Origin: Paramecium tetraurelia
Lineage: Eukaryota > Ciliophora > Oligohymenophorea > Peniculida > Parameciidae
Reading direction: 5' to 3'
Assembly: GCF_000165425.1 (NCBI RefSeq)
Contig: NW_001799066.1
Span: 434,001-498,000, forward strand
Length of the DNA stretch: 64,000 nt
This document shows, in pieces, positions 1 to 64,000 of the stretch. Made by a program: the position numbers and the translations under genes. The stretch's first letter is position 1, and each line of letters begins with the position of its first letter. A model generated the notes under the pieces. The model made no database searches and was not told the DNA's origin. It saw only the letters and a list, made by a program, of their open reading frames with translations.

Positions 1-283
1 AAGCTTTTGAATCTAAGCCCATTTAGATTGGGATTGAAGAGGGTAGACTCTTATGCATCTTCTAAAATTTTAGAAACTTCTTTATTGAGTTTATGTCTTC
101 GGTTGACATTAATATTATTGTTTGAAATAAAAAATATCATCTGTAAAATTATATTTATCATTCCTTATTGATACTTCTCATTTCTAAAGGTATATTGAAT
201 GGTCCTTTGAATTTATGAAGAATGCAATTATGATAAGTTATACAATTTTTTATTAATTTAGTTCATCTATAATACTATATATA

Positions 284-1795
284 TCATTGTTTTGAATCTT
301 CATTATCCCAGATGTTATCCCCTTCAAATACCTCTCCTTATTCTTAATTCTCCTCTTCCATAGCTAATCTAACATATTCCTGGTATGCAAATCTATCCCA
401 ATCAGTAAAATCTGGATGATCAACTATGTCATTTCTTACTTGAAATGGGTCTCTATTTTCATAAGCAATTAATTTATTTAAATTGGTCAAGAAATTGAAG
501 AACACTCCACAAACAGTCAGATTCTATTTGAAATGACTTAATTTAAAGAGGATATCATTTTCAGGATGTAGAAGATCAACCATTTAACAAACAAAATCAT
601 GGAATAAAATAGGTTCATGATTTAAATAATCCATTCTCTATTTCAGTTCCTCATAAAAGTAATCCATCTCAAATCCTGTAATAATTCCATTGTCATCCAG
701 ATCAATAATCTTGAACCAATATTCTATGGATTATATAGTAGTCTTATCTTCTTCACATAATATGAAGTAAATGAAATCCTCATAGGACATCTTCTAATCT
801 ATTTAACTTCTGAATCTACGGAGGAATCTGATCAAATATTCTATCGACAACTTTACGACTTAGACCATGACTGGAATAACGAGAGAAGTCTTCCTTGCTG
901 ATATGGAAATCGTGATCACCATCTAATTCCCAGAATTTGCAATAAATAACATAGAAATGTTCATATGAGAAATATTATCTGATCTAATATAGGAACTATG
1001 AAATAATACTTTGTTAATATCATCTTCCTTTCCCAATATATCCAAAATATCAAATAAGTTACTTGATTTGAAGTCACGCCATGTAATTTTATTGTTATCC
1101 TTTCGACATAAATGAAAGAATATTCTATGAATTACTGTGTCTGCATATCGTTCTTAAAATTCCGGTGTTGCTTACAAAAATTCCAACCCCGGATGCTATT
1201 CAAGTAAAACTATTTAGGAAAGAGAATGTAGTACTCTTCATGAAAGGTTTGAAATCATCAAATTAAATGAAGTCATTCTTTGGTTTTTTGAGAATATGAA
1301 AACACCTCTGTTTTGGTTCTTTTTATGCTAATTGCTAATTCCAATACTTGATAAAAGCGGTTTTACTAATTTTGTTGCCTGTACCTTCTACTGCTGTCAT
1401 TAGAATTCTTGTTAAGTATTTGCATAGACCACATAAATTTGTAGTGATCTGCTCAAAATGACTAGCGTCGATTTGTTCAGCTTTACCAAATATTTCGTAA
1501 ATAATTTTCTAAAACCCTATAAACATATGGATTATACATTCTATTCTTATTGTAATTATAAATTGATCTCTTATGTGGGGAAATAGAATTGTGGAACCAA
1601 ATCGTAATTTTATACCTCCTCTACATGAAGCTTTTTCTATATTATTTACGATTAGGTCAATGATTATGATAAATCATCTGGAATACGCTATTTAATTTCA
1701 TGAAATGAGTCTGCACGAGGAGGAGTTGAAGGACCTTAGCTTTTTTTGTTAGGTGAGCTTAAGAGTGCACTTTGTGACATCCCAGACATAGTCAT
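284..1795 (-). CDS. PP2A regulatory subunit B'' (PR72/PPP2R3 family)
   Basis: Calcium-binding B'' subunit that targets protein phosphatase 2A. Seen: the conserved block [19 protein letters not shown], the first EF-hand region (DGDHDFHIS), a second EF-hand loop (DLDDNGIIT) and the C-terminal block around [12 protein letters not shown] and [16 protein letters not shown]. The frame is restored by introns at 984-1009 (26 nt), 1210-1234 (25 nt) and 1509-1537 (29 nt), all GT-AG. One slip near 795-830, between RIFDQIPP and MSYEDFIYF, fits no intron I could find; one surplus base would explain it. The start is the ATG at 1795, but the frame stays open further upstream. Stop TGA at 284. About 470 residues, with a low-complexity N-terminus typical of ciliate members. 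Confidence 0.88.
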
Positions 1796-2081
1796 CTTAT
1801 TTGTGAAAAATGCATTAGGTTGAGTAATTAGATTATTTTACTTTCCTTCCCGCACATCCTTTATCAGTTGATGTACTAACTTTTAAGTTTAAGGTAGAGT
1901 TAGCCATTTAATGAAGAGATCATCAACTCGAGTTTTGGCCAATTAATATCTAATATTCTAAGTAAGTGGGAAACCTGCTCCAACTCCTTCAGAATACGAT
2001 TTCTAAAGCATAAAATAATTAAAATATCTTTTTAATTCTATGTTTGCAATCACAAAGTAGGCACTGTTTAGATAATAAGCA
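1796..2081. promoter_or_regulatory. Shared upstream region of PP2A B'' and SDHA
   Basis: This 286-bp stretch separates the divergent start codons of the PP2A subunit (minus) and SDHA (plus), so it should hold both promoters. It is AT-rich and I see no distinct motif. The minus-strand frame is open through part of it, so the PP2A start could lie further upstream. Confidence 0.4.
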
Positions 2082-4114
<2,033 letters not shown>

Positions 4115-4715
4115 TAATTATAAATAAAATATATATGATTATTTAAAACCACTTAAAACTGAATTTCTAATATATCTTTATAACGAGTAATTAATACCTT
4201 GTTTTACTTTGAAAATGACTATTTGATATAATTATTTACAAATTATCTATTTCATTAATAAAGCCTATATTTATTTTAGATGAATAATTAATTCTATTTA
4301 AAATAATATTATAGTTTCTGTGTTATTAAATACAATAAAGAAGAATAGAATACAATAACCTAATACAATAAGTATTTTTCTAACTTCATTTAAATAACTA
4401 TATCAATATTTGTTATTATTTTATGCAAATATAATAGTTCCATTTGTAAATTTACAACTTTGATGTAATAACTTAAACTAAAAAGCCATCAAATTGGATT
4501 TTATCAGAAAAGCTGAAAAATACAAAATCAATTTTATAGACAATTCCACTAAAAATTTGGCAATAATGTTCTTGGAAAAAGTTAAACTGCAAAATTTATA
4601 TTGTCTTAATTGGGTGTTAGAATGACTTTTATATAAATTAAATCGTTAGAATAAGCGAATCTAATTCGAAAAAGAATAAAATATTTCTTATATTAGTTAT
4701 TTATTATTATCACTA
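4115..4715. other. Intergenic, nothing recognised
   Basis: About 600 bp of very AT-rich sequence between two plus-strand genes. I found no convincing frame with the TAA/TAG glutamine pattern of real genes here on either strand and no RNA gene. Confidence 0.4.
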
Positions 4716-5479
4716 ATGAAAATTAATGAACGTTTGTAGTTCTAATCAAAGTAAGAGGAAATTAATTTGGATAAGGAGGTCTCTGAGATTGCTTAAAGAA
4801 TCATGGAAAAAGTTCAATAGAGATCAACTGCTAAGTCAGGTCAAAAGGAGTTGCCTTCTTAATATCTTAGAGCAAGTGATTACTAGGCTAGAAAATTGTT
4901 CCAAAGCTATTAAATTGAAATTAGAAGACAATCTGAGAAGGTTACTAAAGGGCCAAGTCAAGAGATGAGGAGAAAAGAAGAAGCTCTTCTTTCTGATTTT
5001 AAAGTCAATAAATACGAGAAGCCTTAAGAGTTGATCCGTTTTGAGAACTAATTAAGAATGGGAGACTTAAAAACACCTTTAAAAAGTCCAGTTTAGCCTA
5101 ATGATTAAAGACATAATGATATACATTAAAAGACAGTTAAATTGAATAATTATGAGAATATTGGTTTTTAAGAACAGAAAAGTGAGAAAATGAAGTAGAT
5201 CTAAATTATGTATAAAATTAACTTTAGTTTAGGAATGAACATAATCAGTAATTAAATTATCAAATGCACTAACTTAGCAGTAGAAGAATTTCATCACCAA
5301 AACGAGATCAATTAAAATTTGATAGCAATTTACAAACTAAATCTTCTTTGAGTTTTAAAACTACTTAATTATAAACTCCGGTTTCTGTCTCATTCAAATA
5401 ATAAGATATAGTAACCCAACTATTGGGAAGCTTGAAGAATTAAAAAAGAAACTAAGGAGATTATTCTACAAAACGATGA
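4716..5479 (+). CDS. Unknown Gln-rich charged protein
   Basis: I do not recognise this protein. The frame opens at ATG 4716 and runs to TGA 5477-5479 once a 23-nt GT-AG intron at 5210-5232 is removed, giving about 246 residues. Many glutamines are TAA/TAG, which supports real ciliate coding. The N-terminal half is helical and charged (DKEVSEIAQRIMEKVQ, RASDYQARKLFQSYQIEIRR); the rest is polar, rich in Ser, Gln and Asn, and probably disordered, with short Thr/Pro patches (LKTPLKSPV, QTPVSVSF) that could be phosphorylated. No signal peptide, membrane span or catalytic motif. No frame slip was needed. Confidence 0.7.
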
Positions 5480-5793
5480 AAAGCTTAATCTTTTGACTTT
5501 TAAACGATATAAATTTTACTTAATTGTTAATAAAATAAAATATTTATTAATAAACTTATTTTCTTGAAAAATTATTATTTTCACAAATTTAAAACTAGTA
5601 CTCTACCTCAAGCCCAACCTTAAAAAGACTCACTCAAAATTCTATGATATCTTTAAGGTTTCAATTCTGAGAATATGTAGATAATAGATAAATACCTAAT
5701 GTTGTTTTTAATTTTATGGGATGTCGAGCAGGTTTACTAAGACCATCTTTCTTTTTATATCCATTCTTATTGTCGCACCAAAGAAATGAACAA

Positions 5794-6159
5794 TCAGTTG
5801 CTCGGCTTGTAATAAATAAGGAATTCGAATAAAGTTCCTTCTAACATTAAATTCGGAATTATTATTTTTTTGGGCGTTGTATAATGTCTTTGCTAAGTTT
5901 GATATACATTTTACAATTCGATTTTTGGCGATTACTTTGAAATGTATTGATTTTTTTTCGGGTATTTTAATGAATAGTCTACCCTTTTTTAGAGTTCTTA
6001 CAGAGAGTTAAATGTTGCTATATGATGTTAATGTGAATCACTTTTCTGAAACTCATATTATAAATATTATTGTTCCTTTTTTAACTGTTCATAATTTATG
6101 ACAGGAACATTTGCTTTAAAAATTGGGCCAATACGAAACCTATTTTATGTAAAATTCAT
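5794..6159 (-). CDS. Small unknown protein
   Basis: Uninterrupted frame from ATG 6159 to TGA 5794, 121 residues, no intron. Glutamines are coded mainly by TAA/TAG, the hallmark of real genes here. It begins MNFTQNRFRIGPIF, has a Gln/Lys-rich helical stretch (NYEQLKKEQQYLQYEFQKS) and ends FEFLIYYKPSN. I recognise no domain. A competing frame on the same strand is also long, but it uses almost no TAA/TAG glutamines, so I prefer this one. Confidence 0.6.
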
Positions 6160-6938
6160 TAATTTATTAATAAATGAAATAATATTGAGCTTTACTTTTA
6201 ATTAAAAAAAAATGGGAAATTACGAATTCTAATGATCATTTAAAAGCTAGAATTATTTTAGTTGTATATAAAAATGTTTTTCTACTGATCATTCTGTTGT
6301 GTTGGAAATAGAATTATTTAATGTATTGAACATGAGCATACACTTATACGAAAATTGTAAATTAATCAAGATAAGATATTATATATTATGGATTATAGAA
6401 AAAGGCAAATTGAAGAAATATAAGAAAATAAGATTGCATTTTTTGTTATAAAATTTAAAAATCCTCAATATTTGTTTATTCTTAAAGATGTAACAAATAT
6501 ATTTAATTAATAATATTTGTTAAGAAAAACATAAATCTACATAGAGTAGATGAATTATATATCCAATTATACTGTTTTTTTTAATTATTCTAAACTATAG
6601 ATTATATAGTGAAAATTAAAATAACTAATTAAAATATTACATATCTATTGGGAAAACATAAATTCTAAAGAAAATTAATTTCTTTTTAATTTTTGATATA
6701 TTAAACATAACGATTTCAATCTTACTCTATTATTAAGTCGATGTTTGTGATTCATTCCAGTATAAGGGTTGTAAAAACTATGTATTTTTATATTACTTAA
6801 TTAAATATTTATCAACATGCCTTTTGTAATTGTATTTTTAATTTCTGATAGAAATTATAAATTTAGAAAGTCTATTAATATTCATTTTTATATTCTATAA
6901 GAATTACAAATATCATAGTATATAAAAAATAAGTTATT
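6160..6938. other. Intergenic, no firm gene
   Basis: About 780 bp between two minus-strand genes. A plus-strand frame at 6389-6612 (about 74 codons, starting MDYRKRQIEEIQENK) could be a small gene, but it has no upstream context and no recognisable domain. Nothing else stands out. Confidence 0.35.
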
Positions 6939-7625
6939 TCAAGGATCAGAATCATCTGACAAAAGCAAACTCTAGACCTACCCTAATCTTTTAAAATAAC
7001 TTAATCGAGTCAAATTTTTGAGACATATTTATGAACTAGAATTAAGTTTTTGTAATAATTCCGAATATAGCATTTAAATTGTTAAGGTTTATTATCCTTC
7101 TCCTTATGAATTACATTTATTGGCTAACTTTTATAAATCTGAGTCATAATTATTATGTTTAGAATTTTTTGAACTGTGTTTTAGTTTTTTTAGAGAATTT
7201 TCAGGGTGTATATACTAGCATCTTGATCCATAATTGCACCATCCATAGTTTAAGAAATTTTTGCATGGTTTTGTTTTGTAGTTTTAATGTAGATGGGCTT
7301 TAGGTAATAGCTCAGATTAACCATGTGCATATGAACACTAAATAATTAACAAATAATAATACATTTGAGCCAAATTTGCAACTACCCGTAAGAGTAAAGT
7401 TTTTGCATAGTTCAGTCTTTTTCTTTTTAGTATATTCCTCTATGAACTATTTTTTTTCAAGAGAATTATTGAACTTCTTTTTGTTAGGTTTGACTCTAAA
7501 ATGATTATATTCTATTTTTACCCTATTTCGAATTCCTTCTCTTCTTCATCTGTACTACATTAATCAAATTAGATTTGAATATAATGGTCAATCTCTAATT
7601 TAATATTCTTAAAATTATGTTCCAT
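6939..7625 (-). CDS. Tandem CCCH zinc-finger protein (tristetraprolin/ZFP36-like)
   Basis: Probable RNA-binding regulator of mRNA stability. Finger 1 reads TELCKNFTLTGSCKFGSN, then C and YAHG; finger 2 reads PCKNFLNYGWCNYGSRC then QYIH. Both fit C-x8-C-x5-C-x3-H, and each is preceded by the family lead-in (KTEL, YKTKP), with linker spacing as in the TTP family. A 25-nt GT-AG intron at 7338-7362 falls inside finger 1 before its third Cys. The N-terminal about 60 residues are charged, and one frame slip is needed near 7510. The C-terminal 100 residues are polar with Leu-rich helices and end SDDSDP. Stop TGA at 6939. It lies just downstream of, and on the same strand as, the acyl-CoA synthetase gene (95 bp). 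Confidence 0.85.
7338..7362 (-). other. 25-nt intron splitting a CCCH finger
   Basis: A GTATTA...TTTAG intron of 25 nt on the minus strand. Removing it joins the first two Cys ligands of finger 1 to the third Cys and the His, giving perfect C-x8-C-x5-C-x3-H spacing. This is strong internal evidence for Paramecium-type introns. Confidence 0.85.
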
Positions 7626-7720
7626 TATTTTTTGACTAAATTAATTATTAATAGAAAAAATTATTAAGATATGCTTTTTAATTTCAAAATATTTATTCTA
7701 TTAAATTTAAATCTATTAGA

Positions 7721-9796
7721 TCATTCGCTTATCGAATATAGCTCATTTATTTAATTAGCAAAAAATGCCTTAGCTTTGTGTCTCATCAACTTCAATGTAT
7801 TGCTTGTTAATCCATGTACAATAAAACTGATTGGCTCAAGGTATAGTTATTTTACATTCTCTAATCCGTTGAGTTTCTCCAATTTTCCCTAGAGTATTAA
7901 TAAATTTTACTTATCTAGTTACTTGATCTAGGAAATACTTTACAATGTCCTTATTTTTACATAATTCTTCAAAAGTTTAATTTAAACCAAATTGATTGCC
8001 TAGATTGAGTACAAATTATTTATCTGGGACAATGAAACCAATACAATAACTTTTTGAAGAGTCACCATAGACAAATGCTTCAGTTACTCCATTCACTCTT
8101 TAATAGATTCCTTCTATTTTTTCAGGTGCAATGTATTCTCCTTAGCTCAATTTGAATATATTTTTGACTCTGTCGATAATTTATAAGGCACCATTTGGTC
8201 GTATGACTCCTACATCGCCAGAATGGATCCATCCATCTTTATCAATCATTTCTTTTGTCTTTTCTTCCTCTTTGTAATATCCAGCAAAGATAGCATTGCC
8301 TCTTAAACCTAGGCGTTATATTTATATTTACAGATTTCCCCTCTTGGAGTTATTTAATTATTTTCATTAACATCAGTGCTATGATAATTCATTTCAGGAA
8401 CATCAATTACTTTAAATTCTATATTAGGAAAAACACCACCAACATGTCCACTGATTGAATCTTCAGCCTTAGTAATGAAGGATCCTCCACAACCTTCTGT
8501 TTATCCATATCCTTCAATGAAGGGTGCACAAATAACACATTTTAAAAAATCTATTACTTCTGCAGACATTGGAGCTGAACCTGAAAGCATATATCTAACT
8601 CTTCCCCCTAATGCTTCTTTGGTCTTATTGAATACCATGTTATCCCAAAATCTATGTTCTACATGACCTCCATTTTTAAGATAATATTATTTGCTTGATA
8701 AGGCTTATTCACATAGTTTTTTTTTGGCCCCTTGCAGACTTTCTAATTTTTGCTTAATAGTAGTATATATTCTGAAGTATAATCTAGGAACACTCATAAA
8801 AAGAGTTGGTTTGACCATTTAAAGATCCTAATTTAATTTTTGAACATCTCCTCCATACATACAAATTGTGCTTCCGTATCCCAATAAAGTGATGACAACA
8901 AATCTCTCTAATACATGAGGAAGGGGTAAATAACTTAAATAAACATCCTTCTAACTTACTACAATGCCTTGAAATACCACTCCTCCACTTACTGATACAA
9001 AGTTTTTATGCCTTAGCATAACACCTTTGGGCAATCCTGTTGTGCCTGATGTGTAACTGAAAGTAAAAATATTATTTTCAGTCACTTCAAAATATGCATG
9101 TACTTTAGCCTTTCCTGCTTAGATTACTTATTCATAAGGCATGACTTTGAGTCCTTTTTAATTAAACTTTTATTATGTATATAAAGTACTTTCTCAATAA
9201 TTTCTTAGCTTAACTCGTCAAAACATATTATATTTTTTAATGCATGATAATTTGATACTTTCAATATTGTCTAGGCGTTCGACTCAGAAATAAAGAGAGT
9301 ATTAAGCTAAGTTTATTCGAAAATATAAGGTAAACTTTCGAAACCCAAAGTTTCATACAAAGGAATCATTGTATTTCCATATAGAGTATTGGCTATATCT
9401 AGAATTAACCACTCTTCTCTATTTTTAGAAAAAACACCTATCATTTTTAGTTGCTAATCTTCGAATACCTCTGGCTTAGGAATAAGATTTAAGTTGATTA
9501 TACCTGATCCCAAATATCTATAATTAATGTAATTATTACTCAGCATCTTATTTTACTTCTTTGTATGTCATGTATTTGTAATGTTTACTATTCTATCCAG
9601 TAGTAATCTGCTTTCCTATACATCTATTTTCAGGATATAAACGACAAGCTCTTAAAAACATTCCTTGCACTGTCTTTTCTCCCTCAAAATTATCTAATAG
9701 TTTAGCAACATGGGTAGGATTTCTATAAACATTGCTTTCTCCTTCTTTTTTCTCTCCTACAGGTACTGCGTAAATCAATGACTATGCCTACCCCAT
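7721..9796 (-). CDS. Long-chain acyl-CoA synthetase
   Basis: Activates long-chain fatty acids to acyl-CoA using ATP. Seen: AMP-binding core FSYTSGTTGLPKGVMLRHKN (forward about 9010-9075), the ACSL-type N-terminus (NPTHVAKLLDNFEGEKTVQG, then RACRLYPENRCIGKQ), IGVFSKNREEWLILDIANTL, and a C-terminus resembling LK.MRHKAKAFFANQINELY. A 22-nt intron (GTAATA...TATAG) near 9520-9541 restores the frame before LGSGIINLNLIPKPEVFED. Start ATG 9796 (MGQAQSLIYAVPVG), stop TGA 7721. Length about 670 codons is normal for the family. I did not resolve every intron between 7900 and 9450, so slips there cannot be excluded. Likely on ER, peroxisomal or outer mitochondrial membrane. Confidence 0.9.
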
Positions 9797-9923
9797 TTAA
9801 ATTTAATTATATATATCAATTTAAAAGATCTATCTTAATATATTACTAATTGTATAATTTTCTTAGAGAAACCGATGAGTTATATTATATTTTCGATCTA
9901 TACTAATTGTGATATTATATTCA

Positions 9924-13995
<4,072 letters not shown>

Positions 13996-14302
13996 TCAAA
14001 GCAAAATAAAAAAATTTATAAATAATTAAAAGCTAATATAAACTAAGTTTATTTTTATTTTGTATGATTAAAATCTGCGTCCTTATTTAAATTTATTGAA
14101 AATATATAAAATTATTTAAAAATTCTAGATTACTTTATTCTTCTATTATTCTAACCAATTATCTATTTTTAAAATAAAAAAGTAAAGAGTGTTAAAAATC
14201 AATTGAAAAAAACTATTTATATGTAATTTTAAATAGTCTAACAAACTATAGGGAAAATTACAATAAAAATATTCAAATAATAAAATTTTATAATTAGTTA
14301 AC
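13996..14302. other. Intergenic
   Basis: AT-rich 307 bp between the ends of two minus-strand genes. It should hold the promoter of the long secreted-type gene and the 3' end of VPS33. I see no other structure. Confidence 0.4.
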
Positions 14303-16262
14303 TCATTAATTTTAAATCATCTCTTAAATTAATCTATCTCCATTGATTATATGGGTTGTACAAATTTTTATATCTTTTTCTAAGGAAATATTTAATTTAA
14401 TTACTGTAACGTAATCCTAACCAACGAATCGCTGCTACTTCCCCATATGTAATCCCTCCTACTATGTAGATGACATCAATTTAATTTTAACCTTCCTTAA
14501 CTTCTTCTCCTTAAAGTTGGTTTAATTTTTCAATGCATTACAAGTTCGCCAGGTAAATCTTTTAAGGCTTACAAAACTAATGGGCCCCCCATGTGTTTTT
14601 TGTGATAATTTCTTCAAATATTCGAACTCTCATTAATAAGTAAAAATACATTATTGGTGCATATGCAAGAAAAACATATGAAATATCCTCTGGAGCACAT
14701 GATCAACATCTTCATTAATCAGACGTAAAGGCTTTTCAATTTTTTCCCATATATGAGTATCATTAAGTTTTTTTCCAATTAACCCAATTTTTTCGCAGTT
14801 TTCAAGAGTGATTATGTGCTCAGTGCCATACATATGCAAAATTTCTATGCGATAAAAATCATAAAGTTTGGTCTTCATGCCATTCTAGATTTAATTGTAT
14901 AGACAAAATGATCGAACAACTTTAGTGATGGGAGCACCATAAGAAATAAGATTTTCAATCATTTATTCAACTTATGATGACTTAGTTTAAAGTATTGCAT
15001 GCACTTCTTAATTAATGCACATATTAAATAAAATGGATTCTAGCTATTTACTTAAATGTTGACTAACAATAAGATCTGTAATAGTGTAAATTATTACGGT
15101 CAAGAATAATATTTTGTTCTTTTGGTAGCATTCATAATTTGGTGAGATATTAATTCATATCACTCATATTCATTATATTATCTTATTATTTCATGGATTA
15201 AATCATCTATTTGTTATTCTATCTCCTTTCTTCAAGAACCCTTTGACATTACTTAATATTCATAATTTTTATTCTATTGTAATAAGAATCATTGAGTTTC
15301 ATCGTTTTTGGTCTGTCTTTTAAGGCTTAATCGTTTTTAATAATATCTAGATTGATGGAATTATGCTTAATTGAAAACACTTCATCAATCAATGTTTCAT
15401 ATGTGAAGGGAGTCAACATAGGAGTGATGAAATCTACTCTTCTGTCAATAATCAAGAGTGTATGCATTTTAGATTCCTTAAAACTAACTTCATCTTCAAT
15501 CAATTCTCCTTATTGCTTTTTTTATTTGAGTATATCGATGATATATTTAGAATAATTTCCTTTGGCATAAATATTCTTAAATTTGCCATGCACTAATTCC
15601 ATTCTTTGAATAGACTCAGCCACAGTTTACAAAATTTTCATATCTTGTCCAATATATAATGGCCAAAGGCAATTATTGATTTCCAAAGATAGCAAATCAT
15701 TAGCTATAGGTATTAGATCGAAATTAAAATTGGTTATGACTAAGTCACCCAAAACAGCCTCTTTTTCTAAATAATCTTTGCATACAATATTCATTCTAGG
15801 GCAGAAGATTAGTAAGTATTTTTTGTTCAAATTCTCAAGTTAATTGTTTCTAATGATTCTTACTATTCTTTTCATGTATTATCTATCAGGATTCACAAAA
15901 AATATAATCTAATTAACTTCTACATTCAATTAATCGGAATCAATGTAATAGATTTAATCAACATCATTTTCTTTCAGAATCTACATTGATTCAACAACCA
16001 AATTAAGCATGTCTGCAATAAATTAATCAATGACAAGCACCTTCTTGCCAACAAACTAATTTATATATAATATTAGAAGTCTTACTTAATTCAATTTATT
16101 GATTAGCTTTTTTCTCAAATACTTCTGATATATAGCAGTTTTAAAGGATGACTACTAGTCTTCGAATTGACTTAAGTTGACTTTTCCTGAATTGGAAGGG
16201 ATTCCACTCTGTTTGACTTTAGATGCCACTTATTCAAAGGAGTCTTTGATAAATTGGAACAT
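14303..16262 (-). CDS. VPS33: VPS33, Sec1/Munc18-family subunit of HOPS/CORVET
   Basis: SM protein that templates SNARE assembly at endolysosomal membranes within HOPS and CORVET. Seen: FVGKKVLVIDQFIADMLNLV, NQIIFFVNPDRQYMKRIV, LLIFCPRMNIVCKDYL, the SM core LLIIDRRVDFITPMLTPFTY then ETLIDEVFSI, and the C-terminal block VGGITYGEVAAIRWL followed by TTHIINGDRLIQEMI, which matches VPS33 rather than Sec1, Sly1 or VPS45. Introns of 30 nt (16056-16085) and 25 nt (14380-14404). Two or three frame slips lie near 14690 and 14530-14570. Start ATG 16262, stop TGA 14303; about 630 residues, normal for VPS33. Its start codon is 41 bp from the divergent kinase gene. Confidence 0.88.
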
Positions 16263-16303
16263 TTGTTACTTCTGAATATTAATATTTTAACGATATTGAA
16301 ATT
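16263..16303. promoter_or_regulatory. 41-bp bidirectional intergenic spacer
   Basis: Only 41 bp separate the divergent start codons of VPS33 (minus) and the SNF1-like kinase (plus), so both promoters must be shared or lie inside the opposite coding region. The spacer is AT-rich without an obvious motif. Confidence 0.6.
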
Positions 16304-18367
16304 ATGCTGCAAAAGAAAGACTCTGATAAGGAAAACACTTCCTATAATAACAAAGATTCATAAAAACAAAGGGTGATTGGAGATTACTTATTAGGTTTGA
16401 TGTTTTTACTATTAGAGTTAAAACTCTTGGGGTAGGTACTTTTGGTTTAGTAAAACTTGGAGTGCATTAAATAACTGGAGAGAAAGTGGCCATTAAAATA
16501 TTGGAGAAAGAGCGTATTGTGGAGGTTGCAGATGTAGAAAGAGTGTCAAGGGAGATACATATTTTAAAATTGATTCGACATAGACATGTTATCTAACTAT
16601 ATGAGGTAAATTTAAACCCTATATATCATAGATAATAGAAACAAAGAAGCATATATTTCTGGTCATGGAATTTTGTGATAATGGTGAGCTTTTTGATTAC
16701 ATTGTGAAAAATGAAAAGTATGACTCTAGAATTTAATTAATTAGACTAGAAGAAGTTGAAGCTTGTCGAATATTCTAGGAACTAATCTCTGGCATAGAAT
16801 ATATTCACAAACTTAACATCGTCCATAGAGACTTAAAGCCAGAAAATCTTTTATTGGATCATTCAAATCAAATTAAAATTGTAGATTTTGGACTTTCTAA
16901 TACATACAAAGAAGGTGAATTACTTAAAACAGCCTGTGGAAGTCCTTGTTATGCGGCGCCAGAGATGATTGCTGGTCATAGATATCAAAGTATCTTGGTT
17001 GATATTTGGTCATGTGGTGTTATTTTGTTTGCAACAATTTGCGGTCAATTGCCCTTCGAAGATAAACATACAAGCGAGTTATACAAAAAGATTCTTAATG
17101 GATAGTATACAATACCATCACATGTCTCATAAGATGGTTAATCCTTTATTAAAGGGTTATTGAATACTGATCCCAAAAAAAGATTTGACATTGACTAAAT
17201 TAAATCTCATCCATGGTTTAAATTATATAAGAGAGTTCATTCAATACCATAAGGAATCATCATAGGATATAGTCGAATTCCAATTGATGAGGACATTGTT
17301 GAATAACTCGCTCAAAAAGGATATAGCGCTGATTATATTAAGAAATGCCTTGATGCTAATAAACACAATAATCTAACCACAGCCTATTTTCTACTCCTAA
17401 AAAAACATTTGATTAAAGGAGGCCAATCAACAGCTGATATCAATTCCTAAAATTTCAATGAAAAACTCTTAGAACCAGCTACTAGACCATCGAAACGTAT
17501 ATCTCTTTCTTAACTTAAAAGCTCCCATAAGCAATTTATTAGATAGTTAATTAATGAAAACATTAAAGCACAATAGATCAGGATCATGTCAAACTAATTA
17601 AAAATCACACACTTAAGGAAGAGGAATGTCTGTCCCTTAAGTCGAGGATATCAGATCAATCTATAATGGATCAAAAAATTATCAGAATTCTTCATTATCA
17701 ATCGAAGTAATCAATTTAATCAAATATCAAATAGGATCAGTCCTTTTTATTTGAAAGAAATAAATCTTTATCTTTCCAATAGAATAACCATAAGAAAATT
17801 CCTACTGATATATAAATCAATGATGTCTTAAATAAAACAACTTACGTAAATACAAGTAAGAGATCTTCTAATGCTTCGACTGTGTCCCCTGGACATTAAA
17901 ATAAATTGCTTTAATATTTGAGTAAAAATAAATATTTAAATATAGAATCTTCAACAAAAAACACTACTCCCACAGCAGTTAGGGGGAATTCTTAATCGAA
18001 AATGCCATATAATACTAAAACTACTAAAAACCAAAAAGTTTCCTATACAAATTTCGATAATAATAATAATTCTATGTTGGAAAAAAAGAAAGAAAATAAA
18101 CCAATAAATTTAGCTGACTCTACTAACATTGAAAGCAAAAAAAGATCTTTGCATATAGAAGGAGTAATAATAGAATTTTATTAGGTTTAGGATCTCTCAA
18201 TGCCTGCAAGTACTAAACCATAATCAATGCCATATCAATTATGGCTAAAGATGAATAGCAGAAAAGGATCAAGAGATTATAGCAGTGGAGGATCTAAGAC
18301 AAAAAAATCTAATGGCAGTGGTAAAACTAATATGAATCAGAGCTTTAACTTTGATAAGAGAGCGTGA
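16304..18367 (+). CDS. SNF1/AMPK-like serine/threonine kinase (CAMKL) with UBA-like segment
   Basis: Ser/Thr kinase. Seen: glycine loop LGVGTFGLVKLG, ATP lysine VAIKILEKE, catalytic loop [19 protein letters not shown], activation loop LLKTACGSPCYAAPE with a phosphorylatable Thr, and the DIWSCGVILFATICGQLPFE block, all typical of AMPK/SNF1. After the kinase, residues about 290-340 (IDEDIVEQLAQKGYSADYIK) resemble the UBA/autoinhibitory domain of that family. The C-terminal 330 residues are polar, Ser/Asn/Gln-rich and poorly conserved. Introns: 16395-16415 (21 nt), 16606-16631 (26 nt), 16718-16744 (27 nt). One frame slip is needed near 17570-17610. Start ATG 16304, stop TGA 18365-18367. All catalytic residues are present, so probably active. 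Confidence 0.9.
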
Positions 18368-18515
18368 TTTCCTTCTACATAATTAATTTATTTTTTTCGA
18401 ATATGTATTTAATAAGTTCTTTATGTAAATAGAAGCAGTAGAATTAAGATAACTGTATGATAAAAGCAAATACTAATCTATTATTAATATACTGACGAAT
18501 AGCTATTATTTTTGC

Positions 18516-18970
18516 TCATTTTTCTACTTTTCCAAGCCATAAAGCCAAAAGTGACTTTCCTTTTACTGCAATAATCTTAAATCTGACCCCTGGAATATCT
18601 CCGACTGCATGTCCCTTTCTACCGAATCCAGCGACTGTAACTTCATCATTTTCATTTAAAAAGTTTAAGCAACCATCCTTAGGAACGAAGGCTGATATTT
18701 TTTTACCATTCTTTTTCAATAATACTCTAACACACTTTCTGACAGCAGAGTTTGGTTGTTTGGATTCACTAAATGGAGTTTATAAAATTAAATTTACACT
18801 CCGATTTTTTCAACAACCAATCCCTTAGCATGTGATGCACCCATAAATGGATTCTTATATCTTGATCCAATCATAGCCTTATTATATTCCTTATCAGCCC
18901 ATCTGTTAACTCTTCTGTGATCTTTGAGCTTTCTTCCTGCTCTCATACCTCTGGGTTTACCAACTCCCAT
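18516..18970 (-). CDS. RPS23: Ribosomal protein S23 (uS12)
   Basis: Small-subunit decoding-centre protein. Starts [20 protein letters not shown]; contains [13 protein letters not shown], the PxxGxx hydroxyproline loop region ([16 protein letters not shown]) and [16 protein letters not shown]. One 29-nt GT-AG intron at 18769-18797. About 142 residues, the expected size. The frame is clean, and TGA at 18516 is the stop exactly where the family ends, fixing TGA as stop in this genome. Convergent with the kinase gene (148 bp). Confidence 0.97.
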
Positions 18971-19062
18971 GATTAAAAGATTTTAATTAAATTATTTAAA
19001 TTTTCATAATATGATTAATACAATATAAAATTGCATTCGATATATCTCAAATAAACATATCA

Positions 19063-20083
19063 TCACAATTATTTTCTGTCGTTATATCCTGAATTTCTAA
19101 CAACAGAATTTCTCCCACTGTTGTTAGTTCCATAAGTACTATACCCTTCAGGAGCTATAGTAGCCCCTTTGATACTACTTGTTTCAAATTAAGTTGTCAA
19201 CGCAGTACCAGATGGCCCAGTCCTTTTAATTTCACTTTCTTTTGTTACTGTAACCTTGCTATTTCTCAAGGCTTCTAATTATGTTTCAGCCATTGTAAGT
19301 TTTTCGGATATATCTGAATTGATTTCTTTTTCCATAATTCTACCTCCCCTTACATAGAAATAATTTACTATTCTGATTATAAGAAACTCTCTAATTACAG
19401 TTCCAATGCTCTTATTCTTTGGTACAGCGATTCAAGTTCATTGTCTTTATCATTCATGAGTAGTTTGAGTTTATGAATTTCATGATCCTTAAATTCGTTT
19501 TGTTCTTAAGAATTTTTAAGGTCATTTGTTAAGCTGTCTTAAAGTTAATGATAGATATTTACTAATTTTCTTTTTAAGGAGTCTTATTTCATCATCTGCT
19601 CCTTGATTTTTGGAATTAGATTTCTAAATACTGCATTTTGTTTTCCACCTCGAGTCCATGTCATCCATTGTGACAACTTGTAAAGGCCTTTCTTAATGAT
19701 GCACTTCAGCATTATTTGGTTATGTAGGTGCAATCCTAACAGAGGGAGTGATTAGAAGAGGTTGCGACTATGTGATGCTTTGGGATACAACAGATGTAGT
19801 AGCAATTTGTCTAGTAGAAAAGGGGCTTCCAAAATAATAATGATAATATACTCTATTCCAATGTTTTGAGATGAATACTATTATATTTAGGGCTACCTTA
19901 GCTAAGGACTACATAATAAAGAAGTGATTTTCCTTATAATAGAAAGTTTCAGTTTAGCTTATAGATCCTTATTGGCCTATTCTGGGTTTTTTAATTAAAT
20001 TGGATGATTAATTAAGAACTGATTGAATTTGAGAATGATTGTACCCTGCTTAGCTATGAATAATTATTATAATATTACTCCAT
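19063..20083 (-). CDS. Unknown coiled-coil protein
   Basis: No family recognised. Starts MEQYYNNYSQLSRVQSFSNS at 20083. The N-terminal third is polar (Ser/Thr/Pro/Gln), the middle is a strong coiled coil (KDHEIHKLKLLMNDKDNELE, SLYQRIRALELQLE), and the end is a Ser/Thr/Gly-rich tail (TGPSGTALTTQFETSSIKG). Frame changes near 19985, 19640 and 19340 are needed; some may be short introns I could not place. Stop TGA 19063. About 310-330 residues. Possibly cytoskeletal, by composition only. Confidence 0.55.
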
Positions 20084-20429
20084 TATGAATTAGCTGTTAT
20101 TAAATAAATATTAATGTAAAAGCATTTCTCTTAAAGTTTGGTTCAAAAGATTATCATAATTTTAACAAATTATGATAAACACATCATGTTTGATTGTGAT
20201 GAACACTAGAAACATTGTGCAAAAAAGTTTAAGATTTTTCAGTTTGTGGCAGTTTATTTACCTAGTTAAATCGAGACGAAAATATGTCAATTTGATGTTA
20301 ATCACATTTTTTATCTTATACAAAAATGCCGCTTTTTTTTTTTTTTATACCTCAGAGCATTATATGGCTTTGATTTTTGTAATTGTATTTTGTGATCGAT
20401 TTGAAGTGACTGTTGATAATTCAATTTAT

Positions 20430-20760
20430 TTGACTTATATATAAATATGTATGAAGTGAAATCTTAAAATGTCTCTGTAGTTTACATTCAATATTACATT
20501 TTCTAGCTGATAGATCGCTTGGGGGCCTGTATTGATTGATTATTTGGACATTGATATATTTTAGAAATTCCTTACTATCATTTTCAGAGATAGAAAAAGA
20601 ACTAAAAAAATTTCTCTGAATCATGCTGATTAGTTTTGATGGGCTTTCTTGCTGTATATTTGCATTAGAAGAAAGCTTAGGAAACAACTAATGGTAATGC
20701 AGAACTATATTTAATATTAGTATATTTTCACCCTTTAGATGAAATTATCCTCAATTTTGA
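20430..20760 (-). other. Doubtful open frame in an 876-bp intergenic gap
   Basis: A minus-strand frame is open for about 110 codons but has no good start codon. Apart from one TAG near its beginning, its glutamines are all CAA/CAG, unlike the confirmed genes here. I think it is chance or a remnant. The rest of 20,084-20,959 shows nothing recognisable. Confidence 0.2.
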
Positions 20761-20959
20761 ATGCATTTAATTAATTGATAGAAACCTTTTGCTGGGTGTT
20801 AGATTAAGGCTAAGTATATAGTTTAATAAATTTAATTATTTAATAATATTATGCAGAAACCAATTCATTATTAAGAATAAATGTAATAAAAAATAGCATA
20901 CATAAGGTAATATAAAATCAGGGGTAATCTATTGTGAGTGTAATTAATTTATATATTAA

Positions 20960-22081
20960 TCAATCTCTATAAGTAACAATTGAGTAAGTTTATTATCTGC
21001 TTTTAGTCTTTGTTCTAGCATTTATAGAATGTGATCTCAATTTTGGTAGTTTTAACACATCTCTTTTTATGGTAGATTAATCTAATAGACTTTAGTTAGT
21101 TGGAGTTACTAATTAGGTCTTGTTTGTGTTTTGTATTAGTGTTTCATAGTTATTCTCCAAATCATATTATTATAAATAGCCAAACAACTGAATGTCATTC
21201 AATTTTATTATGTTTCTTAAACCCTTTAATTATTTATTTTAAGTTAACATTTATTCTGTCTATTTGGATTATTAGGATAATTATTTTTGAATAGTTTCCT
21301 TTTATTACACAGACTAGAAGCTCAATCTGACTCCAGGTTACAATTTAAAATCCTAAGCTTAAGATTCTATAAACTCAATTATTGTTTCTTCATTTTCTGC
21401 TTATCTTCGTTTCTATCGTATCTATTCCACTAATTTTGGTTTTGAAATCACAGCATTATTATCAGTCTATGGTACTTCAAATGGCAAGGTAGTTATTACG
21501 TCCTTTTTTGTTTAATTGTTAGATCTTGCAATAGGATCACAATTGTAATCGTAAGTGTATTCTTTTGATCCTATTTGCATTATCAATCTATTATATTACT
21601 CTTTCATCATCCGTTTCTCTTTCGATCGTTCTCTTATCATTTATTCCTTATTTGATTTTTCAATACATTTTTATTCCATTATTCTTCTTTCATTTGGATA
21701 TTCTTCAACAAATTCTATAGTTTTTTATCTAACCAATTAAGGTTCATAGTCTTCCCACAATTAAGTTGGTAACATAAATTTATGCTTAGGAGGTAATTCT
21801 ACTTTTGGTGTCATCCGAAGAGAAATCGGAGCTATGTCTTTAATATCATAAGCTCTAAATCTTTCCTTCTATGTACTATGAGCCTCAAAATCTTCCATCT
21901 CATTATAATTTTGAAAAAAAGGATCAAAACATTTCTAATGCATCATATTGAAAGACAAATTAGCTGCAAAAGAAGCACTTGATTGGGATTCTAAACTTTC
22001 AAAAATCTTATCCTCTACTCTTGTCATAATTTTGTTAATAATATAAGGCATGATGGTTTCAACTATTTCTAAATATTCCAT
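20960..22081 (-). CDS. Unknown 373-residue protein, single exon
   Basis: Clean frame from ATG 22081 to TGA 20960 with many TAA/TAG glutamines and no intron. Begins MEYLEIVETIMPYIINKIM; a central basic helical stretch (KEQMIRERSKEKRMMKEQYN) precedes a motif SKEYTYDYNCDPI that reminds me of short conserved motifs in axonemal and basal-body proteins. The C-terminal half is Gln-rich and helical. No signal peptide, membrane span or enzyme motif. A role in cilia is only a guess. Confidence 0.75.
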
Positions 22082-22195
22082 TAAAATATTTAAAAATGAA
22101 ATATTATTCAGAATTATCAAAAATTAACATGCTGAAAAAAGGACTATAATCATTAAAGCATAAAGTTTAATTATATTATTTTGAGTTTTATATTA

Positions 22196-23329
22196 TGAAT
22201 TAAAATGAAGATGACCTATTTTTTGATTTTTGTTTAACGAGTTAATAAATTACTTTGATAAAAATAATTAATCTAAGGCTTGATCGATAATGGATCTGAT
22301 TCGTGGGAACAATCCAAAGAATTTACAGGTGATATTTTATTACAATTGGGAGTTCTAAATGACAAGGCATTTACATCATTTAAATAATCTATGAGATTAA
22401 TAAATAGCCTCTATCATTTAAGATTTATACTCAGCCCTTTACCATAGAATAGATGACTAAGGGTGTAATTAAAAAAGATTATTCAAAAAATCCTCCTCTT
22501 AAGAAGCAAGATTTATTGTGCTTTCATTAAATAGCTTAGGATTAACATCATTAGGTGAATGCAGATCTATGGCTAAAGGATTATAAGTTCGTTATATTTA
22601 TGATAAATGTTTAAGAATATTGAATGCTCAAAATAACTAAATAAATTCATTTGAATTTGAATAATTGCTAAGTTTAAAAATCATACTTTGATAAAAATTG
22701 TCTATCAATTATGCCAAACTACCTTAGGTTGGATATTCTTTCGATCTCATATCAGAATACTTAAAATTTCAACTTCCCTATAATTGAGAAATATTAATAA
22801 AATACAAGAATTCTAGGAAAATGAAGATTCTATATACAATCTTCCAAACATAAAAGAAATAGGTTTGAGAGGTAATCTCATCACCCAAGTTTATAAATAC
22901 AGAGAACGAATAGTTTTATCATGCAAAACAATATGTAAATTTCCATTTTATTTTATAGAAACTATTGAAAGCTTGGCAGTATTGGCAAATGAAAGATAGT
23001 ATCTCATTAATTTAGGAAAATAAGAAAATTTCAAGAAAAAATCAAAGTTTAGAAGGAAAGAAATAGACAATTCTAAAACCATCAGTAAGTGGAGTAAAAC
23101 AAAAATTTTATATAATGAAGAAAAATGTTCTAATTTCAATAAGGTATATAAAACCATTGATTCTGCTAATTATTTAATGATACCACATTAAAAAGCTTAC
23201 TAAACATAAATGAAATCTAAAATATTACTTGTAATTCATAGATTTTCAATTTATTAATATCTATTATCTCTATTCGTAAAAAAATAAGTCTTTTAAATTG
23301 AGATGTTTATTTATATAGATAATATTTGA
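22196..23329 (+). CDS. Leucine-rich-repeat-like protein
   Basis: Repeats with LRR character: FIVLSLNSLGLTSLGECRSM, LRILNAQNNQINSFEFEQ and IKEIGLRGNLITQVYKYRER. After them a basic helical tail includes ETIESLAVLANERQYLINLG. The start ATG 22196 (MNQNEDDLFFDFC) is plausible. At least three frame changes (near 22260, 22450 and 22690-22760) are needed, some perhaps short introns. The 3' end is uncertain; the frame is open to TGA 23327-23329, 35 bp before the convergent giant gene. Probably a protein-protein interaction module. Confidence 0.5.
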
Positions 23330-23364
23330 AATTCAATGAATAATTTTAAAACGTAAATATCAAC

Positions 23365-26300
23365 TCATAGCATCTAATATGTTATTTCATTAGGTTTCAA
23401 ATATTCACATACGTCCGCAACAATTAAATTTTAGAATGTAATATCCTAATCGTCATCAGGTGCAATTACCATTAAGTCAGGATAATCTTCTTTAAATTAT
23501 GTAATCATTCCTTCAATTTTTTGATTTAATTTCATAACTTTAACTTAAATCTTTTTATTTCTGATATAATAGAAAATTTGTCCTTATGTTTTCTTACAAG
23601 GGCAGCCATCTGGAAAAGAATCTCCGAAATTATGATATTATTTTCCATGTGGAGGTGCCTCTGCAATTAAGTATAACAAATTTTAATAATTACCATTCCA
23701 ATTCAACTCTAAAGAAGCATCCAGACCATCTAAAACAGCCTCAGGTTCATCATCACCTCCTTCTGCCGATAATGAATTCAAAAAACTAATGGCAAGGGAA
23801 TATGAAGTAAATTAACAAATATTCACAACATTTTACAACTCATCATATGGATTCTAATGATCCTTATATGATACAATTGCAAATTTCATCTCAATATTAT
23901 GATTTTCTTTTGTTTTTTGCATTATACTTTTGATGACTTCTTTACAGTTATCAATATATTATGACATTGATCCTGTTGTATCAATAACAAAAGCTATGTT
24001 AATTCCTTATATGAATTATACTTTGTGAGTTGATGAACATGGAAATTTATGGGAGGATATCTTGTTATCTTAACTATGCCAAGCTTATTGACAACAAAAT
24101 TGATATTCACCATTTATTTTTTTACATATTGGGCAGTAATAATTACATAGACCTATATTTTATGTTTCCTTTGGGATTGGATGGGCCCATCCTTTATAAT
24201 CCCAATAGTCTATACATAATACTTCATCAAAATTCAGATGTTAAAATCCTTCATATTTCTCCTTTGAGTGTCTAGCTCTAATACCTATTTATTTTTCTAG
24301 GCATTAACTTTCCCCTTTGCATTCAATCAAATGATAATGACTTTTTCCTCTTCTCCTACAACTCTGATCACAAGTTTCTGGAGTAGATTGCTCTCCAATT
24401 TAATACTGTCTAGCAACATTATTATTCTAATCCTATATTATTAATTTAAATTCCTCCCCCTATTTTATTGTAAATATCTAAAATTCTTTATTTATATGGA
24501 TTTGGGAAGAATGATGCCCAGAATGGCCATATTTCAAATCACAAATTTTATTACATTCAGGACATTTTTAATCACATAAATGAAATTATTTTTCTGTCTC
24601 TATCATGCAACTATGTATTTAATTATGATTAAGTTACTATGGTTTAATGTTTCTACAACATTTCTTTTTTTCGTTACTTTAAGGAATATATTTAATGTAA
24701 GAGAATCTTGATTACCACATAATTTCAACTTAAGTATATGTTATTTAGCATATTCCTTTCTCTTAACAAAATTCCTAACACTCATGCTAATCTCCGCAGA
24801 AGTGATTTTAATTTTAGGAATTACGATATTATGAATGTTCATGATTATTTTTACATCTCCTTTCACATAATACGCAATTCTAAATGCAATAACTTTCTTC
24901 GCATATATGGTTTTAATGTTTTGTTGTCCTATCTGTTTTGCATTTCTTACTACAATACTAACACGTTTCTCCACATAGATGAACATTAGTGCAGTTATGT
25001 TATTCAGTATGGTTTAATTCTAGATTGCATTTGACTTAACATTAAGTTATGCTGCATTTGATATTGCATTTATGATTTTTCAAGGAACACAAATGATACT
25101 ATGACTCATTATGACCAGCCTTATTTTCGCATTTCTTATTTGGACATACTTTGCAAATTTAATCGCATTTGTGGTCACTCAAACAAGAATGCACATGCGA
25201 ATTTAATTCTACTAATTCTAACAAATTATATTTTAAAGAGTCTAATTTTTCAGCACTTGTTTCTACTTTCTAGTAACATTCTAAAATCCTTTTTTTGTTT
25301 TGTTATTAAATTAAGAGGACTTATTTTTTTTCTTCCATTTTTTGATATTCCTGTTATAAATCCTTAAGCTTAAGATTTGTATAATTATCTCTCCCTTCCC
25401 AGCCTTTAAGTAAAGTTTCAAATTTTTACATTTCTTAATCTAAAACCTGTTTTTCTTTCAAATGCTACTCTAAATCTCTCAATTCTTTCAAATATTTGTC
25501 AATTTTTGTAATTTACTCTTATTTTTCTTATTCCTTATTAATTAAATTGTTTTCATATTCTTTCAAGCTATTTAATTCTTATTATTCCTTAAGCGATTGA
25601 TCTTTCAATGCAATCAAATTCTCTGATTAATCAATAGATGATTTTTTCAATTAATTTATCTAAGTCTCAAGGTTAATATGTTAGTTTACTTTAATTAACT
25701 TTTTTTCCTGTAAATAATTAAGCTTGGTTTATCTATCAACAATTATTTAAGATTCTGAGATTTCTTAATTTACAATTTCAATTTCCTGCGACAATCTTTT
25801 TATCTCATTCTCATAATAAGTAATTTCTGATTGGATTGACAATAAGAAATTATCTTTGATATTAAAACTTTCTACCTATTCTTCCTAACCAACTTATTTC
25901 TCCATACATTGCTCAAAAAGATTGATTTTGGAAAAATACAAGGCATCAATTTATTCCTTTAATTATAATTCTTCTTTATTACAATATTCAAGCTAATTCT
26001 CAATATTTTAGAATTGAGGCTATGACAATTCTTATCTAAGATCCTCGATCATAATTCTGTTTCTATATCTAGCCAATGATAATTCTTCTATTTCTTCATT
26101 CAACTCAGTAATTTTTGTTTTATTTTTATTTAAATAACTTTTCTTTTCCTTTATTTTTCTGAGGTTATCATATAGCTCTTTATTTTTATCCAACTTCTAT
26201 TAATATACTTACAAAAATAATTGTTAGGGCATGTTGGTATATTATTCCAATAATCTTTAATTTTCATTCTTACTTTATTAGAAAAATTTGATTCCCTCTC

Positions 26301-29300
26301 TAAGATCATGTAATTTTTCTTTTAGTTCTTTTATTTTATTATCATTTTGATTTTTTTCATTCTCTTTATAATAGCCGCCCAATTATAGAATTTCATTTTC
26401 GATTTTTATTATTTCTTCGCTTATTTTTGATTTCTCAGAATTTAAGCTTCCAATTTATTAGTTATTTTTATCAATTTAAATTTGTATTTGTAATTCAATT
26501 TAATTACATTAATATTTAAGATCTGAGTATTTCTACTGAACCTCTTCTTTCTCTTATATAATTTTAATAAGTTTATCACCTTATGTTTTCAACTCATTTT
26601 TAGTCTTCCTTTATTCATCATTTATAAATTTAATATCAAATGCAATTTGCATATTTTCATTTTCTGATTCTAAGTTCATGCCATTTTATTAAACTCTTTA
26701 AACGTTGAAAAAACTAAACTCTTAAACTATATTCATTAGCTATTCTTTCTATTCCTACATAGTAGCTAACTTAATTAAGTTTGAGAGAAGAAATAAATTA
26801 ATTCCAATTTCTTCAATTTTTTGCGAAATGGAAATTAAGCTATTTCTTTCCATCATCTCCTCTTTTTAATTTTGTATTGAAGAATTGTTTCTTTGCTATT
26901 CTAACATATCGATTTCATTTTCAAGTTTTTTTTTCAATGATTCAAAATGCTCTATGTGATTGTTGAAATATTTGCAAGGTAAAAAGCATTCATTGCATTT
27001 ATTTTAACAAAATTAATATCGATCAAATTAAATTTTAAAAAAGTCTTCAAGTTTGGAATTTTCCACTTCAATTTTAGCTTAAAGTTCCATACCATTGATA
27101 TTTTCTATTTCAGATTAAGTCTTTTAAATAATTTGTTTCTTTCTTTGCTCCATCAATTTCTTTAGCTAATTATTAGCTTCTAATAAGTTTGATTTATGAT
27201 CATTTATATTATCCTTTAACTAGAGATCATTATATAATGATTTCAAAAGTACATGGTTGTATTTTATGTAATCAAAATCATCCATCTCAAATTAATATTT
27301 TCTTTAATTCAACCTTAATTCTTCACCTTATTATTATTAATCTAAAGTAAATTTATACCACTGACTTTTGCTTTCTGAGTAAATTTATTCCAATCGGATT
27401 TCAAAATCTATTAGAGTTGCATCTTTGGTATCTGACAATTCTAGCTAACAAAGAACAACCTTTACCATAGATATTAATTCCTTACCATTTTTCCATCGAA
27501 TACATTCTATAGACTTCTACAAAAGGTAGGCTCTTATTTTCTTAAGTTAATGATCAAATAATTCTTTTTCATTATTAACTAATTATTCAACTGACATATA
27601 ATTACTAAACAATTCTTTCAAAAATGGAAAATCTCGTATTTGTTCGTTATCTAATGCGTTAAAAGAATTGACATCCCTAATGATCTTATATAGAAAACCC
27701 TTAAATAACCTTTCATCTTTTAGCTACTGTGATTCTTCAAATACATTATTAAAAAGTTCTTTTTAATGTCTATCAAAAGAAGTATCTGAGTTTAAAATTG
27801 TAGCATCACTAATCGCAATAATAAATGATAGCATTTTGACTTCTTCTTTTTCAGTTCTAGATCCATCAAATAAACCTTCACAGTCAAGTATTAAAAACTT
27901 TTAATTATCCACAATTGCTAAACTTCCCCAAACTCCATCAGTGCATCTGGCTGATGAAACAGAAAATCTTGTTCCAAATACTCTATTTAATAGGTAACTT
28001 TTGCCTGATGACTGCCTACCAATTATTCCGACAACAAAAATTTTTTTTTCTTCAACTAACAAATAATCCTCTAAAAACCCAAGATGTAATTATTTGACTC
28101 TACAATCTATACTTATACTCTTTTAATTTAGTGAAAATTATCTAAACCCATCATTTAAAGGAATTAGAGTTCCATATTCAATGGTACAAAACTATAAAGG
28201 AACTCTTGAAAATATAATATCAATTATTTAATTCCTATCACACTCAGAGTATTGACTGTCATTCATACTCAAATTAGTAAACTTCAAATCCAATTTCTTA
28301 AAATAATCCATCATTTTAAGCTATTCATTTTCTTTAACATATAAAGTAATATAGCTTAATTTATTTTGATACAAAAACTCAGCATTTGGTCCAAATTTAC
28401 TTTCTGAGCCTTTAACAATGTCCAATGCAGGATTGCCCAAAAGTTTACTTTTTTATTCTTGTCTTTGCTGAGATAAATTTGATTAAATTTTTAAGACATA
28501 TTTTTTTCCTTCATTTTAAAATTCATACATCTAATCAAAAATTATAACATCAGAAGAATCTGAAACAATTTTTACATGACCATTGATAGGTATTGTTTAC
28601 AGTTTTTTACCAGTAAGGTCATATCTATCGCAACAATGAAAATTAGCAAGGTAAAAGTATTTGCCACTTGGACAGGCTAATAATTATTTGTAATTTTATG
28701 TTGGATTAGTGCTGGGTGTGAATTCTGTTTAAGTAACCTCATTTCCTATTTCCTGTAAGCATTTAATAAGACGAAATTATTATTCTTTTTCAGATTATGT
28801 ATAGATTTTGTTATTTTTGGATAATACTATTAACTTTTTACAAGTGTAAATATATGCAACTTAATCTACTAAAAATGGATTACCTTAATTATCCAATTAA
28901 TAACAATAAAATTAATCATTTTATACTATGCCTCTTGAGGAAATTGTGATCTACTATACATATTTTTCTTTATGATTGAATATGAATAAGTGGTCAAGTG
29001 TAATAGTCGAAATAGTATACAGCTTGTTATATTTCCATTAGAGCTAATTATCTTATCACTATTGCTTTCTGGGCTTAAAATAATAAAAATAAGATATAAG
29101 CCATTTTTTAAGTATAAACTATAAAAATGGAAGATTTATTTTTAGTTTAAAATATCTCTTTAATATGATAATCTTATTTCCTATCTTATAAAAAACTACC
29201 ATCTAAATAATAATCATAAATTTCATCCAATTCAGGTTTAATATTGTCTATATTCTAAGACTTATTACGATAGCATCTGAAATTAATTTTCTTTACTGAA

Positions 29301-30415
29301 TACAATACTTATTGACATAATTCTTAATATAATTCGTCTATCTTTTTAATAAATTCCCCCTATATTTCCTTAAATTTTAAATTAATTATCTTTTTATGTT
29401 CATTAAAATATTTCTCATATTTTTTGTTATCTTAAGAGTTCTAGAATTTAAATGTTAATTGTTAATTTTCAATAAATTCAACCGACTAGAATATTGATGA
29501 CACAATCTCCTCTGCTATTGGCAATTTTGTGTCATCATAGTGGAATTTGCTATACCAGGGCTATAATTAATTACAGATTTTTTGGATTAGTTTTTTCCTT
29601 TGTTATTGTACTTCCTCATTTAATTATATTGATAGTTCGTTTATTAGAGTTCTAATTTTATCAGTTTAATGCTCCTTTTTCAAAATATTAATCAAAGGGA
29701 CTATACTATGATTATTTTTGCTGATGATTTGAATCAACAAAGTTTAAGTAAATGATTTAAAAGTGTTTTATAAGTCTTCAATTTTAATCTATTCTAACCT
29801 TTTTATTATGTAAATTTAAGGGATTATTGAATAAGATTTAATAATTTACCAATTTTTAATATCATTTTCAAGCCTAGAATACTAACATTAATATCTTTAA
29901 ATTTCTTATTTGTTCAATTCTTTAAAATCAAAATCTTATCGCACTAATTATTCCGAACTAAAAGGTATTGCATTTCCATTATACCAATTAGAGAATACTA
30001 ATTCATCTAAACATATAATTATATTGTCTGTAAAATCCTGTAAGATTCTAAATAATACAATTTCTATTGATTGTTCTTAAATAGGTATTTTTGTGAAAAA
30101 TGAATTTGATAGTATCAAGCAAAATAACAATAAATCTGAAAATTTAATTACAATGAGATTTCCTTTTTCTGATTAATACAATAATTCTGCTAAATCGATT
30201 ACTTTTTTAAAATCATTCTAAATTTTTCTTTCAATATTGCTTTAACATCCAAATATACCTTATATTCTTTGTTTTGATTAAGTATTTAATTCAATACACA
30301 TTTAATTAACATTATTAATATGAATATGTATTTTGTCAAGTTAAGAATTTAAAGCATGGTCAGTGACTATTGAATACAATAAAGTAATTTCAAATTCTCT
30401 ATTTTTTGGATTCAT
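23365..30415 (-). CDS. Giant GBP/VLIG-like GTPase, coiled-coil, Cys/His-rich, VWA protein
   Basis: One reading frame from ATG 30415 to TGA 23365, about 2,340 residues, open over 5.6 kb without a slip; the only break is a 16-nt GT-AG candidate intron at 29044-29059. Order: residues 1-440 helical and unassigned; about 455-700 beta-rich, possibly propeller-like; about 780-1000 a large-GTPase domain with P-loop VVGIIGRQSSGKSYLLNRVF, switch DCEGLFDGSRTE and an IRDV motif matching the RD G4 element of GBP/atlastin/VLIG proteins; about 950-1700 long coiled coil; about 1740-2110 a Cys/His-rich array with CxxC pairs (CGETCQYCSKKC, CPECNKICD, CPICKK); about 2130-2345 a VWA domain with MIDAS-like FVIDTTGSMSQYIDNCKEV. 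Likely a self-assembling dynamin-like GTPase with zinc-binding and metal-dependent adhesion parts; partners unknown. Confidence 0.85.
29044..29059 (-). other. Candidate 16-nt intron
   Basis: Minus-strand sequence GTGATAAGATAATTAG contains an in-frame TGA and, if spliced, joins the upstream frame (ending FLLFQAQKAI) to the downstream frame (starting LQWKYNKLYTIST). Sixteen nt is shorter than usual Paramecium introns, so a sequence error is the alternative. Confidence 0.4.
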
Positions 30416-30699
30416 TATCCCTAAATTTTTAATTCAAATATTAAATTTTGTAGATAAATCATCAATTATATTATGATTTATAAAAATGATAGAAAATGAG
30501 AAACTAATAAAATATTAAGTTTTTTTTAAATTAAATAATTTAATAATACTGATTAACGACATAATTATAGAATACTTTGAATATTCATAATTATTACCCT
30601 TTATATTGAATTAATTAATCTGAATTTACAGATGAGAATGTAAAATGATACTTTTTACCCCAAATTCAAAAACTAGTTCATATATTTTCTATTGTATAG
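30416..30699. promoter_or_regulatory. Divergent intergenic region
   Basis: 284 bp between the start of the giant GTPase gene (minus) and the possible gene at 30700 (plus). AT-rich; no distinct element seen. Confidence 0.35.
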
Positions 30700-31375
30700 A
30701 TGAACAATCAAAAAAGTGTTATTCTTGTAAATGCCCGATTTATTAAGATTAATAATAACAATTAACTTGAAATTCAAGTTTTATTCATTTAAAGAAATCC
30801 AGATGTAGACTTAGAGTATGCCAAATGCAATTATGAAATAGTGCAATATTATTTAAATAGAAAAAAAGGTACTAATTAATTTTAATGGAATTAAATGTTA
30901 AAATTTGCTCATTTTATTCAAGTGTAAAGATAATCATGGCATAAATTGTAAAAATTGAATAAGATATTCCACCTGCTCTATCGGTGACATTATAAGAATG
31001 GAACAGCCTGATATCAAAGTTAAAATTTCTATATTTAAAATATCAGGTTGATTAATTGCATTTAGTTCCCTTCAAATTTCACACCTTAAATTTCTATTAT
31101 AATAATTGAGGTGCTCATCAATGTGTTGTGTTCTAAGTTGTCAAAAAATTAAAGATAAATTCAATCAACTTCATCTTCACTTCAACAAACAGAACCAGAT
31201 GATCCAATGTAAATAGTTTTATAGCAAATTAGAATTAAAATGCAACAACTATAGATAGATTAAAAGTGCTAATTGTAATGTATTTCTCTAATAAATGGCT
31301 TTTACTTTTAAAATATAGGAAATGATATTCAAATTTAAGTTAGTTTATATATATTATTATGACGAAAGAGTATGA
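30700..31375 (+). CDS. Unknown protein, probably interrupted
   Basis: Starts MNNQKSVILVNARFIKINNN and continues with coding-like segments using TAA/TAG glutamines (IVKIEQDIPPALSVTLQEWN, DQLHLVPFKFHTLNFYY, SSSLQQTEPDDP), but in shifting frames with TGA codons between them near 30875, 30955 and 31110. Some gaps could be introns. No family recognised. It may be a decaying gene. Confidence 0.4.
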
Positions 31376-31430
31376 CTTTGGTAAATAATGAATAATAAAC
31401 TGATACCTTTCTAATTAATTACATAAAATC

Positions 31431-31616
31431 TCAATTTATAGATAACTTATTGAACTTTAATTTTTTCATTTCCTTTGCTTTTAATTAATCTAAATGTGTT
31501 TCTGTTTCAGAAGTATTCACAGATTTCTTTAATCTATCATTTCATTCATGTTAAATTTCAATACCGATTTTTGTCAGATATTAGAATTCTTATATTTATT
31601 CATTAGTTGTAGTCAT
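31431..31616 (-). CDS. Small coiled-coil protein or remnant
   Basis: About 60 codons from ATG 31616 (MTTTNEQIQEFQYLTKIGIE) to TGA 31431, with one slip near 31540. The second half is charged and helical (NTSETETHLDQLKAKEMKKL). Low confidence; no family. Confidence 0.3.
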
Positions 31617-32276
31617 TTTATTTCCAAATTTACTAATGTCTTTTAAGAATATATGTATTTCTCTCTATAAACTAAACTCAATTATTAATTACTTTTAATA
31701 AACCTAAAATTTCAACTATCACAAAGTACTTAAATATTAATGAGTTCTGGGTTGCCTATATAGAATTGAATTATTCTTTGTTATTTTTTTTGCTATGAGG
31801 TTTCTTGTTTTTCCAGTTATATATGGAATTCTAAATTGTCATTCAAAATTTTTGTTGTTTAATTCTAAAAAGATGAATCAATGTAATTAATCTTTTTTTT
31901 TTAAGATGTATGACTGATAGGATTATTTACAATTCTCGAATGTTAAAAATAGTTTTTGATATAGTATTCAGAGAATTAGATATATTTTAAATTATGTTAC
32001 AATTATTTATTGATTATTCATTCCTAATTTTTGGTAATGGGTTAAAGGAGATCAATTTCTGATTATTTCTTCATTACATTAAATATTTGTGAATATTTTT
32101 GATAAGAAGAATCCTTCTTCTAAGAAATTAAGACATTTTTAATTCTTATATTTATTTTCATTCAATTTGATAATATTTAAGTAATCATTTACTAAAAATA
32201 ATTTCAGATAAAATCAATACAAGATTGGTTTATATTTTAGGTTTTTAATTATAATGTTCAAATTGAATTTCCTATT
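31617..32276. other. Intergenic, nothing recognised
   Basis: 660 bp of AT-rich sequence with frequent TGA in all frames I examined. No gene, RNA or repeat seen. Confidence 0.35.
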
Positions 32277-33480
32277 TCAATTTTAATGAAATTTGCATTA
32301 GCTTGTTTGATAGTTTCTTGCTTTCTTATAAAAAATATATTTGTTAGAAATTAGACTTAAATTATTTGTTGAATATTGTGATTGTAAATTGATAGGACTG
32401 TATATCAACTGCTTTATATTATGAAGTTTCCTCTTCACAGGAAGAATTTTTGAATCCAAATTCGAATTTGTAACTATATAATTATAATTGTGTAGTGAAA
32501 TTAAATATGTTCTTTTTTACAATATTCCTATGAAATCCTAGGATAAATGAATTATATCAAGTCAATACATTGCCATATTATTTTTACTCATTATATTTAA
32601 TAAATATTAAATTATGATGCTAATTTAAAATTGCTTATGATTTTGGCTTTTAGAAGGCAAATAATTAATCTTGATGGGCAAATTCAATTAATAAATCCAT
32701 ATATTCAACTGATGTGTTAGATTAAATTTATATATTAGCTTTTACGCATATTTTATTAATTGTAAAACATTTAATAGTTTTATTTTCTACTTCCAATAGT
32801 TAAGGATAGATCTAAAGGCTAAATCAGTTTTCCATTATTTGAAATAAGAATGGCAAAATATTTATAAGTAGAAACGATAGGAAATATAACAAGTTTTGAA
32901 GTCCTATTATTTTATGATGATGAATAAGAAATAATCTACTTTAAGTTTATAAACCTAAAGTTCATTTTTAGGTGAAATTTTAAAAAGTAATTAGAGACAG
33001 ACATTTGTATTGTTGTTCTTTTTCAGTCATTATATCATTTGAAAATTGGAAACTTTGATAATTAAATTTGAAAGAATTTCATAATTTACTTAAAAATTCT
33101 TCCAAATATATATATTTATTAAAATTAGCAGGAGAGAGGGGATAAATCATGTTTAATTGTAATAGGTCTAAATTTATCATTTGTTGGAATTTAAGGATGA
33201 ACATTGCTTGAATTCAAAATTCTTCCCCTACAGCATAGTTAGTTTGTTATAATTGTAGAGTCTGTTCAAATATCTAAAAATCAGGAAGTGTTTTTTTTAA
33301 CAATCTCTTATAAAAATGTCATCTTTAGAAATGGCCCTAATGATGACATTTTTATTAAAGTTCCATTAAATCAATCAAGGATTAAGGTTAAAGTGAAGTT
33401 AGTTTTTAGAGATTTTAATTAGATCTTTTTAAGAAATCTTAAGAAATTATTAATAGCTGCATTAGTTGGAAAAACAAGCA
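32277..33480 (-). pseudogene. Interrupted unknown gene
   Basis: Several minus-strand stretches look coding, with TAA/TAG glutamines and ordinary composition: TLPDFQIFEQTLQLQQTNYA, NLDLLQLNMIYPLSPANFNK, KLVIFPIVSTYKYFAILISN, VEYMDLLIEFAHQDQLFAFQ and, after a 31-nt GT-AG intron near 32530-32560, YNYIVTNSNLDSKILPVKRK, ending at TGA 32277. They are separated by TGA codons (for example near 33200 and 33085) or frame changes that no short intron I tried would remove. I recognise no family. Either a decaying gene or a badly sequenced one. Confidence 0.4.
33310..33355. repeat. 14-bp perfect inverted repeat
   Basis: Arms at 33310-33323 and 33342-33355 (core AAAAATGTCATC and its complement) with an 18-nt loop. 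It could fold into a hairpin in DNA or RNA. It lies inside the interrupted unknown gene. Confidence 0.6.
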
Positions 33481-34039
33481 AAATAAGTAAGTTTAGATAA
33501 AGCAAGGTGATTTATAGAAAGTAATTAACTAAATTTATAAAATTAGAACTATTATTTAAGAATTGATTATAATTTAACTTTACACTAATTAAAGAATGGT
33601 TAGAAAGCTCAGCAAAATTAACATAATACTAAAATTTACAAAATGGCAAAATTCATTTTTAATCTTTAAAAATTTTTAAATATGGGGTGGAATTGTTGAA
33701 ATTATAAGTTCGAAAGGTTTTTCTTTAATATTACAAATACAATTATTTTTTGACTTGTTTTAGTTAATAAAAATTTTTCAAAACATAGGTTCTTTTGTTT
33801 CTTGAAATTAAGATTTTGGAAGTAGAAGTAGAATAAAAATATGTCTGATATACAAAATATATTGTTGTTCAAACAAAGTAGGTAGGAATATGGTAATGGT
33901 CATCTTTATTTTCTTTTGTAAGTAAAACATAGAAATTATAATTCAATATTCAATCTAATCCAAAGATTTCTTGATGAATGGTAAAGTAGATGATAATTGG
34001 TTATTCATTTATTGTATTGATCAAGAAAAAAGGATGTGA

Positions 34040-34220
34040 TTGTGATGTTTTTCTTATAAACTATTTAAAAGAATTCCACAATATGCCTATTGGATTCAAC
34101 TGGGTGTGTCAGGTGGTAATCAAATGTTTACACAATTCTATAATTTTGCCACTTCTTTTACTTGTGTTTAAGACTATTATCAAGAAAAAATACAAAAGCC
34201 TTGCCATCATAGTGCAGTTT
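34040..34220 (-). mobile_element. Tc1/mariner-like transposase remnant, copy A
   Basis: Read on the minus strand, this 180-bp stretch shows decayed pieces of the C-terminal DDE domain: LDN followed by HK, then a LPP.TPS block and a WNSFKQFIRK-like segment, in shifting frames. It is clearly similar (roughly three quarters identical by eye) to copy B in the opposite orientation. This is the DDE_3 (IS630-Tc1-mariner) pattern xDNxxxHK...LPPxxPxxNPIE. Several breaks; not functional. Confidence 0.6.
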
Positions 34221-34589
34221 TAACACCCTAGTTCATTAAATAAGGTGATAACAACAAACTTTACTATTCACACAACCTAATTGACTTTTAAAAGCTAAAA
34301 TTATTTTTACTCCCAATTGACCCTAATACTACAATAGTATCTGTTTTGTTGTGATAATCAGAAATCTTAATTTACTGATATTTGCCTATATCTATTTTGT
34401 ATTTTGTCCATTAGTTCTAATATTCAATCAGAAATATATAGTTATATTTAAATAAATTATTACAAAGCAAACGTATGAATTTAATCTTCTTGTGGTTTCA
34501 TAAAAATCGTTTATTTGCACTAATGATGAATGCTATATTAGAAAAATATTAATGGTGAGATAATAAATGTTGGTTAATTTAAAGACAAC
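34221..34589. other. Spacer between inverted transposase remnants
   Basis: About 370 bp of AT-rich DNA between copies A and B. I see no frame of interest and no clear terminal repeat, though a formal self-comparison was not possible. Confidence 0.3.
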
Positions 34590-34760
34590 TTATAAGGCTT
34601 CTTATTTGTTCTTGATAATCGTCCTATACACAAGTAAAAAGAGTAGCAGAATTATACATTTGTTTACCACCATACACACCCAGTTTAACCCAATAGAAAG
34701 ACTGCGGAATACTTTTAAATAGTTTATTAGAAAAAAATCAAAAACACATATCCTAATGGA
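34590..34760 (+). mobile_element. Tc1/mariner-like transposase remnant, copy B
   Basis: Plus-strand pieces LDNRPIHK, then LPPYTPSL and FNPIERLRNTFKQFIRKK, in two or three frames, match the conserved D (LDN) and E (NPIE) region of Tc1/mariner-type transposases. The spacing between the two acidic residues is shortened, so this is a broken fragment. It is an inverted relative of copy A about 400 bp upstream. Confidence 0.65.
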
Positions 34761-35777
34761 TAAATTAATTAATCCCTAATGCATTACAGAGGAATAATTG
34801 AATAACTGCGTGTAACTTATTTTAAGATTTGCCTTAATATAATTGTTTTTCATTCATTTTTTAACGTATATTGTTCTTTTTGTATCATTAAATAGATTAT
34901 ACTTGTATCAATAATTGAAATTTGTACCTTCTGCTTTTAAGAAAAAATTAATTGCTGAAATGCTGTCGTTTTTATATTCCTCTTTTTTCAAAATTAACCT
35001 GTAACTGAATATTATCTTTCTTTTTTGTTTAAAACTTTGGATGCAGTTCAAACAAAAGGTAAAAAAGTATCAGCTGAATAAAATTTATTCATTTATTTTC
35101 AAAATGGTTTGTGGTTTTCTAAAGTAATTCTACAATGACATTCTGGATATATTAATTCCACATACCCTGATCTAAAAAAGTGTATATAATTTAAGAATTA
35201 AGGTTTAATAAAATCAATTTTGAAAACTAACTTTAAATAGATTTCATAAGTCAACCATAATTATTAATTACAAAACAATATTAAAAGCCGATCTAAAAGC
35301 ATGAAATATTTAATTAAAAAAAGCTTAAAATAAAACTATAGTAATTCGAAGCGTGTTTGATTCACTAATAAATACTTAACTTTTACGCCAATAGTTTAAG
35401 ATTTTTGTTAATAAATTCTATTGAGATTGAATCGATTTTTGAGTAAAGATTATTAAATTGTGAAAAGAAATTATTCTGTTCAATTTATTACTTATAAATT
35501 TATGGAAATTAAAATTTAGATCTCCATTTATCTTGAAATGGTAGGCTTGCTCAATAAAATAGTGGTATTTTAGTGACTTAATATAACTAAGGTCTATCAT
35601 TAAAATTTAGGTTGTTCTGTTAATAATTGTATTTTTATCTAATATTATGTATATTTTGCAAAATGAGATTGTAAATGTCATAAATTAAGGAAAAAAATTA
35701 TAACCCCAAACAATAACACATTGTATAAAATTAAATTACAAATCTTTCCCTTAAAAATTGTAAAATAACATTTTAAA
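34761..35777. other. AT-rich stretch, no gene recognised
   Basis: About 1 kb next to the transposase remnants. No convincing frame, RNA gene or repeat. It may be the decayed remainder of the element. Confidence 0.3.
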
Positions 35778-36140
35778 ATGGTATACTAAATAAATCAAAT
35801 AGTTATATTTTATTGTATAAAATTAGAAAAAGAGACTATTTCAACTCATTCATTGTTTTTATAAAAATTACACAAAAAGATAACTGATTTTGATAGATAT
35901 TTTGTATTAAATTGCGAATAATAGTAATAATATACAACACTTTTTAATGGTTTATAAGGTAAAATCACAAATAACATTTACAAACTTGATAAAGTTATAC
36001 AAAATTATTTTAAAAGCAATACAGATGAAGAATTAGATAGCCCTAATTATTCACAAATGCACACCACTTCTCAAGAAATTTTAGAATTCAAATTTCATTT
36101 GATTTTACTAGATATTATTGAAAAATTGACTTTTGTTTGA
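35778..36140 (+). CDS. Small unknown protein
   Basis: Clean frame of 120 residues from ATG 35778 to TGA 36138-36140, with TAA/TAG glutamines. Starts MVYQINQIVIFYCIKLEKET; later FDRYFVLNCEQQQQYTTLFN and SNTDEELDSPNYSQMHTTSQ. No domain recognised. The composition looks coding, but the length is short enough that chance is possible. Confidence 0.5.
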
Positions 36141-36426
36141 AAAATACTTATATGAATCTAACATGTTTAGCAATATTAAGATAGGTTAACAATTCAAAGT
36201 GATTTATTTATTTGTTTGTTTATGAATTACCCTATAGTGAATAATATAACATATTATTGGTTTTACATTTAAATATACATGTAAATGTCTAAATTAATTT
36301 ATTAAATAACCAACCATCAATACATAAGAATTTATTGTATAAGTAAATATTTCATCTGTAATATCCTTGATCTAGAAACAATTATCAATTCTTTTTGATA
36401 GAACAACCAAAACATTATTCACAGGT

Positions 36427-36897
36427 ATGCTTAGAAATAATATGTCAAAAAAGCAAAAATTGATCCAGTGTTTCTGCTCTTATGAACTAATGTTTCGGTA
36501 CGAAAAGCCAGATTAATAATTTATTGATGCTAAAAATGGCTTTAATGCTTCATTTATTGTATATGAAACAAATGCTAATTATTGTGATATATCAAAAATC
36601 ACATTCAGGTCAGAATAAATGAAAGATCTAAGTTTTCCAAATGTTAATGATGTATGGGTGGAAACTATATATTAATGATGAAACTAAATGATTTTCTAGA
36701 TCTTAATCTTTAAAAACAAATAAATTAGAATCAAGTGTTGCTGTAATATGCAGCAAATAATCCTTTTGATGATAGATACAAAGTAAATCACCTCAAGAAT
36801 ATTAATGGTGGTTTGTAACTAACAGGATTAGCATGGATATCTAACATAAGAAAATTCATTATTACATTATTAAAAATAAAGAAAAAATATTGAATTA
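36427..36897 (+). CDS. Unknown protein, two coding-like parts
   Basis: ATG 36427 opens a frame with IQCFCSYELMFRYEKPDQQF and SKITFRSEQMKDLSFPNVND; a second part, in another frame after about 36700, reads INQNQVLLQYAANNPFDDRY and INGGLQLTGLAWISNI and ends at TGA about 36897. An intron or slip near 36650-36700 would join them. Not recognised. Convergent with the next gene (27 bp). Confidence 0.4.
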
Positions 36898-36923
36898 AGA
36901 TGATTGAATCCAATAAAGTATAT

Positions 36924-38233
36924 CACAAGCAATTTCGTATAATTCTAAGGAAGGAACTATAACATTCTATTACTCCATTTATGTTTTATTTTATATTTTA
37001 ATAAATCTAAACTAAGATTTAGTTTTCAAACTGCTGAATTTTCTGAAATAATTTCAATATTCTACTTATATATTTAATAGAAGAGGAGGTAAAACTTTAA
37101 ATGAACTATGCTTAGCGTTCATTCATTTCTTATTTATGGGACTCAAAGTCATGTTTTACAGAATGCAAAAGAGTTTGGAGATCTCTCATCGTTCGTATTT
37201 CTGGCAATATAAATGAGGTCTTTTCAAAATTAAATTTTCTAACAAATAAATCAATTAATTATTGAATTTTCTCATTGATAAATGAACTACTTTATTTTGG
37301 TTTCTTAGAGTTATTTTTTGACATCATTAGCCTCTCATTCAAAATATCCTCATACTTCAGTTCTGGTATAACTTATAAATCAAAATCTAATTCAAATAAT
37401 ATCACAATAATTAAGGCTAATCTTTGTTAATGGCATCTGAAAAGTAGGAATATTAGGTCTTTACAAAAGTTGAAACTTTCTAAAGCGATTTCTTTATCAA
37501 TTTTCAATTAATCTTCTCTTAATTACTTTACTTTTTCAAGCAATTCTGCACTCAAAGGCCAGCCTAATAGAAGTAAAAAAATATCTTACAAAGAGATTTT
37601 GTTTAAAATTTTATTGCTTAGATGCTGTTTTATTTAAATTATTCATTGTTCAAAAATTATAGAATGAAATTCTCTTAAAGCAATTCTGACGCTTAATCCA
37701 TTATATAATTGTAGAATCTCTTCAAAATTATGATATAAGTCTTTTATGTAGTACGTCTTTTATTAATTACACAAGTTATCTTTTGTAGACATTTTCCAAA
37801 GTAATTATTCAAATCTTATTTAGATAAATAAATACACTCTTTGCTTTATTGTTTTAAATCCTTAGCTTTTTATAGATGAAATAATTTTTGTTTTTTCACT
37901 TGTTGATCTATAGGATCAAATTCGCCAAAGGTTCTATTATTACAACCCAACTGAAAAAGTATTTCATATTAACAATTTAAATGACCATTCGATAATAAAT
38001 GATCATTCAATGCTTGTTCGATTGGTAATTTTGTTGGAAATATTAATTTTTGTTAACAAACTTGGCATTAATATTCATTCTCCGATATCTATAGGAAATA
38101 CTGCAATTTAGACTAATTTCTTTAACAATTCATGTTTTAAGGATTTAAATAATAATTATTCATTAGCTAAATTTGAATTATAAATTAACTAGGAATATTT
38201 TAGTTGAAAAATGAATAATACAATATCCTCCAT
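36924..38233 (-). CDS. Unknown protein with Cys-pair (zinc-finger-like) motif
   Basis: ATG 38233 (MEDIVLFIFQLKYSQLIYNS) to TGA 36924, about 430 residues. A CQVCQQKL motif followed by His and Cys residues (LNDHLLSNGHLNCQYEI, LGCNNRTF) suggests a zinc-binding domain near residues 60-110. The rest is helical, with FCKDLIFLLFRCHQQRLALI, EIRTMRDLQTLLHSVKHDFE and a coiled-coil end. Frame changes are needed near 38110 and 37560, perhaps one short intron and one slip. A TRAF- or E3-like role is possible but not shown. Confidence 0.55.
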
Positions 38234-38772
38234 TCATTAAATAACAAACCTATGTAAATAAATATGTTAATGATTAGTGCAAGAATGATTTAATAAACAT
38301 AGTTATTAATATTTGCCATAATTGATTATCGATTAATGAATAATTTATTTATTTTTGAATTAGAAATAGAATCCTAAAACTGATCTAATGTAATAACTAG
38401 AACTTAATTATGAAATCATTATGTGAAATTTCAAGAAATACATATTTTCAAAAAATGTAGAATGAATGTTTCAGAAGCAAATGTAAAACCAAAAAAGTTA
38501 TCATACAATTTTGAAATTGTGTTGGTTTGAATTATATTTTAATTGTATATGAATGCGTTATTATTTGGGGCTTATCAGTGTTTTTTTCTTAAATTTATAA
38601 CATAGATTATAGATATATTTACGGTTGAACTTTCAGATAAATGGAGCAAATAATAAGACTGATTTATGTAGTGCTGGGCAATAGCCAATCTCATCTGCAA
38701 AATATAAATAATATTATATCAATATACAATAATTAACAGAAAAACTCATAATTTTAATTAATATATTTGAAA
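38234..38772. other. Intergenic, nothing recognised
   Basis: 540 bp of AT-rich sequence upstream of the minus-strand gene and before the hairpin. No frame or RNA gene that I can support. Confidence 0.3.
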
Positions 38773-38816
38773 TATACTAAGTCAATAAAATACAACTATT
38801 TTATTGACTTAGTATA
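38773..38816. repeat. 19-bp perfect hairpin
   Basis: Arms 38773-38791 and 38798-38816 are perfect reverse complements (core ATACTAAGTCAATAAAAT) with a 6-nt loop. The right arm runs straight into the first copy of a direct repeat bordering the N gap. A cruciform here could have hindered sequencing. Confidence 0.8.
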
Positions 38817-38917
38817 AAATATTAAATAATAACAATAATTATTATATAAAAAAATAAAAATTATAATTTATATTAAATTTGGGAAATCCATTAAATTGAT
38901 TGATTTGTGAACAAAAC
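38814..38917 (+). repeat. Direct repeat copy 1, left of the gap
   Basis: This 104-bp AT-rich block is almost identical to 39278-39380; the only differences I see are one substitution and one missing base in a GGG/GGT context. It abuts the unknown bases. Confidence 0.85.
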
Positions 38918-39067
38918 NNNNNNNNNNNNNNNNNNNNNNNNNNNNNNNNNNNNNNNNNNNNNNNNNNNNNNNNNNNNNNNNNNNNNNNNNNNNNNNNNNN
39001 NNNNNNNNNNNNNNNNNNNNNNNNNNNNNNNNNNNNNNNNNNNNNNNNNNNNNNNNNNNNNNNNNNN
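38918..39067. other. Assembly gap (150 N)
   Basis: A run of 150 unknown bases, a scaffold gap. Because the left flank is repeated 210 bp beyond the gap, its true size and even the local order are doubtful. Confidence 0.99.
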
Positions 39068-39277
39068 AGCCTATACATGATTCATCTTGACTTCACTTCG
39101 AATGATTTCATTACAGAATTGTTAACTAAGTTAAAAGACAAGACTTCAAAATAAAATGAAACTAGTTGAGGTATTGTCTAATTTTACAAATACCGCCTAG
39201 CCTCTTCCTTTACTATTGGATTCAGACATGTTTGATTGAATTATTTATCAGTGAAATTTTATTCTTTATCTTTTGAA
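39068..39277 (+). other. Gap-flanking segment with possible C-terminal coding fragment
   Basis: The first part reads DFTSNDFITELLTKLKDKTS followed by a few residues and TGA (about 39168). It could be the end of a gene lying in the gap. The rest up to the second repeat copy has no recognisable content. Confidence 0.25.
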
Positions 39278-39380
39278 ATAAAATATTAAATAATAACAAT
39301 AATTATTATATAAAAAAATAAAAATTATAATTTATATTAAATTTGGTAATCCATTAAATTGATTGATTTGTGAACAAAAC
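39278..39380 (+). repeat. Direct repeat copy 2
   Basis: Near-identical partner of 38814-38917. It ends in TGTGAACAAA, which recurs inverted about 70 bp downstream (around 39460), forming an imperfect palindrome. Confidence 0.85.
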
Positions 39381-39757
39381 CAAAATATATTATCCAAAAT
39401 AATGTTGACTAACAAATCTAATTTATTAAATTAGAATTAAATATAAAAAGCTTTGTTCACAGATTGGATCAATCTTTATATACATTAAAATTAGATATTT
39501 TAAAAGTTAATTGCTTCAAATCCTATTCAAGCAGCAACTACTAACTTTTTAGTTTGTCAAATTTATTTTATTTATATGAGCGTTGACAGTTAGTAATTGT
39601 TTACTCAATAACATTTTCAACTTATTTGGCATTCTAATGATAATCCTCTTCAGATCTTATCAATAAGGCTATATACAATCTAGTTTGGCTTATAGTTGAG
39701 TATAATAATTGTCTTATTCATTTTGTAGCGCATTTTAATATTTTGAATAGTAGAATT
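39381..39757. other. Intergenic with a weak inverted repeat
   Basis: AT-rich. Apart from the inverted TGTGAACAAA motif around 39460 I see nothing supportable. Confidence 0.3.
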
Positions 39758-40104
39758 TCACAGCACCATAATTTTCTTTTTGGGGTTGAAATTCTATTAC
39801 TGCATCGATTGCCTAAATTGAGACATAGATCTCATGGTACTAATAAATTTGGATGAATTAAACTCATTTCTCATTTCAACATTTGGTGATTAATTTAGCA
39901 CTACAATAGATTTCAAAGGACTCCCTTGAAAATCTAATGTAAATTTATCTAACATTACTTGAAACTGATGTTCTCTATTTGGATTTTGTTTACCCAAAAC
40001 TTATTTCTGAGTAGCCAAATTTATATTATTCTTTTTGTTTTACTAAGAAGCCTAGATAACAGAATTAACAAGTTTGATACTAATTTAAAGATAGTTTAAG
40101 CCAT
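39758..40104 (-). CDS. Small unknown protein
   Basis: ATG 40104 (MAQTIFKL), then a 29-nt GT-AG intron near 40050-40080, then a clean frame to TGA 39758; about 105 residues. Contains FQVMLDKFTLDFQGSPLKSI, STMRSMSQFRQSMQQQNFNP and a basic end KKKIMVL. TAA/TAG glutamines support coding. No domain recognised. Confidence 0.6.
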
Positions 40105-40384
40105 AAATTATTTTGATTTAAACTTATTGTGAATCTTTTATCTGTAATTTTGCGATTGTTATAACAGATATAAATTCATAAAAAATAAAATAATATTTAA
40201 GAATGATATTTCTATTCATATTGTAACCAATGACGAAATCAATTATTATTCGACTTTTAAACATATTCACAGAAAAACAATTTGAATAATAACAATATAA
40301 ACATACTTTGTAACAATATTGAAAAAATATATATTAAAAATTTTGATTAATAATATCATTGTTCAAAAATTAATTATTTATTTG

Positions 40385-41354
40385 ATGTCTATAATTGGAG
40401 TATTGGGTGGTATTTGTTCAGGAAAATAGTTATTTTGTTAGTTAATGAAAGAAATGTATGACTATTAAATAGTTTACTTTGATCAGGAAATTGATCTGAA
40501 TAAAACTGCTATGCAGATATATAATAACTGGAATACTCCTACAATTATCACAGCAATCACCACGAAGGAGCAGATACGAGTCTTGAAGAAAAGAAACTAT
40601 TTTCATTTAATATATTTGGACTCACCTTCATTTACAAGATATAGAAGATATTGTGAAAAGCATGAAATAATTAAGTTTGAAGATTTCGTGAGACTTGATG
40701 ATAAAGTATGAGAAATTTTCACTATATAAGCAAAAATATGATCTAGATTTCTTAGAGTTGTCAAAGAATTGCAAGGTTTATCTTAAAAATAATACAAACA
40801 CTTTTGAAGAATTCAGAAATTACTTGAAACAATAAATGGCTAAGATCATTAGACCATTTCGACCTGATTGGGATGTATATTTTATGAAAGTAAGATTATT
40901 AACATCATAGATTGCATATACAGTCAAATAAAGAAGCAATTGCATGAAAAAGAGTGTCGGGGCGGTGTTAATTAACAACAATAAAAGAATTTTAAGTACT
41001 TCTTATAATGGAACTCCAAAAGTGATGAAAAATTGTAATGAAGGAGGGTGTGATGTTTGCAAGGAATCATAAACTTTAGACTTGATTTTATATAAGTGTA
41101 TGTGCATTCATGCAGAAGAAGGATGCATCTTAGAATTAGGAATCACACAAACTAGAAATACTACTTTGTATACAACTTTGTTTCCGTGTGTTTGGTGTTG
41201 TAAAGCCCTTTTGTAAGCTGTATGATTTAGAAATTATTTTAAGGAAGTTTCAAGAATAGTTTATTGTGAATAAGGCAACTGGGATCTATCTTTAAAAATT
41301 ATATAAAATTTAATCAAATATGATTAGATAGATATTGAGCAATATATTTATTGA
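40385..41354 (+). CDS. Deoxycytidylate (dCMP) deaminase
   Basis: Converts dCMP to dUMP for thymidylate synthesis. The C-terminal half is the zinc deaminase domain: CMKKSVGAVLINNNKRILST, SYNGTP, zinc/active-site IHAEEGCILE (HAE) and TLFPCVWCCKALL (PCxxC). The N-terminal about 150 residues form an extension beginning IIGVLGGICSGK, a P-loop-like start as in the yeast Dcd1 arrangement. Introns: 40706-40730 (25 nt), 40890-40910 (21 nt), 41220-41243 (24 nt). The frame is clean throughout to TGA 41352-41354; about 300 residues. All catalytic residues are present, so probably active. Confidence 0.93.
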
Positions 41355-41412
41355 GTTTTTTACAAATTATAAACTATGGTAATAATAGTATTAAATATTA
41401 ATTGTAATTATT

Positions 41413-42010
41413 AATGAAAAAAAATAATTCAAGTGATAAAAAATCAAAAAATAATTTTATCAACCAAATTGTAAATAGGATTTGGAGTAAAAAAATGGAT
41501 AATAATAAAAAAATTAGAATGTATATATCCTGATCGGGTGAAAATTGAGAGGTAATGTTAATTAAATCTATCCATATAAGAGAGAACAATGAAAAGTTAA
41601 GAAATATTTTATAAATTCATGAGGAAGAATAATAATATTTTATTTGAATATTTTGATTAATTTGATATATTTGAGAATTTATTGGAAGAAAGATATTTTG
41701 CCATTCATCCAATATGATATTTCTATTTTATATGAGTCAAATGATAAGGTTAATAAAGTTAATTCCTATAATTCAATAAATATCATAAAAGGACTATTGC
41801 AATGGTACAATGAGTTAGATTAAACGCAGATAGAATTTCATTAGTATTGAATGTTATATTATATGAAGGAATAAATTGAAAGTAATTAGTGAGGGATATG
41901 TAAGGAAAATTAGGATATAAAACGTGAAATGAAATTAGTTACATCAAAAGTTTCTTTAGCTTTCCAAATTTTGAAAAGACTTAGGTTCATTACAATTAGG
42001 ATATTCTGTA
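41413..42010 (+). pseudogene. Interrupted unknown protein
   Basis: Coding-like pieces: MKKNNSSDKKSKNNFINQIV, CIYPDRVKIERENNEKLRNI (joined by a 29-nt intron near 41553-41581), DQFDIFENLLEERYFAIHP, NSINIIKGLLQWYNELDQTQ and EMKLVTSKVSLAFQILKRL. Frame changes separate them near 41530, 41725, 41850 and 41890. No family recognised. Its breaks resemble those in the next gene. Confidence 0.4.
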
Positions 42011-42102
42011 ATAATTTGTTTTAAATTGTTATAATAATAGTGAATTGTTAATATATATTTATATACAAAAATTAAGAATTTAGAAATTCATTAATAAAAA
42101 AA

Positions 42103-43159
42103 ATCTTATTCATTGGGTTATTTGAACGACAAAGGAGTAACTTATGATTACTATGAATCTCTGGCATTTTATAAGATGCTAAAGAAAAAGAAAGATTGCA
42201 ATTTTTGAGCTTGTTAAAAATTTTTGGGAAATTCTAATTACACAAAAATTAATTTGAATATCTCTCAGATCCAAATGTCAGATGGAGACCAAAATGTAGT
42301 TATTCTGGGGTGATGAATTTGAAGGTAATGTGATAAATTTGTATGATGATTAGAAATTAGCACTTTTGAGCCCTAATACTAGTAAACATTATAGAGATTA
42401 AAATAGGTGGCTTATTTCAAAGTTTAGGTGAAGAGCAATAGAAGAAGTTGCCATTTGTAATATTACCAGAATTTGTTGCTTGGATGATTGAATTGACTCC
42501 AAACAAACCTTATCAATGCATGTGCTTCAATTTCGATCAGGTGTCAATAAATATGAGAAAGAGAATTCAAACACTCTAAAGCTATCTACCACATGGTTTA
42601 TCATGATACTTATGATTGTTCGATTGTTCTTTACAGTAATTTATTAATTGTATTTTTAGAACTATATTCCTGTTAACTTTTATATGCCTTTATCCCTTGT
42701 TGATGAAAATAAGAGAAGATCAAAAGAAAAAGGAGCTATTTTAAATTAAAAATTCTATTTTAGGACTAATTTTTAAGAATTTGGTCCTGCTACTGTAGAA
42801 GAACTAACCTTACAAGAAATATTTTTTGGTAAATAAGACGGATCTTTTATTGGAATTGTAGGACTAATTCACTAAAATAGAAATGTTGTTAAAAAATAAT
42901 AATGTGCATAGAAAGAAGAACAGATATATCTAAAAAATAAAGTACTTCAAGATGAAGTCATGCAATTTGTAAAAAACAAAGTAATGGTACTACTAAGACG
43001 CTTGCTTCTTGGATGAGAGATTTTGTAACTTCACATCCAAATTATAATTAAGATCCAATAGTTACACATGAAATTAATTTTGATCTTATCAGAACACTCA
43101 CTGCAATTAAAGATAGGTAAAAGGAGGATCCTCACTTTCCCTTTATATTCATTATGTGA
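42103..43159 (+). pseudogene. Glutamate-cysteine ligase catalytic subunit, internally deleted copy
   Basis: Intact GCL makes gamma-glutamylcysteine, the first step to glutathione. Seen in order: WGDEFEG-like start, LPEFVAWMIELTPNKPYQC, VSINMRKRIQTLQSYLPHG, then directly IPVNFYMPLSLVDENKRRSK, YFRTNF, FIGIVGL, and the end LASWMRDFVTSHPNYNQDPI then EINFDLIRT. By comparison with the family from memory, roughly 300 residues of the catalytic middle are absent at about 42600, so it cannot make the enzyme. The expected start codon is also lost (ATTG), and at least five frame changes are present. About 350 residues of coding sequence against about 640 in animals. Ends TGA 43157-43159. Confidence 0.8.
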
Positions 43160-43199
43160 TTTTATATTTTAACTAAGGTTAACATTTTAAGAATTATCA

Positions 43200-43615
43200 T
43201 CAAACAAAAATATTAAATATTTTGTCATAATCTTAATCATCATCTTCTATTACTTTTCTTCAAAAGGTTAGCTCCAATTCAAAGAGAGTTTAATCTTCAT
43301 AGTCTATTTTTGCACTAAACATTTTACAATATTTTCTGTCAATTAATAGAGGATAATTTTTAAAGAATTTGAATTAATTATAAACTTAATTTTCAGTTAG
43401 ATATTTAGGAAAATATTTTGATTATAAATAATTTAAGTTATTAAATAAGTATAAATATAGCCTTAACAATGTGATACCTTCTTAAATTAAAAATATAAGT
43501 ATATATTAATTAAGTATTAATTGATAAAAATGAATTTATTGAATATTCTTAAATTTTCAACAATAATGCTGAAATCTTCAATAAATATTTGAAATTTATA
43601 TAATATATAATTCAT
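43200..43615 (-). CDS. Unknown protein with an in-frame TGA
   Basis: ATG 43615 (MNYILYKFQIFIEDFSIIVE), one frame change near 43490, then a long clean stretch (LNYLQSKYFPKYLTENQVYN, NYPLLIDRKYCKMFSAKIDY, EDQTLFELELTF), an in-frame TGA, and in the same frame RKVIEDDDQDYDKIFNIFV before the final TGA at 43200. The acidic tail looks genuinely coding. No family recognised. Ends 40 bp from the convergent GCL copy. Confidence 0.45.
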
Positions 43616-43645
43616 AAAAGTAACATAGTAATACATATCAATACT

Positions 43646-44416
43646 TCACAATAAATTTTAAAAACTCTATTGGCTCTTGATTGTCCAACCACTTACTTTT
43701 CTTATTTATTATATCTATTCTTCAATTTTTTCATTTTTAATTGAATTTATAATTTTTACCTATTCACTTAAATAAATCGTTTGATTCAGTCTCTTTAATT
43801 TAAGACTTACTTATTCTTTATAAATAATTTAGTGATGTGATAAGCAACTTTGCATACTCTTATTCTTAGTTTGCTACGAATTATAATTTTCTTTAGGCCT
43901 AGATTTCTGAATATAAAATTTTCTTTCAGTTATATTGTTTACATATTTCTGATTATCCTAAAGTTACAATTCGATCGGTAATTAGTACTCAACACAAGGG
44001 ATGTTTTTTCGTATCCTTAAAGGAGAATTTTATTCATATGAGATCTCTGTTTATTATCTCAAAGGTTCTATAATTTAATCCATACAGGTATATGAAATTG
44101 GTGTAACTTAGGTTTTATTTCGAGTAATTTTATTTAATCTTAAAATTTTGGCTGCAAGAATTTGAGTATGATCCTTAGGTTCCAAATTTGAAGTTATAAA
44201 CTTCTTTTATAAATGATTATCTTCTTATTTTGTTTATGCTGCAGGTTTTAGATATTTGAATTAACTATTGCTTCTTTTTTTTGAACGTATCACATCTAAG
44301 ATCTGATGCATAGTAGTGATTTAAGGTTTATTTAATTTATAAGGTTTAAAATTGATTTTATTTTATCTTTGGTTGACAAATTCACGAGCTTTCCGATAAT
44401 TTTCCTCATACTGCAT
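43646..44416 (-). CDS. Unknown basic protein, single exon
   Basis: Clean 256-residue frame from ATG 44416 (MQYEENYRKAREFVNQRQNK) to TGA 43646, rich in TAA/TAG glutamines. Lys/Gln/Asn-rich and probably mostly disordered, with a helical C-terminal third (QVSLKLKRLNQTIYLSEQ). No motif recognised. One of four tandem minus-strand genes. Confidence 0.75.
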
Positions 44417-44470
44417 TAAATAACCAAAAATAATAATAATAATTAGTTTTCAACTAAGCATAACAAAACA

Positions 44471-44860
44471 TCAATCATGAATACTGAGAGTATAGGCGGA
44501 GGCTTTATTATTGTTGTAGGAATACAATTCTCTAATTTCAGGATGAGATAGATTATTTTCATTTTTTTTTAATCCTTACTTTTAGAATATTTGAGGTAAC
44601 TTATTTATTTATCTTGGTCTAAAGAAGGCATCTTTAGCTCCTGTTAGTTTAAACTTTTTCTCGTTGTTATTTATACATTATGGATTTTTGTGGTTGTTTC
44701 CTAACTTAATCTTTGGTAAAACTAATTTAGGTTGATCATCTTCAATTTATGTTAGCACTCTTCTCCTTGTATTGTTAAATTAAGGAGTTTCCATATCATC
44801 AAGAGATATCGTTCTACTCTCTTCATATAAACTCGAGATTTTCGCTCTTTTTGGTATCAT
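44471..44860 (-). CDS. Unknown small basic protein, single exon
   Basis: Clean 129-residue frame from ATG 44860 (MIPKRAKISSLYEESRTISL) to TGA 44471. Contains DDMETPQFNNTRRRVLTQIE and KKFKLTGAKDAFFRPRQINK. Polar, basic, no domain recognised. Lies 54 bp upstream of the next tandem gene. Confidence 0.7.
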
Positions 44861-45101
44861 ATTTTACATATTATATTTTATTACATAATTATTTCCTTAA
44901 ATATTGATTTAAATGGTTTCCCTTTAGTTTCATAAGTCCCAACAGAGAGTGATTTCTAAAGCAAACTTTTAGTTTCTTTAATTAATTCATAACTGTGTCT
45001 TTAAGTGTATATATGAATTTTTAATTCTTTAATGAATTTTTTCCAATATAAACTGAATCATATGTTAACGATGATTATAAAATTTTAATTATATAACAAG
45101 A

Positions 45102-45594
45102 TCAATTTTTAACATTCATTTATAGTTTATTAGATTTCTTAACTATTTTTTATTCAACAACAGTTTTTATTTTATGAACTTAATTCTTAAAATTGACAAT
45201 TTGTGAATTTTATAAGGCTTTGCTCTACTTTGCCATCTAAATCATGGATTGTGTTTATTAAATTTGATCACTTTACTGTTAAATTAATTGTGAGTTTTCT
45301 AATGTCAATTAGTTATTCTCCTAATTAACCTTTTCTAAACGAATACGCAATAATTCTAACTTATAATCAAAACCATCTTTCATGTTTTAATGTTAAATTC
45401 TAGATTTTCTATTCAAAAATTATTTACTTTAAATCATCTAATTCTTCTTCCAATTAATGAATGTTATCTCTTGAGGATTTGGATCTCATCGTATTATATG
45501 ATTAGAATAGTTCTTTAAGCTCAAATTCCAATTTTAGATTTCTCTACTTCAGCTATTGTAATTCTGTTAATAAAATTGCTTTATCTTAATACAT
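45102..45594 (-). CDS. Small coiled-coil protein
   Basis: ATG 45594 (MYQDKAILLTELQQLKQRNL) to TGA 45102, about 163 residues, nearly all predicted coiled coil (QRNLKLEFELKELF, HQLEEELDDLKQIIFEQK, LEKVNQENNQLTLENSQL). One slip near 45385 (one surplus base). Its start codon is only 32 bp from the divergent F-BAR gene. Confidence 0.6.
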
Positions 45595-45626
45595 TTAATT
45601 CATTTAATGGAATTAATTAAAATTAA
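45595..45626. promoter_or_regulatory. 32-bp bidirectional spacer
   Basis: Only 32 bp between the divergent start codons of the coiled-coil gene and the F-BAR gene, so upstream elements must overlap or lie within coding sequence. Confidence 0.55.
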
Positions 45627-48048
45627 ATGAGTATTAAATAACTAGCTACAAATTTCGATGTTCTATATCGAAGAGTCAGTGATAGAAGCAAAGTGACAGA
45701 AATCCTATTGGGATAATTATTTGAGCGCTCTGAAGCTGAAGAAAAGTATCACAAAGCCCTTGAAAAAATTAGTGGGTAAATGCAAAACAGTGGAGGAGAC
45801 ATTGATGATTTGTTGAAGGGAATGAAAATCAATTTAAATCAAAGAGCATAATATTATAAAGTAATAATTCATGATAAAATAGCAATTTAATTAATCATAC
45901 AAGCATGATGTTGAACTAGCTATCAATGATCTTAAATAAATCTAATGTCAATTTAAACCTTTAATCCAGGAAGTCTTGAAAACAGATAAGGACATAAAAG
46001 TAGCTTTCGATAAATATGACCGCTAGAAAGATAAAACTTTTAGAGCTTCTAAGGATTATGAAGAAGCTGCCATAACTTTGGAAGCATAATGCTGGAATAA
46101 AGAATGCAATCCTGAGTCAAGATCAAAGGCTTAAATAAGGTTAAATCAATAATTAGTTTATAAATAAGAAAATGAGTCCGCTCTTAGACATGCTGCCACT
46201 ACCTATAATAATTTCGTTTAATCTTATAACACTTTATTATAAAATGGAATCTAATAATTAATATCTTATCATAATCAAATCTTTTCAATTAGCAAAGTAA
46301 CTATTTATACACAATTATATCAAGGACATTCTCATGAAAATCTTAGTCTATGAAATATCAAAAACGAGAAATCTCCAATATGATAGTGAGCAATTTTTCA
46401 AAGAAGCTGAAAAATACTTGGATCCTCAAGACGATCCAATAGCTCCTGGACCTTCAAGCTAAATTGGAATCACAAAAGATAATTATCTCAAAGTAACTTC
46501 GTAATAAAATTCTTCTTTTTTAAAAACTATTGCAGATTAAATATCGTTAAGCCATCGTTTAAATGTTAACAGAGAAACTGTTTCATTATAATAATTGGAA
46601 GTTGAAGATGAATTTGATTTATTCTTAGCGAATCAACAATTTATTGATGATTTAAAAGAAGTTTCCATTAATCTCATCAACAAAGTTAGTAAGAAAAATA
46701 AATCTAAAAATAATGAAGAAAAATAACTGGCTGGAGTTTAAGCTATGGTGAATAAATATAAAAATTAATATGGAGAATAATAGTTAATAAAGATATTTAG
46801 CTATATTAAGCATATTATATAAAGTACTTAAGAATAACAGATTAAAGGATGGAAAAATATTCCTTAAATCGAAAATAATGTTTTAGAAGATGAACTAGAA
46901 TCTAAGTTCTTTAGAGAACTTGGCTGCATTATTTTAGAATCATTTAGATAAGCAGGGTAAATTTAAAAACTTATTTAGGCGTTCTCAATTAAGCTAATTT
47001 GGATTCAAGAATATTATTACCTTTACTCAAAAATTATTAGAAATATCATAGAGGGAAGGAGAGTTGATATTGGTAAAAAGACTTATTACTATGATTTCTA
47101 CTATCTATACAATAGATGATAAAGAAAAGAGATTTTTCTTATAAGATAGCTTGATTTCTATGTCTATATGGAAATAAATTGATTTATGGGAAGGTGTTAT
47201 CTATACCACAATTGAAGCAGAAATAGATAAATCTGCTACGAAAGATTCTGCACAGTTTACAAAAGAATAAATATTTAAAGATAAAAATGTGATTTATTCT
47301 AATTTGTTAAGTCTGACTTTAAATATGGTTAATTTTAAGTAATTATTAATTTAATGCAATTAGAATTGATAAGTAAGAAATTAAGAATGTTTTGAATAAA
47401 TATGCAAGAGCTTTCTAGCTTTTTGAATTGTAAACTTAGGAGTTGTTAAAATTTGCCGAAAATGATGGTAAAATTGAACCAAATTCTAAAGTAAACTCAT
47501 TATCAATTTTATAATCTTTGTACTACTAACCGCAAACTACTTCCACCATCTAAGGACCATTAGGTTAAAAAAAAGTAGTAATTTTTGATAAGAAAAATCC
47601 TCTATCATCAAATTTAACAGTTTAAAAGCCTGGAGGAAATCAAGTGTATTTCTCATAAGATACTCCTACGAGGGAAACAATATCACCATAAATTTCCCCT
47701 TATTAAAATAACTCATCATGGTAATAGCAATAGCAATAACACTAATAAGAACAATTATAATAATAAGAACAATAATAATAACAATAATAATAATAATAAC
47801 AACCGTAATAATAATATACAACAATTTAAACTTAATCATAATAATAATCTATATTATAAAAAGTATTTACTCCATAAAATGCAAACAATCAATCGTTAAC
47901 TATTTTATAGAATTAATAAAATATGACAATACCTCAATAATAAGCTAATTAAGTTCAATAAATTTAAGAAACCGAATAAACAAAAATCAGATATAGCTCT
48001 CATCCATTAGAAGTTCCAAGACCTAATAATTAAAAAAAATAAGGTTGA
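45627..48048 (+). CDS. F-BAR-domain protein with polyQ tail
   Basis: Membrane-curving F-BAR (FCH) domain over residues 1-250: FDVLYRRVSDRSKVTEILLG, QLFERSEAEEKYHKALEKIS and long helices such as KYDRQKDKTFRASKDYEEAA. A helical middle region follows (residues about 330-640) with no recognised domain. The last about 150 residues are Gln-rich, with a near-pure Gln run at 47718-47832 coded mostly by TAA. Introns: 22 nt near 45860, 28 nt near 46300, 22 nt near 46960, 25 nt near 47339. Start ATG 45627, stop TGA 48046-48048; about 770 residues, no frame slip. Likely in endocytosis or cortical actin. Confidence 0.8.
47718..47832 (+). repeat. TAA/CAA glutamine repeat in the F-BAR gene
   Basis: Low-complexity run of TAA and CAA codons coding for about 35 glutamines broken by His, Glu, Leu and Pro. 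A second example in this window of a polyQ tract written mainly with reassigned stops. Confidence 0.8.
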
Positions 48049-48104
48049 TTTTATAACATAACAAAATAATTAATATACACATTGTATTGTATAAAAATGA
48101 TTGG

Positions 48105-49954
48105 TCAATCTAATTTTTCTGATTTTCTTAATGCTAAAAGTGCATAGTTTCCAACTACAACTTACGGAACACTTAGGATTCCTAAAACTGCGATTGTTTC
48201 AATCAAATTTAATTTAATCCAAAATAGTGTTAAAACGAAAAATAACCCTATGATTAGAGCTAAAAACAAATAAACAATTGTTGAATTATCCTTTGGCAAT
48301 CTTTCAAAGCTTAAGTTCAAATTTGAAATTATTGAGAGGAAAAATAGAAATGCAATTAAGATGATCATAACAAAGAATGAAACAAACTAGGATATTAATG
48401 AGAATTACAAAGAAAGGAACTTCTGGTTATTCTTAATTGAATTAATGTACAATCTCTTAGGGCAATTTATAGGTACTGTCATTCTAGAAAGTTGTTTAAG
48501 CTTAAAACTTTGTATCTATTTTGACAAAACTCAATCTTTTGGGTACAACGTTAGAATCAGCTATGAGTAATTCCACTGAATAGATTGCATTAAGAGGTGT
48601 AATATGATCAGGGTCGCCAAAGTCTATAATACCATAATAGATCTTTTTTTTTTTATCATACTCAGCAAATACTTACGTAGAAGCGGAAGAATATTAAGGA
48701 TGAATTAATCTGATGGCAACTTATTGTTTAATTTAATTTTTAGTCTACTAAAATAAAATTCTTACTTTAATGATTACATGAAGGAAACATTTTTCATTTG
48801 CACTAAGAATCACAGGATAAACCTCTCCATTTTCAACACTATGATGGAAGTTTGGTTTGGAAGTCTTGCTATCAACAATATCAAATATAACTTCTTCAAT
48901 CTCAACTTCCTATAATACTTTAATAGTGTATTTTAGCTTAAATCTTAAATTGGAAATCTTACAATATAATGAGGAAAATGCAATTCGAAAGGAACAGAGC
49001 CAACTGCTGAAATTTCAAAATAGCCGCTAAATTCTTTAGATTTAATTGGTGTGTAGGTGTAATGTTCTTTTTAATTGTTGATTAGTGCATAAACTTCTGT
49101 AGGTTAAATTTTCTCTCCTCTAAAATTGACGAATTTCACATTTATTTATGTTTTTCCTTTGTTCAGTTAGTAATGGTCTTAGAAAATAGGATATATTATT
49201 GAATTAACTTAATCCAATTAGAATAATTTGGTAATCCAATATTACTCTTCAATAGATCCTAGGACTTAAGTTCTTTAGTAAAGAAAGTTAATAATAGTTT
49301 ATTGATAGATCTAATTTTGGAGGAGGTCTTATAGTTTTGGATGAAGATTGGTGATATTGAAAGTAAAAAAGGAGAACAAAATTTAAGCAGTTGCTGTAGC
49401 TGAATTATCTCTGTCCAAAACTGCTGAAACTCCTTCGTATATTTCTTAGAAATTAAAGATGGCTTCTTAAATTGCTTAATGAACCTTGCTATGATTACAA
49501 AAAGTGGCAAGGTGATATGCTTGAGCTGCTGTTCTATAAGAATCATCCTATTTTTTAAGCTAAGGTTTGGCTGCACCTCCTGCAGTGATAAACTAGTCAA
49601 GTTTGGGACATAACCCGTTAAATAGTGAATTATAGTAAATAGATTCAAAATCATCTGAATCAATTTTTGGAAAATCAATATTATAGTCTGCCTGACATTC
49701 ATCCAAAAACGATGATGCAAGCTTTGCATAATAAGCATCTTGAGCTGTTGTTAAAGTGTATTCTTTTAACCAAGTACAAACCTTATTAGAATAAATTTAC
49801 ATACTTAATCTTGATCCACATCAACTTACAAATCAGATGCTATTGACAATTAATAAGCTAATTTTTTGAGAGAATCCGGTTTGGTCACAAATATATTTTA
49901 CTTGTATTTAGGAAATGCAAAAACTGTGGTGAATAAAAGTATTGCAATGATCAT
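48105..49954 (-). CDS. RPN2: Ribophorin II (oligosaccharyltransferase subunit, RPN2/Swp1)
   Basis: ER membrane subunit of the N-glycosylation oligosaccharyltransferase. Starts MIIAILLFTTVFAFPKY, a clear signal peptide. The lumenal part includes LASSFLDECQADYNIDFPKI. The C-terminal 110 residues carry three hydrophobic spans (VMIILIAFLFFLSIISNLNL, STIVYLFLALIIGLFFVLTL, TIAVLGILSV) and the ribophorin-II signature FWIKLNLIETIAVLGILSV followed by VGNYALLAL. Stop TGA 48105. About 600 residues including unresolved introns, near the family length. Some frame changes remain unassigned between 48420 and 49260. Confidence 0.78.
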
Positions 49955-50266
49955 TAATTAAATTTTATATGGAATCTAATATTATAATGAAATGAAATCC
50001 ATTACTTTTACAGAAGTTTGATATATTTTTATGTGAACTTTGATTCCTTTATAATAATTGATGTGCAAGCCTTAATTGTTAATCTACATTAATTCTCATG
50101 AATTTAATTATCTATTTTAAGATTCTTCTTTTAAAAATTAAGGTTGGATTTTTCTCATATTGAATCATTAAAGTATTTTATTATATCAAATTGATCTTAA
50201 GTATGAAAAAGAAAGGAAGATAAGAAGTCTGTTATTAGATTTGAAAAAAAAATATTAAATATTAAA
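49955..50266. other. Intergenic
   Basis: AT-rich 312 bp between divergent genes; probably carries the RPN2 promoter. No distinct element. Confidence 0.35.
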
Positions 50267-50900
50267 TGAATTTAAAAGAAGGTTCTGAATAGAACAAGGT
50301 TAAAATACAAATGATAATTATCATCATCAAATCTTTATAAATATCAAGGTGTCAGTAGTTATCATCTAGATATACTTCTTAAACAAATTGTTTTCATTCC
50401 ATTAAATGAAGAATACTTAGTAAATTTATTAACTTAAATTTCTGCTGAACTTATTAATAATAAATCCGATTTGCTTCTTTCATTGACAGGTTATTTAAAG
50501 TAGTTCGAAATGTCTAATTTTCCAATACTATTATTTTTATGATAATTCTTACAGTCTTATGAATATATTCATTAAGTTTCTTCATCATTATCATGAGGTT
50601 ATGATGATAATAGAGTATATTTTGAAAAGAAAATTTTTCCTTAAATCTATATTGTCTATATAATTTTCGAGGGCAATAGATTTCAGTTTTAGGAGATCTA
50701 AATAATTATGATTTTATTTCTATAGATCATAAAAATCTGTTGTTTTATGTTAAAGTTGCTCAAAATTTCAAAATTAGGCAAGAATAAGATAATGTTTGAT
50801 GTTGTACATCAGGTTTAAGGATATTAATCTAAGTGATTTCGACATGCAATTAAAATCTAATATTTTTTAAATTGAGCATCCATTATCCCAATCTGAATGA
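50267..50900 (+). pseudogene. Interrupted unknown gene
   Basis: Starts MNLKEGSEQNKVKIQM and continues in a second frame with QGVSSYHLDILLKQIVFIPL, EEYLVNLLTQISAELINNKS and DLLLSLTGYLKQFEMSNFPI, then weaker pieces (QSYEYIHQVSSS, VYFEKKIFPQIYIVYIIFEG). Frame changes and TGA codons near 50330, 50540 and 50600 are not explained by short introns. No family recognised. Confidence 0.35.
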
Positions 50901-50924
50901 TAATTAAATTTAAATAATATAAAA

Positions 50925-51856
50925 ATGCAATACTTAGACAATTATTTGCAATCCAAAGGTGGATATGACTATACAAATGTCAAAAGGTACAGAATTTATT
51001 AATTTCAATCTAAGAAATGAATTGATGAAGGCGTAAGGATTCAAAGAAATGCCATTCACAAAAACAGGAACAACAATAGTTGGAGTGATATTTGAAGGTG
51101 GCGTAGTTATGGCAGCAGATACAAGAGCAACGGCTGGATCAATTGTAGCAGACAAAAATTGTGAGAAATTACATCCATTGGCTCCAAATATCTGGGCTGC
51201 AGGAGCTGGTACAGCTGCAGATTTACATCATTAATGTGCTCACTTTAATGCTAAACTCAAACTTTAGAGACTCAATTTGAATAGATAAAGCAGAGTTAAT
51301 GAAGTGATTACTAAATTAACAACAAAACTCTTTCCTTATAGAGGTCACATTGGAGTTGCTCTTATCATTGGTGGAATTGACTCAAATGGACCATAATTGG
51401 CTTCAGTCTCACCTCATGGAAAGTAAGTGATTACACCTAATTTATTAGTTATGTTTATCATCCATTTTAATCTATGGGTAGTGGATCTCTTGCAGCTTTA
51501 GGAATTTTAGAGGCCAAATTTTAGGATGGTCTTACCAAGTAATAAGCAATCGATCTTGCTATCGAGGCAATTGAGGCCGGAATTTTCCATGATATGGGGT
51601 ATTTTGGAATTATATTATTTCAGATCTGGCAGTAATGTCGATGTAGTTGCAATTACAAAGGAGGGTGTTGATTATAGAAGAAATATCAGATAATATAATG
51701 CTAAATCCCATCAGAAACAAATACCATATCATTTTCCTGCCAATAACACACGTAAAATGATATAATTATTATTTAGCTGCTTTAAGGAAATATGAATTTA
51801 ATTTTGAAAAACAAGAACTAAGAGAAATCGGAAAGGAGATGGAGATTATTGAGTGA
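50925..51856 (+). CDS. 20S proteasome subunit beta-2 (PSMB7-type, trypsin-like)
   Basis: Catalytic beta-2 subunit. A propeptide of about 30 residues precedes the cleavage site [21 protein letters not shown], placing the nucleophile Thr after the Gly. Also seen: [45 protein letters not shown] and the beta-2 block [20 protein letters not shown]. The C-terminal tail is long, as in beta-2. Introns: 50987-51014 (28 nt), 51423-51448 (26 nt), 51599-51623 (25 nt) and 25 nt near 51752. Clean frame; about 276 residues; TGA 51854-51856. The J-domain gene starts 75 bp downstream. Confidence 0.95.
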
Positions 51857-51931
51857 AATATTTCAATATTATATCGTATTCAAATGTAAATTGCTAATAA
51901 AATTACTTATTTGATTGAAATTATTTAATTA

Positions 51932-52748
51932 ATGGATAAACAAGATTATTATCAAGTCTTGGGGGTTGAGAGAAATGCCACAACTGACGAGATTAAGAGT
52001 GCCTATAGGAAGTTGGCTTTGGTATGAATTATTATAGCTATATAGCTAGAAATGGCATCCAGATAAGAACCCCGACAATTAAGAGGTAGCCAAAAAGTAG
52101 TTTTAATTGATTTTATAAGCATATACAGGTTTGATTTCAATATTTCAAAATAGTTCTTTGTGATAGTTAGAAAAGAGCAAACTATGACAAATTTGGAACA
52201 GTTGATGGGGAAGAATAAATGAATTTTGATTTTGAGGACTTTTTTGCTCAAGATTTTGAGTCAATGATGAACTTTATGATGGGCGATGCTTTTGTTAAAA
52301 TGTTTACTAATATTGGCAGAGCAGGAAGAGGGAAACATAAATTCAAAATACCATCTTAGTTTGTTTTTAAATAAGCTTAACCATAAAAGAAGCCACAAAA
52401 AAAAGAAGAAGAAGATGAATGGGAAACTGAAGAAGAAATTGATGAAGATGATGATTGGAAGGATGTAGACGATGATGAAGATGATGATAATAACGATAAT
52501 GACGATGAATTCTAATCAGATAGTGATGATGATCTCACATAAACTGAAAATTTGTTTATGATGCCTATGTTTATAGATGATAGCATTAAGGATACTGATA
52601 GTAAATCATGTTAATTATATTCTAAGGTAAAAAATTCAAGTGTAAGTTCGATGGATAGGTATTGAAAGAATAAACGTTAGTGTAGCATTTTGAAAAGAAC
52701 CATAAAAAAGAATTTGCTGCTTGGAGTAAAAAACAGCATTTTAAATGA
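51932..52748 (+). CDS. J-domain (DnaJ) co-chaperone with acidic region
   Basis: Hsp70 co-chaperone. J domain at residues 1-70: [20 protein letters not shown], then [18 protein letters not shown] with an intact HPD, and RANYDKFG. Introns of 28 nt near 52021 and 25 nt near 52131. Next come a Phe/Met-rich segment ([20 protein letters not shown]), a basic patch and an extreme Asp/Glu run ([15 protein letters not shown]). The C-terminus (KCKFDGQVLKEQTLVQHFEK, then NHKKEFAAW) looks like a single zinc-finger of the DNAJC21/Jjj1 type, but one frame slip near 52640 is needed to reach it. Stop TGA 52746-52748. DNAJC21-like proteins act in ribosome biogenesis; that role is inferred. Confidence 0.82.
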
Positions 52749-52759
52749 TTAATTAATTA

Positions 52760-54010
52760 CATTATTTTTAGATATGAAAAATAGATTCCTACAACTTAAA
52801 TAAAAACTTAATAATTGGAAGTGGATTGAATGTCAAGTAACTCTCCACTCTCTAACTAATTAACAAGAATCCTATCGTCTTCTTGAAACCAACTATAAAA
52901 TTATGTAAGAGTAAAATTGTTGAAGAGTCACTCCAATTCAATATACAAATGTAGAAATCTTTCAATTTCTCAAAACGTATAGGGTGGAATTGGCACAAAA
53001 GTTGGAAACTTCCAGCAATCGTTGTTAAACCCATTCTAAATAGTTATAAATTATATACTAAAGGTCTAAAATGCAGATTGATTTTTGGCTATGTTGAAGA
53101 TGTATCTAACAATTCGACAAGTGGAACTCGAAGGAAATACAGAAAAACTATATACTGAGAACATCCAAGGCTTTTAATTCGAAAATATCAAGTTCAGTTC
53201 AACTTCATATAAGCTGGAAGTTTTTACTAATCCATAATTTATAGGGTGTCCATTTTCATGTCATTATTGAGATCTATAGGCAAGATGATATCTTCTAAAC
53301 CGAACCCATTAAATCAGTCATTTTTCCTCCTATTTTCGTAGATTCAAGGAAGGCTGCCAGAAATACCAAGAGATTTGATTATCAAAAAAATAATTTCTTT
53401 GATCGGAAAAGTCGAAAATATTAAAAATAGAAGATACTCTTGAAGGAATTAATAACTATTTGATGGCTTAAAATATAAGGAATAAGTGTAGACACCCTTA
53501 TTTTCTAGCCTTAAAATTTAGATCAATATTTGATTATACTATAATTCGAATCAATACTCTTCTCAATTGAGTCTAGAACAATTACTTTTTAAAATATATA
53601 ATGTTTAGTTGACAGCTTGAATTCACATTAGAATCAATAAGTATTATTGTTAACGATGAAGTATTCAAATTATAGTGAACTTGATATTGGATTCTTTAGT
53701 AATAATTTGAGTCAATTATAAAATAATGTCATTCAAGTTGTTGTTAGTGCTTAAATAGATAAGCATTGGGTAAAAATCAATGCAAGATGATTTAAATAAT
53801 ATATATGCAGAGAAGTATTCAATGTTTCCAAGAGTTTCATCCTCAGATTAGATGTAAATCAAATAATATTTTGACATTTCGTTTGATGAAAGTGATTCAG
53901 AAGTTTGCTGTTAAAATGATGTAATTCTATCTCTCAATTATAATAATAGGAATAAATTGATTGGGTAAATAACAGAATCTACAGGAGTTTTCTGAAACAA
54001 AAATAGAAAT
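52760..54010 (+). CDS. Unknown protein, frame uncertain
   Basis: Coding-like segments occur in several frames: FNFSKRIGWNWHKSWKLPAI, TEKLYTENIQGFQFENIKFS, then after a 25-nt GT-AG intron near 53220-53244 GVHFHVIIEIYRQDDIFQTE and IFVDSRKAARNTKRFDYQ, and later MKYSNYSELDIGFFSNNLSQ. I do not recognise a family and cannot define the start or end. It is a real but slip-ridden gene or a decaying one. Confidence 0.4.
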
Positions 54011-54326
54011 CCAAAATAGAAAGTCTGTCTATGAATTAGAATTTAATATTAATTTTACAATCATTTTTTCATATTCATATTTACCATTTATCAAATAAAT
54101 TTTGCTTTAATAAATCATTAATTCTTAATATTATATTTTTATTATAGTTTAACAAGTTATCAATACTTAATCTTGTTTATGAATTGATTGAAATGTTATT
54201 ATTCAAATTGCTCTGATGTTATTTCAATTAATTATAATTAAATATACTCTGTTGTATTTCAATTTGTATCTTAGTTTGAATGAAAGATGATATTAGTAAT
54301 ATATAAAATTAAATAATTATTATTCC

Positions 54327-56678
54327 ATGGGTGGGTGCGGAGGAAAGCCTTAAAAAAGAAATAAAAAACCTTACGTTATACCAAAATCATTAGAATAGCA
54401 ATGTATTACTATTCCTAATTTAGTTAATGCTATTGAAATTGATTTACTATATCTAATATATTAGGACTTAGCATCACGAAATGTCGAAAACTTAGTCAAC
54501 AAGACAGCTTTTACAGATTTCTTCACAATGATTGGGTTGTGGGGTGAACTTGTTTTTGAATATTTTAACTAAGAGAACCATAGCCTATTGAATTTTGAGC
54601 AATTTTTAAAAGGAGTTGTTCATTATATAAAATGTGATGAGGATCAAAAAATTCAACATCTATTTAAACTATATGATCTAGAAAAACACGGATTGATCAG
54701 AAAAGGTGAGTTTCTGCAAATGGTAAAATCACAATTAAAACAATTAGATCTAAAACTACCCAAGAGAGGATTTGATCAAATTGCTTGATGACCCCATGTT
54801 TTTGGAGGATCTAAAAATTCTCAAATATTATGAGACAAAGGAGATGATCAACTAGAAAAAATTATAGCCAAAACGAGCTGATGAATAAGAGTTTACAGAA
54901 TCAGGTAATAAGATTAATATGAGAATAGTGCAGGCAATCCAGAGAAGAAGTTCTTTAAGTGGAGAAATCTAATCAATCTAAGGGGCTAAATCAGGTGAAT
55001 CTATACATGGATCTTAAACTAATTTGCCTGCTTTCAATGAATAAAGTGTTGTGATGATGTTCCCGAATGAGAGTATGATTGGACCAACTGGTGTTCCAAT
55101 GGGATAGTTTGGTTAAAATATAACTTTCAATATTAATGGAAAATTGGTTGAATTAAAAAGAGTCAATATTAATTATCTAGTTCATAAGTATGTGAATATG
55201 ATTTATAAACATAAAGCAAAAAATGATTAGGGGTATTTATGTTTCATAATTTAGTTTATCACTCGAAGATTTCAAATCTTTTGTAAAGCTGCATCCTAAA
55301 ATATTTGAAGGCCTTTATAAAGCCTTTAACTTTGATGTTTGGGGTGTTGATGCTAATTCTTCAGTTCCTCGTTCGATGATGACACCAAAGGATCTTGAAG
55401 GAGAAGTCAAAAAAATCAGCAAGAAAAACCCTAAAATTTCAAATCCCAGATACTTTAAGTTGATGCAAAGATTCTGTCTATCTTTTAAGAAAAAGGAATC
55501 CCCTTTACCTTCAAGTATGTAATGCTAATTAATCTTTAGAGATATTTTGCCTTGATGGACTAACAATATAAGAGAAGGTTAACAACTAGGAGTAATAATA
55601 TGGATTTGAAGTGTCTCATAAAGATAAATTATATTAAACTAGAACATATATGTGTTAAGATTTCGAAGATTATAAAAGATGGACAAACAGTTTATAAATG
55701 TTTCAAAAGTATTTAATTTTCCATCTTTTAGAGCCTCTGTGAATGATTATTATTCTATCCTTTAGAAGATTGGAGAAGGCAAATTTTCAATAGTATATCT
55801 TTGTGAATGCAAAAAGGATAGACAAACATTAGCTATAAAAATTATTGAAAAGTTTAAATTATCAAAATCAGAAAAATTAATGCTTGCGTAATTTTAGTAT
55901 TTAACTGTAGTCATGAGGTAGAAATCATGAAATTGCTTAATCACTCTTGTATTGTCCGTTTCCATGAAATTATTGAAACAAAAACTCATTTAAACATCAT
56001 TACTGAAGTCGTTAGAGATGGAGATTTATTTGATTACATAATTAAAAATGAGAATATTAATGAGCAAGAGGCATCCTTAATAATGAGTCAGCTTTTTGAT
56101 ACTCTAAATTATGTTCACAGCGTTGGCATTGTTCATAGAGATTTAAAACCAGAAAATATTATGATTGTTTTGGATACTACGAAAAAAAATGTTAAATAGG
56201 TAAAAATTATTGATTTTGGTTTTGCCAACTTTTTGACGAATATCTAAACTAAAGAAGGAGAAGCTCTTTGCGGAACCACTAATTATTTGGCACCTGAAAG
56301 TTTGGAATAAAAGAAAATAGATTTTAAAGTTGACAATTTTGCTTTGGGAGTTATCCTATACTTTTTACTTTCAGGTACCTTAAAAAATCTAAATTAAATT
56401 AGGTTACTTACCCTTTGATTCTGAATTTCCAGAGGATATTATAAAAAATATTATTGAATGCAAATATGATCTCTAAGAAGAATTTTGGTAATAGATTTCA
56501 GAGGATGCAAAAGATTTAATAAAGAAATTATTAATCAAAGAACCTGAAGAAAGAATCACTTTACAAACAGCTTTAGAGCATCCATGGATTAAAGTATAAA
56601 TTTAAAAGTATGTAGAACCGAAATTCATTGCCTATAAAGAAAGCCTAAAGAGTCAATAAAAGATTAGGTTTATTTTGA
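54327..56678 (+). CDS. EF-hand, PH-domain and CaMK-type protein kinase
   Basis: A single gene with an unusual order. The N-terminus MGGCGGK is a candidate N-myristoylation site. Residues 60-190 resemble an EF-hand pair ([19 protein letters not shown], later [18 protein letters not shown]). A PH domain follows ([20 protein letters not shown] to [18 protein letters not shown], then [12 protein letters not shown]), and directly a kinase: [65 protein letters not shown]. Introns: 25 nt near 55517, 23 nt near 55709, others in the kinase, and a 22-nt intron near 56595 that leads to TGA 56676-56678. One homopolymer slip near 54782. Catalytic residues are present. Likely a calcium- and lipid-responsive membrane kinase. 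Confidence 0.78.
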
Positions 56679-56945
56679 TTGATGATGTATATCAAAATGT
56701 TTATATGAAATTGTAAAATTTATAGAAATGCTTATAAAAATCATTTATAATTGACATTTAATCACGTTCGATTCTCAATTTGATTAAATTTCTTTTAGTT
56801 AAACTTAAAATATATTATTTAATAATTATAATATTTGAATCAAAGCCAAAGATAAGTACTGATTATTAAATCAAATAAATTATAAGTTAATAAGTTAATA
56901 AAAGCCTTAGCAATTAAGATTATATGGAAATATATTATTATATAT

Positions 56946-57576
56946 TCATAAGAGACTTTGAGAACTACTATTAGTCCAACCCTTAGGTTTAATATCTAAG
57001 TCTTATGAAATCGGTTTTGATTATTATTATTTTTAAAAAGTATTGACTTTGCTTCTGTGCGAATCATTTAATCTTTCAGAAAACCTTCTAAACTATTAAC
57101 CAATCATGATGCGATCTAACAATAAAATTTTTTCTGGGTCTTTAAACTACTGTGGAAAAAATCTATTAATTATTTTCAGAGGCTTTTAGGGATTGATAAA
57201 AACTTCCTCATTAATATTACAACTCTATTGAATAGGCTTTTTGTATGAAAAATTTTAATTTTGCACATCCAAGCTCAGGTTTATTATTTTGATTTTTTCA
57301 TTTTCATTAGCTTTAATGAATGAAGATTCCGCAGATTTTTCGTAATAATGTTTTTAGGGAGATGTTTTTAGTTTTTTCTAAACTTAATTCGATTTTCGAA
57401 CCTTAAATTGAGGTACTTTGCAATCAAATATACTCCCATTATATTGATAATTTCTTAGCTTGATTTACATAGCAAAATTTGGAATAATTATGATAATAAA
57501 CTTAGATTCATTACGACAAATTATTTAACTAGATAGAAAAATCTAAATTAACTTGTAGAATTATAGTAGAATCCAT
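56946..57576 (-). CDS. Unknown basic protein
   Basis: Frame open for about 210 codons to TGA 56946, with many TAA/TAG glutamines: FDCKVPQFKVRKSNQVQKKL, CNINEEVFINPQKPLKIINR, DRIMIGQQFRRFSERLNDSH. Start uncertain: ATG 57576 (MDSTIILQ) needs a frame change near 57505. Lys/Gln/Ser-rich, ending SQDLDIKPKGWTNSSSQSLL. No domain recognised. Confidence 0.55.
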
Positions 57577-57692
57577 TTTAAGGAAAAGCTTTAAATATAA
57601 TAGAATTCTATGAAGGACAATTTTCGATTTTCAAGTCAAGACATCTATTATTCTAAAAAAATAGAAATTAGAATGTCAAAAAAAGAACAAGT

Positions 57693-58391
57693 TCACACAA
57701 AGGAGAAAGAATATGGTTATAGGAATGTAAAATTGGTTCTATTTTTTATATGATTAATTGTAATTTAATTAATAATGATTATAAAATAAAGAATAACTGT
57801 ATAACATATTTGAAGAAATATTAAGAATGAAGTAGTTATTTTGATAAAATCAAGTTAAAATATTAAATCTTACTGCTTTTTTTTTGATTCTATTGAATCT
57901 ATTTATTAAATTTCTGGTTTCGAGAAATTAAGCTTCGATATCTTTTGTTTCCTAATAAATTTATCATTCAATACTGTTTTCCTGAGCTTCATTCTGTATT
58001 CCGTACTTCTAGTCCTCATGTTTTTATTTTATTAGATCATTATCGTGGTTGAATTGATTTTCTTTTCTGTCTAAAGTTCTATAGGTTTTGGAGATGGGCT
58101 GACTTTTGACAAATATTAAGGACGCTTTTAACATACACTTTAATTAGTTCTAATGATGGGGGTTTTCCAGGATTGAAAAGAATCATTTTAGATTTCCTTG
58201 AACTTTCTTTTAATCTCGAAATCATTAATAATGTGAGGAATAAATTATGTATTTGATTACTTTTGCAATTGATAATTAGGTCTTTTGGTTAAATGAAATA
58301 TATTTGATTATTGTTCATCCAAAATTTTAATTTTCTCTATGATGATTGAGAGATCAAATAAAGATTCTAGTTTTTATTTTGTTATACTCAT
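57693..58391 (-). CDS. Unknown protein, possible C-terminal membrane anchor
   Basis: Clean frame from ATG 58391 (MSITKQKLESLFDLSIIIEK) to TGA 57693, about 232 residues, rich in TAA/TAG glutamines. Contains HIINDFEIKRKFKEIQNDSF, KVSPSPKPIELQTEKKI and RTRSTEYRMKLRKTVLNDKF. The last 50 residues include a strongly hydrophobic stretch (FLIFLQICYTVILYFIIIIN), either a tail anchor or read-through past an intron I did not see. No family recognised. Confidence 0.55.
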
Positions 58392-58493
58392 TATATAAAT
58401 TTATATTGATTATATATATTTGGATGCAAATTTTTGGGACTTATTGAATTCAAATTTGATATTCATCGCATATTAAATATTATTAAACAGCAA

Positions 58494-59489
58494 ATGAAGC
58501 CAAGTGGAAAAAAGGATTCAAAATAAATGAATTAAAGATCTCCAGAAAAGATATTACAAAGGAGAAATAATAATAATTAATTATAATACTTAGTAAAATG
58601 GAAAGGTAATGAGGAGCCAACTTGGGAATTCGAAGAAAACATCAGAAATATTATATAAAATTTACCAGTCAATGAATAAGAATTATATTCAAATTAAAAT
58701 GATAAATAAGTAAAATAAGGGATACCTATTAGACATTAATAATAGAATTTTAAGCATCCTAATTGTTCAGAAGAACTCCTTTTTAATAAACAGAAGGAAA
58801 TGACTTAAAAATATTGCAATGCTTACCCTTAAATGGGAGATGAAATTGATAGTGTTCATTTAATCTTAACTTAAGAAGATTGCTTATTTGAAATTAAATG
58901 GAAATCTAGACCTGATGGTTTACAGCCAAACTCAGATTTTTATTAATATGATTAATTCAAAGTAGTTGCTCCAATGCTTTTTATGGACTTTTTAGAAATT
59001 TGTATTTTAGGATATGAAAAACACACAGACATCAAATTTATAGCACCTGGAAAGGACAATATTGAAAGAACTTAATTGATTAAAAGAATCTTATTATAAA
59101 ATCCAAAATATTTGGATACTAATAAAAGTTAATCGGATAAATCTGCAGAAGAAGTAAAGGTAAATGATTAGGCTGCTTAACTTAAAGAGAAAAACAGTTA
59201 ATTAAAGAAAAACACAATAATAACCTTCATGCAATCAGAGCAGAAATAAAAATAATCAATAGAATCGTCCAATTAAAAATTGATACAAAAGTCGGTTGTA
59301 GTTTCAGAATAATAACGTAACGATAGGTCATCTCAGTAAGATGATTTTTAGGAAGACAAACTATCTCAGTAAGACGACAAAGTGGTCTAATAATAACCAG
59401 GAGTATAGGATTAAAAGAATGGTTCAAATTAAAATGATGAAGAATAAATAGATTAAGAATCAATATCTTTAGAATAATAATAAGAATGA
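58494..59489 (+). CDS. Chromodomain protein (HP1-like)
   Basis: Single-exon 331-residue frame, ATG 58494 to TGA 59487-59489, no slip. Residues about 18-55 form a chromodomain (EKILQRRNNNNQLQYLVKWK then TWEFEENI) with aromatic-cage positions Y, W and W. Residues about 120-185 (EIDSVHLILTQEDCLFEIKW then QYDQFKVVAPMLFMDFLE) resemble a chromo-shadow domain, giving the HP1 layout. The C-terminal 120 residues are Gln/Asp-rich and disordered, with a short repeat SQQDD. Chromodomain proteins bind methylated H3 and act in heterochromatin and, in ciliates, in programmed DNA elimination; that role here is inferred from the family. Confidence 0.85.
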
Positions 59490-59698
59490 TAATTTACATT
59501 TGGAGTATTATGTTAAGATATTAAAATTTTCATAGTATAATTTTTTATTTATCTTTAATTCTTAAAATTCAAATTTCCATTTGAGATCTTACAAATTTAA
59601 TTATTTAATTACTTTCTGCTAAATTATTATGATTAATTTACATAAAAAGGCTGAGGTCAATTCCTATCAAGTTTTATTATTATTAATTGTAAAATAAT

Positions 59699-60031
59699 TC
59701 ATAAGATTATTCTATTTTTATTATATATTTAGTTTTATTGTCTTCTTAATAATGACTGGTTTTCATTCTCTGATTAAGAATGTCTCTTAACTAATGATAA
59801 ATTTGGTTTAATATTCAAGATTCTCAATAATTTATTAAAAATCTTTGATAGTGTATTTATCGGCCATTTTAGTAGTGTTTTAATTTAAGTCTAAATGATA
59901 TCTGCGTTGGGAGAAATCTGTTTAAGACGGTTTTTTTTCATTGTTAAATTGATGATAACATATTTTGAATATTGAGGAGTGTAGATGAGCACTTAGGTTT
60001 ATAGAGATATTTAATTTTTTTGAGTGTTCAT
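59699..60031 (-). CDS. Small unknown basic protein
   Basis: Clean 110-residue frame from ATG 60031 (MNTQKNQISLQTQVLIYTPQ) to TGA 59699 with TAA/TAG glutamines. Basic, with IKPNLSLVKRHSQSENENQS near the end. No domain recognised. 59,490-59,698 between it and the chromodomain gene shows nothing. Confidence 0.6.
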
Positions 60032-60093
60032 TTTACTGTTAAATTAAAAAAATTATGAAATACATAAAAAGAGGGGTTATTGTATAAATATTA

Positions 60094-60592
60094 TCATCCT
60101 TGAGTTTCTCGTAAGACCACTTTAGCAAGTTTTTTGAGCTCAAGGAAATAACTAATATAAAATAAAAGCATTTACCTACTATTAGTAGGATGGTTGTAAT
60201 TTTTGATGGCTCTCTGCAATTCTATGATCTTATTCAGTGGTAATATATCTTGCAATTGTTTTTTGGGATATAAAATACTGCATAGTAATTATAGATTACT
60301 TTTATGTAGGTTTACTCAAGTCAAGACTGGATCTTTGAAATGATAATCTCCCTGGGGATTTACGTATTTGAGGAGATGGGTTCTAAGATTAATGAAGTGC
60401 ATTATTTTTAGGTGATTTGGGAGATATGCTTGATCTCAAGATTTATTAGAGTTATTCCAGATTTGATTTTTTTGCTTAGTACAGTATTTGTTTAGGTTAA
60501 TCAAATTTGCTGTTTATTTTGCCGCGTACTTCCTTACGAAAGTCATCCAATTCAGAAATTGGAGTGTTTGCTATAAATGATCCAGAATGCAT
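60094..60592 (-). CDS. Small unknown protein, start 10 bp from the CK1 start
   Basis: ATG 60592 (MHSGSFIANTPISELDDFRK) followed by about 130 polar residues (LRSSISPKSPKNNALHQSQN, RKSPGRLSFQRSSLDLSKP) with several Ser-Pro sites. A 28-nt GT-AG intron near 60150-60177 leads to LELKKLAKVVLRETQG and TGA 60094; without it the frame stops at 60140. No domain recognised. Confidence 0.6.
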
Positions 60593-60602
60593 AAAATTAT
60601 TA
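60593..60602. promoter_or_regulatory. 10-bp spacer between divergent start codons
   Basis: The start codons of the small minus-strand gene (60592) and the casein kinase 1 gene (60603) are separated by 10 bp. If both starts are right, the 5' leaders must overlap the opposite coding sequence. Confidence 0.45.
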
Positions 60603-61949
60603 ATGAAAAAATTACCTAGTAGTTATTTGGAGCCTAAAATATTTGATAACAAATACATCATCAAATAAAAATTGAGTTCTGGGTCTTTTGGAATTGTTTA
60701 TTTGGCAATTCATAAAGTTACACGCGAAGAAGTGGCTGTGAAATTGGAAAAAGGAGAATAAGAAACATTGGATAGAGAAGTCTACTTGCTCACTAAATTG
60801 TAAGGCGTCTAAGGTATTACTAAACTTTACTGGTTCGGAAGTGAGCAAAACTATAATGTTATGGTCATCGAAATCCTTGGCAAGGATTTAGGATATTATA
60901 TAAAACAATACAAGCAATTATCATTGAAAACTGGCTTACAATTATTGGAATAGCTAATAACAATATTTAGTTTTGTACACAACAAAGGAATTGTTCATAG
61001 AGATTTAAAACCTGAAAATATAATGATGGGTAAAATCAATTCAGCACAAGCATTTTTAGTTGATTTTGGAGTTTCTAAATAGATTTTCGATCAGGGAAAG
61101 CATATGTAAATGTTAGCAATTACAAACTTAGTCCTTTTCGAGATAAAAAGTCATTTATTGGAACAACTCGATATGCTTCAATTGCAGCTCACAGAGGATA
61201 TGAAATCGGCAGAAAAGATGATCTAGAATCTCTTATGTATGTTATTATATATCTTATATTGGGGTAAACATGTTAATTAGTTTAATTAGCAAATTACCTT
61301 GGCAAAATCTGTAAAATATTGGAGATAAAGACAGAACGATTGTTGTTGGAGAAGTCAAGATGTAAACAACAATCTCGTAACTCTGTAAAGATTTGCCTAC
61401 GGGTTTCTCAGAATATCTGAAGTAAAGTAATCATCTTAACTAGTTATTTAAAAGGGCTTAAGTATTAAGACAAGCCTGATTATGATTTATTAAAGAAAAT
61501 TATGAGACAATGTTCAGATGCAAATTCTTATGATAATTAATTCGAATGGACTGATAAAATACCAGAGAAACCTGGAGAAACTAAATAATAAAGTTCTTTC
61601 TTAGCTGTTCCGAGTGGTTTAAATGATCAACAAAGATAAGGCACAAAAAAATAATCTTATATGGGTACTGATTCGATTAAGTTTAGGTTCTCAATCTTCT
61701 AATATAGTTAAATATATTCCGTCTTATCAAGAAGCAATACCTATTAAATCTTAACCTCAAAAAATCATAGTAAGTCAACCTCATATCGATGTCTTAAAAT
61801 AAATTGATACTGTCGACTTTGATGACATTGAAGAAAACATGAAAAATTACCCCACTTTAGAATAAAAATTTTTGAGATTAAAAGAATTTGATGCGAAATT
61901 CAAGGATCAATGCATATCTCATTCTGCAATTCATGTTTTCGATCATTGA
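60603..61949 (+). CDS. Casein kinase 1 family protein kinase
   Basis: Ser/Thr kinase of the CK1 group. Seen: [63 protein letters not shown] and the CK1-specific activation block FIGTTRYASIAAHRGYEIGR then KDDLESLMYV. After the kinase, about 120 polar residues lead to TVDFDDIEENMKNYPTLEQK and TGA 61947-61949. An intron or slip lies near 61105 and short introns near 61263 and 61427; one slip near 61678. Start ATG 60603 (MKKLPSSYLEP). About 420 residues. Catalytic Lys, Asp and DFG are present. Confidence 0.85.
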
Positions 61950-62097
61950 ATCAAATTTATTTTAATTTACTTAATTAATTATTCAGAATTATTTATAAAA
62001 TTAGAATTTTTATTCTTCCTAATTTAATATATAGCTAATAATTGAAGATCCATTATTATCCATATTCTAATACTTAAAAATACATGCATTAAATGTG

Positions 62098-64000
62098 TCA
62101 ATTTATTTTCTCATAGAATAATTTTACCACCTTTAAGTTCTAAACGATTTCATCTGCCTATTTAAACCCTTCATTATTAAAAAGAGTCCATTTCTCCTAA
62201 ATCTTACAATAACATTGATAATTTGAACGATCAATATTCTCTATCAAACCACATAATTAATATTTATGAATTGATAATGGATAAGACATCTAATGGGTAT
62301 GAATCTGATCTTGATTGATATCTAAAATTAGAAATTCTTCTTCTGTTTTTTAGAAATCAAAGTAATCTTCTAAATTGTAATTCTTAATAATCTCTGGTTT
62401 TTCCCTCTCATTTTATATTGGTTCATTGTATATTGCATAGACTACAACCTTATTCATTTTTAGAATCAATTTTTGATCAATAAACTTAACAATACAGTTA
62501 TTACATAATTTTTGGTCACAAAATGAACATCTCTCATTTCCTTATTGATTAGTTTAAAAGATCAATTCATACTTTTTATTAAAAATCTTCTCTTTATAAT
62601 CAGTTAAATTTGTCTCCTCAAAAATATTTGCAATTTCTACATGCAAATCAAAAAATTTAGATTGTTTATTTATGTATATTTTTCTAATAGCATCAAAATT
62701 TCTATATGACTTTAGTATTCCAACTTTTTCAACAAAACATCTGTTAATTGTTATTTCTAATTCTTCTTCACTTTATTGACGTTTATTTAAATTATATATG
62801 TAATCTTTAGGAAGTTGACACAAGGGCGTATCAGGATTTACTAACATTATACAATATAATACTTGTTTCTGTGTAATTATTATTACTACATTCAAATAAA
62901 AAATCACTTTCTGGTAAAAATTTCTCAGCTAATTGCTTGACTGTCATTTTATGATCGAAAAAGACTTTTTATGGTTATCCATTCACATAAACAGTGTCAT
63001 GTCTACTTTCAGTGATTGTAACAGAGTGCTCCTTTAGTAATTCAATGTCTTTTGATTCATAACATAAAACAGCCTAACTTCCATAATATGATTCCTCAAT
63101 TATTTCATTTAAGTTAAAATAATCCTTAAAATTATTCTTAATAAAGTTTCTTATCTTATTACTAGACTCATAGTTTTTAAATAAGCAACTAAGTAAAGAT
63201 TATTACGACTCATAAACTGAAAATCCTTTGTTCGAAATTTCAGTCTCCTCAAGACTAATATGAATTCTCTAATCCAAGTGATTATTGTCTTATTTAAAAT
63301 AAAAATTCCTATTTAATACTTGAATGTCTAAGATTAAAAATTATCCATTATTTAATTAATGAGTGTCAAATTTAAATTCTTCAACAACCAACTGATTTTC
63401 ATGAAACCATTTAACTAATTATTTAAAATCTTATGGTACGTTCTTCAAAGCGTAAAATTTAATAAAATTTTTGGGAGGTACTTAAATAGTTAATTGTTAG
63501 TTTAAAAGCTTTTCAAAATTTTAATTTATATCTTATATCGTCCAATCTCTGGAGAAACATTAGACTCCTTCGATTATATTAGTTACTCCTTCATATAGAG
63601 GAATTAATTGAATTTTAAGATTTTTATTTATAAAAGTTCCATCTTTAAATAAAGTCTTAAATGTATAGTATTCTAAGGGAATTTTATTTAGATTTTGAAG
63701 AGTAGTCACTAGTGATTCCCATAAATCTTGGGGTATGCATAAGTAATCTATGTTTAATTTTGACTTTTCATTTAAAAAATAATTGTATAATGGATCATCA
63801 TATCTAAAGTTTAAAATAAAGTTACGATAAAATATTTGAGTAGTAATCGTCCACTAAATCTAAATTTAAAATAGAAATTGTATTGAGTTTATTAATGTCT
63901 TATGTTTGAGCAATTATTTTGGATTTGTTTAACCATCTAATTATTTTTTAAAACAATTACTTTATTGATATCAAATAATAGATGGAATTATCTAGAAACT
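62098..64000 (-). CDS. Ubiquitin-specific protease, C-terminal part (5' end beyond window)
   Basis: Open from the right edge to TGA 62098 with one 22-nt intron near 62840-62861; about 625 residues in the window. Late USP core: a zinc-ribbon-like CSFCDQKLCNNC, then HKYQLCGLIENIDRSNYQCY and KIQEKWTLFNNEGFKQADEI, ending LFYEKIN as in USPs. An internal segment (VYVNGQPQKVFFDHKMTVKQ then LAEKF) resembles a ubiquitin-like insert, and DDPLYNYFLNEKSKLNIDYL a DUSP-like region, suggesting the USP4/11/15 branch. The usual GGHYxCY contains the catalytic His; here it reads RSNYQCY, so the His appears to be Asn. The Cys box is not in the window. Confidence 0.75.

Follow-up and report, generated by a model that had tools for sequence, protein, structure and literature searches.

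A gene on the minus strand of the window (the whole 64,000-nucleotide stretch of Paramecium tetraurelia DNA analysed here) encodes a five-part GTPase–VWA protein (30415-23365, contig C108, code 6). We propose, with the balance of probability about even, that the gene belongs to a ciliate family of giant multidomain GTPases with five members and that its product is a GTP-switched cytosolic scaffold or tether. The family comprises the window gene (C108) and its paralogs C191, C217, C207 and C182, in a genome searched over 69,072,372 bases and 231 contigs. A tblastn search of this genome with the main open reading frame (ORF) of the window gene returned 23 matches: nine from the family, on its five contigs, ten to the VWA part only and four to the GTPase part only. 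The component domains are known; their combination is apparently undescribed in the literature that we searched.

The gene is read in two frames. An ORF scan of positions 20000-34000 with the standard code yields no ORF of at least 150 residues. With code 6, an upstream ORF (30415-28994, minus strand like every feature of the gene given below) starts at an ATG, has an in-frame TGA seven codons earlier and encodes 473 residues. The main frame (28995-23368) holds 1,876 codons without a stop and is followed by the stop codon TGA at 23365-23367; it is open downstream of a TGA at 29058-29056. When the main-frame stretch was dinucleotide-shuffled 200 times and read in six frames, TGA-free runs reached at most 591, compared with 1,876 in the main frame. 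G+C content is 20–35% over most of the window, and the genome is probably a macronuclear one. The original prediction of a single intact 7-kb frame therefore does not hold for this copy, as its first 473 codons and the next 1,876 lie in different frames. The argument for function drawn from that intact frame falls with it: the window copy is broken once, and function is argued instead by the four relatives and by pN values well below pS.

The predicted architecture itself is borne out. C191 is a single frame of 2,432 residues from ATG to stop, with Pfam matches to URGCP_GTPase (residues 801-949) and VWA_4 (2216-2340). Because C191 carries both domains in one open frame, we consider the fusion genuine. 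The order GTPase, coil, Cys/His array, VWA, and the fusion of a GBP/VLIG-class GTPase to the other three, are thus supported both by this paralog and by the Pfam matches to the GTPase and the VWA domain. In C217 (L033), which has the same domain order, a surplus A in an A7 run interrupts an otherwise open frame, as expected of residual indel errors. Its C-terminus carries VCKYLTHTEIT as a short tandem repeat. Surplus base and repeat, on the reverse strand at about 8,000 and 8,900, may be assembly errors or real. C182 repeats the order with hardly any coil; GTATTTAATTTATTTGAAATAG, close to the N-terminus, is a plausible intron of 22 nt. C207 (L034) is readable only to the coil, with an assembly gap (2,478 N at 7523-10000) before the zinc/VWA part. 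At about 2500-3050 in C207, some 300 bases without a counterpart in the paralogs break the N-terminal frame; this insert is possibly a retained internal eliminated sequence.

Alignment with the paralogs places the frame change of the window copy, one surplus nucleotide, at 28993-29003 (near 28997), where the window reads ACT-TGA-C and the exact base is indeterminable. The junction sequences (window, TATTACACTTGACCAC; C217, TATTATAGAGGATAAC; C191, TATAATAGAGGACATT) differ by one extra nucleotide in the window, and the alignment crosses the junction without a gap. The two ORFs of the window might be taken for two separate neighbouring genes, an N-terminal one and a GTPase–VWA one. This is extremely improbable, given the gapless alignment and given that C191 has both parts in one frame with zero intergenic space. 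Candidate introns at the junction (GTA..TAG, 18-35 nt) were listed and rejected; none bridges it in the correct phase, and the coding sequence of the paralogs is uninterrupted there.

For the window copy to yield the full protein, either the frame change must be an error in the sequence or the ribosome must bypass it. Failing both, this copy has been damaged recently. We put about even odds on a sequence or assembly error, with the window gene intact. The lesion is single, the site includes a TT pair, and C217 likewise carries one surplus base, in its A7 run, in a frame that is otherwise open; the window site is, however, scarcely a homopolymer. Programmed +1 frameshifting at ACU-UGA-C, by which the ribosome would bypass the site, is very improbable. 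It would suit the order of the last zero-frame sense codon, the UGA immediately after it and the following C, a context that presumably resembles known +1 sites such as the bacterial RF2 site, and the step yields TDHLFIFN, opposite RGHLFIFN and RGQLYIFN in the alignment with two paralogs. Yet any one-base insertion restores the same alignment, and C191 and C217 have no shift at the corresponding site.

Substitution patterns bear on whether the window copy is decaying. All 17 pairwise comparisons give a pN lower than pS, rough figures in that synonymous sites are near saturation. Between the window copy and C191, pN and pS are 0.23 and 0.62 in the G domain, 0.31 and 0.57 in the Cys/His-VWA part and 0.42 and 0.60 in the N-terminal part. 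Values of pN below pS argue that the window copy was functional in the past, and leave the frame change undated. It is possible, though we lean against it, that this copy is a decaying pseudogene and that only the paralogs are functional. Such decay would fit the frame change, the long G-domain branch of the window copy and its N-terminal part, which is the most diverged. It sits poorly with a single lesion in about 2,350 codons, with 1,876 codons that stay open where the strand's other two frames contain 35 and 107 TGA, and with the low pN relative to pS of the G domain.

The GTPase domain (27508-28209) is defined by Pfam, by motifs and by the alignment of the five paralogs. The predicted motifs are all present: the P-loop GRQSSGKS (28020-27997), DCEG (27885-27874) and RD, contained in IIRDV (27684-27670). 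RCTDG lies at 27948-27934. G1 (GxxxxGKS), G3 (DxxG) and the RD that replaces NKxD are invariant in the five-member alignment. As anticipated, profile searches matched both GTPase and VWA models in Pfam. By profile and motif criteria, the protein is a large GTPase of the dynamin/GBP superfamily, for which hydrolysis and nucleotide-driven dimerisation are predicted.

The family resembles three known groups and differs from each. URGCP_GTPase (VLIG/URGCP, PF25683) is the top G-domain model in all five member pieces (1e-13 for the window piece), and the family has the QSSGKS P-loop, RCTxG and acidic-EG G3 in common with the VLIG-like sequences of this genome. It differs from them in being a separate clade, in adding a Cys/His array and a VWA domain, and in passing the curated cut-off of 55 bits in only one of the five pieces: C191 scores 56.6 bits as a piece and 52.6 at full length, the window domain 51.3 as a piece and 49 as an ORF, and none of the five members passed in the genome scan. 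The GBP model (PF02263) is over its curated cut-off in five of five pieces (window, 1.6e-9), as is MMR_HSR1 over its own; it was unlisted in scans of the long ORFs as opposed to the separate pieces. A profile search of the PDB gave 23 sequences at E≤1, led by GBP5 (the best, 5e-11), GBP2, GBP1 and Sey1 (8e-8). The RD motif is a further likeness to GBPs, but the GBP model scores below URGCP in every member, the clade is separate, and the family P-loop G[KR]QS[SG]GKSY differs from the G[LMP][YQ]RTGKS of the genome's GBP sequences (QS[SG]GKS against YRTGKS or QRTGKS). The family thus has Ser where these GBPs carry Arg, a position that we take to be the arginine finger of GBP1, and its catalysis may differ for that reason. 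RHD3/Sey1 (PF05879) matches all five pieces (window, 2.5e-9) and includes the Sey1 match in the PDB; all five score under its cut-off (42.4).

The family also stands apart in a tree built from 19 G domains of this genome. The five members form their own clade (96/95), as do eight VLIG-like sequences (95/97) and six GBP sequences (100/100); the root is placed at the midpoint, which gives no sister group for the family clade, and the program warned of long branches meeting. The sample took the five members, all eight VLIG-like loci and six of eight GBP loci (L062 and L063 were removed by a length filter), chosen from 41 GBP and 17 VLIG-like matches in the genome. The window branch is long (0.48, compared with 0.10 for C191). 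Since the family is a separate clade within this genome, the label interferon-type is too specific. The genome is rich in large GTPases, with 41 GBP-model matches, many of them exon pieces, and nine URGCP matches over the cut-off.

Two segments that the original prediction did not mention precede the GTPase domain: a conserved N-terminal region and a probable β-rich segment. The N-terminal part (28997-30415, 473 codons in the first frame, delimited by the ORF and the paralog alignment) contains no known domain. It is 32% identical to C191 and 32% to C217, and its first ~190 residues are the most conserved. A tblastn search of the genome with the C191 N-terminal part found five matches on four contigs, all to family members, the N-terminus of C182 being too distant to match. 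The sole PDB match to this region (E 0.36) was disregarded. The segment directly before the G domain (28210-28995, second frame) is, by alignment, probably β-rich and looks propeller-like by eye; one of the five members gave a weak propeller match (E 0.083).

The region beyond the G domain (26602-27507) is probably helical and includes a small, conserved motif, C...C..C...C; it is followed by a coiled-coil-like stretch (25216-26601; main-frame residues 799-1260, with a dip at ~967-1008). Both were delimited by alignment and periodicity. In a crude periodicity test, p fell below 0.05 (uncorrected) in 10 of 43 windows. Two of these come right after the G domain; the other eight fall within main-frame residues 799-966 and 1009-1260. 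In the region after the G domain, p was 0.010-0.014 in residues 421-546 only, and residues 547-798 contained no significant window. The test thus upholds a coil-like signal, but over ~420 residues and not the ~750 once claimed as coiled coil. Among the paralogs no part differs more in length than the coil, as would suit a spacer; it is nearly absent from C182.

The Cys/His array is confirmed, at 396 residues where ~370 had been predicted (24010-25197). Composition and alignment define units of the form HxC-x3-C-x2-4-C-x3-C, probable zinc sites. The array contains 42 Cys and 30 His, compared with 21 and 14 in the 1,266 residues before it, and Cys or His fill 49 of the 72 invariant columns of the four-member alignment (29 C, 20 H). 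The module pattern, which was written after viewing the sequence, has three matches (mean 0.01, maximum 1 in 2,000 shuffles). The suggestion of B-box zinc fingers found no support, as no Pfam zinc-finger model matched the array at E≤1. By tblastn in its own genome, the array matches family members only. When the C191 Cys/His-VWA part was the query, five of the 22 matches were to the family, and the other 17 lay in the VWA part, with starts no earlier than query residue 400.

The C-terminal VWA domain is likewise borne out, by Pfam and by motif. The core of the VWA_4 match spans 23638-23997, and the region continues to the stop codon; DTTGS, a DxTxS motif of MIDAS type, lies at 23982-23968. VWA_4 matches the window protein at 4e-15 as a whole ORF and 3.9e-16 as a piece, and the window (59.5 bits), C217 (45) and C191 (32.7) are all over the cut-off of 27 bits. 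C182 has no VWA_4 match. The proposed metal site is partly upheld: DxTxS is present in three of the four readable members (window, DTTGS; C191, DSTLS; C217, DSTGS), which is consistent with metal binding there, but is lost in C182. With neither VWA match nor DxTxS and with nearly all of the coil missing, C182 indicates that neither VWA nor coil is required in every member. A tblastn search with C182 gave 29 matches, nine to the family, 19 to GTPase parts only and one to a VWA part only. The family shares its VWA subfamily with VWA_4/alpha-kinase proteins of this genome, and differs from them in having no alpha-kinase. The Alpha_kinase domain was found in L023 and L026 and weakly or partly in L030; within the extent of their frames, L024 and L020 have none.

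How might such a protein work? GTP binding would dimerise the G domains, as in dynamin-superfamily GTPases, and the coil would space the chain or let it assemble further, as its class suggests. The Cys/His array may fold around zinc and, with the VWA metal site, form a head that binds partners; the N-terminal and β-rich parts could provide a second binding platform. Most likely, the whole protein would be a GTP-driven, self-assembling scaffold whose partners are bound through the zinc/VWA end. It may serve in traffic, membrane tethering or defence, and the membrane remodelling suggested earlier would likewise be a candidate role.

In animals, the large-GTPase class is known for cell-autonomous defence. 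It is unlikely that the family is a defence GTPase resembling vertebrate GBP or VLIG and directed against intracellular bacteria or viruses that infect the ciliate. The GTPase class, as given by the Pfam and PDB matches, speaks for it, but ER-shaping and other proteins belong to the same class, as the Sey1 match illustrates, and PADLOC gave no match. GBP genes of a protist, an alga, are reported to alter during giant-virus infection (PMC5917014), which also favours defence. Quite unlikely is a more elaborate version, a ciliate counterpart of inducible large GTPases: a distinct, hitherto undescribed eukaryotic giant-GTPase family with a VLIG-like motor and a zinc-array/VWA receptor head, in which a VWA ligand would gate GTP-driven polymerisation, possibly in recognition of intracellular bacteria or viruses. 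If a ligand-gated, self-assembling GTPase were indeed at hand, a defence-type large-GTPase class would have been joined to a receptor-like head in a ciliate lineage, and the family would be a model in a tractable single cell. Regardless of this, five paralogs and a Cys/His array without a Pfam match make an unexplained family that is open to RNAi feeding in ciliates.

Relatives outside this genome were sought by two viral scans (33 and 17 pattern matches) and one prokaryote scan (37), which gave no relative; each used two short peptide patterns, by which distant relatives would be missed. Uncharacterised proteins of basidiomycetes, and perhaps of oomycetes, probably have a similar GTPase–VWA order. 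If this is right, the architecture is older than the ciliates and not confined to them. Among the titles and openings of abstracts covered, drawn from outside the subscription literature and bioRxiv, none describes this domain order, which does not prove it absent. Among ciliates, the Tetrahymena fusion gene GVT1 joins a guanylate-binding protein to an ER-Golgi tether (PMC3143110); it shares with our family a GBP and a tether-like part, and its description mentions no VWA or zinc part.

No RNA families were found in 22500-31500. In an ORF of 1,184 residues (9353-12907, minus strand), 148 codons are reassigned Gln codons, and Pfam gives no match at E≤0.01. Pfam matches elsewhere in the window identify ordinary neighbours: a FAD-binding/Succ_DH flavoprotein (2790-3869, plus strand), a Sec1 protein (15132-16493, minus strand), a chromodomain protein (58434-59489, plus strand) and two protein kinases (16665-17921 and 60417-61505, both plus strand).
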